This document shows positions 1 to 64,000 of a stretch of DNA of 64,000 nucleotides, piece by piece (the first letter of the stretch is position 1; each line of letters begins with the position of its first letter). The stretch is from Proteiniborus sp. MB09-C3 (lineage in GTDB: Bacteria > Bacillota > Clostridia > Tissierellales > Proteiniboraceae). The stretch covers positions 1,922,001 to 1,986,000 of the forward strand of contig NZ_CP127161.1 of the NCBI RefSeq assembly GCF_030263895.1, written 5' to 3'. Made by a program: the position numbers and the translations under genes. Below the pieces are notes generated by a model. The model was not told where the DNA came from. It worked only from the letters and a program-made list of their open reading frames with translations, and ran no database searches.

Positions 1-231
1 CCATTTCAAGAGGAAGCAGATATTATGTTCAATTCATCTTTAGTATACGATTTGTCTGTCCTAAAAAAATACGCTGTGCCTCTACTACAGGAAATTGATA
101 AGACCAGCGTACATTATAAAGAAAGCAAGAGATTATTAAGATTCTTAAGTTATTTTGTAGACATTTATGATGAGCAGCCAATACCTTCTACTTCAATAAT
201 TAGAGAATTTATAGGAGGGAGCTGTTTTTAA
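1..231 (+). CDS. Nucleoside (uridine-type) kinase, C-terminal end only
   Basis: The frame is open from the first base (P-F-Q-E-E-A-D-I-M...), so this is the tail of a gene that begins outside the window; the ATG at 25 is internal. The final 77 residues, with FNSSLVYDL, RLLRFLSYF and the terminal REFIGGS, match what I remember of the C-terminus of the roughly 550-residue clostridial TGS-domain/uridine kinase-like proteins that phosphorylate a nucleoside with ATP. The P-loop lies upstream and cannot be seen. It is followed 17 bp later by glsA. Identification rests on the tail motif only. Confidence 0.6.
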   Translation, partial: PFQEEADIMFNSSLVYDLSVLKKYAVPLLQEIDKTSVHYKESKRLLRFLSYFVDIYDEQPIPSTSIIREFIGGSCF

Positions 232-248
232 AAGGGGGAAAGGGGTCA

Positions 249-1166
249 ATGAATGATTTGTTAAGTAAGATTATTGAAAAAAATAGACACTTAACAAGTA
301 AAGGCAAAGTAGCTAGTTATATACCTGCATTGGAAAGGGTAAATCCTGAATATCTAGGCATATGTATAGCTGATATGAAAGGAAAGCTTCATTTAGCAGG
401 AGATTATGGTCAGAAGTTTACATTACAAAGTATATCAAAGACAATTTCTCTTATGCTTGCTATCATAGACAATGGAACTGAGAAGGTATTTAATAAGGTT
501 GGAATGGAGCCAACAGGAGATGCCTTTAATTCTATTGTTAAGCTTGAGATAATTTCTCCTTCTAAGCCATTAAACCCTATGATTAATGCAGGAGCTATTG
601 CAGTAGCTTCATTAATAAAAGGAGAAGGACCCGAAGAAAAATTTAATAGGCTATTAGCCCTTTTTAGGAAGATATGTCAAAATGAAAAATTAGGTATTAA
701 CAAGGAAGTATATTTATCAGAAAAAGAAACAGGAAATAGAAACAGAGCATTAGCGTATTTTATGAAGGATGTAGGAATTATTGATGGAGATGTAGAGGAT
801 GTGTTAGATGTTTATTTCAGGCAATGTTCAATCGAAGTGGATTGTGTAGATGTTGCCAGGATAGGATTGTTTTTAGCAAATAACGGTGTAGTTCTTGAGA
901 CAGGAGAGAGAATAGCAGAAGAAAAAGTAGCAAAAACCATAAAGACTTTTATGGTGACCTGCGGAATGTATAATGCCTCAGGAGAATTTGCGATTAATGT
1001 AGGAATACCTGCAAAAAGTGGAGTCGGTGGTGGAATAATGGCAGCAGTTCCCCTTAGAATGGGTATAGGAGTTTTCAGCCCTGCATTAGATGAAAAGGGA
1101 AATTCCATAGCAGGATATGGCTTATTAAAGGATTTATCTGAGGAATTGGACTTGAGTTTCTTTTAG
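249..1166 (+). CDS. glsA: Glutaminase A
   Basis: Hydrolyses L-glutamine to glutamate and ammonia in the cytoplasm. The 305 residues match the usual length of the serine-dependent, beta-lactamase-fold glutaminases. The catalytic S-x-x-K is visible at Ser61-Ile-Ser-Lys64, with conserved NPMINAGAIA near residue 115, GNRNRALAY near 163 and the SGVGGGI loop near 258. The ATG at 249 follows a purine-rich GGGGGAAAGGGG site. The gene fits an amino-acid-fermenting lifestyle. There is no sign of damage. Confidence 0.93.
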   Translation: MNDLLSKIIEKNRHLTSKGKVASYIPALERVNPEYLGICIADMKGKLHLAGDYGQKFTLQSISKTISLMLAIIDNGTEKVFNKVGMEPTGDAFNSIVKLEIISPSKPLNPMINAGAIAVASLIKGEGPEEKFNRLLALFRKICQNEKLGINKEVYLSEKETGNRNRALAYFMKDVGIIDGDVEDVLDVYFRQCSIEVDCVDVARIGLFLANNGVVLETGERIAEEKVAKTIKTFMVTCGMYNASGEFAINVGIPAKSGVGGGIMAAVPLRMGIGVFSPALDEKGNSIAGYGLLKDLSEELDLSFF

Positions 1167-1233
1167 TCCGATGTACCATTAATGACAAATCACTCATAAG
1201 ATATTATATAACAGTTGTTTAGTAGGTGATAAG

Positions 1234-1689
1234 ATGAGTGAAAATATAGTAGTTAATGGTACTGATGAAGATGTTGAAATCTATTTTGAGAATGAAGTTA
1301 TTTCAGAGCTTGAAGATTTAGATGAAAGTATTATTTTTATATTTTATAACGACAATTTGGTTATGATATTTGACTCTAAGAAAAAAGTATGGGAATTTCC
1401 TTCTGGGAAAAAAGAAAACAATGAAGCTACATTAGAATGCATAAAGAGAGAAGCCTTCGAAAAGGCTGGTGCTATTTTGGAAAATGCTTTTCCAATAGGA
1501 TTCTATATTACTATGAGGGATACTGACATTATAAAGAGAGCCATTTATTTTGGCAAGGCTGTCAGTTTTGAGACTAGGCCCGAGTGGTGCGAAGCAGAAC
1601 TAGTAAAGTTATTTGATGAGCTTCCACAGGATGTATTAGACAAAAATATGTATAGTGTGGTTTTAGATTATATTAAATCAAAATATTGA
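1234..1689 (+). CDS. Nudix hydrolase family protein
   Basis: A 151-residue protein with a recognisable Nudix box at residues 58-80 (G58, E64, R72-E73, E76, G79). The consensus REUxEE reads R-E-A-F-E-K, so the last metal-binding glutamate is Lys77. Nudix enzymes cleave nucleoside diphosphates linked to other moieties, and this substitution may lower or change activity. The N-terminal 30 residues are acidic and specific to this protein. A perfect palindromic terminator begins at the stop codon. The substrate cannot be deduced. Confidence 0.75.
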   Translation: MSENIVVNGTDEDVEIYFENEVISELEDLDESIIFIFYNDNLVMIFDSKKKVWEFPSGKKENNEATLECIKREAFEKAGAILENAFPIGFYITMRDTDIIKRAIYFGKAVSFETRPEWCEAELVKLFDELPQDVLDKNMYSVVLDYIKSKY

Positions 1690-1719
1690 AAAAACAGTCA
1701 CCTAGGTGACTGTTTTTTC
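1688..1719. terminator. Bidirectional rho-independent terminator
   Basis: Perfect 32-bp palindrome (GAAAAAACAGTCACCT and its complement) with A/T tracts at both ends. It separates the Nudix gene on + from the converging DUF2892 gene on -, and can stop transcription from both sides. Confidence 0.9.
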
Positions 1720-1951
1720 AATAAAATTCCTTGCTAATCTTTATGTTAACACTTTCATCATAAGTTGACAGTCCTAGTAAATATAGTATAGGACAAAATC
1801 TAGTTATACCCTCAGCTACCATCATAGAGCCGGCTACTATCATTAAAGTTGATTTCTTTACTATACCTGTACCTAATAAAGTAAATCCACCGCTTAATCT
1901 AAGGGTTGCATCAATGTCTCCTACATTTTTTTTATCTCTCAAGATTAACAC
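1718..1951 (-). CDS. DUF2892 small membrane protein
   Basis: A 77-residue protein with an N-terminal KKNVGDIDATLRL segment, a hydrophobic hairpin of two membrane segments and the typical FCPILYLLGLST end of the DUF2892 (YgaP membrane-domain-like) family. These are small inner-membrane proteins of unknown function. The start is a GTG preceded by AAGGCG. It converges on the Nudix gene across the shared palindromic terminator, which overlaps its stop by 2 bp. Confidence 0.75.
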   Translation of the reverse strand: MLILRDKKNVGDIDATLRLSGGFTLLGTGIVKKSTLMIVAGSMMVAEGITRFCPILYLLGLSTYDESVNIKISKEFY

Positions 1952-2006
1952 CGCCTTAGTTTATTATAAAAATAGTCTTCCATATAATAAACAATATTAT
2001 TAATAT

Positions 2007-2032
2007 AAAAAAGAGATGCTAAATTAAGCATC
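2007..2032 (-). terminator. Terminator overlapping the end of rodA
   Basis: On the minus strand GATGCT-taattt-AGCATC is followed by a T-run. The 5' arm lies inside the last codons and stop of rodA. Confidence 0.8.
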
Positions 2033-3136
2033 CCTTGAAAAGCTAAGTCCCTCTCTTTTCATTCCCACACTTAAAACCAGACCGATACAAATCATATTTG
2101 AGAGAAGAAAAGTACCGCCATTGCTTATAAATGGCAATGGAATACCTGTAACAGGCATTAATCCCATAGTCATACCAATGTTTTCTAAAATGTGGAACAT
2201 CATCATGGCAGCTATTCCAACAACCATAACAGAGCCATAAATATCCTTTGAATTCTTAGCTATCTTTATTAATCTATACATCATTATAAAGTATAGGATA
2301 ATCAATGCCAATCCTCCAATTAACCCAAGCTCTTCACCAATAACGGAAAAAATAAAATCAGTATGCTTTTCTGGCAAAAAACCAAATTGAGTATAATTTC
2401 CATTATATAATCCCATACCAAAGATTTGCCCAGAGCCTATAGCAATTTTGGATTGAATAACTTGATATCCTGACCCCAGAGCATCACGACTTGGATCTAA
2501 GAAATCAAAGATTCTATTTTTCTGGTAAATGTCAAAAGAAAACCATAGGATAGGAAGACTTACAATACCAGCTATGGCTGCATATAATATATATTTCCAA
2601 TCTATACCTGCTACAAATAGCATAACAAATATAAAGAAAACAAAAACAATAGCTGTTCCGAAATCAGGCTGTAATAATATTAGTCCTACTGGTATAAAAG
2701 CAAAAATAAGAACCTTTAAAAGAGTAAAAATCTGATTTATTTTTTCATGATTCTTTTCAATAAATTTTGCAACGGAAATAATTACTCCTATTTTAACAAA
2801 TTCAGATGGTTGAAAACTAAAAGAACCCAACTTAATCCAGCTCTGAGCACCCTTATCCTCTACCCCTAAAAATAAAACAGCAATAAGTAATAGGTTAGAA
2901 AAGACATATATAACCATGTAGAACTTACCAAATGTCTCGTAGCCTATGAAGACTAAAATAGCAATAGCAATTAATCCTAGTACAAATGCAATACCTTGTG
3001 TCTTTAAATAACTCATGCTTCCTTCTCCAGCAGTTGCACTAGAAAGTACAATTAGACCATATATGCCTAGAAGTATTACAGTAAAAAAAAGCGTGAAGTC
3101 AAATCTTTTCCAAAAGCCTTTTCGTTTGTTTGACAT
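2024..3136 (-). CDS. rodA: SEDS peptidoglycan glycosyltransferase RodA
   Basis: A 370-residue, about ten-span membrane protein of the SEDS family (shape, elongation, division, sporulation). It polymerises lipid II glycan chains for side-wall growth. Visible hallmarks are PSEFVKIGVI and LLQPDFGTAIVF in the first half, KIAIGSGQIFGMGL with FLPEKHTDFIFSVIGEE in the middle, and PVTGIPLPFISNGGT near the end. It has a short cytoplasmic N-terminus (KRKGFWKRFDF), so it is closer to RodA than to FtsW or SpoVE. It is monocistronic on the minus strand with its own terminator. Confidence 0.9.
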   Translation of the reverse strand: MSNKRKGFWKRFDFTLFFTVILLGIYGLIVLSSATAGEGSMSYLKTQGIAFVLGLIAIAILVFIGYETFGKFYMVIYVFSNLLLIAVLFLGVEDKGAQSWIKLGSFSFQPSEFVKIGVIISVAKFIEKNHEKINQIFTLLKVLIFAFIPVGLILLQPDFGTAIVFVFFIFVMLFVAGIDWKYILYAAIAGIVSLPILWFSFDIYQKNRIFDFLDPSRDALGSGYQVIQSKIAIGSGQIFGMGLYNGNYTQFGFLPEKHTDFIFSVIGEELGLIGGLALIILYFIMMYRLIKIAKNSKDIYGSVMVVGIAAMMMFHILENIGMTMGLMPVTGIPLPFISNGGTFLLSNMICIGLVLSVGMKREGLSFSRDA

Positions 3137-3200
3137 GTATAAATAACCCTCTCTTTTCTATTACTAGACTACTAAGATTATACCATATTCCAAATATAAA

Positions 3201-4616
3201 TCACAATGTAAACTCAGAGTAAATGTTTTTAGGAAGATTTTTTGGCTCATATCTACCAGCAGAGCTAATATACTTATATTCACTACAAATATCTTTTTTG
3301 TTTTTCATTATATAGCTTAACACTTCCATAAATATGTCAATTTCTTGGATTGTATTATACATACCAAAGCTTACTCTTACAAGACCTGGTACATCCTCAA
3401 GCCTTCCAAACATCATATCCTGCTGAATTTTACGAATTTCTGTAGGAGAGAGATTCAATAATCTATGGATATAGGGGTGGGCACAGAAACATCCATTTCT
3501 TACTCCTATACCTCCTTCATAAGATAGTAGTGCTGCTAAAAGTGAATGATGCAAATCTGGTATATTGAAGGATATTACTCCTGCTGTATCTGGAATTAAA
3601 GCTTCATTAGTGTTTGAATAGATTTGTATTTCTGATATTTTCTTTATGTTTTCCAAAAAATACTTAGTCAACATTATTTCATGATCCTTGATATTATCCA
3701 TACCTATTTCGTTTATGATTTTTATCGATTCAGCTAATGCAACTGCACCGACTATATTAGGAGATCCTGCTTCTTCTCTTTCAGGAGGAGCAGCATAATA
3801 TACATTATTTTGAGAAACGCTTATTATAGTGCCTCCTCCTGTATATTCAGGCTCTCCGTTTTGAAAAGTAGTCTTTGGGCCTACCAGTACTCCAGTGCCA
3901 AAGGGCGCATATAATTTGTGACCAGATAATACTACAAAATCTAAGTGCTCATCAGTCCTATTACCTTTCATATTTATAGCACGGTGAGGTGCTAGCTGAG
4001 CGGCATCGACTAGTATCTTAGCTCCATATTTATGACTTAGGCGTGCAATATAATGTATGTCATTGATATAACCAGTAACATTAGAACATCCAGTAACAGT
4101 CACAAGCTTTATTCTTCCCTTATGAGCATTTAGCTTTTTTTCTAAATCATTCAAATCTAGGCTGCCGTCTTTAAGTAAATTTATAAATAGAGTATTGCAT
4201 TTATTTCTCCAAGGCAAATCATTTGAATGATGTTCCATGAGAGAACTAATAACTATATCGTTTTTATCTAGCTGCAGTCTATAGGATAGCTTATTTATAG
4301 CCTCAGTAGAGTTTTTTACATATATTACAGCATTTTTTTCAAAATCAGCATTTAAAAAATCAGCAACTATTTTTCTGGAATCATCGTATGTACGCGTTGA
4401 TATTACTGATTTGTATCCTGCACCTCTATGAATACTTGAATACCATTCTAGAAATTCACTTACTTTCTCTAATACAGGAATTAAGGCGGGAGTACTGGCA
4501 GCATTGTCAAAGTAAATATAGTTTGTGCTTTTACCATTTCTAAGGATTACTTTTTTATTTATACCTATAATATTTTTTCTAATATTATCTATAGAAAGCT
4601 TATTTTTAAAAAGCAT
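3201..4616 (-). CDS. Class V aminotransferase (cysteine desulfurase-like)
   Basis: A 471-residue PLP enzyme of the class V fold (SufS/NifS/isopenicillin-epimerase group). FDNAASTP occurs near residue 37, STEAIN near 103, the cofactor-stacking EHHSN at 128-132, the Asp in VDAAQLAPH (D204), and the Schiff-base lysine in SGHKLYAPFGTG (K234). A GVRNGCFCAHPY segment near residue 378 supplies cysteines as in cysteine desulfurases. It is longer than SufS (about 410) and has no scaffold or suf genes beside it. The actual substrate is therefore open: cysteine desulfuration is likely but not proven. Confidence 0.8.
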   Translation of the reverse strand: MLFKNKLSIDNIRKNIIGINKKVILRNGKSTNYIYFDNAASTPALIPVLEKVSEFLEWYSSIHRGAGYKSVISTRTYDDSRKIVADFLNADFEKNAVIYVKNSTEAINKLSYRLQLDKNDIVISSLMEHHSNDLPWRNKCNTLFINLLKDGSLDLNDLEKKLNAHKGRIKLVTVTGCSNVTGYINDIHYIARLSHKYGAKILVDAAQLAPHRAINMKGNRTDEHLDFVVLSGHKLYAPFGTGVLVGPKTTFQNGEPEYTGGGTIISVSQNNVYYAAPPEREEAGSPNIVGAVALAESIKIINEIGMDNIKDHEIMLTKYFLENIKKISEIQIYSNTNEALIPDTAGVISFNIPDLHHSLLAALLSYEGGIGVRNGCFCAHPYIHRLLNLSPTEIRKIQQDMMFGRLEDVPGLVRVSFGMYNTIQEIDIFMEVLSYIMKNKKDICSEYKYISSAGRYEPKNLPKNIYSEFTL

Positions 4617-4703
4617 AGCCGGTCCTCCTAAATATTTAATAATGGGTTACAATATCAAATTATGTTATTTATTATACTAATGACACAATTAAAATTGATG
4701 GCA

Positions 4704-4733
4704 TTGGTTGTAACTGAATAATGAGGGTATAAT
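4704..4733 (+). promoter_or_regulatory. Candidate sigma-A promoter for the nfo-like gene
   Basis: TTGGTT, 18-bp spacer, TATAAT, located about 48 bp before the GTG start at 4781. Confidence 0.5.
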
Positions 4734-4780
4734 AATGCTTAGTGTTAGTGTAAGCTCATTATATAAAGAGGAGTGATGAT

Positions 4781-5362
4781 GTGTATATAGGAAGCCATTT
4801 ATCTATATCTCAAGGCTTTACAAAGGCAGGGGAAATGGCATTAAGTATAAATGCTAATACATTTCAGTTTTTTACCAGAAACCCAAGAGGAGGAAATGCT
4901 AAAGAGCTTGATATAGAGGATATTGAAGAATTAAAGAAAATAATGAAGGAAAACAGCTTTGGCCCCCTTTTAGCTCATGCACCTTATACGCTAAATATGG
5001 CATCATATAAGGAAGATACATGGGATTTTGCTAAAAGGGCATTTAAGGATGATTTACAAAGACTTGAAATTATTCCATGTTCATTGTATAATTTCCACCC
5101 AGGAAGCCATACAGGAAAAGGGGTTGAATATGGCATAGAGAGAATAAAAGCAATACATTTAAACGATAGTATGAAGGAGCTTGGCAGCAAGAAGGACAGA
5201 CATGCAGGAATAGGAGAAGGAACCATAGGAATAGATGCCCTAATAAATGTCATAAAACATCCTCAGTTAAAACATTTGCCTTTTTTCTTAGAAACTCCAC
5301 ATGAACCTGAAGGACATAAAAGAGAAATAGAAGCTATAAAAAATATACTTAAAAACGGCTAA
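4781..5362 (+). CDS. Endonuclease IV with in-frame internal deletion (probably inactive)
   Basis: Both ends are plainly apurinic endonuclease IV (Nfo), a zinc TIM-barrel DNA-repair enzyme, but the protein has 193 residues instead of about 280. Metal ligands H66 (AHAPYTLN), H106 (NFHPGSH), H126 (HLNDS), D139/H141 (KKDRHAGIGEG) and E171 (FFLETP) are present. The block that should lie between residues 122 and 123 is absent. That block carries the ET-AG-G glutamate and the D-T-C-H pair, three of the nine metal ligands. The junction joins GIERI directly to KAIHLND, in frame. The start is a GTG with GAGGAGTGA upstream, and a terminator follows. By family knowledge such a product cannot assemble the tri-zinc site. 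It could be real decay or an assembly artefact. Confidence 0.85.
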   Translation: MYIGSHLSISQGFTKAGEMALSINANTFQFFTRNPRGGNAKELDIEDIEELKKIMKENSFGPLLAHAPYTLNMASYKEDTWDFAKRAFKDDLQRLEIIPCSLYNFHPGSHTGKGVEYGIERIKAIHLNDSMKELGSKKDRHAGIGEGTIGIDALINVIKHPQLKHLPFFLETPHEPEGHKREIEAIKNILKNG

Positions 5363-5369
5363 TGATATC

Positions 5370-5393
5370 AAACCTCCTAAAGGAGGTTTTTTA
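5370..5393 (+). terminator. Rho-independent terminator after the nfo-like gene
   Basis: AAACCTCC-taaa-GGAGGTTTTTT hairpin 8 bp after the stop codon. Confidence 0.88.
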
Positions 5394-5534
5394 GAATTTT
5401 TTAACCTATTTATGAATAATAATTTACAAAGATTTCTGTATAAGTAAGTGAAAGGCTATAAAAAATCAAAAAATAGCAATAATACTAACTATACAGTGTC
5501 TTAGAAATTATTAACATAGATAGGAAGTGTAAAA

Positions 5535-6098
5535 ATGACTAAGGGATTTTTTTATAATATAATTAAAATAAGCAAGATATTTATATTATTATTGTCATTA
5601 TTTTTATTTATAGAAAGCTATATAATAGGACTTACAGTAGTAAGCGGTGAATCAATGATGAATACTATTAAAGATAATGATAGAATATTAGTAAACAAGA
5701 TATCGTATTTTTTTGAAAGCCCATTAAGAGGAGATGTAATTATCTTCAGCCCTCCTATTGATGGCAGAGAAAATGAACTCTTTATTAAGAGAGTAATTGC
5801 AATATCAGGAGACTATTTTGAAATAAAGGATAATATATTATACTTAAATGATACAGTCATTACTGAGGATTATATAAATATCAATAAATCTTATAAAAAA
5901 GAGTTTAAGCTCCTAGAAGGGAAAGTTCCAGAAGGATATGTATATGTACTAGGAGACAATAGAGACAATAGCAATGATAGCAGAGTATTTGGATTTGTGC
6001 CAATTAAGAATATTAAAGGAAAGGCAATAACAAAAGTTTGGCCAATAGGTGGGATTAAAAGCTTAGCAGTACACTATGGAGATAATACAAATGAGTGA
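5535..6098 (+). CDS. lepB: Signal peptidase I
   Basis: Membrane-anchored serine protease that removes signal peptides from secreted proteins. The protein has 187 residues with one N-terminal membrane segment (about 11-31). The catalytic serine is in VSGESMMNT (S40), the general-base lysine in FIKRVIAISGD (K85), and the conserved box VLGDNRDNSNDSR is near residue 139. Length and motif order are those of Gram-positive SipS-type enzymes. The stop lies 11 bp before the start of queG, so the two are probably co-transcribed. Confidence 0.93.
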   Translation: MTKGFFYNIIKISKIFILLLSLFLFIESYIIGLTVVSGESMMNTIKDNDRILVNKISYFFESPLRGDVIIFSPPIDGRENELFIKRVIAISGDYFEIKDNILYLNDTVITEDYININKSYKKEFKLLEGKVPEGYVYVLGDNRDNSNDSRVFGFVPIKNIKGKAITKVWPIGGIKSLAVHYGDNTNE

Positions 6099-6109
6099 GG
6101 AACAAAAAA

Positions 6110-7225
6110 ATGAACTTAAAACAATATATTATAGACCAATCCAAGAAGGCTGGTATTGACATAATAGGATTTACAAAAGCAGAAAGATTAGAGGATATGG
6201 TCAGCGTTTTAAAAGAAAGAAGAGAAAAAGGATATGATACAGAATTTGAAGAAAAGGACATTATTGCAAGAATAGATCCTTCTCTTTTGCTACCAGAAAG
6301 TAGGACAATCATAGCCATAGGTATTTCATATAATATTGAATATAAGATATCATCCCCTAAAGGCATAAAGTGGTATGGATTATTATCTAAATCTTCATGG
6401 GGAGAGGATTATCATAGAGTTTTAAGAACTAAAATGGAAATACTAGTAAAGAAAATTAGAAATGTTATAGATTTTAAATACACTATTTGTGTAGATACAT
6501 CGCCATTAATAGATAGAAATATTGCAAAGAAGGCTGGAATAGGCTGGTACGGTAAAAATTGCTCGATAATAAATGACGATTTTGGTTCATTTATATTCTT
6601 GGGATATATATTGACAGATTTAGAGTTAGAAGAGGACGAAAAAACCGAAGAGAAGTGTGGTAACTGTAGGCTGTGCATAAAATCCTGTCCTGCTGGAGCA
6701 ATACAAGAAGGGTATGTTATTAATACTAAAAGATGTATTTCATATTTGACTCAAACCAAGGATAGAATACCCTATGATTTAAGAAAAAAAATGGAGACAA
6801 AGCTTTATGGATGTGACACATGTCAGCAGGTTTGCCCTAAGAATAAGGAAATAAGAAAAGGTAATACAGAGGAATTTATTCCTATAATAACCAATGGAAT
6901 TATTGATATTGAAGAAATCATGACTATTTCAAATAAGAAATTTAAAGAAAATTATGGAGTGATGTCAGGAGCTTGGAGGGGAAAAAATATTTTAAAGAGA
7001 AATGCCATAATAGCATTAGCCAATACAGGGGATAAAAGCTGTGTAGGATTACTGAGAGAAGCGCTAAATGATGAAAGTCCAATGATTAGAGAATATGCAG
7101 CCTGGGCACTTATTAGAATTGACAAAGAAATTGGGATAAGACTGGTGCAAGAAAGGCTCTTAAAGGAGAAGGCTGCTGAGACATATGATGAAATGAAAAA
7201 TTTAATTGAAATACAGGAAATATAG
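6110..7225 (+). CDS. queG: Epoxyqueuosine reductase
   Basis: Cobalamin- and [4Fe-4S]-dependent enzyme that reduces epoxyqueuosine to queuosine in the wobble position of tRNA. The 371 residues show the N-terminal cobalamin-binding region with DTSPLIDRNIAKKAGIGW. Two ferredoxin-type clusters follow (CGNCRLCIKSCPAG and CDTCQQVCPKN), then a C-terminal HEAT-like repeat (REYAAWALIRI). I prefer the ATG at 6110 over the upstream GTG at 6095 because GTGAGG sits at ribosome-binding distance from 6110. The need for cobalamin is in keeping with the BtuF/BtuC-type importer at 15.6-17.6 kb. Confidence 0.92.
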   Translation: MNLKQYIIDQSKKAGIDIIGFTKAERLEDMVSVLKERREKGYDTEFEEKDIIARIDPSLLLPESRTIIAIGISYNIEYKISSPKGIKWYGLLSKSSWGEDYHRVLRTKMEILVKKIRNVIDFKYTICVDTSPLIDRNIAKKAGIGWYGKNCSIINDDFGSFIFLGYILTDLELEEDEKTEEKCGNCRLCIKSCPAGAIQEGYVINTKRCISYLTQTKDRIPYDLRKKMETKLYGCDTCQQVCPKNKEIRKGNTEEFIPIITNGIIDIEEIMTISNKKFKENYGVMSGAWRGKNILKRNAIIALANTGDKSCVGLLREALNDESPMIREYAAWALIRIDKEIGIRLVQERLLKEKAAETYDEMKNLIEIQEI

Positions 7226-7399
7226 TATTTTAAAAATACTTGTTAAAAAAAAGACTTAAATAGAGGAAATTTGATTTTTATGTAGTAATTTTTATATCAT
7301 GATGTATATACTTTTTTATCGAGAAATACAATTGAAATATCAAAGAGTGTGTATTGCAATTGTATTTAAAAATCCACAAAAAATTAGGGAGGGTATAAA

Positions 7400-8590
7400 A
7401 TGAGCAATATTCACGATTTAGTATTTTTAAAAGAAAAAATACAAGAGTTAAAGGATCAAGGTGTTTACAGAAAGCTGCCTGTATTAGAAGGGGCGAATGA
7501 AGCAGAAGTTATACTAAATGGTAAGAAAGTAATTAACCTTTCATCCAACAACTATTTAGGATTTGCGAACCATCCTAGATTAAAAAAGGCATCAATAGAA
7601 GCTATAGAAAAATATGGAGCAGGAGCAGGAGCAGTTAGAACTATTATAGGTAATATGGCTATTCATGAAGAATTAGAAGAACTGCTTGCAAAATTCAAAA
7701 GAGAAGAAGCAGCAATGGTTTATCAGTCAGGCTTCAACTGTAATGCAGGAACTATACAAGCCGTTACAGAAAAAGGCGACATTATTATTTCAGACGAATT
7801 AAATCATGCTAGTATTATAGATGGCTCAAGATTAAGTAGAGCCGACAAAGCTATTTATAAGCATGCTGATATGGATAGCTTAGAGCAGGTATTGAAGGAG
7901 AACAGAGATAAATATAGAAACATACTTATTATCACAGATGGTGTATTTAGTATGGATGGAGATATAGCGAAGCTTCCAGAAATAGTTGAATTAGCTGAAA
8001 AATATGAAGCTATGACTTATGTTGACGATGCTCATGGTTCAGGTGTTTTAGGCGAAAGCGGAAGAGGAACAGTTGACCATTTTGGACTTCATGGTAGAGT
8101 TGACTTTACTATTGGAACACTTTCAAAGGCAATAGGCGTAGTTGGAGGATATGTAGCAGGTAGTAAGACTATGCAAGAATGGTTAAACCATAGAGGAAGA
8201 CCAATACTATTTAGTACTTCTCTAACACCAGCATCAGCAGGAGCTATTATAGAAGCTATTACCATGTTGATGGAAACAACAGAGTATACAGATAGACTTT
8301 GGAAAAATGCAAAATACTTTAAACAAAAACTTGGAGCACTAGGATTTAATACTGGACATAGTGAAACACCAATAACACCAGTAATAATAGGTGATGAAGC
8401 TAAAACTATGGAATTTAGCAGAAAGCTATTTGAAAATGGTGTCTTTGTATCAGGCATTGTATTCCCAACTGTACCAAAGGGAACAGGAAGACTTAGATGT
8501 ATGGTTACTGCTGGTCATACAGAAGAGCAACTAGATAGAGCAGTTGCAGCCTTTGAAAAAGTCGGCAAGGAAATGAACATACTTAAGTAG
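7400..8590 (+). CDS. kbl: Glycine C-acetyltransferase (2-amino-3-ketobutyrate CoA ligase)
   Basis: A 396-residue PLP enzyme of the alpha-oxoamine synthase family. The PLP lysine is in GTLSKAIG (K243), with supporting DDAHGSG (D209-H212) and [14 protein letters not shown] (H136). It interconverts 2-amino-3-oxobutyrate plus CoA with glycine and acetyl-CoA, part of threonine breakdown to glycine, which would feed the glycine reductase encoded at 21-29 kb. BioF is the close alternative, but the N-terminus ([16 protein letters not shown]) is typical of Kbl-type proteins in Firmicutes. There is no threonine dehydrogenase gene next to it. The RBS is AGGGAGGG. Confidence 0.85.
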
Positions 8591-8642
8591 AAGTCAGAAT
8601 ATTCGATTCTGTACTCTAGTACTTATTCAGTAGCTAAATAAT

Positions 8643-8676
8643 AAAAGATGCAGGGCAACCTGTATCTTTTATTATT
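8643..8676 (+). terminator. Terminator after kbl
   Basis: AAAAGATGCAGG-gcaa-CCTGTATCTTTT followed by an AT-rich tail. Confidence 0.85.
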
Positions 8677-8774
8677 ATGGTTTATCCTTTGAATGTGATT
8701 TAACTCATAATAATTGGATATCTATAGACTAAGAAGCTTTGCTGGAAGTAAATCAAAGAATTGGGAGGATTAAG

Positions 8775-9584
8775 ATGAAGTATACAAATATTATTGAAGA
8801 TATTAGAACTATAAGGGATTTTAAAAAAGAGGAAGTGCCGAATAATTTAATAGATGAAATAATCATAGATGCACAAGATAGTTTATTAGCAGGTAGAAGA
8901 GATGATGTATCAATCACATTTATAAAGAATGGACAAAAGCTTTTCAATACTTTATCAGGAAAAGCAGGATATTTTGGAAAGATGATAGAGGCGCCTCATT
9001 ACATACTGATATCATCGAAAAAATTTGAAGGCTATGTAGAAAATAGTGCATATATAATGGAAAACTTAAGGCTAAAAGCATGGAATATAGGGCTTGGTAC
9101 TTGCTGGTTAAGCATTGAAGATGAAAAAGAATTATTCACAACTTTAAATATTGATAAAGAATTTATCCCAATATCGTTAATTGCTATTGGCTATCAATAC
9201 AAGGGCTTTTTTAAGAAGGATACCTCACCTAGGAGCAGCAGGCTTGGAGTAGAGGATATAATATTTGATGGGCAGTGGGGTAAGCAATGTACTACAGAAA
9301 TGCTGGAGGCAAGAGGTATTGTAAACATTCTTTATTATTCGAGATTGGCACCTTCTTGGGGAAATCTACAACCTTGGAGATTTATATTGGATGATAATAA
9401 GATTGTATTAGCTATTGTGGATAAAGATATTCTACAGCACTTAGATGCAGGTATTGTAATGCTATATTTTGAAAAATCAGCACATGAGGAAGGTATACTA
9501 GGGAAATGGAGATTAGACATTTCAAATACAGATAAATATAATATACCTGAAGGATATAAGGCTTTAGGATATTTTGAAGTATAA
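8775..9584 (+). CDS. Nitroreductase family protein (TM1586-type)
   Basis: A 269-residue protein from the ATG at 8775, which is preceded by TTGGGAGGA; an upstream in-frame TTG at 8739 has no such site. The N-terminal half has the nitroreductase start (IRTIRDFKKEEVP), the FMN-contact segment ENLRLKAWNIGLGTCW, and a second half with SRLAPSWGNLQPWRF. This is the internal duplication of the putative TM nitroreductase family, which forms the FMN fold within one chain. It is probably an FMN-dependent NAD(P)H oxidoreductase of unknown substrate. It stands alone between two terminators. Confidence 0.78.
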   Translation: MKYTNIIEDIRTIRDFKKEEVPNNLIDEIIIDAQDSLLAGRRDDVSITFIKNGQKLFNTLSGKAGYFGKMIEAPHYILISSKKFEGYVENSAYIMENLRLKAWNIGLGTCWLSIEDEKELFTTLNIDKEFIPISLIAIGYQYKGFFKKDTSPRSSRLGVEDIIFDGQWGKQCTTEMLEARGIVNILYYSRLAPSWGNLQPWRFILDDNKIVLAIVDKDILQHLDAGIVMLYFEKSAHEEGILGKWRLDISNTDKYNIPEGYKALGYFEV

Positions 9585-9608
9585 ATAAAATAGATAATAA
9601 AAAGACAT

Positions 9609-9650
9609 AAAGCCCTATTAACTTTACTACTAAAGTTGTAGGGTTTTTTA
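9609..9650 (+). terminator. Terminator after the nitroreductase gene
   Basis: AAAGCCCTATTAACTTT-actact-AAAGTTGTAGGGTTTTTT, a long hairpin with a U-tract. Confidence 0.85.
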
Positions 9651-9744
9651 CTGTATTAGTGATAAAATAGATTATAGTGTATATTTATATTATTATTTTG
9701 TATAATCTATTAAGAAGTACTATTTGTCAAACGAGGTGGACAAA

Positions 9745-10026
9745 ATGATAATTGGTGCATGTTCAGTTGAGCTCATGATATATGAATCAAACTCTTTAAA
9801 GGATAAAAGACATGTAATAAAAAGCATAATAGGAAAGATACAATCTAGGTTTAATGTTTCAATAGCCGAAGTTGACTTAAACGATACATGGAGAAGCTCA
9901 CAAATTGGATTTGCCTGTGTCACAAATGATTCTTCACATGCTAACCAAGTCCTATCTAATGTACTTAAATTTATTGAAGGCGATGGCAGGGTGGAAATAG
10001 TTGCCCATCAAATAGAAATACTATGA
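9745..10026 (+). CDS. DUF503 family protein (YlxP-like)
   Basis: A 93-residue protein with MIIGACSVEL, the conserved SLKDKRHVIKSI helix, and AEVDLNDTW followed by IGFACV. This is the pattern of the small ferredoxin-like DUF503/YlxP family found near translation factors; its role is not established. The ATG at 9745 is chosen because GAGGTGG lies six bases upstream; the TTG at 9724 has no site. It is followed 16 bp later by nth, so an operon is likely. Confidence 0.8.
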   Translation: MIIGACSVELMIYESNSLKDKRHVIKSIIGKIQSRFNVSIAEVDLNDTWRSSQIGFACVTNDSSHANQVLSNVLKFIEGDGRVEIVAHQIEIL

Positions 10027-10042
10027 CGAGGATGGTAATGTT

Positions 10043-10693
10043 ATGAAAAAAACTTTAAGCAATAATAAGATAAAAGAGGTGCTGGAGATTCTCGAAGCCA
10101 CTTATCCAGACGCTACCTGTGAGCTTAATCATACAAATCCCTTTGAGCTTTTAATTGCCACTCTTTTATCTGCTCAATCTACAGATAAGCGAGTAAATAT
10201 AGTTACAGGAGAATTGTTCAAACAGTATAAGGCTCCAGAAGACTTTCTGAAATTAACTGAGGAACAGCTAGCTGAAAAGATACGGAGTATTGGGTTTTAC
10301 AGGACAAAAAGTAAGAATATCTTAAAGCTTTGTGACATGCTTGTTAATGAATATGGTTCTAATGTTCCCTCCAACAGAGAGGAACTAATGAAGCTGCCTG
10401 GAGTAGGGAGAAAAACAGCTAATGTAGTGATAAGCAATGCTTTTGGGCAAAATGCCATAGCTGTAGATACCCATGTGTTTAGAGTGTCAAATAGAATAGG
10501 CCTAGCAAATAGTGACAATGTTCATGATACTGAAGAAGATTTAATGAAGAATATAGAGGAAAATCAATGGTCTAGAGCTCATCATCTTATAATATTTCAT
10601 GGAAGACGCATATGCAAAGCTAGAAAGCCAATGTGCCATGAATGTCCCTTGACAGACTACTGCTTATATTATAAAGAAAATGTGGAGAAATAA
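10043..10693 (+). CDS. nth: Endonuclease III
   Basis: Base-excision-repair DNA glycosylase/AP lyase for oxidised pyrimidines, 216 residues. The helix-hairpin-helix LPGVGRKTANVV is followed by the catalytic aspartate region AVDTHVFRVSNR. The lysine of the active site is in SAQSTDKRVN. The C-terminal [4Fe-4S] loop has cysteines spaced C-x6-C-x2-C-x5-C (CKARKPMCHECPLTDYC). With the neighbouring nfo-like gene damaged, this intact AP lyase may carry more of the AP-site work, though that is only inference. Confidence 0.95.
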   Translation: MKKTLSNNKIKEVLEILEATYPDATCELNHTNPFELLIATLLSAQSTDKRVNIVTGELFKQYKAPEDFLKLTEEQLAEKIRSIGFYRTKSKNILKLCDMLVNEYGSNVPSNREELMKLPGVGRKTANVVISNAFGQNAIAVDTHVFRVSNRIGLANSDNVHDTEEDLMKNIEENQWSRAHHLIIFHGRRICKARKPMCHECPLTDYCLYYKENVEK

Positions 10694-10786
10694 GCAGAAA
10701 TTTGACAAATTAAGAGGAAATAAAATATAAATGGAGAATAGCATAATGGTATTAACAAATTATATTAAAAGGTGGAATACTGGCCT

Positions 10787-12772
10787 ATGGATGTAATTAA
10801 TATAAATGAAATGATATTTTCTTTAGATATTGGGACAAGGACAGTCATTGGAGTAGTAGGAGAACTACATGATAATAATTTTAAGATTCTAGCAAGCGAG
10901 ATAATAGAGCATGAAAAAAGGAATATGTATGATGGGCAGATACATGATGTCAACAGTGTTGTCAACATTGTAAAAAAGGTTAAAGAAAAACTTGAGCAAA
11001 AACTGAATATTAAACTGGACAAAGTAGCTATTGCTGCTGCAGGAAGAGCACTAAAAACCTATAGAACAAAATTAGAAAGAGAAGTAGATTCCAGTACTGA
11101 AATAGATTCAAGATTGGTTGAAAGTCTTGAAATGGAATCAATACAATCTGCGCAGAATTCTCTAGATGAAAAAACTAAAGATGAAGATACTAGATACTAT
11201 TGCGTAGGTTATACTGTAATAAATTATTATTTAGACGGCAACTTTATGGAAAATTTAGAAGGGCATAGGGGCAATAGAATCGGAGCTGATGTGCTTGCAA
11301 CCTTTTTACCTTATACGGTAGTGGACAGCCTGTATACAGTTATGGATAGAGTAGGACTTGAGGTAACAAGTCTAACCCTAGAGCCTATTGCTGCTATGAA
11401 TATTGCAGTAAAGAAGAGCCTGAGGCTTCTAAATATAGCTTTAGTAGATATAGGTGCAGGAACTTCTGACATTGCGATATCCAGAGATGGCACAATTGTA
11501 GCATATGCTATGGCTTCAGTAGCTGGTGATGAAATAACGGAAAGTATTGCCAAGACATTTCTTTTAGACTTTGATGCCGCTGAAAAATTAAAAATAGAAT
11601 TGGCTTCAAAGGAATTACATAAATTTGTGGATATTTTAGGTTTAGAGCATGAAATTGGAACCGATGAGATTTTAGATAGGATAGATAGCACGATTAAAAT
11701 TATTGCCAAGGAAATTGCAGCTAGGATTTTGGAATTTAATGATAAGGCTCCTAGTGCAATATTTTTAATTGGTGGAGGAAGTCAGTTACCTAGACTTAAT
11801 GAATATATTGCAGAGAATCTCGGTCTTCAAAAAGAAAGAGTGGTAATAAGAAACACTAGTATTATTGAAAATATTACTAATATTCCAGAACAATTAAATG
11901 GGCCTGATGCTATTACTCCAATTGGTATAGGTTTTTATGCATTGGAGAATGCACATAGGGATTTTATAGAAGTAAAGGTTAATGATCAGAAAATAAAATT
12001 ATTTAACACTAAAACAATAAAAGTTTCAGATGCTTTGACATTTATAGGCTTTAATCCAAGAAAGCTAATACCTAAAAAGGGAGAAGATATAACCTATTAC
12101 ATAAATGGAGAGGAGAAAAAAGCCTTAGGACAATCTGGAGAAGCAGCTAAGATTTATGTAAATGATCAATTAGCTAGCCTTGAGAGAAAGCTCAAAAATG
12201 GAGATAGTGTAAGAGTTATTGAGGCAACTCAGGGTACAAAGGCGGAAATCAAATTGTTTGACTGTATTGATATATATAAAAAGATAATAGTGAATAATAA
12301 ACTACTTAACTTGATTTTAGATGTTAAAGTAAATCAAAAGACTGTATTTGACAACATCAGGATAAATGACAGAGATATAATAGAGGCAAAAGAAATAAGC
12401 TATGTTGAAGAACTTTATGGACAGTTAAACATGGACAAGGATGTTCATCTAGCCTATAAAGCTGGAGAACTTCTAAATAATGACTATGTACTAAAAAACA
12501 ATGATGTCATTGAAATAAAACCACTGGAAGAATCAAAAGAAATAAAATTGAAACAAGAAAACAATAACACCTTGAAATTAATCATAAATGGAGAAGAAAC
12601 AGAAATACATCACAGCAAGACAAGCTTTATATTTGTCGATATTTTTAACTATATAGAGATAGATTTATCAAAGCCTCAGGGTGAGCTTATTTTAAATGTA
12701 AATGGGACTAAGGCTGAATTTACTCAAGAATTAAAGGAGAATGACAGAGTAGAGGTTTATTGGAAAAATTAA
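10787..12772 (+). CDS. FtsA-like actin-fold cell division protein
   Basis: A 661-residue protein. The first ~380 residues have the ATP-binding actin fold of FtsA: FSLDIGTRTVIG (phosphate 1), DIGAGTSDIAI (phosphate 2) and FLIGGGSQLPRLNEYIA (adenosine motif), with an inserted SHS2-like domain in between. The remaining ~280 residues are a long extension rich in beta-grasp-like repeats (NGEEKKAL, NGEETEIHH, LNVNGTKAE). Clostridia commonly carry such a large FtsA relative in addition to standard FtsA. ATG 10787 is chosen because AGGTGG lies 11 bases upstream. No ftsZ is adjacent, so a direct division role is an inference. Confidence 0.82.
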   Translation: MDVININEMIFSLDIGTRTVIGVVGELHDNNFKILASEIIEHEKRNMYDGQIHDVNSVVNIVKKVKEKLEQKLNIKLDKVAIAAAGRALKTYRTKLEREVDSSTEIDSRLVESLEMESIQSAQNSLDEKTKDEDTRYYCVGYTVINYYLDGNFMENLEGHRGNRIGADVLATFLPYTVVDSLYTVMDRVGLEVTSLTLEPIAAMNIAVKKSLRLLNIALVDIGAGTSDIAISRDGTIVAYAMASVAGDEITESIAKTFLLDFDAAEKLKIELASKELHKFVDILGLEHEIGTDEILDRIDSTIKIIAKEIAARILEFNDKAPSAIFLIGGGSQLPRLNEYIAENLGLQKERVVIRNTSIIENITNIPEQLNGPDAITPIGIGFYALENAHRDFIEVKVNDQKIKLFNTKTIKVSDALTFIGFNPRKLIPKKGEDITYYINGEEKKALGQSGEAAKIYVNDQLASLERKLKNGDSVRVIEATQGTKAEIKLFDCIDIYKKIIVNNKLLNLILDVKVNQKTVFDNIRINDRDIIEAKEISYVEELYGQLNMDKDVHLAYKAGELLNNDYVLKNNDVIEIKPLEESKEIKLKQENNNTLKLIINGEETEIHHSKTSFIFVDIFNYIEIDLSKPQGELILNVNGTKAEFTQELKENDRVEVYWKN

Positions 12773-12811
12773 TCAACGATTATAATTAACATAAGAGAAG
12801 GGAGATTGACA

Positions 12812-13489
12812 ATGGAAGTAGAAGCTTTATACAGTAAAAAGGTAAAATGCCCTGCATGTAATAAGGAATTTACTACTAGTAAAATGAGGACAACTAAGAT
12901 TAGAGTTGATAGGGTGGACGGAGATCTTATGAATCATTACAAAAGTGAGAATCCTATAAAGTACCATGTTTTTGTTTGTCCTAAATGTGGATATGCAGCA
13001 ATGGAAGGTAATTTCAATAAACTTAGACCTGCCGAAAGAGAAATAATTAAAGAAAGTATTTCGAAAAAATGGAAGGAAAGAGAATATTCTGGATCGAGGA
13101 CAGACGATGAGGCGATAGAATGCTATATGTTAGCTCTTTATTGTGGAGAACTTATAGGTTTAAAAAAATATGAATTAGGCAATATTGCTTTAAAGATAGC
13201 TTGGTTTTTTAGAACAAAAGAGAGCGACGAAGAAATGCGATTCTTGCAGAATGCAGTTGAGCTTTTTGAACAAGCATTTTTTACAGAAGACCTGTCAACT
13301 TTATCCACAGACGAAATAACACTTGGATATTTGATTGGTGAACTTCATAGGAGATTGGGAAGAAAAAAAGAAGCAGTGTTATGGTTTGGAAAAACTGTTT
13401 CAAATCCTCGAGTAAAAAATAACCCTAGGATAGAAAATCTGGCTAGAGAACAATGGCTTCTAGCAAAGGAGAAAGACGGTGAAGAATGA
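12812..13489 (+). CDS. DUF2225 family protein
   Basis: A 225-residue protein with an N-terminal zinc-ribbon-like set of cysteines (CPACNKEF and FVCPKCGYAA). A helical C-terminal half resembles tetratricopeptide repeats (LGYLIGELHRRLGRKKEAVLWFGK). This is the DUF2225 architecture, common in Clostridia and of unknown function. The ATG at 12812 follows GAAGGGAG. Its last codons overlap the GTG start of ogt by 11 bp, so translation is probably coupled. Confidence 0.82.
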   Translation: MEVEALYSKKVKCPACNKEFTTSKMRTTKIRVDRVDGDLMNHYKSENPIKYHVFVCPKCGYAAMEGNFNKLRPAEREIIKESISKKWKEREYSGSRTDDEAIECYMLALYCGELIGLKKYELGNIALKIAWFFRTKESDEEMRFLQNAVELFEQAFFTEDLSTLSTDEITLGYLIGELHRRLGRKKEAVLWFGKTVSNPRVKNNPRIENLAREQWLLAKEKDGEE

Positions 13490-14027
13490 TACAAAAATTT
13501 ACTGTGAAAGTATGGAGACAAATATAGGAAAATTATGGATTGGGTTTACGAGTAAAGGTCTTGCAAGATTAGAGTTTTCAACAAGGGAGGATAACTTTAC
13601 TAAAGAACTAAAAAAAAATTATCATAGTATAGTTGAGTATGATGGAGCAGATTCTGATTATAGTAAACAAATAAAATTATACTTAGACAAAAATTTGAAA
13701 AGCTTTGATTTACCCTTAGACTTAATTGGTACACCTTTTCAAATGCAGGTTTGGCAAGAACTACTTAAAATACCATATGGAGAAGTAAGATCCTATAAAG
13801 ATATTGCAGTTGCTGTAGGGAGAGAACAAGGCTTTAGAGCAGTTGGCATGGCTAACAACAGAAATCCAATATCAATAGTAGTCCCTTGCCATAGGGTCAT
13901 AGGGAGCAGTGGCGAATTAGTAGGTTATGGTGGAGGAATAGAGACTAAAGTAAAACTGTTAAAGCTTGAGGGGCTGAATATAATAGAAAAGGAACACAAT
14001 GGAAACAGACTATATTTTATTGCTTAA
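13479..14027 (+). CDS. ogt: Methylated-DNA-protein cysteine methyltransferase
   Basis: Suicide repair protein that moves the methyl group of O6-methylguanine to its own cysteine. The active site IVVPCHRVIGSSG is present (acceptor C137), as are the DNA-binding helix segment PYGEVRSYKDIA and FRAVGMANNRNP with the arginine finger. The 182 residues have a normal Ogt length without an Ada domain. The start is GTG at 13479, overlapping the DUF2225 gene, with AAAGGAG upstream. Confidence 0.92.
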   Translation: MKNDTKIYCESMETNIGKLWIGFTSKGLARLEFSTREDNFTKELKKNYHSIVEYDGADSDYSKQIKLYLDKNLKSFDLPLDLIGTPFQMQVWQELLKIPYGEVRSYKDIAVAVGREQGFRAVGMANNRNPISIVVPCHRVIGSSGELVGYGGGIETKVKLLKLEGLNIIEKEHNGNRLYFIA

Positions 14028-14072
14028 TGTATTCTATATCTGCATTCCTTAAGGTTCATAGCTTAAATCAGT

Positions 14073-14091
14073 AGTCTCGCAACACAAATTT
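14073..14091 (-). repeat. 19-bp inverted copy of part of the structured element at 43.6 kb
   Basis: The 19 bases match exactly, in reverse orientation, positions 43647-43665 (AAATTTGTGTTGCGAGACT on the minus strand). The rest of the element is not recognisable here, so this may be a decayed copy or coincidence. Confidence 0.4.
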
Positions 14092-14174
14092 GCTATAATT
14101 ATTGTAAGTTTTTGTTACACTTAAGAACATATCCCACATATTATATAATAAAATGTTTTAGAGGTGGGATATTG

Positions 14175-15506
14175 ATGTATTATTATACAGAAAATAGAAG
14201 TGCAGCTAAATTACCTATAGTACTTATACCAGGTCTTTTTGGTTCCCTTGGTGATGATATATTGCCAGGAACCGGAGACCTTAATTTTGGTATGGCTGAA
14301 CATGTATATAGGCCTATAATAGAAGATTTAGAAGAACTAGGCTATAAAGAAGGAAAGGATTTATTTATAGCTTTTTATGACTGGAGAAAAGGCTGTGAAT
14401 ATAACACAGAAAAATATTTAATACCCAAAATAGAAGAGGCTAAAAGAGCAACGATGAGAGCTAAGGTAGATTTAATAGGCCATAGTCTAGGAGGAATAGT
14501 AGCTAGAACTTATATTCAAGGCTCACTATATAATAAGGATGTAAGAAACCTTATTATGATGGGAACTCCAAACTCTGGTGCAGTAAATGCATACTACTTC
14601 TGGAGCGGTGGACAGATGCCTTATGATAAATTAGAAAAGAACGTGATTTATCAATTGCTGAAAATAGGTTTTTTTTGGATATATAGATTTTTACATGGAC
14701 CAATAAGCGATGTAAATATTTTGAGAAGACTATTTCCAGTAGCTGAAGAGCTGCTTCCTAGTTATGGATATGGAAATTATCTATTTTATGATGATAATGG
14801 CGGGATAAAAAAGCCAGTGCCAATTACTCAAATGGAATCAGTAAATAGGCATTTAAATAAAATGAATAAGACTAGTCATTTAATATTTAACCGAGGGGTA
14901 ATACCATATCATATAATTGGGACTGGATTGGAAACAACTGATATAATCTGTGTAAATAAAAACAATAGAAGCATGGATAAATGGTTTGATGGAAAGCCAA
15001 TGTACTCTATATCCATGCCTTATGGAGATGGAACTATAACAATAAGCAGTGCAGAAGCAATATATAGCAAGAATTATTATTTGAGTTCAAATCATGGAGA
15101 TATATTAAAGAAATCAAAGGATATATTAGCTTCAATACTTATGCGTCCGTCATCTCCTCAAAAAGATTATAGAAAGGAAGCAGAACAAAGCTATGTATAT
15201 AGTATTATACTGAGAAATGTACCTGAAGCAGAAATTCATTATGCCAATACAGAAAAAGTTTTAAATATAGCAGAAAACACAACTACAAGAGATTATATTA
15301 CTAGAAAAATGGGAGATAATCTACATTGGATAGTACTCAGCTCAAAGGAAAAGGAAAAAATCAAACTCAATTTTAATCCAAAGAAGGAACAAGACTATGA
15401 AATGCTAGTATTTTTTGCAGAAAGGAATGGAGAAATTGAAATGATAAGAAAAAGCTTTAAAAGTAGGAACACAACTATAAGTCTTTTTGGAGCAAACTGT
15501 TTGTAA
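14175..15506 (+). CDS. LCAT/lipase-like alpha/beta hydrolase
   Basis: A 443-residue protein from the ATG at 14175, which follows a clear GAGGTGG. The upstream in-frame start at 14112 has none. The oxyanion-hole segment VLIPGLFGS is near residue 19, and the nucleophile elbow DLIGHSLGGIVAR places the serine at S104. MGTPNSG follows, as in lecithin:cholesterol acyltransferase and lipase-like hydrolases. A late GDGTITISSAEA segment probably holds the acid, and SSNHGDIL the histidine. No signal peptide is visible, so it probably acts inside the cell on an ester of unknown nature. Confidence 0.75.
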   Translation: MYYYTENRSAAKLPIVLIPGLFGSLGDDILPGTGDLNFGMAEHVYRPIIEDLEELGYKEGKDLFIAFYDWRKGCEYNTEKYLIPKIEEAKRATMRAKVDLIGHSLGGIVARTYIQGSLYNKDVRNLIMMGTPNSGAVNAYYFWSGGQMPYDKLEKNVIYQLLKIGFFWIYRFLHGPISDVNILRRLFPVAEELLPSYGYGNYLFYDDNGGIKKPVPITQMESVNRHLNKMNKTSHLIFNRGVIPYHIIGTGLETTDIICVNKNNRSMDKWFDGKPMYSISMPYGDGTITISSAEAIYSKNYYLSSNHGDILKKSKDILASILMRPSSPQKDYRKEAEQSYVYSIILRNVPEAEIHYANTEKVLNIAENTTTRDYITRKMGDNLHWIVLSSKEKEKIKLNFNPKKEQDYEMLVFFAERNGEIEMIRKSFKSRNTTISLFGANCL

Positions 15507-15545
15507 ATATGACATATTAGCATATATTGTCTTGAATTAACACAT

Positions 15546-15573
15546 TTGATTTGCTATCATTAGGTTATAAAAT
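15546..15573 (+). promoter_or_regulatory. Candidate promoter for the BtuF/BtuC-type operon
   Basis: TTGATT, 16-bp spacer, TAAAAT, about 39 bp before the start codon. No cobalamin riboswitch is visible in the leader. Confidence 0.4.
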
Positions 15574-15611
15574 AATAATATATTACTTTTATACATGAGA
15601 GGAGAAAGGCA

Positions 15612-16571
15612 ATGAACAGCATGACTAAAAAAATTACAACTGTTGCATTAGTATTAATATTGGTTCTAACATTAATAACTGGATGTGTAACACAGGGAGA
15701 AGAACCTAAAAACGAAGAAAATCCTATAACATCAGGAGAAAGCAATGATATCTATCCAATGGAAGTGGAGGATCAATTCGGGAACAAAGTAACAATAGAA
15801 AAACAACCTACAAGAATAGTTTCCCTTGCGCCAAGTCATACAGAAATTCTTTTTGCATTAGGGCTTAAAAATGAAATAGTAGGGGTGTCTACTTACTGTA
15901 ATTATCCAGAGGAAGCTACTGAGAAAGAAAAAGTAGGGGATGCTTTTAATGTAAATATAGAAAAAATATTAGAGCTGAATCCAGACTTAGTGATTCAATA
16001 TGGTTCCGGCAAGGAAGACGTGAATAAAAAATTGAAGGATGCTGGCATAGTTGTACTTAGCTATGAGCCTGAATCTGTAGATCAGGTTATTAGTCTTATA
16101 GAAGAAATAGGAAGAATTACAAACAGTATGGTACAAGCGAAGGCCGTAACTACAGATATGATGAGCAAGAGAGATTATATAGTCAATAAGGTAAGTAGTG
16201 TAGAAAAAAAAGCAAAGGTATTTTTTGAAGTTTGGAATGAACCATTACAAACGGCAGGTCCAGGTTCATTTATAGACGAATTAATAAGACTAGCTGGTGG
16301 AGAAAATATTGCCGGTGATGCAGAAGGAGCTTATGCTCAATTTGATTTAGAACAGCTTATAGAAAGAGATCCTGATGTTTATTTGATGTCTAAGGATCTT
16401 GAGACTAAGACTATTGAATCAGTAAAGGCAAGACCAGGATATAGTGAGTTAAGTGCGATAAAAAATGACAGAATATATATTTTAGACCCATTGATATCAA
16501 TACCAGGACCAAGAATAGTTGAAGGATTTGAAATCGTAGCAAAAAGTATATATCCTGAGCTTTTTGAGTAA
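15612..16571 (+). CDS. ABC transporter substrate-binding lipoprotein (BtuF/FecB type)
   Basis: A 319-residue periplasmic-binding-type protein. The N-terminal signal ends in the lipobox LITGC (C25), so it is anchored on the outer face of the membrane. The mature part begins with DQFGNKVTI and RIVSLAPSHTEILFALGL and contains YCNYPEEA and VFFEVWNEPLQTAGPGSFIDELI. That is the class III binding-protein layout used for cobalamin, heme or ferric siderophores. The SLAPSHTEI and PGPR signatures favour cobalamin or a similar corrinoid. It is followed 18 bp later by its permease. Confidence 0.85.
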   Translation: MNSMTKKITTVALVLILVLTLITGCVTQGEEPKNEENPITSGESNDIYPMEVEDQFGNKVTIEKQPTRIVSLAPSHTEILFALGLKNEIVGVSTYCNYPEEATEKEKVGDAFNVNIEKILELNPDLVIQYGSGKEDVNKKLKDAGIVVLSYEPESVDQVISLIEEIGRITNSMVQAKAVTTDMMSKRDYIVNKVSSVEKKAKVFFEVWNEPLQTAGPGSFIDELIRLAGGENIAGDAEGAYAQFDLEQLIERDPDVYLMSKDLETKTIESVKARPGYSELSAIKNDRIYILDPLISIPGPRIVEGFEIVAKSIYPELFE

Positions 16572-16589
16572 AAATAGAGTAGGGATAAT

Positions 16590-17642
16590 ATGAACGAAAA
16601 AAAAGTGAACAAAAAAAGGTGGAGCTTCATTATTGTGGTTTGCGTAATTACTTTGATTCTCAGTATTATAGTGTTTTCAACCGTAGGCTCAGCTAATATC
16701 AAAACCACAGACACCTTTAGAATTGTTCTTTCTAAAATACCTTTAATAGGAAAGCAAATTGATATTTCAGACATGCCAAAATCTTACCAGACTATTATAC
16801 TCAATGTAAGAATACCTAGAGTTTTAATTGGGGTTATTGTAGGAGCAGCTTTGGCTGGTGTCGGAGCCGTATTTCAAGGCATGTTTAAAAACCCTATGGC
16901 AGATCCATATGTCATTGGTATTTCTTCTGGAGCTGCATTAGGAGCGGGATTAGTGATTATTTCAGGAATAACTTGGACAGCCCTTGGAATGTCATCTATT
17001 TCAATTGGAGCATTTATTGGAGCTATTTCTTCTACTTTTTTAGTCTATTGGATTTCAAAGGTAAAAAATAAGGTTCCAGTCACTATTTTACTGCTGTCAG
17101 GAGTTGCTGTTGGTCAGTTCCTGACAGCTATATTATCATTTCTAATGGTAATATATACAAAAGATATGAGTAAAATAATATATTGGACATTAGGCAGCTT
17201 TTCGGGGAAAGGCTGGGAGCATCTGGCTTCTGTATCTATTCCCATGATATTGTCGATGATTATTATTAACTTTTTTTCAAGGGAATTAAATATTATGCTC
17301 TTAGGAGAAGAGTCTGCACAAAATTTAGGCATTAACGTAGAGAAAACAAAGATAATTATACTCATAATTTGTTCTTTTATTATATCAATTGCAGTGTCAG
17401 TTAGCGGAATAATCGGTTTTGTAGGTCTTATTATCCCGCATATAGTGAGGTTAATAGTAGGACCTGACCATAGAATCCTTATACCTACATCTATGCTGGT
17501 AGGTGGAATATTTATGATATTTGCAGATACATTAGCTAGAACCATTATATCGCCAACTGAGATACCCGTTGGGATAATAACAGCTCTCTTTGGGGGCCCA
17601 TTTTTTATATATCTCTTAAGAAAATCTAAGAAAAGCATATAG
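16590..17642 (+). CDS. FecCD/BtuC-family ABC permease
   Basis: A 350-residue, ten-span inner-membrane permease. RIPRVLIGVIVGAALAGVGA, FKNPMADPYVIGISSGAALGA, GFVGLIIPHIVRLIVGPDHR and ADTLARTIISPTEIPVGI are the standard conserved segments of this family. It pairs with the upstream binding protein for uptake of cobalamin or an iron chelate. The ATPase gene that normally comes third is not here. A terminator follows, and the next gene is unrelated. Confidence 0.9.
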   Translation: MNEKKVNKKRWSFIIVVCVITLILSIIVFSTVGSANIKTTDTFRIVLSKIPLIGKQIDISDMPKSYQTIILNVRIPRVLIGVIVGAALAGVGAVFQGMFKNPMADPYVIGISSGAALGAGLVIISGITWTALGMSSISIGAFIGAISSTFLVYWISKVKNKVPVTILLLSGVAVGQFLTAILSFLMVIYTKDMSKIIYWTLGSFSGKGWEHLASVSIPMILSMIIINFFSRELNIMLLGEESAQNLGINVEKTKIIILIICSFIISIAVSVSGIIGFVGLIIPHIVRLIVGPDHRILIPTSMLVGGIFMIFADTLARTIISPTEIPVGIITALFGGPFFIYLLRKSKKSI

Positions 17643-17729
17643 CTGTATACTATAAAATCTATAAAATCAACATACAAGATGAAAGAAATGCTATTCAGAA
17701 TGAGAATAAATAGTTGCATAATACACAAT

Positions 17730-17766
17730 AATAGATTCTAAGGAATAATTCCTGGAGTCTTTTTTG
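17730..17766 (+). terminator. Terminator after the permease gene
   Basis: AGATTCTAAGGA-ataa-TTCCTGGAGTCT followed by TTTTTT (with a few G-U pairs). The T-run overlaps the annotated TTG start of the following open frame. Confidence 0.65.
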
Positions 17767-18276
17767 TGTAGATATGAAATTATTGGAGGGATAAAAATTC
17801 CAAGTCTAGAGATTGCTGAAATATTTAATAAGAATACAAAAGAAATTTTTAAGCAATTTGTTGATATAGATTTAGATGAGAAGATTTATAAAACATCAGA
17901 TACCAAGCTTTATGATGGGGTATCTGTGATAGTAAGTTTTTCAGGCATAATTTCAGGGCAAATAGTAATTAGCATTTCAGGTGAACTCTCAAAAGTTATC
18001 TACCATAGGTACATGAAAGGCATTTTAGCTATAGAAATTGATAAAGATGTTAAAGAGGCTGTTTTTAAATTATCAAAGCTTATAATAGGAAATTCATGTG
18101 CTAGCTTCTATGGGAATGGAGTTTCTATGGAGATATGTAGCTATTGTATAGTTGAAGGCTGTGATATTAAATATACATCAATTGATAAAAATGTCACAAT
18201 AATTGACTATGAAACCTCATTAATGGATATGAACATAATGCTTATATTGGATATTGATGGGAAAGCAGAAAATTAG
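17764..18276 (+). CDS. CheX-like chemotaxis phosphatase domain protein (start uncertain)
   Basis: About 160-170 residues with the CheC/CheX pattern: VSVIVSFSGIISGQIVISIS, then KEAVFKLSKLIIGNSCASFYGNG, in which an E-x2-N-like helix of the CheX family is expected. CheX proteins dephosphorylate CheY-P or modulate other response regulators. The TTG at 17764 sits inside the terminator T-run. A much better GGAGGG site at 17785-17790 is followed only by ATA (17791) or ATT (17797), so initiation may be non-canonical. No chemotaxis genes are nearby. Confidence 0.6.
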   Translation: MCRYEIIGGIKIPSLEIAEIFNKNTKEIFKQFVDIDLDEKIYKTSDTKLYDGVSVIVSFSGIISGQIVISISGELSKVIYHRYMKGILAIEIDKDVKEAVFKLSKLIIGNSCASFYGNGVSMEICSYCIVEGCDIKYTSIDKNVTIIDYETSLMDMNIMLILDIDGKAEN

Positions 18277-18375
18277 TGATTTTAACAATTGACTTTATAA
18301 AAAAAGATTAGTAAAATCAATTAGGTTGGTATAAATAACATTTTAATTATGAACGTTGAAGTAGGGGGTTAAATA

Positions 18376-18846
18376 ATGCCACTAAATGTCGTGTTAGTAG
18401 AACCAGAAATTCCGCAGAACACAGGTAATATTGCTAGAACTTGTGCAGCAACTGGTGCCTCACTACATCTTGTAAAGCCTTTAGGATTTGCTATAGATGA
18501 TAAGCATGTAAAAAGAGCTGGACTTGATTATTGGAGCTTGCTAGATTTACATGTGTATGAGAACCTAGATGAATTCTTTCAGAAAAACGATGTAAGTAAA
18601 TTTTATTTTGCAACAACGAAAGGACGTCAGAGCTATACGGATTTCAAATTTGAAGAAGGAGCTTTTTTATTATTTGGAAAGGAAACAGCAGGGCTGCCAA
18701 AGGAGATTCTCTCCAAGTATCAGGAGAGGACTATGAGAATACCTATGGTTGAAGATGAAAGAGCTAGATCTTTAAATCTTTCAAATTCTGTTGCCATAAT
18801 AGTGTATGAGGTGCTAAGACAGCTTAAATTTTCCAACCTGATATAA
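18376..18846 (+). CDS. trmL: tRNA (cytidine/uridine-34-2'-O)-methyltransferase
   Basis: SPOUT-class methyltransferase that methylates the ribose of the wobble nucleotide in certain tRNA-Leu species. The 156 residues are the minimal TrmL length. Visible motifs are VEPEIPQNTGNIARTCAATG at the N-terminus, LLFGKETAGLP in the middle and RIPMVEDERARSLNLSNSVAI at the knot. It stands between the CheX-like gene and the phosphate cotransporter with its own RBS (AGTAGGGGG). Confidence 0.92.
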   Translation: MPLNVVLVEPEIPQNTGNIARTCAATGASLHLVKPLGFAIDDKHVKRAGLDYWSLLDLHVYENLDEFFQKNDVSKFYFATTKGRQSYTDFKFEEGAFLLFGKETAGLPKEILSKYQERTMRIPMVEDERARSLNLSNSVAIIVYEVLRQLKFSNLI

Positions 18847-18904
18847 TTTATGAAATAATTCTTTAGCATTATGAAAGAATATTTTAAAAAACAGGAGGTT
18901 TATT

Positions 18905-20509
18905 ATGCAAATTGCTTTTGGTGTATTAGGAGGACTAGGATTATTCTTATATGGAATGAATCTTATGGGGACAGGCCTTCAGAAAGCTGCTGGAGAGAAG
19001 CTAAAAAAACTTATAGAGGTATTAACCAGCAATAGATTAATGGGAGTAATTGTAGGTACAGCTGTAACCATGGTTATCCAAAGCAGTAGTGCTACAACTG
19101 TAATGGTTATAGGGTTCGTAAATGCTGGCTTAATGACATTAAATCAAGCAGTTGGTGTAATAATGGGTGCTAACGTAGGAACTACAGTAACAGCACAGCT
19201 TATAGCTTTTAAATTAAGCGATTATGCACCTGTTGTAGTAGCTATAGGTGTTGCAATTTGGCTATTTTCTTCTAAGAAAAAAAATAAGGAGATAGCTGAG
19301 ATACTTATTGGATTTGGTATTCTTTTTATAGGAATGGACTTCATGTCTAGCCATTTGAAACCATTAGGAAATTCACAAGTTTTTAAAGATTTGATAACTA
19401 GTCTTAAAAATCCAGTTTTAGGAATTATAGTAGGCTTTGGATTGACCACTCTAGTACAAAGCAGTAGTGCTTCTATCGGATTGTTGCTTGCTCTTGCTAG
19501 TCAGGGTCTTATAACTATAGATATAGCATTACCCATTCTTTTTGGTGATAACATAGGAACTACGACAACTGCACTTATTTCAAGTATTGGAGCTAATAAA
19601 ACAGCTAAAAGAGCAGCACTTATGCATTTTCTTTTTAACGTAGTAGGAACTATAATTTTTATGGTTATATTAAGAAAGCCTGTAGAAGCTATAGTAATAA
19701 AATTTTCACCAAATGATATACAAAGACAAATTGCAAATTCTCATACACTATTTAATTTACTAAATGTAGCAATTCAATTCCCTTTTGCAGGACTATTAGT
19801 TCTAGCTGCTAAAAAGCTAATTAAAGGGGATGAAGAGGAAGTAATTAATGGCTTAAAATATTTAGATACAAGAATTATTGAAACTCCTTCTATAGCTGTA
19901 GGTCAAGCAAGTAAGGAAGTACTAAGAATGGGAAAAATAGTGAGAGATAATCTGAGGACTGCCATTGAAGCATTCTATTCAAAGGATGAGAAATTAGTTC
20001 AGAAGGTTTTTGAGGAAGAAAAAAGGATAAATGAAATTGAAAGAGATATAACAAAATACCTAATCCAGCTTTCCAATGCACCTCTTACAGATGAGCAGCA
20101 TTCAACTGTAACTACACTATTCCATGCGATTAACGACATTGAGCGTGTGGGAGATCATGCAGATAATATAGCGGAATTATGTCAAAATAGAATAGATAAC
20201 AAGCTTTGGTTTACAGACACAGCTCTTGATGAGCTGCATATAATGTTTGATAAGGTGGAGGATGTATTTAGTAAATCTCTATTAGCATTTAAAACTGCCG
20301 ATCCAAGGATTTCAGAGGAAGTAATCAATCTTGAAGCAGAGGTTGATATAATGGAAAAGCATTATAGAGAAAGTCATATTGAAAGATTAAATACACAATC
20401 ATGTGAGCCTAGCTCAGGAATCGTCTTTCTTGATTTAATAAGTAATCTTGAAAGAATATCAGATCATTCGTCAAATATTGCAATGTATATTTTAGATGCT
20501 CTTAAATAA
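18905..20509 (+). CDS. Na+/Pi cotransporter family protein with PhoU-like tail
   Basis: A 534-residue protein. The first ~310 residues form the duplicated Na/Pi cotransporter fold, shown by the repeated glutamine-serine signature VIQSSSATTVMV and LVQSSSASIGLLL. The last ~200 residues contain PhoU-like helical repeats (INDIERVGDHADNIAELCQNR and SNLERISDHSSNIAMYIL). It probably imports phosphate driven by sodium, with the PhoU part regulating. The RBS is AGGAGG. No pst or pho genes adjoin. Confidence 0.9.
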   Translation: MQIAFGVLGGLGLFLYGMNLMGTGLQKAAGEKLKKLIEVLTSNRLMGVIVGTAVTMVIQSSSATTVMVIGFVNAGLMTLNQAVGVIMGANVGTTVTAQLIAFKLSDYAPVVVAIGVAIWLFSSKKKNKEIAEILIGFGILFIGMDFMSSHLKPLGNSQVFKDLITSLKNPVLGIIVGFGLTTLVQSSSASIGLLLALASQGLITIDIALPILFGDNIGTTTTALISSIGANKTAKRAALMHFLFNVVGTIIFMVILRKPVEAIVIKFSPNDIQRQIANSHTLFNLLNVAIQFPFAGLLVLAAKKLIKGDEEEVINGLKYLDTRIIETPSIAVGQASKEVLRMGKIVRDNLRTAIEAFYSKDEKLVQKVFEEEKRINEIERDITKYLIQLSNAPLTDEQHSTVTTLFHAINDIERVGDHADNIAELCQNRIDNKLWFTDTALDELHIMFDKVEDVFSKSLLAFKTADPRISEEVINLEAEVDIMEKHYRESHIERLNTQSCEPSSGIVFLDLISNLERISDHSSNIAMYILDALK

Positions 20510-20649
20510 TATGAAAAGCGCAGGTATATGTGCTTTTCTACGGAAATATGGCAAATGTTAAAGATATTTAAGAAATTTTCTTACAAAAACATGAAAAAAG
20601 GTATTGTGCACAAATTGTTTATATATTATAATAATTTTAAATACAAACA

Positions 20650-20676
20650 TTGATTTTTATTTAACAATTCTATAAT
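20650..20676 (+). promoter_or_regulatory. Candidate promoter of the glycine reductase operon
   Basis: TATAAT at 20671-20676 just ahead of the riboswitch. The best -35 is TTGATT with a short 15-bp spacer, or ACATTG with 18 bp. Confidence 0.45.
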
Positions 20677-20694
20677 TGAAATAAAACTGGATGA

Positions 20695-20880
20695 AGGATG
20701 CGGAAGAGACCAATATATATTGGCGCCGAAGGAGTAAGTCATAAGTTTGCCATTTATGGAGAAGCTCTCAGGCAAAAGGACCGTATTTGGACAGTTCTCT
20801 GGAAAGCCTATGGCACCGAAGGGGCAATTCTTTGAAAAAAGAAGAATCTCTCAGGTTTAGAACAGAGTAGAGGGGCACAT
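20695..20880 (+). ncRNA. Tandem glycine riboswitch (gcvT motif)
   Basis: Two glycine aptamers in series. The first has GGAAGAGACC, GCCGAAGGAGTAA and CTCTCAGGCAAAAGGACC. The second has TTCTCTGGAAAG, CACCGAAGGGGCAA, AATCTCTCAGG and a closing AGAGTAGAGG. These are the characteristic conserved cores, in the cooperative tandem arrangement. It precedes grdX and the glycine reductase operon, so glycine can be expected to turn on its own fermentation pathway. A terminator hairpin overlaps the 3' end. Confidence 0.93.
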
Positions 20881-20909
20881 AATAATGTTACTTCTATTCT
20901 GTTTTTTTG
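20861..20909 (+). terminator. Riboswitch-controlled terminator
   Basis: AACAGAGTAGAG pairs with CTTCTATTCTGTT and is followed by a T-run. The 5' arm lies in the closing part of aptamer 2, so glycine binding and termination are mutually exclusive in the expected way (an ON switch). Confidence 0.8.
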
Positions 20910-20944
20910 TTCAAAATTTTAAAGGATTGTAAGGGGTGAAACCA

Positions 20945-21322
20945 GTGGGCAAAATAATAGTTACAAACAATCCATTGATAGGAGAAAGATTTGCAGCCTT
21001 ATATGAAATAGAATTTTATGATAAAGATTACATAGGTATTTTGGAAACCGTGAGAGACAAAATCCATCTAGGACACGAGCTTTTATCCCATCCTTTAGCA
21101 GGCAGTATCAAGCCTAATGAAACTCCATATAGGACTGTTATTATTTCAAAAGATAAAAAACAGTTAGATATGAATTCTTTAACTCTTATAGAAAGTGCTA
21201 TAGTAACTACTAGGAAATTTATTAGCAATAGACCAACGCCAGATTGGAATAATGTTGCACTTTTTGACTTTCAAACCGTAGACTTATCCCTAATTGAAAA
21301 TGTACTTAATAACGTGATTTAG
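20945..21322 (+). CDS. grdX: GrdX family protein
   Basis: A 125-residue protein typical of the first gene of glycine reductase operons; its function is unknown. Visible are IIVTNNP at the N-terminus and a conserved middle (GHELLSHPLAGSIKPNETPYRT). Two GTG codons are possible (20936 and 20945). The second is chosen because AAGGGG lies 8 bases upstream. It sits directly behind the glycine riboswitch and ahead of trxB. Confidence 0.85.
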   Translation: MGKIIVTNNPLIGERFAALYEIEFYDKDYIGILETVRDKIHLGHELLSHPLAGSIKPNETPYRTVIISKDKKQLDMNSLTLIESAIVTTRKFISNRPTPDWNNVALFDFQTVDLSLIENVLNNVI

Positions 21323-21466
21323 CCCTGTATAAAACTTGGCAGATTTGGGTAAATTTTAGTTGGTAATAGGCTTTTTGCAAGCAATGAAGTCACATGTCTA
21401 TACCTTATAAATGTTAACCATAAAACTTAATGGGTATAATTATTACAAAATAAAGGAGTGAGGCAC

Positions 21467-22411
21467 ATGACAAACTTATACGATACAATAATAATTGGAT
21501 CAGGTCCTGCAGGTTTAGCAGCAGGATTATATGCAGCAAGAGCAAAAATGAAGACTCTAATATTAGAAAGAGAAAAAGCAGGTGGACAAATAGTTACTAC
21601 TGAAGAAGTGGCTAACTATCCAGGCTCAGTTGAAAACGCTTCTGGACCATCTTTAATTGCAAGAATGGTTGAGCAAGCAGATGAATTTGGAGCAGAAAGA
21701 GTACTAGACGAAGTAAAAGAAGTTAAATTACAAGACAAGATAAAAGTGATTAAAGGTGCTAAGGGTGAATACCATGCAAAGTCTATAATAATTGCAACAG
21801 GTGCTAAACCAAGACCAATGGGCTGTCCAGGAGAAAAAGAGCTTACAGGAAAAGGTGTTTCATACTGTGCAACTTGCGATGCTGATTTCTTTACTGATTT
21901 AGAAGTATATGTAATTGGTGGAGGAGACTCGGCAGTTGAAGAAGCAATGTATTTAACTAAATTTGCCAGAAAGGTTACTATAGTTCATAGAAGAGATGAG
22001 CTAAGGGCAGCAAAATCAATTCAAGAAAAAGCTTTTAAAAATGATAAAATAAACTTTATTTGGAATTCAGTAGTTAAGGAAGTAAAAGGTGAAGGTATAT
22101 TGGAGTCAATGGTACTTGAAAACAGAGTAACTGGTGAAATAACAGAAATAGTTGCAGATGAGGATGACGGTACATTCGGAGTATTTGTTTTCGTAGGATA
22201 TGACCCAGTAACATCACTATTTAATGGAATGGTAGAAATGGAAAATGGCTATATAATAACTGATGATAATATGAAAACTAATATACCAGGAGTATTTGCA
22301 GCAGGTGATTGTAGAGTAAAATCTTTAAGACAAGTAGTTACTGCAACTGCAGATGGTGCAATAGCTGCTACACAAGCTGAGAGGTACATTGAAAGCGTTT
22401 TCGAGGAATAA
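21467..22411 (+). CDS. trxB: Thioredoxin reductase (glycine reductase system)
   Basis: FAD/NAD(P)H-dependent reductase of 314 residues that passes electrons to the thioredoxin encoded next. The FAD-binding motif [12 protein letters not shown] is at the N-terminus, the redox pair CATC is at C134/C137, the second nucleotide motif [12 protein letters not shown] follows, and the FAD contact GVFAAGDCR is near the end. The ATG at 21467 lies behind AAAGGAGTG. It delivers the reducing power needed to regenerate the glycine reductase selenoproteins after each turnover. Confidence 0.92.
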
Positions 22412-22457
22412 AACAATTTTTTTAAATAAAAAAACAAAAATTATAGGAGGGATATCC

Positions 22458-22775
22458 ATGTTAGCAGTTGATAAGGATACTTTTGAACTAGAGGTACTTA
22501 AAGCAGAGGGACATGTATTAGTGGATTTTTGGAGTGAGGGTTGTGAACCATGTAAAGCATTAATGCCACATGTTCATGAACTGGCAGAAAAATATGATGG
22601 AAAAATGAAATTTACTAGCTTAGACACGGGTAAGGCTAGAAGACTTGCAATTTCACAAAAAATATTAGGTTTACCAGTTATAGCAATTTACAAAGATGGA
22701 CAAAAAATTGATGAATTAGTAAAAGACGATGCTACACCAGCAAATATAGAGTCCATGATTCAAAAATATATTTAA
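22458..22775 (+). CDS. trxA: Thioredoxin (glycine reductase system)
   Basis: A 105-residue thioredoxin with active site WSEGCEPCK (C29/C32) in place of the usual WCGPC. Thioredoxins linked to glycine reductase are known to depart from the common sequence. The rest ([19 protein letters not shown] with the cis-proline) is standard. The ATG at 22458 follows TAGGAGGG; the longer upstream frame only extends back into trxB. It carries electrons from TrxB to selenoprotein A. Confidence 0.92.
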
Positions 22776-22891
22776 TATATTTATCTAAAATTTGCTTAGG
22801 TAACCGACCTATAGAATAGGTTATAAAACCTATCCTATAGGGTTACAATAAATACATGGCATAAGTGAAATATTAAGAGGAGGTGAACTCT

Positions 22892-24178
22892 ATGCGCCTA
22901 GAAATAGGTAACATTATCATTAAGGATGTACAGTTTGGAGACAAAACAAAAGTAGAAAATGGGATTTTATTTGTCAACAAAGAAGAGCTTATTGCAGCAA
23001 TAAGCGATGACGAAAACATCAAAAGTGTAGAGGTAGAGTTGGCAAGACCAGGTGAAAGCGTCAGAATTACACCAGTTAAGGATGTAATAGAGCCAAGAGT
23101 TAAGGCTGAAGGTCCTGGTGGAATATTCCCTGGAGTACTTTCAAAGGTTGAGACTGTAGGTACAGGAAGAACTCATGTACTAAAGGGTGCAGCAGTTGTT
23201 ACAACAGGTAAGGTAGTTGCGTTCCAAGAAGGTATCATAGACATGACTGGACCAGGAGCAGACTATACGCCATTTTCAAAAACAAACAACGTTGTTTTAG
23301 TGATTCAACCTAAAGATGGCTTAAAGCAGCATGACCATGAAAGAACCGTTAGATTTGCAGGCTTAAAAGCAGCAGCATATCTTGGAGAAGCTGGTAAGGA
23401 TGTAAACCCAGACGAGGTCAAGGTATTTGAAACATTACCTTTACTACAGGGAATTCAAAAATATCCAGAGCTTCCAAAGGTAGCATATGTATTAATGCTT
23501 CAAAGTCAGGGCTTAATGCATGATACTTATGTTTATGGTGTCGATGCTAAGCAAACTATTTCAACATTAATTTACCCAACAGAATTATTAGATGGTGCTA
23601 TCATAAGTGGTAACTGTGTTTCTGCTTGTGACAAGAATACAACTTACCATCATTTAAATAATCCTGTTGTACATGATTTGTTTGAAAAGCATGGCAAAGA
23701 ATTAAACTTTGTTGGAGTAATTATCACAAATGAAAATGTCTATCTAGCAGATAAAGAAAGATCATCAAACTGGTCTGCTAAATTAGCAGAATATTTAGGA
23801 GTAGACGGTGTTGTTATATCACAAGAAGGCTTTGGTAACCCTGATACTGACCTAATAATGAACTGTAAGAAAATTGAAAGAAAAGGTATAAAAACTGTTA
23901 TAGTAACTGATGAATATGCAGGTAGAGATGGTGCATCTCAATCATTAGCAGATGCCGATTCACTAGCAGATGCAGTTGTAACAGGTGGAAATGCCAATGA
24001 AGTAATAGAATTACCGGCATTAAATAAAGTAATTGGATATCTTGAACCAGTAAATATAATTGCTGGTGGATTTGATGGAAGCTTAAAGGATGATGGTTCA
24101 ATAGTAGTAGAGCTTCAAGCGATTACAGGTGCAACAAACGAACTTGGCTTCAATAAGCTAACAGCAAGAGGATTCTAA
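22892..24178 (+). CDS. grdE: Glycine reductase protein B, GrdE proprotein
   Basis: A 428-residue proprotein of substrate-specific protein B. It is cleaved to give two subunits. The cysteine in [10 protein letters not shown] is residue 242, the place where the family is cut to form a pyruvoyl group that binds the glycine amino group as a Schiff base. The GPGGIFPG and [14 protein letters not shown] segments are strongly conserved. The ATG at 22892 follows GAGGAGGTG. It partners with GrdB. Confidence 0.93.
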
Positions 24179-24219
24179 TAATTGAAAACATATATAAAAA
24201 AATGAAAGGAAGTGTGATG

Positions 24220-24696
24220 ATGGGACTATTAGACGGTAAAAAAGTTATCGTAATAGGCGATAGAGACGGTATACCAGCACCAGCGGTAGAAGAATGTCTT
24301 AAAAATACTGGCGCAGAAGTAGTTTTCGCATCTACAGAGTGTTTTGTCTGAACGGCTGCAGGCGCTATGGACCTAGAAAATCAACAAAGAGTTAAGGATT
24401 TAACTGAAAAGCACGGAGCAGAGAACATAGTTGTTCTTTTAGGTGCTGCTGAAGGTGAAGCTGCAGGTTTAGCAGCAGAAACAGTTACAGCAGGAGATCC
24501 AACTTTTGCAGGTCCATTAGCAGGAGTCCAGTTAGGACTTAGAGTATATCACGTTGTAGAGCCAGAAATAAAAGATGAATTTGACGCTGATGTATATGAC
24601 GAACAAATTGGTATGATGGAAATGGTTCTTGACGTTGATGATATAGTAAACGAAGTAAGCTCAATAAGAAATGAATATTGTAAATTTAATGATTAA
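24220..24696 (+). CDS. grdA: Glycine reductase selenoprotein A (UGA = Sec44)
   Basis: The reading frame runs through an in-frame TGA at 24349-24351, decoded as selenocysteine: [18 protein letters not shown]. This is the redox-active C-x-x-U of GrdA, which carries the carboxymethyl group from protein B as a selenoether to protein C. From the ATG at 24220 the product has 158 residues with Sec44, the length and position known for this family. An ATG at 24217 is also in frame but sits closer to the AAAGGAA site. Translation needs SelA-D and tRNA-Sec, not encoded in this window. Confidence 0.95.
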
Positions 24697-24739
24697 GTGA
24701 TAACCCAAATTACCCAAAAATACGAGAGGGGGGAAACTA

Positions 24740-26050
24740 ATGAGTAAAATTAAAGTTGTTCATTATATAAATCAATTCTTTGCTGGAATCGGTGGAGAAG
24801 AAAAAGCTGATCATAGACCAGAAGTAAGAGAAGGAGTAGTTGGACCAGGTTTAGCATTGTCTGCAAGCTTTGGTGATGAGGCTGAAATTGTTGCTACAAT
24901 CATTTGTGGTGACTCTTACTTTAATGAAAACCTAGAAGAAGCAAAAGCAGAAGTAATCGGCATGATTAAAAAATACAACCCTGATTTATTCATTGCTGGA
25001 CCAGCTTTTAACGCAGGTAGATATGGTGTTGCATGTGGAACGATTACTGATGCTGTTAAGCATGAACTAGGAATCCCTGTTTTAACTGGTATGTACATTG
25101 AAAATCCTGGAGCAGATATGTTCAAGAAAAGTGTATATATAGTTGAAACAAAAAATAATGCAGCAGGTATGAGGCCAGCAGTAAAAACTATGGCGGGCTT
25201 AGCTCTTAAATTAACTAGAGGCGAAGAAATTGGTTCACCAGCTGAAGAAGGATATATTTCTAGAGGAATCAGAAAGAATGTATTTGTTGATAAAAGAGGC
25301 TCTGAAAGAGCTGTTGAAATGCTTATTAAGAAGCTTAAGGGAGAAAAATTCGTTACTGAGTTCCCAATGCCTGATTTTGATAGAGTAGATCCAAATCCAG
25401 CAGTTAAGGATATTACAAAAGCTAAAATTGCATTAGTTACTTCTGGTGGTATAGTTCCAAAAGGAAACCCAGATCACATTGAATCTTCAAGTGCTTCCAA
25501 ATATGGTAAATACGATATTTCTGGAGTAGAAGATTTAACAGAAGCAACTTATGAAACAGCTCATGGTGGCTATGATCCAACATATGCAAACAATGATGCT
25601 GATAGAGTTCTTCCTGTAGATGTTCTTAGGGATATGGAAAAGGAAGGCAAAATCGGAGAATTACACAGATATTTTTATACTACAGTTGGTAATGGTACAG
25701 CAGTTGCAAGTTCAAAAGCATTCGCAGCGGAGTTTGCTAAAGAACTTAAAGCTGATGGAGTGGATGCAGTTATACTAACTTCCACCTGAGGCACCTGTAC
25801 ACGTTGCGGTGCAACGATGGTTAAAGAAGTTGAAAGAGCAGGTATTCCTGTTGTTCATATGTGTACAGTAGTACCGATATCTTTAACAGTAGGTGCTAAT
25901 AGAATAGTTCCAACTATAGCTATTCCTCACCCACTTGGTAATCCAAGTCTAGAAAAAGAACAGGAAAAAGCATTGAGAAGAAAATTAGTTGAAAAAGCTT
26001 TAGTGGCTTTAACAACTGAGGTAGAAGGTCAAACAGTGTTTGATAAATAA
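24740..26050 (+). CDS. grdB: Glycine reductase protein B selenoprotein subunit (UGA = Sec350)
   Basis: The frame continues through an in-frame TGA at 25787-25789: TST-U-GTCTRCGATM, giving a 436-residue selenoprotein with a U-x-x-C active site. GrdB binds glycine with the GrdE pyruvoyl subunit and transfers the carboxymethyl group to Sec of GrdA. The N-terminus VVHYINQFFAGIGGEEKAD is diagnostic. An inverted repeat directly behind the UGA is a candidate SECIS. The gene uses ATG 24740 with GAGAGGGGGG. A terminator follows, so grdC and grdD may have a separate leader. Confidence 0.95.
25787..25812 (+). promoter_or_regulatory. Candidate bacterial SECIS hairpin in grdB
   Basis: Right after the Sec UGA, GCACC pairs with GGTGC across a 13-nt loop. 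This is the position where a bacterial SECIS element recruits SelB. No equally clear stem is visible in grdA. Confidence 0.45.
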
Positions 26051-26090
26051 TATCTGCTGGCTGCATTCGCAGCTAGCAGCTGCAATCATT

Positions 26091-26124
26091 ATAAAAGGGT
26101 GATTTTGTTTTATCACCCTTTTAT
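26091..26124 (+). terminator. Terminator between grdB and grdC
   Basis: ATAAAAGGGTGAT pairs perfectly with ATCACCCTTTTAT. It is preceded by a second GC-rich hairpin at about 26054-26080 (TGCTGGCTGC / GCAGCTAGCA). Confidence 0.8.
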
Positions 26125-26169
26125 AAAACAGCTATTATGACTTAACTTGATATATTGAATAAATCGAAG

Positions 26170-26330
26170 ATAGGTCAAATGCGACAAGCACTAACCTTAT
26201 TGTAGGTTTATGATAAGGATGTCCATTAGAACCACATGACTGTTAAGGAGTAAGCAATTTTGAGCTGCGAGACTGCAAAGCAGTTAGGACTAATATTATG
26301 TCTGTAGCTGCCAGCTGCGAGTATTAAGAA
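26170..26330 (+). other. Conserved structured intergenic element, copy A (possible ncRNA)
   Basis: The 260-bp gap before grdC contains AACCTTATTGTAGG, TTATGATAAGG, TGTCCATTAGAACCA and CTGCGAGACTGC in an order that recurs at 43.55-43.68 kb. Differences between the copies are mostly transitions, which is what conserved RNA pairing would produce. Its position could mean a leader for grdCD or an independent small RNA. I do not recognise the family. Confidence 0.5.
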
Positions 26331-26363
26331 ACATATTTTTTAATTATTTTGGAGGTGAAGTAT

Positions 26364-27902
26364 ATGTCATTCCCAGTATTAAAAGGTGCTGGATATATTC
26401 TAGTTCACACACCAGATATGGTGATACACAATGGTACAACACAAACTTCAGAAAGAGTTATTAACCCTAACTCAGAGTATTTAAAAGAACTTCCAAAGCA
26501 TTTACGTAGCTTTGAGGATGTAGTAAGCTACCCACCAAATCAAACATATATAGGCTCTATAACTCCGCAAGAGTTAGCAAAATACGAAGCACCATGGCAT
26601 GATAAAAAAGTAGAAGGTGCTGATAGATTCGGAAAGCTTGGAGAAATCATGCCTCAAGATGAATTTATAGGCCTAATGCAAATATGCGATGCTTTTGATC
26701 TTGTTAGGTTAGAAAAGAATTTTGCAGCTGATGTAAAAGGAAAATTAGAAAAGCATCCATTAATTAGAGAAGAGTTAATTGGCAAAATTAAAGAAGGCGA
26801 ATCAGTAGAAGATATTAAGAAGCTAGTTGATGAGCATCATGCAGAAGCGATTTACAATAACAATGAACTAATAGGCTGTGTAAAGAGAGCACATGAAATA
26901 GACATAAATCTAAATGCACATACAATATTTGAAAATCTAGTTGTTAAAGCTTCAGGTGTTCTTGCACTAATGAATCTATTAAATAAAAACGGAATAGATC
27001 CAAATAGCATAGAATATGTAATTGAATGTTCAGAAGAAGCATGTGGAGACATGAATCAAAGAGGTGGCGGAAACTTTGCTAAATCTATAGCTGAAATGGT
27101 GGGCTGTAGTAATGCTACTGGCTCAGACACAAGAGGTTTCTGTGCAGCACCTACACATTCACTAATAGAAGCATCGGCTTTAGTACAAGCTGGTATATAT
27201 GAAAATGTAGTATTAGTAGCAGGTGGAGCTTCAGCTAAGCTAGGTATGAATGGTAAAGATCATGTTAAAAAAGGTTTGCCAATACTTGAAGATGCAGTTG
27301 CTGGTTTTGCTGTATTAGTAAGCAAAAATGATGGAGTTAACCCTGTATTGAGAACTGATCTAGTTGGACGTCATACTGTGGGAACAGGATCATCTCCACA
27401 GGCTGTTATAACATCACTTATTACTACGCCATTAGACAAAGGAAACTTAAAGATTACTGATATAGACAGATATTCCGTTGAGATGCAAAATCCAGATATA
27501 ACCAAACCAGCAGGAGCGGGAGATGTTCCAGCTGCAAACTATAAGATGATTGCTGCACTTGGAGTTAAGAGAGGCGAACTTGAGAGAACAGATGTAGCAA
27601 CATTTGGAGATAAACATGGTTTGCCTGGTTGGGCACCAACTCAAGGTCATATTCCATCAGGAGTTCCTTATGTTGGATTTTGTATAGAAGCTATGTTAAA
27701 CGGCGAAATAAATAGAGCTATGATAGTTGGAAAAGGAAGCTTATTCCTAGGTCGTATGACAAACCTATTTGATGGTGTTTCTATAGTTGTTGAAAAGAAT
27801 AGCGGGAAAGTTGACGAAGGAAAAGGTGTATCTGAAGAAGAAGTTAAGAGATTAGTAGCAGAGGCTATGAGAGAATTCGCGTCACATCTATTAGGAAATT
27901 AG
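26364..27902 (+). CDS. grdC: Glycine reductase protein C, GrdC (beta) subunit
   Basis: A 512-residue thiolase/FabH-like subunit of protein C, which converts the Se-carboxymethyl group on GrdA to acetyl phosphate. Conserved segments are GYILVHTPDMV at the start, ECSEEACGDMNQRGGGNFAKS and SDTRGFCAAPTHS in the centre, and GWAPTQGHIPSGVP later. The ATG at 26364 follows GGAGGTG. It is followed 11 bp later by grdD. A structured element and a terminator separate it from grdB. Confidence 0.94.
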   Translation: MSFPVLKGAGYILVHTPDMVIHNGTTQTSERVINPNSEYLKELPKHLRSFEDVVSYPPNQTYIGSITPQELAKYEAPWHDKKVEGADRFGKLGEIMPQDEFIGLMQICDAFDLVRLEKNFAADVKGKLEKHPLIREELIGKIKEGESVEDIKKLVDEHHAEAIYNNNELIGCVKRAHEIDINLNAHTIFENLVVKASGVLALMNLLNKNGIDPNSIEYVIECSEEACGDMNQRGGGNFAKSIAEMVGCSNATGSDTRGFCAAPTHSLIEASALVQAGIYENVVLVAGGASAKLGMNGKDHVKKGLPILEDAVAGFAVLVSKNDGVNPVLRTDLVGRHTVGTGSSPQAVITSLITTPLDKGNLKITDIDRYSVEMQNPDITKPAGAGDVPAANYKMIAALGVKRGELERTDVATFGDKHGLPGWAPTQGHIPSGVPYVGFCIEAMLNGEINRAMIVGKGSLFLGRMTNLFDGVSIVVEKNSGKVDEGKGVSEEEVKRLVAEAMREFASHLLGN

Positions 27903-27913
27903 AGGTGATATAA

Positions 27914-29098
27914 ATGTCAGATAATATTAAAAACATAATAGGCAAGGTATTTAATGATATAGCAGATGCTGTAGAGACTGGACAATTTGGACAAAAAGTA
28001 AGAGTTGGTATTACAGTCCTAGGTAGCGAGCATGGTGTAGAAAATATTGTTAGAGGAGCTGAATTAGCTCAAAAAAGAAATCCTTCTGTAGAAGTTGTAC
28101 TAATTGGACCAAAGGCAGATACAGAGCTTAAAATATATGAGGCTAATACAGAAGATGAACAACATAAAAAAATGGAAGAACTTTTAGATAGTGGCCAGAT
28201 TAATAGTGCAGTAACGATGCATTATACTTTTCCATTAGGAGTATCAACTGTAGGTAGAGTTATAACTCCTGGAAAAGGAAAAGAAATGTTCATAGCTACA
28301 ACTACAGGCACATCTTCTGCACATAGAGTTGAAGGAATGGTGAAAAATGCTTTATACGGAATAATCACCGCAAAAGCAATGGGAATAAAAAGCCCAACAG
28401 TAGGACTTCTAAATGTAGATGGTGTAAGACAGGTTGAAAGAGCATTAAATGAACTAAAAGCAAATGGTTATGAATTTAGTTTTGCTGAATCTATGAGATC
28501 TGATGGTGGCTCAGTAATGAGAGGTAATGACTTATTAACTGGAACACCAGATGTAATGGTAACAGATTCATTAACAGGAAATCTTCTTATGAAGATATTC
28601 TCATCATATACTACAGGTGGGGACTATGAAGCCATGGGATTTGGATATGGTCCTGGAATAGGAGAAGATTATGAAAGAACAATTCTTATCCTATCAAGAG
28701 CATCAGGAGTACCTGTTGTAGCAAATGCAATAGAATTTGCTGCAAATCTTGCACAAGGTAAAGTTATAAGCATTTCAAAAGAAGAATTTGCAAAAGCAAA
28801 AAATGCTAGATTTGATGATATACTAAAAGGATTAAAGAAGGATACAAAGAAAGAGAATACTGAGAATGCAGGAGCAGTAGTAGCACCTGCTAAAGAAGTA
28901 GTTACTGGTTCAATTTCAGGTGTAGACATTATGGAATTAGAAGATGCAGTAACAGTACTCTGGAAAAATGGTATTTACGCTGAAAGCGGAATGGGATGTA
29001 CTGGACCAATAGTAATGGTTAATGAAGCAAAAGTAAACCAAGCTATTGCAGTTCTAGCAAAAGCAGGATATATTGCAGGAGAATCTACCTCTTGTTAG
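27914..29098 (+). CDS. grdD: Glycine reductase protein C, GrdD (alpha) subunit
   Basis: A 394-residue PlsX/phosphotransacetylase-like subunit of protein C that releases acetyl phosphate. Visible are GITVLGSEHGVENIVRGAE, the SMRSDGGSVMRGNDLLTGTPDV block and the C-terminal cysteine motif YAESGMGCTGPIVMVNE. It is the last gene of the operon and ends at a strong terminator. Its last 19 bases plus that terminator occur again at 41.80 kb, on the far side of the peptide/radical SAM island. Confidence 0.94.
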   Translation: MSDNIKNIIGKVFNDIADAVETGQFGQKVRVGITVLGSEHGVENIVRGAELAQKRNPSVEVVLIGPKADTELKIYEANTEDEQHKKMEELLDSGQINSAVTMHYTFPLGVSTVGRVITPGKGKEMFIATTTGTSSAHRVEGMVKNALYGIITAKAMGIKSPTVGLLNVDGVRQVERALNELKANGYEFSFAESMRSDGGSVMRGNDLLTGTPDVMVTDSLTGNLLMKIFSSYTTGGDYEAMGFGYGPGIGEDYERTILILSRASGVPVVANAIEFAANLAQGKVISISKEEFAKAKNARFDDILKGLKKDTKKENTENAGAVVAPAKEVVTGSISGVDIMELEDAVTVLWKNGIYAESGMGCTGPIVMVNEAKVNQAIAVLAKAGYIAGESTSC

Positions 29099-29131
29099 CA
29101 AAAAAATCTGGACTGATGTCCAGATTTTTTT
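29080..29131 (+). repeat. Direct repeat, left copy: grdD 3' end plus terminator
   Basis: 52 bp covering the last codons of grdD and its terminator (AAATCTGGAC-tgat-GTCCAGATTT with flanking A and T runs). The right copy is at 41803-41854 with three mismatches. The two copies bracket the 12.7-kb accessory segment. Confidence 0.85.
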
Positions 29132-29182
29132 GCTATTCACAGTTAAATAAAATATGAGACACTCAAAATGATCAGTTTCTAT

Positions 29183-29210
29183 GTCATCCTGAACGTAGTG
29201 AAAGATCTCT
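29183..29210 (+). repeat. Dispersed GTCATYCTGA...GAAGRATCT repeat
   Basis: GTCATCCTGAACGTAGTG-AAAGATCTC. This is one of at least eight related copies in the window, here between grdD and the first cassette promoter. Confidence 0.7.
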
Positions 29211-29323
29211 TTTTTTTATGATATTTTTGTTTATAAAAAATATAGATTTCAGACAATAATATCATTCTACTTTTTTCGAAGAAATAATAATTATTAAGAT
29301 TTTTTAACATACAACGGCAACGG

Positions 29324-29353
29324 TTGACAGATTTTGGTTATTCATGCTATGTT
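29324..29353 (+). promoter_or_regulatory. Cassette 1 promoter
   Basis: TTGACA, 18-bp spacer, TATGTT. The surrounding ~200 bp are homologous to those at 31511 and 33994, so the promoter was duplicated with the cassette. The 534-bp gap 29136-29669 otherwise holds the dispersed repeat and no precursor peptide gene. Confidence 0.7.
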
Positions 29354-29669
29354 AGCTATAAAATTATAAGGTAAGACAATTTATAATTTTACGTATTATA
29401 TTTTAATGATTTTTTAGGCACTTATTTTATGTCTAGATATGCTCCAAATGGTTTCAAAAACAAAAATTCTTGTTTAAAAGAAAAGAATGTTGAAGAGATC
29501 ACTGAAAAAAATCTTTTTGCAGGATAAAGGAGTTTTCTCTTTTGAAGCGGTATAAAGAAACTATATGTGGTAAAGTTACCAAAGATTAATGCGAATAAGA
29601 GCCTGGAAAGTTAATACAAATAAAGTATCTTAAGAATAGTAGTATAAAAATTTATGTGGGGTGATTTTC

Positions 29670-31316
29670 ATGAAGCGTATAAGTATTATTTTAATACTAA
29701 CAGTTTTCTTATCAGGCTGTAGTAGCACACAAAGCGTAAGCTATGATTTTAACAATAATTACGAGGGCATAGTACAAAAAGATGGATATATGACAAATTT
29801 TGAATATGCATCAACTGATAGATGTACCTACTATTTTGAAGATAATGCTTATAGCGATGAACAAAAAAATGAATTTATCAATGACTTTGAAAAAATATTT
29901 GATTATGTAACTAAAGATATGAAAGCAACAATAGACCTACCGATAAATATATATGTGGCTAATAAATTGTTTGTACAAGGCAAGGACAAATCTATATTTT
30001 TAAATGATATAAATGCAAAAAATATTAACTCAATAAATGCATTTTTTCAAGGCATTGTAGGTTCAACTCCAAACTATGGCTTAGGATACGGGCTAAGCTT
30101 ATATGTATACGAAAAAGTATTTAAAGATACATATAAACCAGAGAATGAAATAGCCATGGTATCGGAATATCTTTCAGATGAAAAAAACCTAGATATTTTG
30201 GATCTAGAAGTACCTGTATTTGAAGAAGTATATTTTACAAAAGAAGACAATACATATGCACATGATATAGCTTATTATTTAACAAAAGATATAATTAAGC
30301 AAAAAGGAGTAGAGTATGCCTTTGAATTATTTAATAAATCAAAGGATTTAGATATTACATTTGAAAAAGAGTATGAAGTTTTAGCAAACGATTGGTTAAA
30401 AAGGATAGGTGCACAGGTAAGTTATAAAGCCACTAATGTTCCGCTGAGATATGAAAAGAATGTTGGAAGAAATATAAAGATATACCCATACATAATACAA
30501 AGCCCATCTACAGAATCATATATTGAGCTTGGTTTTACGTTAACTAATGATGTTGATATTTTTTCAATGGACTATGGATATATCAAGTATTTTTTCGAAT
30601 TATTTGAGAAGGATGTTAAAAGCTTGAAAGAAACTGATATATTTTCAAAGTATTTAGAAACTCCTGAGGAGAAACCAATTTGTCAGTTTAGGGAGAAGAT
30701 TAGTAATATTAAGCTTGGGGGAGGTATAGTTCATAATTATAATGAACAAATCACTATAGAATATAGAGATCCACTATATGCAGGTGTTCACGAATATGCC
30801 CATTATCTTGCAATCAAATCTAATAAGCCACGTGCGGGTTGGCTAGAGGAAGGCTTTGCTGTATACTGCGAACATTATTTAGCCGATAGGGGTGTATATA
30901 GGCTGATGTATGAATCATGGGGAGATTTTAATAATGCATACAATAATTTTCTAGATAGTGCAAAACCATGTAAACAATTTTATGAAAAGTTAGTAAATGA
31001 TAAGCCACCATTTAAGAGAAACGAAATTAATTTGTATGCATTGTGTGAAGCACTGGCTTTTCATGCAACTATAGATAAAAGAGTATATACTACTCTTGGG
31101 GAATATCGAATGGGTATGGTTGGTGATATTCCAGAAGGATTAGATTTAACCTACCATGAGTCTGGTAGCCTTGTAAATTATCTGATAGAAACATATGGAG
31201 AAGAAAAGCTCTGTGAGCTGTTAAAAAACTATGATAGGCTATATGGAATATATGGTAAAACCTTTAAAGAATTGTGTGATGAATGGTATCTTGCACTTAA
31301 GGCTAAGTTTGAATAG
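29670..31316 (+). CDS. Lipoprotein with HExxH metallopeptidase motif, paralog 1
   Basis: A 548-residue protein with a signal peptide ending in the lipobox LSGC, hence anchored outside the membrane. The C-terminal part has GVHEYAHYL (H374, E375, H378) followed by WLEEGFAVYCE (E394), a gluzincin/peptidase-MA-like zinc site. The N-terminal ~270 residues are mixed helix and very similar to paralogs at 32179 and 34649. The segment just before the zinc site is the most variable. It could process or degrade an exported peptide, or give immunity; this is inference. The ATG at 29670 has GTGGGG upstream. No precursor gene remains in this cassette. Confidence 0.8.
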   Translation: MKRISIILILTVFLSGCSSTQSVSYDFNNNYEGIVQKDGYMTNFEYASTDRCTYYFEDNAYSDEQKNEFINDFEKIFDYVTKDMKATIDLPINIYVANKLFVQGKDKSIFLNDINAKNINSINAFFQGIVGSTPNYGLGYGLSLYVYEKVFKDTYKPENEIAMVSEYLSDEKNLDILDLEVPVFEEVYFTKEDNTYAHDIAYYLTKDIIKQKGVEYAFELFNKSKDLDITFEKEYEVLANDWLKRIGAQVSYKATNVPLRYEKNVGRNIKIYPYIIQSPSTESYIELGFTLTNDVDIFSMDYGYIKYFFELFEKDVKSLKETDIFSKYLETPEEKPICQFREKISNIKLGGGIVHNYNEQITIEYRDPLYAGVHEYAHYLAIKSNKPRAGWLEEGFAVYCEHYLADRGVYRLMYESWGDFNNAYNNFLDSAKPCKQFYEKLVNDKPPFKRNEINLYALCEALAFHATIDKRVYTTLGEYRMGMVGDIPEGLDLTYHESGSLVNYLIETYGEEKLCELLKNYDRLYGIYGKTFKELCDEWYLALKAKFE

Positions 31317-31358
31317 AAAGAGGTACTTATTATATTAATGACCAGTTTCTGTGTCATT

Positions 31359-31387
31359 GTCATCCTGAACGCAGTGAAGGATCTTTC
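31359..31387 (+). repeat. Dispersed GTCATYCTGA...GAAGRATCT repeat
   Basis: GTCATCCTGAACGCAGTGAAGGATC just behind the first lipoprotein gene; homologous in position to the copy at 29183. Confidence 0.7.
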
Positions 31388-31510
31388 CTTTAGCTGTGCA
31401 TTGCAACGATTTTTTTGCTTATAGAAAAATATAGATTTCAGACAATAATATCATTCTTTTTTTCGAAGAAATAATAATTATTAAGATTTTTTAACATGAA
31501 ATGTAAGGGT

Positions 31511-31540
31511 TTGACATATTTCGGCTATGTATGCTATATT
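31511..31540 (+). promoter_or_regulatory. Cassette 2 promoter
   Basis: TTGACA, 18-bp spacer, TATATT, with flanks homologous to the promoters of cassettes 1 and 3. The leader to the peptide gene is about 390 nt long. The 620-bp gap 31317-31937 holds this promoter, two dispersed repeats and no further gene that I can support. Confidence 0.75.
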
Positions 31541-31706
31541 AGCTATAAAGTTACAAAGTAAGACAATTTACAATTTTGCATATTGTATTTTTAATGATTT
31601 TTCAGGCTCTTATTTTGCGACTAATTATGCTCCAAATAGTTTTAAAGACAAGAAATTTTGTTTAAAAGAAAAAATGTTGCAGAGGTAACCAAAAAAGTTT
31701 TTTCCT

Positions 31707-31736
31707 GTCATCCTGAGCGTTAGCAAAGGATCTCTC
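31707..31736 (+). repeat. Dispersed GTCATYCTGA...GAAGRATCT repeat
   Basis: GTCATCCTGAGCGTTAGC-AAAGGATCTC between promoter and peptide gene of cassette 2; the equivalent copy in cassette 3 is at 34192. Confidence 0.7.
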
Positions 31737-31937
31737 TACTAATATTTTTCATAATTTTCAGATATATATACGTAGCAATGATAAACATAAAGCAAACGTT
31801 TTCAGACGACTTGATGTAGCAATGCAAGATATTTCAGATGTAAAGGTTTTAAAAACAGATAAACAGAGTATTCTTTAAATAAGATTTTGTTTATCAGTAA
31901 CGAGTTAAACAAATATTAAATGAGGAGGTGAAATTGA

Positions 31938-32087
31938 ATGGAAACTTTAACTGATCTAATATGGAACGAAGAAGAACTAGATAACAAGGTTTTAGGTGAG
32001 CCGAGCGAACCAGTTTTAGCACTTGATTGCCCAATTTGGGGCGTACCAGGCGGACCAATATGTAGTAAACCTGGTTTCAATTCTTAA
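31938..32087 (+). CDS. Putative RiPP precursor peptide 1
   Basis: A 49-residue peptide with a very strong site (GAGGAGGTG, 8 bases before ATG). The leader METLTDLIWNEEELDNKVL is acidic and is followed by GEPSEPVLALD. The C-terminal part, from C31, is CPIWGVPGGPICSKPGFNS with two cysteines ten residues apart and many Gly/Pro. The first 34 residues differ from precursor 2 (34374) at a single position, whereas the tails diverge. A conserved leader with a variable Cys-bearing core, together with two radical SAM/SPASM enzymes and an exporter downstream, supports a ribosomally made, modified peptide. The type of modification is unknown; Cys thioether links are plausible. Confidence 0.8.
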   Translation: METLTDLIWNEEELDNKVLGEPSEPVLALDCPIWGVPGGPICSKPGFNS

Positions 32088-32178
32088 TACAGAATAAGTA
32101 AATAAGAGCCTGAAAAATCAATATAAATAGAATCGGAATTAAGAAATAGTAGTATAAAACTTTTGTGGGGTGATTTTT

Positions 32179-33804
32179 ATGAAGCATATAAGTATTATTC
32201 TAATATTAGCAGTTTTATTAGTAGGCTGTAGCAGCACACAAAATGTAAGCTATGATTTTAACAATGGTTACGAAGGCATAGTGCAAAAAAATGGGTACAT
32301 GACGAGCTTTGTATATGCTTCCACTGATAGATGTACTTACTATTTTGAAGATAATGCTTATAGTGATGAGCAAAAAAATGCATTAATCAATAACTTTGAA
32401 AAAGTTTTTGATTATGCAATCAAAGATATGAAAGTATCAATGGACCAGCCAATAAACGTATATGTGGCTAATAAATTGTTTGTACAGGGCAAGGATAAGT
32501 CTGTATTTTTAGATGATATAAATGCAAAAAATGTTAACTCAATAAATGCACTCTTACAAGGTATTGTAGGTTCAACTCCAAACTATGGATTAGGATATGG
32601 GCTAAGTTTACATGTGTATGAAAAAGTATTAGAAGATACATATAAACCAGAGTATGAAATAGCTAAGGTATCAGAATATCTCTCAGATGAAAAAAAACTA
32701 GATATATTAGATTTAGCACTGCCTGTCTTTGAAGAAGTATATTTTACAAAAACAGACAATACTTATGCACATGATATAGCTTATTTTTTAACAAAAGATA
32801 TAATTAATCAAAAAGGAATTGAGTATACCTTTGATTTGTTTAATAAATCAAAGGATTTAGATATTGCATTTGAAAAAGAGTATGAAGTTTTAGCAAACGA
32901 TTGGTTAAAGAGAATCGGCATACAGGATAATTATAGAGTAATTGATGTCCCACTAAGATATGAAAAGATTATTGGTAAAAACACAAGGATATACCCATAT
33001 ATACTACATTCGCCATCTACAGAATCATATATTGAGTTTGATTTTAAGGCACCTAAGTTTGGCGCTGATGATATTTTAATAGACTATAGCTATACCAAGC
33101 ATTTTTTTGAATTATTTGAGAATGACATTAAAAGCTTGAAAGAAACTGATATATTTTCAAAGTATTTAGAGACTCCTGAGAAGAAGGTAATTTGTAATTT
33201 TATAAAAAGAGCTAATCCTAAATACGGTGGTAGGTATTATTATCAATCAAATACTATAGAGTTAGAAGATCCATTTGGAGCAGGTGTTCATGAATATACA
33301 CATTATCTTTTAGGAAGACATGCAGAAAATCCAGCTTGGTTGGAAGAAGGAATTGCTACATATTGTCAATATTATTTAGTTGATAAGGGTGTATATAGGC
33401 TGATGCATGAAGTATATGATGATTTCAATAATGATTATGAACTTGCAGATACTAGGATAAGGCTATTTTATGAAAGATTAGTAAATGACAAGCCACCATT
33501 CGAAAAAAACGAAATTAATTTATATGCATGGTTTGAAGCAGTGGCTTGGAAAGATACTTTACACAAAACAAAAGATCGTACTTTTGAAGGGTATCGAACA
33601 GGTGTTAATTTCGATATTAAAGAAGGATTAGATTTAACCTATTCTGAGGCTGGTAGTCTTGTAAACTATCTGATAGAAACATATGGGGAAGAGAAACTCT
33701 GTGAACTATATAACAATTATAATAAGCTATATGAGCTGTATGGTAAAACCTTTAAAGAATTGCGTGATGAATGGTATCTTGCACTTAAGGCTAAGTTTGA
33801 ATAG
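32179..33804 (+). CDS. Lipoprotein with HExxH metallopeptidase motif, paralog 2
   Basis: A 541-residue protein, the most divergent of the three paralogs. Its signal peptide ends at LVGC, with the same SSTQNVSYDF start to the mature protein. The zinc site is GVHEYTHYL with WLEEGIATYCQ downstream. It follows precursor 1 by 91 bp and shares its promoter. The ATG at 32179 has TGTGGGG upstream. Both metal-binding motif halves are retained, so selection on activity is likely. Whether it cuts the matured peptide, confers resistance or acts on another target cannot be told from sequence. Confidence 0.8.
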   Translation: MKHISIILILAVLLVGCSSTQNVSYDFNNGYEGIVQKNGYMTSFVYASTDRCTYYFEDNAYSDEQKNALINNFEKVFDYAIKDMKVSMDQPINVYVANKLFVQGKDKSVFLDDINAKNVNSINALLQGIVGSTPNYGLGYGLSLHVYEKVLEDTYKPEYEIAKVSEYLSDEKKLDILDLALPVFEEVYFTKTDNTYAHDIAYFLTKDIINQKGIEYTFDLFNKSKDLDIAFEKEYEVLANDWLKRIGIQDNYRVIDVPLRYEKIIGKNTRIYPYILHSPSTESYIEFDFKAPKFGADDILIDYSYTKHFFELFENDIKSLKETDIFSKYLETPEKKVICNFIKRANPKYGGRYYYQSNTIELEDPFGAGVHEYTHYLLGRHAENPAWLEEGIATYCQYYLVDKGVYRLMHEVYDDFNNDYELADTRIRLFYERLVNDKPPFEKNEINLYAWFEAVAWKDTLHKTKDRTFEGYRTGVNFDIKEGLDLTYSEAGSLVNYLIETYGEEKLCELYNNYNKLYELYGKTFKELRDEWYLALKAKFE

Positions 33805-33841
33805 AAAGAGGTACTTAATTAGATTAATGACCAGTTTCTGG

Positions 33842-33870
33842 ATCATTCTGAAAGTAGTGAAGGCTTTCTC
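33842..33870 (+). repeat. Degenerate dispersed repeat
   Basis: ATCATTCTGAAAGTAGTGAAGGCTT, a decayed copy in the position equivalent to 31359. Confidence 0.5.
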
Positions 33871-33993
33871 CTTTAGCTGTGCATTGTAACTATTTTTTAC
33901 TTATAGAAAAGTATAGATTTCAGACAATAATACCATTCTGCGTTTCTGAGGGAATAATAGCTATTAAGGTTTTTTAACATGTAGTGTAAATGT

Positions 33994-34023
33994 TTGACAT
34001 ATTTCGGGCATACATGCTATATT
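33994..34023 (+). promoter_or_regulatory. Cassette 3 promoter
   Basis: TTGACA, 18-bp spacer, TATATT. It is the likely start of the transcript for precursor 2, lipoprotein 3 and the whole maturation/export operon. The 570-bp gap 33805-34373 holds this promoter and two dispersed repeats only. Confidence 0.75.
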
Positions 34024-34191
34024 AGATATAAACTTACAAAGTAAGACAATTTACAATTTTATATATTATATTTTTAATGATTTTTCAGGCTCTTATTTTG
34101 CGACTAAGTATGCTCCAAATAGTTTTAAAGACAAGTAATTTTGTTTAAAAGAAAAAAGACGTTGCAGAGATAACCAAAAAAGTACTTTTCT

Positions 34192-34221
34192 GTCATACTG
34201 AGCGTTAGCGAAGGATCTCTC
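34192..34221 (+). repeat. Dispersed GTCATYCTGA...GAAGRATCT repeat
   Basis: GTCATACTGAGCGTTAGCGA-AGGATCTC, equivalent to the copy at 31707. Confidence 0.7.
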
Positions 34222-34373
34222 CACTGATAGTTTCCATAATTTTCAGACATATATATACATAACAATGATAAATAATAAATCAAACTTTTTCAGATGTAAA
34301 GGTTTTCAACAGAGTACTCTTTTTGTTTATCAGTAACGAGTTAAATAAATATCAAATGAGGAGGTGAAATTGA

Positions 34374-34526
34374 ATGGAAACTTTAACTGATCTAATATGG
34401 AACGAAGAAGAACTAGACAACAAGGTTTTAGGTGAGCCGAGAGAACCAGTTTTAGCACTTGATTGCCCAATTTGGAGTGGTGGATGTCCTGTTTTTACTG
34501 ATCCAAAATGTAGTAATAAAAAATAA
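34374..34526 (+). CDS. Putative RiPP precursor peptide 2
   Basis: A 50-residue peptide with GAGGAGGTG before the ATG. The leader is the same as in precursor 1 up to CPIW (one change, Ser23 to Arg). The tail then reads SGGCPVFTDPKCSNKK, so three cysteines (31, 38, 46) instead of two. At DNA level the leader-coding parts differ at only two or three bases, so the tails have diverged much faster than the leaders. It lies first in the transcript that continues through lipoprotein 3 into the maturation genes. Confidence 0.82.
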   Translation: METLTDLIWNEEELDNKVLGEPREPVLALDCPIWSGGCPVFTDPKCSNKK

Positions 34527-34648
34527 TGCAAGTGATATGATTAAAATGTAAAAATAATGCAGAATAAACTGATAAGAGCCTGAAAAATCAATATAAATAG
34601 AATCGGAATTAAGAAATACTAGTATAAAACTTTTGTGGGGTGACTTTT

Positions 34649-36289
34649 ATGAAGCGTATAAGTATTATTTTAATACTAACAGTTTTCTTATCAGGCTGTA
34701 GTAGCACACAAAGCGTAAGCTATGATTTTAACAATAGTTACGAGGGCATAGTACAAAAAGACGGATACATGACAAACTTTGAATATGCATCAACTGATAG
34801 ATGTACCTACCATTTTGAAGATAATGCTTATAGCGATGAACAAAAAAATGAATTTATCAATGACTTTGAAAAAATATTTGATTATGTAACTAAAGATATG
34901 AAAGCAACAATAGACCTACCGATAAATATATATGTGGCTAATAAATTGTTTGTACAAGGCAAGGACAAGTCTGTATTTTTAAATGATATAAACGCAAAAA
35001 ATATTCATTCAATAAATGTACTCTTACAAGGCATTGTAGGTTCAACTCCAAACTATGGCTTAGGATATGGGCTAAGCTTATATGTATACGAAAAAGTATT
35101 TAAAGATACATATAAACCAGAGAATGAAATAGCAAAGGTATCAGAATATCTTTCAGATGAAAAAAATCTAGATATCTTGGATCTAGAAGTACCTGTATTT
35201 GAAGAAGTATATTTTACAAAAGAAGACAATACATATGCATATGACATAGCCTACTATTTAATAAAAGATACAATCAAACAGAAGGGAGTGGAATATGCAT
35301 TTGAACTATATAGCAAATCAAAGGATTTAGATATTGAATTTGAAAAAGAATATGAGATTGTTGCGAATGATTGGTTAAAAAGGATAGGAGCACAGGTAAG
35401 TTATAAAGCCTCTGATGTCCCGTTGAGATATGAAAAGAATATTGGAAGAAACACAAGGATATACCCATATATACTACATTCACCATCTACAGAATCATAT
35501 ATTGAATTTGATTTTAAGTTAACGGACTCTTATTTTTATAGGCTAAATAATGATGAAATTTTAATGGACTATAGATATATCAAATATTTTTTTGAATTAT
35601 TTGAAAAGGATATTAAAAGCTTGAAAGAAACTGAAATATTTACAAGATATTTAGAAATTCCTGAGGAGAAGGTAATTTGTCATTTTCTATGGAGACCTAA
35701 TGATGACTTTAGGGGGAGATTTTATGAGATGATAAATACAATAGAATATATAGACCCGATACCATCAGGCATTCACGAATACGTTCATTATCTTTCGAGC
35801 AAACATAACCCACTTGCAGTTTGGTTAGGAGAAGGCTTTGCTGTATATTGCCAATATTATCTAGCTGATAGGGGTGTATATAGGCTGATGTATGAAGCAT
35901 GGGGAGATTTTAATAATGCATATAATAATGATTTTGCAGATAGTACGAAACCATTTTATGAAAAACTAGTAAATGATAAGCCACCATTTAAGAAAAACGA
36001 AATTAATTTATATGCATGGCGCGAAGCAAGGGCTTGGGAAGATACTTTGGACAAAACAAAAGAAATTACTTTTCAGGGTATATCAAAAGGCGGTTTCGAT
36101 ATTAAAGATGGAGATGATTTAACCTATCCTCAGGCTGGTAGCCTTGTAAATTATCTTATAGAGACATACGGGGAAGAGAAACTCTGCGAACTATATAAAA
36201 ACTATAATAGGCTATATGAACTCTACGGCAAAACCTTTAAAGAATTACATGATGAATGGTATCTTGCACTTAAGGCTAAGTTTGAATAG
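34649..36289 (+). CDS. Lipoprotein with HExxH metallopeptidase motif, paralog 3
   Basis: A 546-residue protein. The first ~250 residues are almost the same as in paralog 1, with the same LSGC lipobox, while the region around the zinc site (GIHEYVHYL, then WLGEGFAVYCQ) is as divergent as in paralog 2. This mosaic suggests recent duplication with gene conversion. The first glutamate of WLEEG is Gly here, but the second, the likely metal ligand, is kept. The stop is 41 bp before the first radical SAM gene, with no terminator between, so the two are probably co-transcribed. Confidence 0.8.
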   Translation: MKRISIILILTVFLSGCSSTQSVSYDFNNSYEGIVQKDGYMTNFEYASTDRCTYHFEDNAYSDEQKNEFINDFEKIFDYVTKDMKATIDLPINIYVANKLFVQGKDKSVFLNDINAKNIHSINVLLQGIVGSTPNYGLGYGLSLYVYEKVFKDTYKPENEIAKVSEYLSDEKNLDILDLEVPVFEEVYFTKEDNTYAYDIAYYLIKDTIKQKGVEYAFELYSKSKDLDIEFEKEYEIVANDWLKRIGAQVSYKASDVPLRYEKNIGRNTRIYPYILHSPSTESYIEFDFKLTDSYFYRLNNDEILMDYRYIKYFFELFEKDIKSLKETEIFTRYLEIPEEKVICHFLWRPNDDFRGRFYEMINTIEYIDPIPSGIHEYVHYLSSKHNPLAVWLGEGFAVYCQYYLADRGVYRLMYEAWGDFNNAYNNDFADSTKPFYEKLVNDKPPFKKNEINLYAWREARAWEDTLDKTKEITFQGISKGGFDIKDGDDLTYPQAGSLVNYLIETYGEEKLCELYKNYNRLYELYGKTFKELHDEWYLALKAKFE

Positions 36290-36330
36290 AAAGAGGTACT
36301 CATTATATTAAAGAAAGACAGGTGAAATCA

Positions 36331-37689
36331 ATGGTTCTATTTAACAATGTTATTGTAAAAATGAAGAATGCTTATATGATGATGAATCTGATATCCTTCC
36401 GAAGAAAAATAATATTGGAACAGCAATTTAGTATACTAAAATCACTGAATAAAAAAATAGAAAAAAATTATAGTGGTTTAACTGAGACAGAACAAGACTT
36501 CTATAGAGAATTACTTAAAGAAAAGCAGATATTAGATGACAAATCCATAGAATTATTTGAGGAGCAAATTGCTATTTTAAATAAGGAAAGAAAATTGGAG
36601 TTAAATATCTCTGATAAAATTCAGATAAATTTAGCTGATGGATGCAATTTTAACTGTACTTATTGCTACCAAAAAAAGTATTCTGCTAAAAATAGAGTAC
36701 TTAGTCTCGAAGACATAAAAAATATTAAATATGTATGTGATGAGTATATATCAAAAAATGGTTATTCAAATAATATTAAAGAGGTTACTGTAAGTGGCGG
36801 TGAATCACTCATGGACAGCCATTTGCCTTTGATTTGGGAAATTAGCAATGTATTTGATAATTCGAAACTAATGATATTGACAAATGGTGTAAATATCAGC
36901 AGACTGTGGGATAAATTGCCTTATAAAAAAATTAAGAGTATGCAAGTTTCTTTAGATGGAAAAGATGACGTTATTTCAAAGCTGTCTTTTGGAAATAAGA
37001 GCGTTAAATTGTTTGATAGCATAGTAGAAGGTATAGAAAAGGCCTTAGAATACGAGATAGATGTAACTATAAATTCGATTATAACAAAAGACACATATAA
37101 TAAAAAAGAAGAACTTTTAACTGCCTTAGATAAAAGAAATATTTTATCTAAAGTAAAGCTGAACTTATCCCCAGTTTATGATCATGGAAGTCAAACTGGA
37201 CTAGATGATAGCTTTTATTCTAAGGATGAGTTTATTGAAATATATAATGAATTAAAAAAACTAGTTGCAAAATATGAAAACGTTTCTTTTTCATCAGGCC
37301 TTGCAAATATAAATAGCCTAGCGAACTTAATAAATCGTCCTAATAATACAAAAGTATCAGAATATAGGTTTAATCAGTGTGATGTTGAAAATGGCTTAAA
37401 ATTAGTTTTTGCTCCCGATGGGAAAATATATTGGTGCAATAAAGTAGTTGATGATCTTGGAGTGGTAGGTAAATTTAAAGAGGATTATTATATTGACAAG
37501 GAACTAGTAGCTGCTTATGTAAACAGAAGTTGGCATGAAATTCCAGAATGTAAAAAATGCGAATTTAAATATGTATGCATTGGTGGATGTGTTTTATACA
37601 ACATTACAAATAATAATGACTTAATGAGCCCAGCATGTGGTTGTTTTAAGGATGAATATGTTTTAGATAACTTGGACAAGCTGTTATAA
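36331..37689 (+). CDS. Radical SAM/SPASM peptide maturase 1
   Basis: A 452-residue protein. An N-terminal ~100 residues, helical and possibly peptide-binding, precede the radical SAM core with the cluster motif NLADGCNFNCTYCYQKK (C-x3-C-x2-C). VSGGESLMDSHLPLI and MQVSLDGKDDVI are the next core strands. The C-terminal SPASM region has CNKVVDDLG and PECKKCEFKYVCIGGC, then CGCFKDE, so it can hold auxiliary Fe-S clusters. Such enzymes install thioether, C-C or other links on Cys-containing precursor peptides. The ATG at 36331 is five bases behind AGGTGA. The likely substrates are the two precursors just upstream. Confidence 0.88.
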   Translation: MVLFNNVIVKMKNAYMMMNLISFRRKIILEQQFSILKSLNKKIEKNYSGLTETEQDFYRELLKEKQILDDKSIELFEEQIAILNKERKLELNISDKIQINLADGCNFNCTYCYQKKYSAKNRVLSLEDIKNIKYVCDEYISKNGYSNNIKEVTVSGGESLMDSHLPLIWEISNVFDNSKLMILTNGVNISRLWDKLPYKKIKSMQVSLDGKDDVISKLSFGNKSVKLFDSIVEGIEKALEYEIDVTINSIITKDTYNKKEELLTALDKRNILSKVKLNLSPVYDHGSQTGLDDSFYSKDEFIEIYNELKKLVAKYENVSFSSGLANINSLANLINRPNNTKVSEYRFNQCDVENGLKLVFAPDGKIYWCNKVVDDLGVVGKFKEDYYIDKELVAAYVNRSWHEIPECKKCEFKYVCIGGCVLYNITNNNDLMSPACGCFKDEYVLDNLDKLL

Positions 37690-37732
37690 GATAAGTAAAT
37701 ATGAAATGTACGGAGGTTAATGTGATTTTGCT

Positions 37733-38665
37733 ATGAAAAAAAACATATTAATTATGGCAGATTTAGAAGGCATAATAGGTGTAACTAACCTTTATGACAA
37801 AACAGATTGCCAAGAAAAGATGTGCAAGGAAGTAAGTGTTTTACTTGATTGTTTAATAGAAAGAAATGAATTTAATATTTATTTTTGTGATGCTCATGAT
37901 AATGGTAAGACCACAATGCCATTGTGGGAGCAGTATTCTAATGTAAATTTTATTTCATGCTTTTGGAATATAGATCTTGATATAAAATATGATTATGCAA
38001 TATTAACAGGCTTTCATGCTAAAAATGGTACAGGCCTTATGGCACATTCCTTTAGGCCTGAGATTGACAAAGTGCATATAGGAGATGTTGAAGTAGGAGA
38101 AATAGGAATATTTATTAATTATCTGTCATTTTATAGTATACCAACCATTTTTCTTAGTGCAGAAGAAGAGGCAATTACAGAATTAAATGATATTGGATGC
38201 AAATGTGCAGTAAACATATCAAATTACAGTAAAAATGATAAAGAGATAAGCTTAGAAACTAAATACAGACAATACGCTGACAATTTAAACTATGCAATTG
38301 ATAATAAAGAAAAATATTGCAATAGTTATATTGATGAAAAAATATACATTGAATTTATTCATGAGGACTATTTAAACTATCTAGTTTCCTCTAGTAAATT
38401 TAAAATGGAAAACGGAGTTATTAAATTTGAAAACACAATAGATTTTATTGCAAAAGCCTATGGTATGGCAATGTCTCTTAACGAAGTATATCATATTAAA
38501 TATAATGAGCTTCTAAGAACAATGAGAGCTAACTTTAACAAATTTGATCCTAGTACGATAAAAGATGAAAATTTGAAAAAACTTTTGAATACAGGTATCA
38601 GGTCTTATAATTATGATGATTTAAAATACATAAATGATTTATTGTTTAAAGAATTTAACAAGTGA
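37733..38665 (+). CDS. M55-family D-aminopeptidase (DppA-like)
   Basis: A 310-residue zinc peptidase of the DppA family. Metal-binding signatures are ADLEGIIGV (D and E near residues 9 and 11), FCDAHDNGKT, LTGFHAKNG and GEVGEIGIF-like GDVEVGEIGIF. DppA releases N-terminal D-amino acids from peptides. It lies 43 bp after one radical SAM gene and 9 bp before the exporter, so it clearly belongs to the operon. A natural guess is trimming of a leader or of a peptide containing D-residues. The best Shine-Dalgarno (CGGAGG) is far from the ATG and serves a four-codon frame ending in ATGA at the start codon, which hints at coupling. Confidence 0.85.
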   Translation: MKKNILIMADLEGIIGVTNLYDKTDCQEKMCKEVSVLLDCLIERNEFNIYFCDAHDNGKTTMPLWEQYSNVNFISCFWNIDLDIKYDYAILTGFHAKNGTGLMAHSFRPEIDKVHIGDVEVGEIGIFINYLSFYSIPTIFLSAEEEAITELNDIGCKCAVNISNYSKNDKEISLETKYRQYADNLNYAIDNKEKYCNSYIDEKIYIEFIHEDYLNYLVSSSKFKMENGVIKFENTIDFIAKAYGMAMSLNEVYHIKYNELLRTMRANFNKFDPSTIKDENLKKLLNTGIRSYNYDDLKYINDLLFKEFNK

Positions 38666-38674
38666 GAGTGCAAG

Positions 38675-40348
38675 ATGAAAAGAATATATTATATTTTCAG
38701 AAAAAGCTTTGATTTTTATGAAAATTATAAGATGAAATTTCTGCTTTCAAATATCCTCATTTTATTTATCCTTTTAATAGTTACAATAGAGCCATATATC
38801 TTAGCACAGTTAATAACAGCTCTATATAGCTTTAACCAAAATAAGTTTTACACTTTTTTAGGAATTATTATTTTATTAAATCTAAGTAAGTACATAATAA
38901 ACTATACAAAAGAGAGATTAGATATATTAATCAAGAAAAAAGTAGCCATAAGCATTAAATATAAACTAATGCAAAATATCCTTGAAAGTCATCCTAATAC
39001 TCTATGTGATTTTACCGAGGGGAAATTATTGACCATAATGTATAATGATTCACTAGTAGTACGTGACTTTGTTTATATTATAAGTGCATATTTTAAAGAT
39101 TTTATTACCATAGCAATCATTGGAATAATAATGTTAAGGATTAATATTTTTCTGTCTTTCATTGTAATTCTACTATTCCCGTTAATCGCTTATGTAAACA
39201 AGCAATTTGGGAATAAGATCAATCAAGAAAGCAGAGAAATATTGAAAAAAACAGATTCTATAATGGAAATGATTAAAAAAAATATAATGTCAATAAATGA
39301 TATAAAATATAGCAATTCTATGAAAAAAATATTAGCTTTTTTTCAGGATAAAATAAATGAGTTAAATAAAAAAACAATTCATTGTGAGAAAACAAAATTG
39401 AATAATTTGTATTTATCAAACATTTTGGGTCTATGCGGTAATATAATATTTTTATTAGTTGGAGGAAGTTTAATTTTTAATAAAACAGTTGAAGTAGGCA
39501 ATTTTATTGCTTTTTTAACATATTCAAAATATTTTTCTACATCTTTATTTTCAATAACCACAATGTATGGAAATCTACAGCAGCAAATAGTTTCAGCAGA
39601 GAGAATTATAGATTTATACAGCAGAACCAAGTGTGATATAGATAATAGAGAAGATATGATGGTGACTAATGATGATATGTGCATAAATATAAATGATGTT
39701 TCATTAGCCTTTGGGGAAAAGGTAATATTGAAAAACATTGATTTGGAGATTGAAAAGAATCAAAAAGTGTGCATATTAGGGAAAAATGGTTCAGGCAAAA
39801 CTAGCTTATTAAACCTGCTGTCTGGTATATACCAAATATCCTCTGGAAGTATCACAATAAATGATACAGATATAAAGCATATAGAATTTAAAGACCTAGT
39901 AAAAAACATCACATATGCTAGACAAATACCATATGTTTATAACAATAGTTCTATAAGAGAAAATATATTGCTATCAGATGAAGGCAAAAATATAAGTGAA
40001 GATAGACTAAGAGAAATATGCGAGGATTTTCATATAATTGATGACATAATGAATATGCCAGATGGATTTGATACTGTAATAACTGAAAATTATAAACTAT
40101 CCTCTGGTCAAATGAAAAAAATTCAGCTAATAAGATGCTTTTTGCGTAATACGCCTATTTTATTATTAGATGAGCCTCTATCAAATGTTGACCGAGAATT
40201 TATAAAAAGTTTTCCTAAAATAATAGATAAGTATTGTGAAAACAAAATTGTTATTATTTCAACTCATAATTTAAACTGCTATGATAAGTTTGATAAAATC
40301 GTAAATCTCAGCCATTTTAATAGATATGATAAACTTGTAGGATACTAG
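38675..40348 (+). CDS. ABC transporter, fused membrane and ATPase domains
   Basis: A 557-residue half-transporter with six membrane segments in the first ~320 residues. A nucleotide-binding domain follows, with Walker A LGKNGSGKTSLL, signature LSSGQMKKIQL and Walker B ILLLDEPLSNVD, plus the switch histidine in ISTHNLN. It works as a dimer. No N-terminal C39 peptidase domain is present, so leader removal, if any, must be done by another protein such as the M55 enzyme or the lipoprotein peptidases. It probably exports the modified peptide. It starts 9 bp after the M55 gene. Confidence 0.9.
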   Translation: MKRIYYIFRKSFDFYENYKMKFLLSNILILFILLIVTIEPYILAQLITALYSFNQNKFYTFLGIIILLNLSKYIINYTKERLDILIKKKVAISIKYKLMQNILESHPNTLCDFTEGKLLTIMYNDSLVVRDFVYIISAYFKDFITIAIIGIIMLRINIFLSFIVILLFPLIAYVNKQFGNKINQESREILKKTDSIMEMIKKNIMSINDIKYSNSMKKILAFFQDKINELNKKTIHCEKTKLNNLYLSNILGLCGNIIFLLVGGSLIFNKTVEVGNFIAFLTYSKYFSTSLFSITTMYGNLQQQIVSAERIIDLYSRTKCDIDNREDMMVTNDDMCININDVSLAFGEKVILKNIDLEIEKNQKVCILGKNGSGKTSLLNLLSGIYQISSGSITINDTDIKHIEFKDLVKNITYARQIPYVYNNSSIRENILLSDEGKNISEDRLREICEDFHIIDDIMNMPDGFDTVITENYKLSSGQMKKIQLIRCFLRNTPILLLDEPLSNVDREFIKSFPKIIDKYCENKIVIISTHNLNCYDKFDKIVNLSHFNRYDKLVGY

Positions 40349-40399
40349 AAGTAGGATATAAATGATGCGGTAGATATTTAACGAAAGGGAAGTGTTGTT

Positions 40400-41728
40400 A
40401 TGAAATTAATTTATCACATGTCAATGACGGAACTTGATGCTACAACAAAAAAATGGTTGCTAATCAATGCATTATTTGGTTCTGTGGACATAATTGAAGA
40501 TAAATATAGCAGAATAATTGATAAATGGTTAGAAAATGATGATATTATCCCAGTAACAGAAGATGAAAATCGTATATATAACTTTTTATTGGAGAGGAAA
40601 TATTTAATTTCATCATCTGAGGAAGAAAACAATATAAAGGGCAATATTCTAAATAAACTAAGGCTTAACTATAATCATAGGCTAGAAAACATTAGCAATA
40701 TAGTTCTTGTTTTTAATTATGATTGTAATTTTTCATGCCCTTATTGCTATGAAAATAATAGAGATAATGCAAATAATAAATATTCAATGACCGAAGAAAT
40801 GGTAGATAAGATATATTTATTGCACTCAAATATTACAGGCATTACTTTATTTGGGGGAGAACCCCTTTTATTAGAAAATATGAGTATTATCAAATATATC
40901 ATACAAAAATCTCCTAATGCTAGATATAATGTATTTACAAATGGCTATTTTTTAGAGGAATACATACCTTTACTAAAGAAATTAGATATAGGATTTATTC
41001 AGGTTACTATAGATGGTGAAGAAGAGGTGCATAACAGAACTAGGATATTAAAAAATGGAGAAGCTACTTATAAAAAAATAATGGAAGGAATCAAAGCTTG
41101 CTTAGTAAATAACATTCCTATTAAGATAAGAATGAATATATCAGAAATGAATTTAAACAGCTGTAATATTTTCAAAAAAAATTTCTTAGATGAATTTAGC
41201 GATTATAAGCAGAATATTTCATTTGAAATGCAACCACTCTACCAATTAAATGGTAAAGCTAAAATGAAGCTTGATGATGAATTATATTGGAATAGTTCTA
41301 TTATAGGCAAATATGACGAAGGCTTTACAACGGATAATGTAATATTGAATACAGCATCTCCAATTGTCAAATTATTTTTGTTAAATAACACAAAAATTTA
41401 TCCACAGTACAGCAGGTGTGCAGTTGAACAAATGAGCAGATTCTATGATTCAATGGGAGATATGTATTCTTGCTTTCTATCGGTAGGTAATGAAAGTGAT
41501 TCCATTGGAACTTATTATCCTAATTATGCATTAAAAGAGAACTCTTTAATCGATCGCAACATTGAATCAATAGAAAAGTGTTCGAAATGTAGAATTGCAT
41601 TAATATGTGGTAGTGGTTGTGGAAATGCTGCAAAATCTTCTAACAAAATGATTCCCAATTGTGAGCAAGTTTTAGATGATATATATGTCAAAATTCCGAA
41701 GCTGTATAGAATTAAACAGAAGAATTAA
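40400..41728 (+). CDS. Radical SAM/SPASM peptide maturase 2
   Basis: A 442-residue protein with the cluster motif FNYDCNFSCPYCYENN (C-x3-C-x2-C), GITLFGGEPLLLENM and QVTIDGEEEVHNRTR in the core. A SPASM tail follows (KCSKCRIALICGSGCGNAA, then NCEQV). It is clearly different from maturase 1 and not a recent duplicate. The N-terminal ~95 residues are acidic and may bind the leader. It is the last gene of the island, 51 bp after the exporter, with RBS AAAGGGAAG. It may act on the second precursor, or in series with maturase 1. Confidence 0.87.
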   Translation: MKLIYHMSMTELDATTKKWLLINALFGSVDIIEDKYSRIIDKWLENDDIIPVTEDENRIYNFLLERKYLISSSEEENNIKGNILNKLRLNYNHRLENISNIVLVFNYDCNFSCPYCYENNRDNANNKYSMTEEMVDKIYLLHSNITGITLFGGEPLLLENMSIIKYIIQKSPNARYNVFTNGYFLEEYIPLLKKLDIGFIQVTIDGEEEVHNRTRILKNGEATYKKIMEGIKACLVNNIPIKIRMNISEMNLNSCNIFKKNFLDEFSDYKQNISFEMQPLYQLNGKAKMKLDDELYWNSSIIGKYDEGFTTDNVILNTASPIVKLFLLNNTKIYPQYSRCAVEQMSRFYDSMGDMYSCFLSVGNESDSIGTYYPNYALKENSLIDRNIESIEKCSKCRIALICGSGCGNAAKSSNKMIPNCEQVLDDIYVKIPKLYRIKQKN

Positions 41729-41802
41729 TATAAGAGAATATTATTTTAGGAGACAAAATACATCCAGCCTTTAAAATAAAAGACCTTTGAGATGTACTCC
41801 GA

Positions 41803-41854
41803 AGAATCTACTCCTTGTTAGCAAAAAAATCTGGACTAATGTCCAGATTTTTTT
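41803..41854 (+). repeat. Direct repeat, right copy: grdD tail and terminator
   Basis: Matches 29080-29131 in 49 of 52 positions. In the grdD frame it would still read E-S-T-P-C-stop, followed by the same AAATCTGGAC-taat-GTCCAGATTT terminator. It has no grdD upstream of it and lies 75 bp behind the last island gene. Confidence 0.85.
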
Positions 41855-41896
41855 CTTACTTATAGAAAGACCAGATTTTTTTATATAACATTAAAT

Positions 41897-41925
41897 TTGG
41901 CGAAAAAATTATTATCTGTTATAAT
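41897..41925 (+). promoter_or_regulatory. Promoter for rpoN
   Basis: TTGGCG, 17-bp spacer, TATAAT; the start codon of rpoN lies 87 bp downstream. Confidence 0.65.
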
Positions 41926-42011
41926 AGTAATAAAGGACTAATTAACTAGCATAATATATTAAATTACTTTGCATTTATAGATAAAATATTTAGGTGTTAG
42001 GAGTGAGCCAT

Positions 42012-43391
42012 ATGCGTCTGGGATTTGATCTGACATTAGAACAAGCACAAAAATTAATAATGACACCAGAACTAAGACAAGCTATTCAAATGCTTCAATT
42101 TACAAGCCAAGAGCTATGGCAATATGTAGAAAGCCAGATGGAAGCTAACCCACTGTTAGAGTTGGAAAACAAACGAGAAGTTGAAGAACACATTGAAGAG
42201 TATGATAATAAGCTTGAGGATGTGGACTGGAAGGAATATTCAGAGCAGTATGATGATATAAGCTATAGGAGTACTGTTAATAGAGATGAAAAGGAGAATA
42301 CATTTGAAAACTATGTATCGGCGAGAACATCTCTAAAAGATCATTTGCTTTTTCAATTAAATCTATCTATTTTTGATAAAAGACAAAAAGCTATCGGGGA
42401 ATTTATTATTGAATGTATAGATAAAAATGGGTATTTGAATAATCCAGTGACAGAGATATCTAAGCAATTGAATGTTGAGGAAAATTTAGTTGAAAACGTT
42501 ATCAAGTTAATTCAAACTTTTGAACCAGCTGGTGTATGTGCAAGAGATTTGAAGGAATGCCTATTGATACAGCTTGAACTTAAGGGGATAAATAATCCTG
42601 ATATTCGAGAAATAATTAACAATTATCTAGTGGACGTAGCTCAGAATAGATTAGCAAAGATATCAAAGGAATTAAATATTAGCTTGAAAAGTGTTCAATG
42701 GATATGTGACTTAATTAAGTCATTGGAGCCTAAGCCTGGAAGAGGATTTGCTCATGATAGTGACGAGATAAAATATATCACTCCAGATGTATACTTATAT
42801 TATATTGACGGGGAATATGTAATAAGTGTAAATGATTCATCTACCCCAAGACTGATTATTAACAACTATTATAAACAGTTATTAAATAAGTCAAACGATG
42901 ACGGCACTACAAACTTTCTTACAGAAAGGCTGAACTCTGCTATGTGGCTAATTAGAAGTATAGAGCAGAGAAGAATGACAATCTATAAGGTTGTTGAATC
43001 TATATTAAAGTATCAAATAGATTTTTTTGAAAAGGGCAAAAAGTCTTTAAAGCCTCTTACTTTGAAAGATGTAGCAGAGGATATCGGTGTCCATGAGTCT
43101 ACAGTTAGCAGAGCAACTAACGGAAAGTATATTCAGACACCTAGAGGATTATTTGAACTAAAGTATTTCTTTTCAAGTGGTATATCTAGTAACGATGGCG
43201 GAATATCTTCCACAAGTATTAAATCAATTATTAAGGAAATAATTGAGGGAGAAAATCCTAAAAAACCACTTAGTGATCAACAAATAGTTAAAATTCTTAA
43301 AGCAAAGGATATAGATATATCTAGAAGAACAGTTGCAAAATATCGTGATGAATTAGGCATTGCCTCATCATCAGGAAGAAGAAGATACTAG
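42012..43391 (+). CDS. rpoN: RNA polymerase sigma-54 factor
   Basis: A 459-residue protein. The N-terminal region I is rich in Gln/Leu (QAQKLIMTPELRQAIQMLQFT). A core-binding region follows with GYLNNPVTEI and EPAGVCARDLKECL, then the helix-turn-helix (DVAEDIGVHESTVSRATNGKY), which reads the -12 element. The C-terminal RpoN box SRRTVAKYRDELGI reads the -24 element. The ATG at 42012 is eight bases after AGGAG; the longer frame from TTG 41994 lacks a site. Target genes activated by enhancer-binding proteins lie outside the window. Confidence 0.95.
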   Translation: MRLGFDLTLEQAQKLIMTPELRQAIQMLQFTSQELWQYVESQMEANPLLELENKREVEEHIEEYDNKLEDVDWKEYSEQYDDISYRSTVNRDEKENTFENYVSARTSLKDHLLFQLNLSIFDKRQKAIGEFIIECIDKNGYLNNPVTEISKQLNVEENLVENVIKLIQTFEPAGVCARDLKECLLIQLELKGINNPDIREIINNYLVDVAQNRLAKISKELNISLKSVQWICDLIKSLEPKPGRGFAHDSDEIKYITPDVYLYYIDGEYVISVNDSSTPRLIINNYYKQLLNKSNDDGTTNFLTERLNSAMWLIRSIEQRRMTIYKVVESILKYQIDFFEKGKKSLKPLTLKDVAEDIGVHESTVSRATNGKYIQTPRGLFELKYFFSSGISSNDGGISSTSIKSIIKEIIEGENPKKPLSDQQIVKILKAKDIDISRRTVAKYRDELGIASSSGRRRY

Positions 43392-43418
43392 AGAACGGAG
43401 TCATCCACCTAACCCTAT

Positions 43419-43690
43419 TTTCCGAATGCTTTTGTCGGAAAGTAAAGGAAACTCAGAAAACAAGTTTCTGAGTACTGCAATTACACCAACTTTGATTTTG
43501 CTTCTAGAATTAGGAGTGTCCGTCAGGACCAAGTCATAGATTTGGGTAATTGCAGCATAGGTTAAACGCAATGAGTACCAACCTTATTGTAGGCTTATGA
43601 CAGGGGTGTCTGTTAGGACCAAATTTATGAAGGGTAGCAAGCAAATAAATTTGTGTTGCGAGACTGCGGAAATCTATAAATATGTTTTTT
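43419..43690 (+). other. Structured intergenic region, copies B and B' (possible ncRNA)
   Basis: Three nested stems are visible. TTTCCGA pairs with TCGGAAA (43419-43441). ACTCAGAAA pairs with TTTCTGAGT (43451-43473). CTGCAATTAC pairs perfectly with GTAATTGCAG (43475-43484 / 43546-43555), enclosing a GTCC-gtca-GGAC hairpin. A second module at 43556-43675 repeats the GTCT-gtta-GGAC hairpin and matches copy A at 26.2 kb, ending in TTGCGAGACTGC. No open frame is present. It could be a leader of cggR or a free small RNA. Confidence 0.55.
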
Positions 43691-43712
43691 TATTAATAGC
43701 AGCGTAAAGGTA

Positions 43713-43740
43713 TTGAATTTTAAATTTATTATAGTATAAT
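43713..43740 (+). promoter_or_regulatory. Candidate promoter of the glycolytic operon
   Basis: TTGAAT, 16-bp spacer, TATAAT. The putative operators lie downstream of it. A second candidate, TTGACT-17-TTTATT, is at 43885-43913. Confidence 0.5.
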
Positions 43741-43770
43741 AATGGTGAAGATGTTTTTTTATTAGATTAC

Positions 43771-43800
43771 TGGGACAATATTTATATATCTGGGACAATA
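43771..43800 (+). promoter_or_regulatory. GGGACAATA direct repeats, 20-bp period
   Basis: TGGGACAATA occurs at 43771-43780 and again at 43791-43800, exactly two helical turns apart, suiting a dimeric repressor binding one face. The GGGAC core is like the half-site known for CggR. Confidence 0.45.
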
Positions 43801-43915
43801 TGAGACCAGCAATGCATGCTGTAATAATAAAAAGTAGCTATAAAGCATAATGATAAAATATATAAGAAATACTATATATTATATTTGACTTATAAGTGGG
43901 TAATTATTTTATTGA

Positions 43916-43952
43916 CGGGTCATTTCCCGACATCTTGGACTTATTATGTCCA
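43916..43952 (+). promoter_or_regulatory. Candidate CggR operator
   Basis: CGGGTCATTTCCCGACATCT followed by TGGACTTATTATGTCCA, located just before the cggR RBS. It resembles the two-half-site operator (CGGGAC-N6-GTC repeated) that CggR binds in Bacillus subtilis, as I remember it. Confidence 0.6.
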
Positions 43953-43967
43953 CAAGGAGTGTGTTTT

Positions 43968-45005
43968 ATGAAAGACCTAATAGAACTTCAGAGAAAGATC
44001 GCGCCAGAAATAATTGATATTTTAGAGAAACGATATTCAATACTTAGAAATATTTACTATAATCAACCAATAGGAAGACGGGCCTTAGCAAACAATTTAG
44101 GGCTAGGAGAAAGAGTTATAAGGACAGAGGTAAGTGTTTTAAAAGAACAAGGACTCTTGGATATTGAAACTAATGGCATGAATGTCACAGAAGAAGGAAA
44201 ATTAGTAATCGATGAATTAAAAGATTATATTCATGGGTTAAAGGGTCTCAACAGCTTAGAAAAGAAGATTAAAGATATGCTAAGTATAAATAGGGTATAT
44301 ATTGTACCAGGAGATTCAAGAGAAGATATGCTTACCCCTAAAGACATAGGAAAAACGGCATCTATTCTTATAAAACAGGTTACTAAGGATGGAGACATCA
44401 TAGGAATTACAGGTGGTACAACTATGGCTCAGGTGGCAGAAGAAATGACTGTAGAAAAAGTTAAGAAGGATATTACAGTTATTCCTGCTAGGGGTGGATT
44501 AGGAAAGGATCTTGAAACACAGTCAAATAATATTGCTGCAAAATTAGCGAAAAAGCTAGGGGGAAGCTATAGACTCCTTCAAGTCCCAGATAATGTAGGC
44601 GTAGAAGCTCTAAAAGCTTTGATGACTGTTCATGAAGTAAAAGAAGTATTAGATATTATTAAGAACATGGATATATTAGTTTTTGGTATTGGTAGAGCAG
44701 ATGTAATGGCTGAAAGAAGAGAATTACAACAGGATAAGATTAATGAGATAGAAAAGAATGGGGCAGTAGCAGAAGCATTTGGGCACTACTTTAATACTAA
44801 TGGAGATATAGTTTTAGAAACAAGTACAATTGGATTATCATTAGAAGATTTTAAAAAAATTGACACAGTAATAGGAGTAGCAGGCGGAAAAGATAAAGCA
44901 GAAGCTATCGTTGCAATATGTAAATTACATAGAAATATGATACTTATAATAGACGAAGCTGCTGCAAGAAAGATACTGTCAATGTCTAAAAATGCTACTA
45001 TATAG
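43968..45005 (+). CDS. cggR: Central glycolytic genes regulator CggR
   Basis: A 345-residue SorC-family repressor. The N-terminal helix-turn-helix ([34 protein letters not shown]) precedes the sugar-phosphate-binding domain ([50 protein letters not shown]). In Bacilli it represses gapA-pgk-tpi-pgm-eno, relieved by fructose-1,6-bisphosphate, and here it sits in exactly that position. The ATG at 43968 follows CAAGGAG; the longer frame from 43896 would read through the operator. It is likely autoregulated through the site at 43916-43952. Confidence 0.9.
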
Positions 45006-45034
45006 TAGCTAATAATATAAAAGGAGGAATTTTA

Positions 45035-46045
45035 ATGTCAATTAAAGTTGCTATTAATGGATTTGGAAGAATAGGAAGAAATGTTATGAGGATTGCCTTT
45101 GAGAACAATGTAGAAGAACTAGAGATAGTTGCTGTAAATAGCTCACAAAGCCCAGCGAGCTTAGCTCATTTATTTAAGTACGATACTTGCTTCGGAAAAT
45201 TTGAAGGTGAGGTAGGCTCAACAGATGATGCAATAGTTGTAAATGGCAAGGAGATTAAGGTAGTAAACAGCAGAGATCCAGAAGCTCTTCCATGGGCAGA
45301 ACTAGGAGTAGATTTAGTAATCGAATCTTCAGGTAAATTTAGAGATAAAGAAAGTAATATGAAGCATATTAGGGCAGGAGCAAAAAAAGTTATAATTACT
45401 GCACCGGGAAAAAATGAAGATGCAACTATAGTTATGGGTGTAAATGATAAAGACTATGACCCTGTAAACCATGTAATCCTATCTAATGCATCATGTACAA
45501 CAAACTGCTTAGCTCCATTTGCAAAAGTAATAGTAGAGAAATTTGGAGTAGTTAAAGGCTTAATGACAACAGTACATGCTTATACAAATGATCAAAGAAT
45601 TCTTGATGGATCACATAAGGATTTAAGAAGAGCAAGAGCAGCTGCTGAATCTATAATTCCAACAACTACAGGCGCTGCAAAAGCAGTAGCATTAGTAATC
45701 CCTGAGCTTAAAGGAAAATTAAATGGTATGGCAATGAGAGTTCCTACACCAACAGTTTCTGTAGTAGATGTAGTATTTGAAGTAGAAAGACCTACAACAG
45801 CAGAGGAAGTAAATCAAGCACTTAAGGAAGCAGCTGAAGGCGAGTTAAGAGGTATATTAGGCTTCTCAGATGAACCATTAGTTTCTATAGACTACAGAAA
45901 AGACCCTCGCTCATCAATAATAGATGGATTATCAACAATGGTGATTGATAATATGGTTAAAATAGTATCTTGGTATGATAATGAATGGGGATATTCAGCT
46001 AGAGTCGTAGACTTAGCAGTATTAATGGCAAATAAGTGGCAATAA
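45035..46045 (+). CDS. gapA: Glyceraldehyde-3-phosphate dehydrogenase
   Basis: NAD-dependent glycolytic enzyme, 336 residues. The Rossmann start is [17 protein letters not shown]. The catalytic cysteine is in [12 protein letters not shown], and the phosphate-binding segment [24 protein letters not shown]-type ([10 protein letters not shown]) follows, with WYDNEWGYS at the end. Second gene of the glycolytic operon, 30 bp after cggR. A perfect 30-bp palindrome separates it from pgk and may adjust relative expression. Confidence 0.97.
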
Positions 46046-46054
46046 CATTTAAGA

Positions 46055-46089
46055 CCGGTTTAATAGCCTAGGCTATTAAACCGGCTTTT
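46055..46089 (+). terminator. Palindromic hairpin between gapA and pgk
   Basis: CCGGTTTAATAGCC-TA-GGCTATTAAACCGG, a perfect 30-bp palindrome followed by only a short CTTTTG. It is either a partial terminator or an mRNA-stabilising/processing hairpin inside the operon. Confidence 0.65.
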
Positions 46090-46134
46090 GAACGCTATGA
46101 AATATGTGCTTAAATAGCTACAAGGAGGGATATT

Positions 46135-47328
46135 ATGTTAAGCAAAAAAAGTATAGAAGATTTAAATGTGTCTGGAAAAAGAGTACTAGTAAGATGTGAT
46201 TTTAATGTTCCTATGAACGATAAGGGCGAGATAACAGATGATAGAAGAATAAGAAGTGCGCTTCCAACCATAGAATACATAATTAATAATGGTGGAAAAG
46301 CTATTGTAATGTCTCATTTGGGAAGGCCAAAGGGAGAGCCTAATCCAAAATACACACTAGAGCCAGTAGCAAAAAGATTAGGTGAGCTATTGAACAAGGA
46401 AGTAATATTTGCTAAGGATGATATGGTAGCAGGTGAAACTGCAAAAGAAATAGTGAATAATATGAAGGATTCAGACGTTGTATTGCTAGAAAACACAAGA
46501 TTTAGAAAAGAAGAAGAAAAGAACGGAGAAGAATTTGCAAAGCAATTAGCTTCACTAGGAGATATGTTTGTGAATGATGCTTTTGGTACTGCACATAGAG
46601 CTCATGCTTCTAATGTTGGACTTAGCAGTCAATTACCATCTGCATCAGGATATTTAGTTAAGAAAGAAATAGAGATAATGGGTAAAGCAATGTCTAATCC
46701 AGAAAGACCTTTTGTAGCCATACTTGGAGGCGCAAAAGTATCTGACAAAATAAATGTAATAGAGAACTTCCTTGACAAGGTTGATAGCTTGCTCATTGGG
46801 GGAGGAATGGCATATACATTTTTAAAAGCACAGGGATTAGAAATCGGTAAATCTCTAGTAGAAGAGGATAAGATTGAATTAGCAAAAGAATTAATGGAAA
46901 AAGCAAGAGATAAGAAGGTAAACTTAGTACTACCCTTAGATGTAGTAGTGGCTAAAGAATTCAATAATGAGACTGAATTTAAGACTGTTGATATAAATAA
47001 TATTCCTAAGGATATGATGGGGTTAGATATAGGAGAAAAAGCAATAAGAGTCTTCTCTGAAATAATCAAAGAGGCTAAGACTATTTTATGGAATGGACCT
47101 ATGGGAGTATTTGAAATGCCAAACTTTGCAAAGGGAACCAATGCTATTGCAAAGGCAATGGCAGAGTCAAATGGAGTAACTATTGTTGGTGGAGGAGATA
47201 GTGCAGCAGCAGTAGAGCAGGCTGGTTTAGATGATAAGATGACACATGTTTCTACTGGTGGTGGAGCATCACTAGAGTTTTTTGAAGGAAAGGTTCTTCC
47301 GGGTATTGCAGCAATAGAAGATAAATAA
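46135..47328 (+). CDS. pgk: Phosphoglycerate kinase
   Basis: Transfers phosphate from 1,3-bisphosphoglycerate to ADP. It has 397 residues, the normal length. Motifs are [20 protein letters not shown] with the substrate arginines at the N-terminus, [23 protein letters not shown] in the first lobe, [11 protein letters not shown] and GGGMAYTFL in the nucleotide lobe, WNGPMGVFE and [11 protein letters not shown]-like [11 protein letters not shown] at the end. The RBS is AAGGAGGG. It lies 12 bp before tpiA, which starts with GTG. Confidence 0.97.
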
Positions 47329-47340
47329 GGAGGACTGGAT

Positions 47341-48084
47341 GTGAGAATACCTATTATAGCTGGTAATTGGAAAATGAATAAAACTATAGAAGAAGCTATC
47401 CAACTAGTAAAAGAAATAAAAAGCAACTTAAAGGATGGTGTAGAAACTGTAGTTTGTGTTCCATTTACTGCCTTGAGTGAAGTAAAAAAAGAAATATCAG
47501 GTACAAAGCTTAAGCTTGGTGCACAAAACATGCATTGGGAAGAAAGTGGAGCTTTTACTGGTGAAATATCACCTTTGATGCTTAAGGAAATTGGAGTGGA
47601 TTTTTGTATTATAGGTCATTCAGAGAGAAGACAATATTTTGGAGAAACAGATGAAATGGTAAATAGAAAAATAAAATCTGCCTTAAAGCATGGTATTAGT
47701 CCCATAGTATGTGTAGGTGAAACTCTAGAGCAGAGAGAAGCAAATATTGAAAAAAAAGTAGTTGAAACTCAGATATTAAAGGCATTTGATGGTATAGTGG
47801 CAGAAGAAGTGGAGAAGATTGTAATCGCATATGAGCCGATATGGGCTATAGGCACAGGAAAGACAGCAACTAAAGAAGAAGCCAATGAAATAATTGCATT
47901 TATAAGAAAAATAATTATGAATAAATATCAGCAGGAGATATCAGATAAGGTTAGGATACAATATGGAGGAAGTGTTAAACCAGACAATATTACTGATATA
48001 ATGAATCAGTCAGATATTGATGGTGCATTAGTAGGAGGAGCCAGCTTAAAGCCAGAGGAGTTTATTAAGCTAGTTAGTTTTTAG
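47341..48084 (+). CDS. tpiA: Triosephosphate isomerase
   Basis: Interconverts dihydroxyacetone phosphate and glyceraldehyde-3-phosphate. The 247 residues have the substrate loop start IIAGNWKMNKT (Lys of NWKMN) and the catalytic histidine in IIGHSERRQYFGE. The catalytic glutamate is in AYEPIWAIGTGKTA, and the phosphate loop is in YGGSVKPDN and DGALVGGASL. The GTG start at 47341 is supported by AAGGAGGA. It is six or twelve bases from gpmI depending on the start chosen. Confidence 0.97.
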   Translation: MRIPIIAGNWKMNKTIEEAIQLVKEIKSNLKDGVETVVCVPFTALSEVKKEISGTKLKLGAQNMHWEESGAFTGEISPLMLKEIGVDFCIIGHSERRQYFGETDEMVNRKIKSALKHGISPIVCVGETLEQREANIEKKVVETQILKAFDGIVAEEVEKIVIAYEPIWAIGTGKTATKEEANEIIAFIRKIIMNKYQQEISDKVRIQYGGSVKPDNITDIMNQSDIDGALVGGASLKPEEFIKLVSF

Positions 48085-48096
48085 AGAGGTGTGAAT

Positions 48097-49629
48097 ATGA
48101 CAAAAAACTTAGTAGCAATTATAATACTAGATGGTTGGGGATTAGGAAAAAAATACGAAGGTAATGCAATACTTAAAGCTAAGACTCCTAATTATAAATT
48201 ATTAGTGGAGAATTACCCAAGTACTAAATTAGAAGCTAGTGGACTTTCAGTGGGACTTCCAGAAGGACAAATGGGAAATTCAGAAGTAGGGCATCTTAAT
48301 ATAGGTGCCGGAAGGATAATATACCAGGAGTTAACGAGAATAACCAAATCAATTGAAAACAAAGAATTCTTTAATAAAAAAGAGCTTTTAGATGCAATAG
48401 AAAATTGTAAAAATAACAATTCTAAATTGCATTTAATGGGGCTTTTATCAGATGGAGGAGTTCACAGTCACAATGGCCATTTATATGCACTTTTAGAACT
48501 TGCCAAAGCTCATGGATTAAAGGATGTATATGTCCATTGCTTTCTAGATGGCAGAGATGTACCTCCTCAAAGTGGTAAATCATATTTGGAGGAACTAGAA
48601 AATAAGCTTGTTGAAATAGGGGTTGGCAAAATAGCCACAGTTTCAGGAAGATATTATGCAATGGATAGAGATAAAAGATGGGATAGAATTAAGTTGGCAT
48701 ATGATGCATTAACTCTAGGTACAGGAAATACAGCAGGTTCATCTCAGGAGATTATTAATAAATCCTATGCAGATAATATAACAGATGAATTTGTAATACC
48801 TTCTGTAGTCATAAGCAAGGAAAAACCTATTGCAACAGTTGATGACAAGGATTCTATGATATTTTTCAATTTCAGACCAGATAGGGCAAGAGAATTGACG
48901 AGAGCTTTTGTAGATATTAATTTTGAAGGCTTTGAACGTCAAAAAAAGGTTGATACTCATTATGTTTGTATGACTCAATATGACAAGACTATAGAAAATG
49001 TGAAAATCGTCTATAAACCTCAAACCTATGTGAATACATTAGGAGAATATATAAGCCTTCTAGGGATGAAGCAGCTTAGAATTGCAGAAACAGAAAAATA
49101 TGCTCATGTTACCTTCTTTTTCAACGGAGGTGTTGAAAAGCCTAACGAAGGAGAGGACAGAATATTGATACCTTCTCCTAAAGTGGCAACATATGATTTA
49201 AAACCTGAAATGAGTGCCATAGAGGTTAAGGATGAAGTAATAGATAAAATTAGGAGTGAGGCATACGATTTTATAGTACTCAATTTTGCTAATCCAGATA
49301 TGGTAGGCCATACAGGAGATGTTAATGCTACGGAAAAGGCTGTGGAAACAGTAGATGCATGTCTTGATGAAATAGTACAAGAGATTAAAAAAGTAAATGG
49401 AAAAGTACTTATAACAGCAGATCACGGAAATGCTGAAGAGATGATAGATGAAAAAACAGGCAGTAGATTAACTGCCCATACTACCAATAAGGTTCCATGT
49501 ATAATTGTAGGCGAAGGCAATGTAAAACTAAAAGAAGGCATTTTAGCAGATATAGCACCTACATTATTAGATATGATGCAAGTAGAAATTCCCCGGGAAA
49601 TGACAGGAACATCGTTGATAATAAAGTAG
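48097..49629 (+). CDS. gpmI: Phosphoglycerate mutase, cofactor-independent
   Basis: Mn-dependent 2,3-bisphosphoglycerate-independent mutase of the alkaline phosphatase superfamily, 510 residues. The metal and nucleophile motifs are LDGWGLGK and GQMGNSEVGHLNIGAGR (Ser of GNSEVG). HCFLDGRDVPP, SGRYYAMDRDKRWDR and NFRPDRARELTRAF follow. The second metal site has NFANPDMVGHTGD and ADHGNAEEM. The ATG at 48097 is behind AGAGAGGTG; a GTG at 48091 is also in frame. Confidence 0.96.
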   Translation: MTKNLVAIIILDGWGLGKKYEGNAILKAKTPNYKLLVENYPSTKLEASGLSVGLPEGQMGNSEVGHLNIGAGRIIYQELTRITKSIENKEFFNKKELLDAIENCKNNNSKLHLMGLLSDGGVHSHNGHLYALLELAKAHGLKDVYVHCFLDGRDVPPQSGKSYLEELENKLVEIGVGKIATVSGRYYAMDRDKRWDRIKLAYDALTLGTGNTAGSSQEIINKSYADNITDEFVIPSVVISKEKPIATVDDKDSMIFFNFRPDRARELTRAFVDINFEGFERQKKVDTHYVCMTQYDKTIENVKIVYKPQTYVNTLGEYISLLGMKQLRIAETEKYAHVTFFFNGGVEKPNEGEDRILIPSPKVATYDLKPEMSAIEVKDEVIDKIRSEAYDFIVLNFANPDMVGHTGDVNATEKAVETVDACLDEIVQEIKKVNGKVLITADHGNAEEMIDEKTGSRLTAHTTNKVPCIIVGEGNVKLKEGILADIAPTLLDMMQVEIPREMTGTSLIIK

Positions 49630-49673
49630 AATCCATTGAGCGTTAAATCATAATTATGAAGTATATTAAAAGA

Positions 49674-51064
<1,391 letters not shown>

Positions 51065-51092
51065 ATTAAAGAATTGAATGATTAGCTAAAAA

Positions 51093-51134
51093 AGCCGAAT
51101 AATATTAATAGGAGTTTTTTAATATTATTCGGCT
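51093..51134. terminator. Hairpin behind eno
   Basis: AGCCGAATAATATTA pairs perfectly with TAATATTATTCGGCT (15 bp, 12-nt loop). On the + strand no T-run follows; on the - strand a run of six T follows. It probably ends the eno transcript through the stem, but the classic U-tract points the other way. Confidence 0.6.
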
Positions 51135-51170
51135 ATTGCAGTTAAAGATTGAGCAAAATACAAATACTTG

Positions 51171-51199
51171 TTGATTTTATGCTGTCACTATGTTAAAAT
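51171..51199 (+). promoter_or_regulatory. Promoter for secG
   Basis: TTGATT, 17-bp spacer, TAAAAT, 35 bp before the secG start. Confidence 0.55.
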
Positions 51200-51234
51200 T
51201 ATTGTGTTTATGAAACAGAACAGGAGGTGGGAAG

Positions 51235-51468
51235 ATGCAAATATTATTTTATATTTTAATTGTATTAGCAAGCTTAGTTCTTATTGCTAGTATATTATTA
51301 CAATCAGGTAAAAGTGCAGGACTATCTGGTAGCATTGGTGGTGGTGCTGAAAGTATTTGGGGCAAGAATAAAGGAAGAAGCTTTGAAGGAATGCTTAGTA
51401 AATTAACTACTGTTTCTGCAATAGTATTCGTTATATCAGCACTAGTATTAACTGCATTGCAGCAGTAA
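51235..51468 (+). CDS. secG: Preprotein translocase subunit SecG
   Basis: A 77-residue membrane protein with two hydrophobic segments flanking LLQSGKSAGLSGSIGGGAES, the highly conserved SecG loop. It is a small accessory subunit of the SecYEG channel. The ATG at 51235 follows CAGGAGGTGG. In many Firmicutes secG lies between eno and rnr/smpB, as here in broad outline, with hppA and cell-wall genes inserted. Confidence 0.93.
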   Translation: MQILFYILIVLASLVLIASILLQSGKSAGLSGSIGGGAESIWGKNKGRSFEGMLSKLTTVSAIVFVISALVLTALQQ

Positions 51469-51495
51469 ACAATATGATTAAGGAGGAAAGAATAT

Positions 51496-53511
51496 ATGGA
51501 TATATTTTTAATCTCAGCACCAGTTGTTGGGATAATTGCTTTATTTTTTGCTTTTTATAAAGCATCTACAATTAACAAAGTATCTCCTGGTAACGATAGA
51601 ATGCAAGAAATAGCTTCCTATATAGCAGATGGAGCTATGGCTTTTCTTTCAAGAGAGTATAAAACTTTGGCAATATTTGTTATCGTACTATTTATTATTT
51701 TAGCAGTAGGAATAAATATATTAACTGCTGTAAGCTTTTTATTAGGTGCAGTTTTTTCTGCTCTAACAGGATTTTTTGGAATGAAGGTTGCTACAAAAGC
51801 TAATGTTAGGACTGCAAGTGCTGCAAAAGAGGGTGGCATGAATAAAGCTCTAAGCGTAGCATTCTCAGGGGGAGCAGTTATGGGGATGGCAGTTGTAGGA
51901 CTAGGACTTTTAGGAGTTGGTATTCTTTATATTACTATAGGTAACCCTGCAATTATTACTGGTTTTGGACTAGGTGCTTCATCAATAGCTCTTTTTGCAC
52001 GTGTTGGTGGGGGTATATATACTAAAGCTGCTGACGTAGGAGCAGACCTTGTTGGAAAAGTTGAAGCAGGAATTCCAGAAGATGACCCTAGAAATCCTGC
52101 TGTTATAGCTGACAACGTAGGAGATAATGTTGGTGACGTTGCAGGTATGGGTGCTGATTTATTTGAATCTTATGTAGGTTCTATTATATCAGCTATCACA
52201 TTAGGTGTAGTAGTATTTGATGCAAATGGAGCATTATATCCACTAGTTTTATCATCAGTTGGAGTATTAGCTTCTATAATGGGAACATTTTTTGTTAGGG
52301 CTAAAGAGGGTTCAGATCCTCAAAAATCTCTTAATACTGGTACTTTAGTTAGTGCACTACTAACTGTTGTAGTTGCATTTTTCTTAAGTAAGTCTTTATT
52401 AGATTCATATCAACCTTTTATTGCAGTAGTATCTGGACTTGCAGTAGGTTTAATAATAGCTAGAATTACTGAATATTATACATCAGGTGATCATAAGCCT
52501 GTTCAAGGCATAGCAGATGAATCTGAAACAGGAAGCTCAACTAATATAATTGGTGGATTATCAGTAGGTATGATGTCTACTGCGTGGCCAATATTAGTTA
52601 TAGCAGTAGGTATACTTGTAGCTTTCTATGCTACAGGTGGAGCGACAGCACCAGCTCAAGGTCTTTATGGTATAGCACTTGCTGCAGTAGGTATGCTATC
52701 AACAGCTGCTATGACAATAGCTGTTGACGCTTATGGCCCAATAGCAGATAATGCAGGTGGTATTGCAGAAATGAGTGAATTACCAAAAGAAGTACGTAAT
52801 GTTACAGATAAGCTTGATGCAGTAGGAAATACAACAGCAGCAATTGGTAAAGGATTTGCTATAGGCTCAGCTGCACTTACAGCATTAGCATTATTCGCAT
52901 CATATACACAGGCAGTAGGGCTTACTAGCATAGATTTAACTCAACCTACAGTAATTGCTGGATTATTGGTTGGTGGTATGCTACCATTCTTATTCTCAGC
53001 TATCACTATGAAGGCTGTTGGTAAAGCTGCTTTTAGTATGATTGAAGAAGTTAGAAGACAATTTAAAGAAATCCCTGGATTAATGGAAGGTAAGGCAAAG
53101 CCAGAATATAGAAAATGTGTTGATATCAGTACTTCAGCTGCATTAAGAGAAATGATAGTTCCAGGCTTACTAGCAGTTATTGCTCCAATAGCTACAGGAA
53201 TCATTTTAGGTACTGAAGCATTAGGTGGATTATTAGCTGGTTCTTTAGTTACAGGAGTTCTAATGGCAATATTCATGGCAAATGCAGGTGGAGCTTGGGA
53301 TAATGCTAAGAAATACATTGAAGAAGGAAACCATGGTGGTAAAGGTAGTGAGGCTCATAAAGCAGCAGTTGTTGGAGATACTGTTGGAGACCCATTTAAA
53401 GATACATCAGGACCTTCAATTAACATATTAATTAAGCTTATGACAATAGTAGCTTTAGTATTTGCCCCTCTTTTCTTAAAATTTGGTGGATTAATAATTA
53501 ATATGTTTTAA
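51496..53511 (+). CDS. hppA: Membrane-bound ion-pumping pyrophosphatase
   Basis: Hydrolyses pyrophosphate and pumps H+ or Na+ across the membrane. The 671 residues with about 16 membrane spans show the substrate-binding [20 protein letters not shown] and [21 protein letters not shown] second acidic site, [15 protein letters not shown], is near the C-terminus. [12 protein letters not shown] has Ala where K+-independent enzymes carry Lys, so it should be a K+-dependent type; some of these pump Na+. Pyrophosphate-linked energy saving fits a fermenter. The RBS is AAGGAGG. Confidence 0.95.
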
Positions 53512-53525
53512 TTGAATAGTGACTT

Positions 53526-53562
53526 AAAAGAAGGTGATTTTATTAATTGCCTTCTTTTTTAT
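53526..53562 (+). terminator. Terminator after hppA
   Basis: AAAAGAAGG with CCTTCTTTTTT, closing a 15-nt loop. Confidence 0.8.
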
Positions 53563-53766
53563 TTTCAAAAAATGTCGAAAATACTATTTACATGAAAGTT
53601 TTAGCAATAATAAAGGTGATTATGGTAAAAAAAGCTAAAATCCAATGGAATATAGACTATGGAATATTAGCCAAAGTTCTGATATAATCATATAGTACTT
53701 AATGTTATAGTAAAAATATGACGGTGTTTGAGTAGTAAATTATAATGCTATAGGAGTAAACATAAT

Positions 53767-54540
53767 ATGAAAGTAAATATAGAAAATATGGATTTAAACT
53801 ATATATGTGAAGGGCAAGGGAAAAACATGCTGATTCTTCATGGCTGGGGGGCTAGTATTGACACTATAATGCCAATATTTAATCATTTAAAGAGTAGCTT
53901 TAAGGTGTATGCTGTAGATTTTCCGGGCTGTGGAAAGAGTCAGAAGCCAAATGAAGTATTAGGTGCTTATGATTATGCCAGAATTATAAAAGAGTTTATT
54001 GATACTATGGAGATGGACGAAATCATATTAATTGGACATTCTCATGGAGGAAGGGTATCATTAGTCTTAGCTAATAAATACCCTGAACTAGTGAAAAAAA
54101 TGATATTAATAGATAGTGCTGGTCTAATTCCAAAGAGAAAGCTAAAATACTATGTTAAAGTATATACATTTAAGGCATTGAAAAAGCTATACAGTATGGC
54201 TTTTTTCTGGATGAATAAGGAAGAAAAAATGGAGCATTTTTATAAAAAGTTTGGTTCTACTGATTACAAGGATGCAGATGGAATCATGAGAAAAATACTA
54301 GTAAAATTAGTCAATGAAGATATACGACCATTATTAAAAGATATAAAAGCTTCAACTCTCTTGATATGGGGGCGGGATGATGATGCAACTCCTGTCTATA
54401 TGGGAGAAATAATGGAAAAGGAAATAAAGGATAGTGGATTAGTAGTACTTGAAAATGCGGGGCATTATGCATATCTTGATCAGTTTATTAGATTTAAAGC
54501 TATAGTAGACAGTTTTCTAGAAAAAGATAAGTTAAACTAA
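53767..54540 (+). CDS. Alpha/beta hydrolase
   Basis: A 257-residue protein of the alpha/beta hydrolase fold. The oxyanion-hole motif MLILHGWGAS is near residue 21, the nucleophile elbow LIGHSHGGRVSLV places the serine near residue 93, the acid is probably in LLIWGRDDDATP, and the histidine is in LENAGHYAYLDQ. There is no signal peptide. It sits 90 bp before the membrane Mur ligase, a neighbourhood also seen in other Clostridia as far as I recall, so a cell-wall link is possible. Substrate unknown. Confidence 0.82.
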   Translation: MKVNIENMDLNYICEGQGKNMLILHGWGASIDTIMPIFNHLKSSFKVYAVDFPGCGKSQKPNEVLGAYDYARIIKEFIDTMEMDEIILIGHSHGGRVSLVLANKYPELVKKMILIDSAGLIPKRKLKYYVKVYTFKALKKLYSMAFFWMNKEEKMEHFYKKFGSTDYKDADGIMRKILVKLVNEDIRPLLKDIKASTLLIWGRDDDATPVYMGEIMEKEIKDSGLVVLENAGHYAYLDQFIRFKAIVDSFLEKDKLN

Positions 54541-54630
54541 AATTAGTCTTTACATGATAAGAGAATTATACTAAATTAAGCAAAGCAATATAATGCTGGA
54601 AAATTGTAACCATTTAGGAGAGTGAATTTG

Positions 54631-56274
54631 ATGTTAGGAAATAATAGCCTTATGATAATACTTGCTGTTATTAGTGTTATCATCTGGAATGTATCTTTTT
54701 TTTACAGAAGCAGATATATGCTACATATGATGCAATTAGAAGGATATTTAAATGAAAGTTATTTGAGATGGATAAAAGAATTTCAATACAAAGTGTTTTC
54801 TTTTAAAATTAATATTCCTATGATAGTGGCTGTAATTTTTGCGTTAATAACCCTTATAACTGGGCAACCGCTACTAAACCTATCAAATATAGTTATTTGG
54901 TCTATATTGACTATTCTTTCAACTAATTTTAAAAAAGAAAATGTTAAAAAAGATTTAGTATATACAAAAAGAGCACAAAGACTTTTAGCATCTATGTATG
55001 CTGTAAATTTTTTAATATTGATAATTTCAGTAATAATATACAGTTTACTAGCAAAATATTTCTTTGAGAGTTATGCAATTTTACTTTTAATAGGTACTAT
55101 ATTATATTATTTTGCCCCATATACATTGTGCTTAGCCAATATTTTAGTAAAACCCATAGAAGAAGCTATAAATAAGCATTATTATGATATGGCACGTGAT
55201 AAAGTCAGAAGCTTTGAAAATTTAAAAATAGTTGGGATAACAGGCAGCTATGGAAAGACTAGTGCCAAGTTTATTACTGCAAAAATACTAGAAGAAAAGT
55301 TTAATGTTTTAAAAACTCCAGAGAGCTACAATACGCCAATGGGAGTAAGTAAGGTAATTAACAATACCTTAAATGATGAATATAATGCATTTGTAGTAGA
55401 GATGGGTGCAAGAAATATAGGTGAAATTAAGGAAATGGCTGATTTAGCAGGACCAAAGATAGGAGTCATTACCTCAATAGGGCCTACACATCTTGAGACA
55501 TTTATCAATATTGACAATATAATGAAAACGAAATACGAATTAATAGAGGCCCTACCACCAGATGGAATTGCTATATTCAACTATGATAATCAGTATCTAA
55601 AGAAACTAGCAGACAAGACATTTAAAGAAAAGATACTCTATGGAACTGAAAATACAGAGTTTCTTGACATATATGCAACTAATATTGAGGTATCTGAGCT
55701 AGGCTCAACTTTTATCTTAAATGATAAAAATGGGAACTCCATAAAATGTGAAACTAAACTATTAGGATCACATAATATTGGAAACCTACTAGCAGGTGCT
55801 TGTATAGGAGTGGCTTTAGGATTAACATTTGAAGAGATAGCGAGGGGCATTAAAAAAGTAGAGCCAGTGCCTCACAGACTACAGCTTATAAATCCTGGTA
55901 CTGGGGTAATAATAATCGATGATGCGTTTAATTCAAATCCAGTTAGCTCAAAGGCAGCCTTAGATGTTATAAGTCAATTTAAGGAAGGAAGAAAAATAAT
56001 AGTTACTCCTGGAATGGTGGAGCTTGGGCAGGAAGAAGAAGAGGCCAACAGACAGTTTGGAAGATATGTAGGAGACACATGTGATTTTGTAATACTTGTT
56101 GGTAAAAATAGAACTAAACCTATCTATGAAGGTATATTTGAAAAAGATTTTAATAAAAATAATGTATTTGTTGTGAGTAGTTTAAATGAAGCCACAGCAG
56201 TATTACAGAAAATTGTGAGGCCAAAAGACGTAGTATTGTTTGAAAATGACTTACCTGATACTTATAATGAGTAA
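54631..56274 (+). CDS. Membrane-associated Mur ligase family protein (MurF-like)
   Basis: A 547-residue protein. The N-terminal ~175 residues contain several hydrophobic segments, which classic MurF lacks. A Mur ligase domain then follows with the P-loop KIVGITGSYGKTSAKFI, the ligase motif VVEMGARNIGEI, SIGPTHLETF, and the C-terminal PVPHRLQLI and DDAFNSNPVSSK. It most likely adds a peptide unit to a nucleotide-linked precursor. The following ddl gene supports a role in making or attaching D-Ala-D-Ala. The ATG at 54631 is used because TAGGAG is ten bases upstream. Confidence 0.8.
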   Translation: MLGNNSLMIILAVISVIIWNVSFFYRSRYMLHMMQLEGYLNESYLRWIKEFQYKVFSFKINIPMIVAVIFALITLITGQPLLNLSNIVIWSILTILSTNFKKENVKKDLVYTKRAQRLLASMYAVNFLILIISVIIYSLLAKYFFESYAILLLIGTILYYFAPYTLCLANILVKPIEEAINKHYYDMARDKVRSFENLKIVGITGSYGKTSAKFITAKILEEKFNVLKTPESYNTPMGVSKVINNTLNDEYNAFVVEMGARNIGEIKEMADLAGPKIGVITSIGPTHLETFINIDNIMKTKYELIEALPPDGIAIFNYDNQYLKKLADKTFKEKILYGTENTEFLDIYATNIEVSELGSTFILNDKNGNSIKCETKLLGSHNIGNLLAGACIGVALGLTFEEIARGIKKVEPVPHRLQLINPGTGVIIIDDAFNSNPVSSKAALDVISQFKEGRKIIVTPGMVELGQEEEEANRQFGRYVGDTCDFVILVGKNRTKPIYEGIFEKDFNKNNVFVVSSLNEATAVLQKIVRPKDVVLFENDLPDTYNE

Positions 56275-56404
56275 TATTAGCTATTGTGTTATTTTTATCA
56301 GCAATGAAGAATCTAAGAAACTAAACTCTTGTTTATACTTGAGGTGACATTCCTTTAGATTTTTCCATTGTAGGTGTTAGTTAAATAAGGAATGGGGGAT
56401 TTTT

Positions 56405-57574
56405 ATGAAGAAAAGAGTAGGTGTCGTTTTTGGAGGCAGAAGCGTAGAGCACGAAGTTTCTGTCATTACAGGTATGCAGGTTATAGAGAACATTGACAAG
56501 ACAAAATACGATGTATTGCCTATATATATAAGCAAAGAAGGTAAGTGGCTTACAGGTGAATCTCTGATGAATTTTAAAAACTTTAAGAATGACAACTTAA
56601 AGAATTTAAAAGAAGTGATAATGACGCCAAAATATAATGACAATAGATTGTATTCACATCCAGAGGACATAGGCTTTTTAGGTAAGAAGCTTGTAGAAAA
56701 TGTGGATGTAATATTTACTGCACTTCATGGGACTAATGCTGAGGATGGAACTGTTCAAGGGCTGCTTGAATTAATAGATATCCCATATACAGGAGCAGGA
56801 GTCATGGCATCTGCAGTTGGTATGGATAAGATAGTAATGAAGGATGTATTTAGGGCACATGGATTACCTGTAGTAGACTATATGTGGTTCTTTAGAAAGA
56901 AATGGTCTACTGATAGAGAAACTGTAATAAATGATGTGGAAAAGAAAATTGGGTATCCTGTTTTTGTTAAGCCAGCAAATCTTGGTTCAAGTGTTGGCAT
57001 TACAAAGGCTAAGGATAGAGAAAAATTAATAGATGCAATTGAAATAGCAATAAGATATGATAGAAAAATAATTGTAGAGAAAAGTGTTGAAGCTCCTAGG
57101 GAAATTAACTGTGCTGTTATGGGATATGATGACAATGTAAAGACATCATTATGTGAAGAACCAGTAGGCTGGAAGGAGCTACTTACCTATGAGGATAAAT
57201 ATATTAGCAGCAATAGTAAAGGCTCAAAGAGTGGAGGAAGAAACATACCTGCTGACCTTCCAGAAGATACAACAAAGCTAATACAAGAAACAGCCAAACA
57301 AGCTTTTATGGCTATAGATTGCAGAGGAAATGCAAGAATAGACTTTTTATTGGATCAAGAAGGAAAAGTATTTGTCAATGAAATCAATACACTTCCAGGG
57401 TCAATTGCATACTACTTATGGGAGCCAATGGGTATCGACTTTAAAGACTTAATAAGCGAGCTTATAGACATTGCATTATTTGCACATAAAGAAAAGAACG
57501 AGAATATGTATTCATATGATGTAGATTTATTCAAGAGAGTAGAATTTGGCGGAAGTAAAGCGAAAAAAATATAG
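56405..57574 (+). CDS. ddl: D-alanine--D-alanine ligase
   Basis: ATP-grasp ligase of 389 residues. The N-terminal VGVVFGGRSVEHEVSVITG and FTALHGTNAEDGTVQGLLEL bind the first D-alanine. VKPANLGSSVGITKA and the ATP-binding central domain follow, then RIDFLLDQEG and VNEINTLPGSIAYYLWEPMG with the metal ligands and the loop tyrosines. This layout suits a D-Ala-D-Ala or D-Ala-D-Lac type; I cannot decide dipeptide specificity by eye. It follows the Mur ligase gene by 130 bp and has AATGGGGG upstream. Confidence 0.9.
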   Translation: MKKRVGVVFGGRSVEHEVSVITGMQVIENIDKTKYDVLPIYISKEGKWLTGESLMNFKNFKNDNLKNLKEVIMTPKYNDNRLYSHPEDIGFLGKKLVENVDVIFTALHGTNAEDGTVQGLLELIDIPYTGAGVMASAVGMDKIVMKDVFRAHGLPVVDYMWFFRKKWSTDRETVINDVEKKIGYPVFVKPANLGSSVGITKAKDREKLIDAIEIAIRYDRKIIVEKSVEAPREINCAVMGYDDNVKTSLCEEPVGWKELLTYEDKYISSNSKGSKSGGRNIPADLPEDTTKLIQETAKQAFMAIDCRGNARIDFLLDQEGKVFVNEINTLPGSIAYYLWEPMGIDFKDLISELIDIALFAHKEKNENMYSYDVDLFKRVEFGGSKAKKI

Positions 57575-57613
57575 ATATATAAAATGCAATAATAACATTA
57601 CATTCTCTTACTT

Positions 57614-57644
57614 GTCATTCTGAGAGCAAAGCTAGAAGAATCTC
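57614..57644 (+). repeat. Dispersed repeat behind ddl
   Basis: GTCATTCTGAGAGCAAAGCT-AGAAGAATCTC, a variant copy of the family seen at 29.2, 31.4, 31.7, 34.2, 49.7 and 60.8 kb. Confidence 0.65.
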
Positions 57645-57735
57645 TAGATAAGTGTAACTTAAGAGAAGATCCTCCGCTATTGCTCAGATACGATATAAGG
57701 CAATGTAACTTATTTAATGCATTTTATATAATAAT

Positions 57736-57770
57736 AAAACAAACATGATTTTAAAATCATGTTTGTTTTG
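57736..57770. terminator. Perfect hairpin terminator behind ddl
   Basis: AAAACAAACATGATTTT directly followed by its complement AAAATCATGTTTGTTTT. It can work in both directions. Confidence 0.85.
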
Positions 57771-57874
57771 ATATTAGGTTTCTTTATATTATAATCTTGC
57801 TAAAAAAGAATTTATCACTTTAATTCAAACTATGCTATAATATGGGATAAGATATAATGACGTTAATTAATTAA

Positions 57875-58090
57875 AGTCAATTTGTTGTTGCTGCCTTAAT
57901 TTCTCCAGCAAAAAAGCTTTATGCTATAGATACGCAATTTATAATAAACAGATTTCACGAAAGGACTTTTGCGAGGGGTGCAAACAGAGAACAAATAAGT
58001 GCATGTAGTGACTTAGGTCTTACTTTAGAAGAATTTATTAGTATAGGACTTGAATCAATGAGGCAAATTAATGATATATTGGGACTTTAA
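57875..58090 (+). pseudogene. C-terminal remnant of an HD-superfamily hydrolase
   Basis: A 71-codon open frame without a start codon reads FVVAALISPAKKLYAID, then FHERTFARGANREQI and LGLTLEEFISIGLESMRQIN, ending in DILGL and a stop. This matches the C-terminal third of the roughly 185-residue HD-domain hydrolases of Firmicutes, as I recall them. The N-terminal part with the HD motif is absent; a stop codon lies directly in front. It is a 5'-truncated pseudogene in the leader of rnr. The rest of the 57575-58111 gap holds a dispersed repeat and a terminator. Confidence 0.7.
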
Positions 58091-58111
58091 TAAAATGGAG
58101 GAATAATATTT

Positions 58112-60223
58112 ATGAACACTAAAGAAAAGATAGTGGAATTTATGGAAAAGCAGGCTTATAAGCCTATGCTGAGAGAAGAGCTTGCTAGAGCATTTGAAGT
58201 TGAGCCTATAGATTATAAAGATTTTTTTAAGCTATTAGATGTAATGGAAAATGAAGGTCTTATAATAAAAACGCATAAGGACAGATATGGTATACCTGAA
58301 AAAATGAATCTAGTAGTAGGAAGACTGCAATGTCATCAGAGAGGGTTTGGATTTTTAATACCAGAAAACAAAGAGCTTAAAGACGTATTTGTTTCAGCTC
58401 AGGATATGAATGGAGCATTGCATGGAGATAAAGTAGTTGTTAGGCTGATTACAAAAAGCAGCGAAGGAAGAAGACAAGAGGGAGAAGTAATCAGACTTTT
58501 AGAAAGAGTAAATAAAACAATCGTTGGAGTATATGAAAATAGTAAGAACTTTGGATTTGTAGTTCCTAGTGATACGAGAATAAATATGGATATATTTATA
58601 CCAAAGTCAGAGATTAATGGTGCAAGGACTAACCAGCTAGTAATAGTAGAGATTACAAAATGGCCTGAAAAAAGAAGAAATCCTGAGGGTAAAATAATTG
58701 AAATCCTAGGACATAAAAATGATACAGGAACAGATATCCTAGCTATCATCAAAAAATATGATTTGCCAGAAGATTTTCCAGAAGAAGTTTACGAAGAGGC
58801 AGAGAGAATACCTGAGGAGATACGTGAAGATGAAATAAAGAGAAGATTAGATTTAAGGGATAAGAATATATTTACTATAGATGGCGCAGATGCTAAAGAT
58901 TTAGATGATGCTATTTCAATTGAAAAACTTGAAAATGACAACTATAAATTAGGAGTGCATATAGCAGACGTAACTTATTATGTAAGGGAGAATTCATACT
59001 TAGACAAAGAAGCTCTTAAGAGAGGCACAAGTGTATATTTTGTAGACAGAGTTATACCTATGCTTCCTAAAAAGCTTTCTAATGGAGTATGTAGCTTACA
59101 TCCAGGTGTTCCAAGGCTAACATTGAGTATTTTCATGGAAATAAATAATAATGGAAAAGTTGTAGATCATCAAATAATAGAAACTGTAATAGAAAGTAAG
59201 GAAAGACTAGTCTATGATGATATATCAGATTTACTTGAAAACGATGATGCAGAGCAGAAGAAGAGATATGCTCATATTCTAGAGGATTTGAAGTTAGCTG
59301 AAGAACTTTGCAGGATTTTAACTAGTATGAGAGAGGAAAGAGGAAGTATAGATTTTGATTTCCCAGAGTCTAAGATAATTCTAGATGAAAAAGGCAAGCC
59401 GATAGATGTAAAAAAATATGATAGAAGAATAGCCAATAGAATAATTGAAGAATTTATGCTCATAAGCAATGAGACTGTGGCTGAATATATGTATTGGACT
59501 GATGTTCCGTTTTTGTATAGAATACATGAGGATCCAGATATGGAAAAGATAAACGACTTCAATAAGTTTATACATAATTTTGGATATCATTTAAAGGGTT
59601 CACAGGAAATACATCCTAAAGAGCTTCAAGAATTGATCAAAAAAATTGAAAATACAAAGGAAGAAACTATTATAAATACATTAATGCTCAGGTCTTTGAG
59701 AAAGGCTAAATACAGTGCTGAATCAGAAGGCCATTTTGGATTAGCAGCAAAATATTACACGCATTTTACATCGCCAATAAGAAGATATCCAGACCTTCAA
59801 ATTCACAGGATTATTAAGGAGTTTATCAATAATAAGATAAATGATCAAAGAATTGATAAGCTAAGAGCTCTTTTACCTAGAGTTGCAGAGCAGTCATCAG
59901 ATACTGAAAGAACTGCAGATGAAGCATCAAGAGAAACCGATGATTTAAAGAAAGTAGAGTATATGGCAGACCGAGTAGGGCAGGAATATGATGGTATCAT
60001 ATCTGGAGTTATGCCTTTTGGAATATTTGTAGAGCTTGGAAATACAATTGAGGGGTTAGTGCATATAAGTACACTTATAGACGACTATTATGAATATGAT
60101 CAACCTAATTATAGGTTTATTGGCGAAAAGACAAAGAAGATATATAGAATAGGCGATGAAGTAAGAATCAGAGTAGTAGGCACTGATGTAGCTAATAGAC
60201 AAATTGATTTTGTTTTGATTTAA
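58112..60223 (+). CDS. rnr: Ribonuclease R
   Basis: A 703-residue 3'-to-5' exoribonuclease of the RNB family. Cold-shock-like RNA-binding domains are near the start (VVGRLQCHQRGFGFLIPE, VGVYENSKNFGFVVPSD). The catalytic RNB domain has the metal-binding FTIDGADAKDLDDAISIE, and HFTSPIRRYPDLQIHR. A C-terminal S1 domain follows (YDGIISGVMPFGIFVELGN). RNase R degrades structured and trans-translation-targeted mRNA with SmpB, encoded just downstream with ssrA. The RBS is TGGAGGA. Confidence 0.95.
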   Translation: MNTKEKIVEFMEKQAYKPMLREELARAFEVEPIDYKDFFKLLDVMENEGLIIKTHKDRYGIPEKMNLVVGRLQCHQRGFGFLIPENKELKDVFVSAQDMNGALHGDKVVVRLITKSSEGRRQEGEVIRLLERVNKTIVGVYENSKNFGFVVPSDTRINMDIFIPKSEINGARTNQLVIVEITKWPEKRRNPEGKIIEILGHKNDTGTDILAIIKKYDLPEDFPEEVYEEAERIPEEIREDEIKRRLDLRDKNIFTIDGADAKDLDDAISIEKLENDNYKLGVHIADVTYYVRENSYLDKEALKRGTSVYFVDRVIPMLPKKLSNGVCSLHPGVPRLTLSIFMEINNNGKVVDHQIIETVIESKERLVYDDISDLLENDDAEQKKRYAHILEDLKLAEELCRILTSMREERGSIDFDFPESKIILDEKGKPIDVKKYDRRIANRIIEEFMLISNETVAEYMYWTDVPFLYRIHEDPDMEKINDFNKFIHNFGYHLKGSQEIHPKELQELIKKIENTKEETIINTLMLRSLRKAKYSAESEGHFGLAAKYYTHFTSPIRRYPDLQIHRIIKEFINNKINDQRIDKLRALLPRVAEQSSDTERTADEASRETDDLKKVEYMADRVGQEYDGIISGVMPFGIFVELGNTIEGLVHISTLIDDYYEYDQPNYRFIGEKTKKIYRIGDEVRIRVVGTDVANRQIDFVLI

Positions 60224-60230
60224 AATTCGG

Positions 60231-60259
60231 TTGACATAATCATATATTTTTGCTATAAT
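60231..60259 (+). promoter_or_regulatory. Consensus sigma-A promoter before smpB
   Basis: TTGACA, 17-bp spacer, TATAAT: a perfect consensus promoter, 37 bp upstream of the smpB start, giving smpB transcription independent of rnr. Confidence 0.85.
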
Positions 60260-60296
60260 TAGACTTGCACTTTAAATAGGTTATGGTGGGGATTTT

Positions 60297-60761
60297 ATGA
60301 GTACAAATACACATACTAAAACTCTAGCAACTAATAGAAAAGCTAGACATGATTTTTTTATAGAGGAAACTATAGAGGCAGGGATTGAATTAACTGGTAC
60401 AGAGGTTAAATCCTTTAGACAAGGCAAGATTAATCTCAAAGAAAGCTATGGTATGGTTGAAAATAGTGAGGTCTTTATCCATGGTATGCATGTAAGCCCT
60501 TATGAGCAAGGCAATATATACAATGTAGATCCTCTAAGAAAAAGGAAGCTATTGCTTCACAAAAGAGAAATAAGAAAACTTGTGGGCTATATTACTCAAA
60601 AGGGATACTCCCTAGTACCACTAAGTGCATACCTTAAAAATGGAAAGGTAAAGATAGACCTTGCCATTGCAAAAGGTAAAAAGCTATATGATAAAAGAGA
60701 AGATATAGCAAAGAAAGATGCAGAGAGAAGGATACAGAGACATTTAAGTGAAAAATATTAA
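60297..60761 (+). CDS. smpB: SsrA-binding protein SmpB
   Basis: A 154-residue RNA-binding protein that delivers tmRNA to stalled ribosomes. Visible are [40 protein letters not shown] and the [21 protein letters not shown] block. The basic C-terminal tail ([23 protein letters not shown]) inserts into the mRNA channel. The gene lies directly upstream of ssrA, and all three partners (rnr, smpB, ssrA) are together here. Confidence 0.96.
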
Positions 60762-60763
60762 TT

Positions 60764-60790
60764 GTCATTCCTAAGGTTGTGAAGAATCTC
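60764..60790 (+). repeat. Dispersed repeat behind smpB
   Basis: GTCATTCCTAAGGTTGTGA-AGAATCTC, a divergent copy starting 3 bp after the smpB stop. Confidence 0.55.
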
Positions 60791-60886
60791 TTAGATACTA
60801 ACTCTCAATCCTCAAAATTGGTTTTTATTTGAATTGTTTGTTGAGTATTTTAATTCTCAACAAACAATTCTTAATTAATATATTTT

Positions 60887-61235
60887 GGGGGCGAAAAGGT
60901 TTCGACGGGGGTGTGGAGTAAAGAGTAGCGAGTCGTTGTCGCCAAACAACGTTAAAAGTGGCAACTAAAATTAAACGCAAACGATAATTACGCATTAGCT
61001 GCCTAAGCGCAGCTACGTCTACTCTAACGGTCCTGCCCGTTAGAATCTAGGCGCCAAGTAAGCAGGGAACTATTATAGGGGTACTCCGACCTATAATGGA
61101 TAAATTGGAGATAGTGTAGTAGGAAGCCTGTTGCTAGGCGTCCTATGAGGCGATAGCTCAAACTAGCAACTGCACTCGGAGAAGCTCTTTATAAAGTGCT
61201 TTCGGACGTGGGTTCGATTCCCACCGCCTCCACCA
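60887..61235 (+). ncRNA. ssrA: Transfer-messenger RNA
   Basis: One-piece tmRNA of 349 nt. The 5' end GGGGGCGAAAAGGTTTCGAC pairs with the 3' end CGCCTCC before an encoded CCA, and a T-arm (GGTTCGATTCC) is present. The tag frame 60977-61006 reads ANDNYALAA-stop, with the resume codon GCA or the one before it. It rescues ribosomes stuck on broken mRNA together with SmpB. A strong hairpin terminator follows at 61283. Confidence 0.97.
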
Positions 61236-61282
61236 AATCTATAAGAATTTTTACGTTTTGAATAAAATGTAGAGAAAAAAAT

Positions 61283-61324
61283 AAATTGCTATACTCGTAG
61301 TGGTTACGGGTATAGCAATTTTTC
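61283..61324 (+). terminator. Terminator after ssrA
   Basis: AAATTGCTATACTCGTA-gtgg-TTACGGGTATAGCAATTTTT. Confidence 0.88.
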
Positions 61325-61367
61325 TATGCTTTTTATATATGTCTACATGATAAGACTAAAATCTCAA

Positions 61368-61420
61368 AGAGCCAAGGGGACAGAAGAGCCAAGGGGACAG
61401 GAAGAGCCAAGGGGACAGGA
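61368..61420 (+). repeat. Triple REP-like unit AGAGCCAAGGGGACAGGA
   Basis: Three head-to-tail copies of about 17 bp. The same unit recurs at 63464, and as the reverse complement TTCCTGTCCCCTTGG at 63089 and 63702. Each left/right pair forms a palindrome of the type linked to Y1 (TnpA-REP) transposases. Confidence 0.8.
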
Positions 61421-61630
61421 ACTTTGGCTTTTTAAACGAGGAGAATTGATATTACATTAATATCAAAATACAGTAAAGGGTAGATAATTGCACATAAAAC
61501 CTTATTTAATAGTACAAGACAAGAAATAGAATACTACAGAAATTAAGAAGCATTAAAGGTGTATCTATTAGAAAATTATAAAGAATAACTGGTTTATCAA
61601 ACAATGATAACTAAGGCATAAGAGCCAAGG
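61421..61630 (+). pseudogene. Y1 (TnpA-REP) transposase remnant, copy 1
   Basis: The final part reads LRSIKGVSIRKL-stop-RITGLSNN, the well-known C-terminal helix-turn-helix end of REP-associated Y1 transposases, with stop codons inside. The His-hydrophobe-His catalytic region is absent. Some 210 bp are flanked by the REP unit on the left, and on the right by a REP unit that the IS3-family element has split. A near-identical copy is at 63464-63716. Confidence 0.7.
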
Positions 61631-61689
61631 TTCTGAAGTGCACCCCAAAAGTTAGACAATAAAATTAACTTTTGGAGGTGCATTTTTAA

Positions 61690-62217
61690 ATGAGCAAATA
61701 TAATAAAAAAGATAAAATTAAAGCTATCAGATTAATTCAAAACGAAAATTATTCAATAAGAGCTGTTTCAAAAGAACTAGGTATTTCTAAATCTACCATT
61801 GCAAGATGGTGGAATAGCTATGATATTCATGGAGAAGCTAGCTTTTCTATGAATCCTAGAAAATATACTGGTGAATTTAAAATAGAAGTAGTAAAATATA
61901 TGCATAATAACCATCTATCCCTAGACCAGGTATCTGCCCTGTTTGGAATACCAGGTACAACTACTGTTCAAAATTGGGAACGCATATATAATGAGGAAGG
62001 AGAAGTTGGTCTTTTAACTGAAAGACGTGGAAGATCACAAAAACAAGGTATGAAAAAAGATAAAAATGAAATAAATATGGACTCCTTAGATAATGCTACA
62101 GAAGATAAATTAATATTAGAAATCAAAAAGCTTAAAGCAGAGGTTGCCTACTTAAAAAAATCTATAGCCTTAAAGGAAGAAAAAATGAGCTTAAAAACAA
62201 AGAAAAAGCACAGGTAG
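61690..62217 (+). CDS. IS3-family transposase OrfA
   Basis: A 175-residue DNA-binding protein with two helix-turn-helix segments: SIRAVSKELGISKSTIARWW near residue 25, and LSLDQVSALFGIPGTTTVQNW near residue 82. A lysine/glutamate-rich coiled-coil tail follows, which in this family helps multimerise. A perfect A-AAA-AAA heptamer at 62154-62160 lies in frame (TTA AAA AAA TCT). A -1 slip there continues in the OrfB frame and makes the OrfAB transposase. The RBS is TTGGAGGTG. Confidence 0.9.
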   Translation: MSKYNKKDKIKAIRLIQNENYSIRAVSKELGISKSTIARWWNSYDIHGEASFSMNPRKYTGEFKIEVVKYMHNNHLSLDQVSALFGIPGTTTVQNWERIYNEEGEVGLLTERRGRSQKQGMKKDKNEINMDSLDNATEDKLILEIKKLKAEVAYLKKSIALKEEKMSLKTKKKHR

Positions 62218-62297
62218 TAAACTCTTTAAGGCATGAACACGATCTAAATACCCTGCTAGAAGTTGCAGGATTAAAAAGGTCAACATTTTACTACCAT

Positions 62298-63056
62298 ATG
62301 AAAAGATTCGACATACCAGATAAATATGAAAAAATTAAAGAAAAGATAAGGGAAATATATGATAGCAGTAAAGGTAGATACGGCTATAGAAGAATAACTA
62401 TGTCCCTAAATAGCTTTGGCTTTGTAATTAATCACAAAACTGTACAAAAACTTATGAAAGAACTAAATATCATATGCCAAGTGAGAATGAAAAAATATAA
62501 ATCCTATAAAGGTGAAGTAGGAGAAGCAGCACCAAACCTATTGAAGAGAGATTTCTCAGCAGAAAAACCTAATCAAAAGTGGGTTACAGACATAACAGAG
62601 TTCTCACTATTCGGGGAAAAATTATACCTATCACCAATACTAGATTTGTTTAACGGAGAGATCATTAGTTATTCTATTACAAGTAGACCACACTTCGGGC
62701 AAGTAATGGAGATGCTTGATATTGCATTTGAAAAGCATAAAAACTTAGAAGGTTTAACATTTCACTCAGATCAAGGGTGGCAATACAGACACAAAAGATA
62801 CAGTTATCGATTAAAACAACTAGGAATAAAGCAAAGTATGTCCAGAAAAGGAAACTGTTTGGACAATTCAGTAATTGAAAACTTTTTTGGTTTGTTAAAA
62901 TCAGAATTACTATATCTTCAAAAATTTGATGATACAGATCACTTTAAGAGAGAACTAATAGATTACATAGAGTGGTATAATAAATACAGAATAAAGACCA
63001 AACTAAAAGGATTAAGCCCTATCCAATATAGAGCTCAATCCTTATCAGTAGCTTAA
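62298..63056 (+). CDS. IS3-family transposase OrfB (DDE catalytic part)
   Basis: From the internal ATG the frame has 252 residues, but it is open upstream to the slip site at 62154. The true product is then the OrfAB fusion, whose joining segment has KAQVVNSLRHEHDLNTLLEV and KRSTFYYHMKR. The catalytic triad is D in WVTDITEF, D in FHSDQGWQY and E in NSVIENFFGLLKSE, the latter with the family's K/R seven residues on. All are intact. The frame ends just before the right inverted repeat. Confidence 0.9.
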   Translation: MKRFDIPDKYEKIKEKIREIYDSSKGRYGYRRITMSLNSFGFVINHKTVQKLMKELNIICQVRMKKYKSYKGEVGEAAPNLLKRDFSAEKPNQKWVTDITEFSLFGEKLYLSPILDLFNGEIISYSITSRPHFGQVMEMLDIAFEKHKNLEGLTFHSDQGWQYRHKRYSYRLKQLGIKQSMSRKGNCLDNSVIENFFGLLKSELLYLQKFDDTDHFKRELIDYIEWYNKYRIKTKLKGLSPIQYRAQSLSVA

Positions 63057-63091
63057 TTCAAAATGTCCAACTTTTTGGGGTCAGATCATTC

Positions 63092-63463
63092 CTGTCCCCT
63101 TAGATTCCCTCCCCTTGGATTCCCAGCTTTTTCCGCATTAAGCATATTTTATGCCTCCTATAAGTGTACAGTGGACATATTTTTCTTATTGCTATTATAT
63201 ACTAGATATATACATAGTGTAAATATAATCAATATTTTATATTTAGGTTTCACTAACCTAAAAGTTGAAATATGTAATTAAAAGAAGGAATTTACTATAA
63301 AAAATAGAATTTTTAAAGTTGAAATATGTAAATTGAAGAAGGAATTTACTATAAGAGATAGAATTTATAATGAAAAGTATCTTTATATATTTCTAGTTTG
63401 TTTTAACTAAAGCCAGAATGTGTGCATATTACTTACGATAACTATTTCTTGTCCAATATCTTT
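63092..63463 (+). other. AT-rich spacer with no gene
   Basis: Behind the IS lie the other half of the split REP palindrome and a second CCCCTTGGATTC unit, then AT-rich DNA with no credible coding frame. The 72-codon frame at 63063-63281 has no RBS and begins in the IS end. A 54-56-bp tandem repeat occupies 63261-63370. Confidence 0.6.
63261..63370 (+). repeat. Tandem duplication, unit about 55 bp
   Basis: AAAGTTGAAATATGTAA...GAAGGAATTTACTATAA...ATAGAATTT occurs twice in succession (63261 and 63315) with few differences. Confidence 0.8.
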
Positions 63464-63716
63464 GAGCCAAGGGGACAGGAACTTTGGCTTTTTAAACGAG
63501 GAGAATTGATATTACATTAACATCAAAATACAGTAAAGGGTAGATAATTGTATACAATTGCACATAAAACCTTATTTAATAGTACAAGACATAGAAATAG
63601 AATACTACAGAAATTAAGAAGCATTAAAGGTGTATCTATTAGAAAATTATAAAGAATAGCTGGTTTATCAAACAATGATAACTAAGGCATAAGAGCCAAG
63701 ATTCCTGTCCCCTTGG
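63464..63716 (+). pseudogene. Y1 (TnpA-REP) transposase remnant, copy 2, with both REP ends
   Basis: A complete unit of ~253 bp: GAGCCAAGGGGACAGGAAC at the left, the same internal sequence as copy 1 (plus a 10-bp insertion TATACAATTG), the coding remnant IKGVSIRKL-stop-RI-AGLSNN, and GATTCCTGTCCCCTTGG at the right. The near-identity to copy 1 including stop codons shows that it was duplicated after decay, so it behaves like a non-autonomous element. Confidence 0.7.
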
Positions 63717-63719
63717 ATT

Positions 63720-64000
63720 ATGAAAACGATTTTGTTGATTGAAGATGATGAAAATTTAAGCCGTGGTATTTTGTTTGCATTTGAAAAAAACGGATACCAT
63801 GCTATTTCTGCAAGTGGAGTCACGGAAGGGAAACGGCTATTAGAACACCATGAAGTCGATCTTATCATACTGGATTTAGGACTGCCAGATGGCAATGGGA
63901 TGGATTTATGCAAAGAAATCAGGACATATTCCCAAATTCCTATTATTATGCTTACAGCCTGTGATTTGGATACGGACGAGGTTCAAGGACTTATGTCCGG
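63720..64000 (+). CDS. OmpR-type response regulator, N-terminal part (runs off the window)
   Basis: The first 93 residues of a receiver domain: KTILLIEDDENLSRG with the acidic pair, VDLIILDLGLPDGNGMDL with the phospho-accepting aspartate, IPIIMLTAC with the conserved Thr, then the frame is cut. The DNA-binding domain would lie beyond the end. The ATG follows a REP palindrome (CCTGTCCCCTTGGATT) directly, so no Shine-Dalgarno is visible. Base use (CGG, GGA, CTG codons, higher G+C) is unlike the neighbours, which suggests transfer. It could belong to a sensor kinase or ABC-resistance cluster outside the window. Confidence 0.8.
   Translation, partial: MKTILLIEDDENLSRGILFAFEKNGYHAISASGVTEGKRLLEHHEVDLIILDLGLPDGNGMDLCKEIRTYSQIPIIMLTACDLDTDEVQGLMS

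Follow-up and report, generated by a model that had tools for sequence, protein, structure and literature searches.

We found that a 12.8-kb island in the genome of Proteiniborus sp. MB09-C3 is likely a cassette for the biosynthesis and export of a RiPP. The island lies within the window, by which we mean the whole 64,000-nucleotide stretch of DNA analysed, and encodes two short precursor peptides, two radical SAM/SPASM enzymes (rSAM1 and rSAM2), an M55 peptidase, an ABC exporter and three HEYxH lipoproteins. In the reading that we consider probable, the two SPASM enzymes would cross-link cysteines of the precursors, the ABC protein would export the product, a lipoprotein would cut it outside the cell, and the M55 protein would act as a dedicated peptidase. 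What we observe is this gene content, catalytic residues that are conserved, protease sites that are hypervariable, and a gene set conserved as a cassette across genera; the RiPP-type locus proposed in the initial annotation is supported.

Layout and origin of the island

The island is bounded by grdD (ending at 29098), which we take from its sequence to be a glycine-reductase-type gene, and by the gene for a sigma-54 factor (41994), and its genes are all on the + strand (Table 1). It is built of three tandem units of ~2.4 kb each, every one with a promoter-like TTGACA-18-TATRTT box and an HEYxH lipoprotein gene. Units 1 and 2 contain a precursor gene; an alignment of the three units reveals that unit 0 has none, though the upstream region is retained. 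The genes for rSAM1, the M55 peptidase, the ABC exporter and rSAM2 follow 3' of unit 2 in that order, separated by 9-51 bp, and the operon ends in a terminator. Every gene listed in the initial annotation was found in place, as were the single strand and the short intergenic gaps from 34374 onward (113, 33, 43, 9 and 51 bp); the list had overlooked the third lipoprotein gene, that of unit 0, and the terminator.

Table 1. Features of the island, in window coordinates
Feature	Position	Strand	Remarks
Promoter-like site, unit 0 (TTGACA-18-TATGTT)	29324..29353	+	Consensus match only; aligned with the other two units
lipo0, third HEYxH lipoprotein, orphan, without precursor	29661..31316	+	Likely start ATG 29670
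Promoter-like site, unit 1 (TTGACA-18-TATATT, 11/12)	31511..31540	+	Consensus match only
Precursor peptide A	31938..32087	+	Leader METLTDLIWNEEELDNKVLGEPSEPVLALD, core CPIWGVPGGPICSKPGFNS; boundary inferred from homologues (invariant Cys)
lipo1, HEYxH lipoprotein paired with precursor A	32170..33804	+	Likely start ATG 32179
Promoter-like site, unit 2 (TTGACA-18-TATATT, 11/12)	33994..34023	+	Consensus match only
Precursor peptide B	34374..34526	+	Leader near-identical to that of A, core CPIWSGGCPVFTDPKCSNKK
lipo2, HEYxH lipoprotein paired with precursor B	34640..36289	+	Likely start ATG 34649
rSAM1, radical SAM/SPASM enzyme 1	36331..37689	+	Start predicted from its Shine-Dalgarno sequence and from homologues; the mechanical ORF begins at 36322
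M55 (DppA-like) peptidase	37733..38665	+	No signal peptide seen
Fused ABC exporter	38675..40348	+	No C39 peptidase domain
rSAM2, radical SAM/SPASM enzyme 2	40400..41728	+	CX3CX2C motif and seven SPASM Cys
Intrinsic terminator closing the operon	41823..41854	+	Nearly repeats the grdD terminator (29098-29131)

A conserved stretch of ~350-400 bases separates the promoter-like site from the precursor start (31541-31937 and 34024-34373) and is partly retained in unit 0. It has no Rfam match, and no Rfam RNA family was found in positions 27000-44500 of the window. Upstream of the precursors, at 34178-34222, there is also an interspersed repeat of the TCATNCTGAGCGTTAGCGAAGGATCT type, which occurs at more than 20 places across the chromosome.

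The island was probably acquired by horizontal transfer, as a replacement or an insertion, because homology to congeners is broken across it, a terminator is repeated at its ends and its G+C content is lower (0.288 versus 0.335). In two congeneric genomes a four-gene ABC transporter occupies its place between grdD and the sigma-54 gene; homology of these genomes to the window ends at ~29100 and resumes at 41882. The terminator of grdD (29098-29131) recurs at the opposite end of the island (about 41823-41860). The congeners' transporter appears, from its sequence, to be of the BMP type, and the best match to its binding protein in the window's genome is just 40% identical.

Precursor peptides and maturases

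The initial annotation had described two short peptides with strong ribosome-binding sites, and both are indeed preceded by a AGGAGGTGA Shine-Dalgarno sequence. Their genes have 31 leader codons in common, with 2 of 93 bases differing, through the first core Cys. The leader is of the LxxLIWNEE type and the core starts with Cys; the two cores, both Cys-containing, diverge after CPIW. Peptides with the same leader signature, such as MKSLNELIWNNE, MKSLNDIIWNED, MEPIIDLIWSVE and MENLNDLIWTDE, adjoin related enzymes in other genomes, and because this gene context is shared by several of them, we regard precursors A and B as real genes. In the aligned set, neither the leader Ile-Trp nor the first core Cys varies, and every core has at least one further Cys. 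As judged from sequence, this leader/core pattern is that of RiPPs, far beyond chance, and the locus has the general make-up of a RiPP cluster: a short precursor gene with a conserved leader and a variable core, adjoined by maturase genes. No NCBIfam or Pfam model, precursor models included, matches the peptides, which therefore fall in no non-RiPP family of those collections; further, inspection of the two window cores found no CX3D/E motif.

Both rSAM1 and rSAM2 have a CX3CX2C motif and a complete seven-Cys SPASM set (C353, 372, 410, 413, 419, 423 and 439 of rSAM1, numbered from the ORF start at 36322; C340, 358, 394, 397, 403, 407 and 421 of rSAM2), and they are thus radical SAM/SPASM maturases of the kind first annotated. 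The nearest solved structure by sequence is for both 5wgg (2e-19 and 6e-24, respectively), an entry titled “Structural Insights into Thioether Bond Formation in the Biosynthesis of Sactipeptides”. From residue 7 on, the predicted model of rSAM1 (mean pLDDT 69) aligns with 5why/5wgg (Z ~15, rmsd 7.6-7.7 over 340-345 residues). Its N-terminus consists of strands followed by three helices, and this modelled domain would fit a leader-binding RRE. Against NCBIfam, rSAM2 scores best with the PapB model (106 bits, cut-off 340) and the Clo7bot model (98.8 bits, cut-off 600), and the best scores of rSAM1 are 66-68 bits; both enzymes thus fall far below the cut-off of every named NCBIfam maturase model. 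The best-scoring models are cross-linking maturases (for rSAM1 also MoaA) rather than epimerases. A sactipeptide/ranthipeptide-like chemistry, as proposed initially, may apply; the bond that defines a sactipeptide is a thioether from Cys sulfur to an alpha-carbon. In a plasmid collection, rSAM1 had only distant MoaA-like or partial matches.

Peptidases and exporter

The M55 peptidase scores 62.3 bits with Pfam PF04951 (cut-off 25) and retains all six catalytic/metal residues of DppA (D10, E12, H55, H95, H105 and E123), so that the earlier description as DppA-like is sound; it does not reach the cut-off of the DppA equivalog NF058634 (40.9 versus 430). The ABC protein is a TMD-NBD fusion, also as annotated, and has no C39 domain. 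A review of RiPP leader proteases names M1, M16, M61, M103 and M50 metalloproteases, and M55 is not among them (PMC10885120). If the role in RiPP biosynthesis holds, M55, a peptidase family absent from that review (PMC10885120), gains one.

The lipoproteins have a lipobox, the annotated HExxH motif in the form HEYxH, and a downstream Glu, as in the Gluzincin/Peptidase MA motif; in lipo2 the zinc-site residues are H379, E380, H383 and E398. Their putative catalytic activity is deduced from the HEYxH motif and the Glu. They score 27-30 bits with Pfam Peptidase_MA_2 (PF13485), just under the curated cut-off of 32.4. The predicted model of lipo2 is of low confidence (mean pLDDT 61) and had no Foldseek match at E 0.001; its best matches are M30 lugdulysin and M1 enzymes, at E 2.5e-3 or weaker. 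When residues 1-260 of lipo2 were compared with residues 261-549, hhalign returned an E-value of 2.9e-4 and a probability of 41%, a suggestion of internal duplication, with the N-terminal half perhaps copied from the peptidase half and no longer catalytic.

In four genomes, the N-terminal half of the lipoprotein changes little between paralogues, whereas the region around the zinc site is hypervariable. The window's lipoproteins are 54-63% identical in the catalytic region versus 81-93% in the N-terminal half, and those of the related genome G082 are 41-46% versus 92-93%. By 50-residue blocks, the one with HEYxH is 45% identical in the window (dN 0.50), against 82-89% (dN 0.05-0.09) for the blocks in residues 1-250; in G082 the corresponding figures are 44% and 89-97%. 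The trend is the same, but weaker, in the Tissierella-type genomes G244 and G245. Because dS also rises in some divergent blocks, with dN never above dS, the pattern can reflect gene conversion of the N-terminal half, diversifying selection, or both. A conserved half joined to a hypervariable zinc site, echoing the conserved leader and variable core of the precursors, is new here. Co-diversification of the catalytic site with the core is suggested by these sequences, and only suggested, because one pair supports it and another contradicts it. Across species, between G245 and G244, the lipoproteins L031b and L032c share 98% identity in their catalytic regions and 79% in their N-terminal halves, beside near-identical cores (CGINxNCGCGSYNPxTLCN); within one genome, L031a and L031c have near-identical CGGLTRSC cores, yet their catalytic regions are just 62% identical.

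Relatives of the cassette

An rSAM1 search of 249 genomes of the order found five further Tissierellales genomes that carry the cassette (G082, G090, G057, G244 and G245). A search of named genomes recovered it in Tissierella sp. P1, Anaerosalibacter massiliensis, a Tissierellales MAG, a Lachnospiraceae MAG (UBA7050) and a Defluviitaleaceae MAG, as well as in a MAG labelled Tenericutes (L058) and a second Lachnospiraceae MAG (L070); the two sets overlap, the first three of these being G244, G057 and G090, respectively. The cassette is rare, because a precursor peptide profile run over 391 genomes of the class matched the window's own genome only. Precursor, rSAM1, rSAM2, ABC protein and, usually, M55 co-occur in several genera; no M55 gene was seen at L058 and L070. 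In most cassettes, a precursor has near it a gene for a membrane-bound or secreted peptidase: an MA-type lipoprotein in the window, L028, L031, L032, L055 and L058, an M50 peptidase in L030, a papain-type (C1) protein in L070 and S41 proteins in L062. The idea that the peptidase set marks a new subclass thus stands in part, in that M55 is present in most relatives, though not all, and other peptidase types replace the lipoprotein in some.

Three further arrangements deserve record. In G082 (L028:7979-15296), rSAM1 is duplicated, and each copy lies directly 3' of its own precursor gene. In Tissierella sp. P1 (L032:7460-9097), the lipoprotein adjoining the precursor CGGVLSPGCKIDYSYRPATGCTK is in two frames, from decay or sequencing error. 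A one-enzyme relative, in Alkaliphilus transvaalensis and Tissierella sp. P1 (L065:9496-11350 and L069:9584-11350), has an rSAM2-like protein and mini-precursors of ~38 residues, MKMKPIIEA(G/S)WN...CCAC, whose leader is similar to the cassette's EPIIDLIW form.

Proposed function

We infer the bond type, the order of the steps, the part of each peptidase and the activity of the product as follows. The leader would be bound by the RRE-like domains of the radical SAM enzymes, and rSAM1 and rSAM2, probably jointly, would cross-link Cys in the cytoplasm, most likely as thioethers (-2 Da each); thuricin CD is a precedent for such joint action of two SPASM enzymes (PMC12093266). The ABC protein, having no protease domain, would export the modified peptide, which the membrane-anchored, gluzincin-type zinc lipoprotein would then cut outside; leader removal or final trimming is our best guess, and disposal of the product outside the cell an alternative. 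The catalytic sites of the lipoproteins would diversify along with the cores. The cytoplasmic M55 would be a dedicated peptidase that perhaps trims N-terminal or D-configured residues, or clears failed product. A stronger form of this scheme, somewhat unlikely in our estimate, pairs each precursor with a surface zinc protease of its own; the catalytic site of this protease would diversify while the rest is homogenised, duplication would yield new pairs, and M55 would act intracellularly on D-configured or alpha-cross-linked residues.

It is possible, although we tend to doubt it, that the lipoproteins instead confer immunity, each binding or degrading its own toxic exported peptide at the producer's surface and diversifying with the core, with another protease removing the leader. 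Precursor and lipoprotein gene numbers are near 1:1 (2:3 in the window, 3:3 in L028, 3:3 in L031 and 2:2 in L055), the catalytic region is hypervariable, and lipo0 has been retained after precursor loss, as immunity genes would be; on the other hand, the swap of the lipoprotein for M50, C1 or S41 peptidases in relatives is a better fit to processing, and an exporter without a protease domain requires a processing enzyme somewhere. DppA, the founder of the M55 family, acts as a D-aminopeptidase and shares the catalytic residues of the window's M55 protein, and M55 is within the operon in most relatives. One radical SAM enzyme might therefore be a peptide epimerase making D-residues, with M55 as its partner for trimming or self-protection. 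This is unlikely, given the full SPASM sets of both enzymes and their top scores with cross-linking maturases (or MoaA, for rSAM1), the low equivalog score of the M55 protein and the two relatives in which M55 was not seen. Most improbable of all is that the cassette belongs, in diverged form, to a catalogued radical SAM peptide system of the Clo7bot, CefB, TIGR04463 or PapB type: rSAM2 and its relatives do find their best NCBIfam matches in these families (~87-134 bits), but every score falls far short of the curated cut-offs (340-600 bits), the precursor models have no match, and a true Clo7bot locus is built differently.

As a probable cassette for RiPP biosynthesis and export, the locus adds an uncatalogued radical SAM RiPP family, found in several anaerobic Clostridia lineages and in one MAG labelled Tenericutes, with a product that is a candidate new kind of modified bacterial peptide. 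Its fast-diverging protease sites form a natural data set for studying the adaptation of processing or immunity proteins to new peptide products; the short set of precursors and two enzymes makes it experimentally approachable.

Comparison with known systems

To our knowledge, the thuricin CD system has no M55 peptidase and no HEYxH lipoproteins. By gene content it is like the window in having two precursors (TrnA/B) and two SPASM radical SAM enzymes (TrnC/D), which form one working complex with radical chemistry strictly required of only one (PMC12093266). The SCIFF maturase CteB (5wgg, 5why) and its system resemble the window in a putative N-terminal RRE-like domain, the seven-Cys SPASM, a Cys-containing precursor and occurrence in Clostridia, but there is a single maturase, and the six-Cys SCIFF core is absent from the window; TIGR03974 scores of ~53-54 bits, against a cut-off of 425, argue against membership. 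Clo7bot systems (TIGR04333/TIGR04334) likewise have short Cys peptides adjoining a related SPASM enzyme. A true Clo7bot locus, however, has one enzyme, ten tandem small peptides, other leaders, no M55 and no lipoprotein peptidase, and the window has no TIGR04333 precursor match and reaches only 98.8 of 600 bits with TIGR04334. The PapB ranthipeptide maturase (NF047865) is the top-scoring family for rSAM2, but the scores of 106 (rSAM2) and 66 bits miss the cut-off of 340, the cores have no CX3D/E motif, and the window has a second SPASM enzyme. The M55 protein belongs to the same sequence family as the D-aminopeptidase DppA (PDB 1hi9) and has its six active-site residues, but misses the equivalog cut-off and is encoded inside a RiPP operon. 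Searches of open-access papers found nothing on M55 with radical SAM enzymes, or on Clo7bot. The initial annotation called the locus unfamiliar, and neither NCBIfam nor the open-access papers searched contain a described system with the window's gene set. By the catalogues and open-access literature searched, this is a new RiPP family, though one built of known parts.
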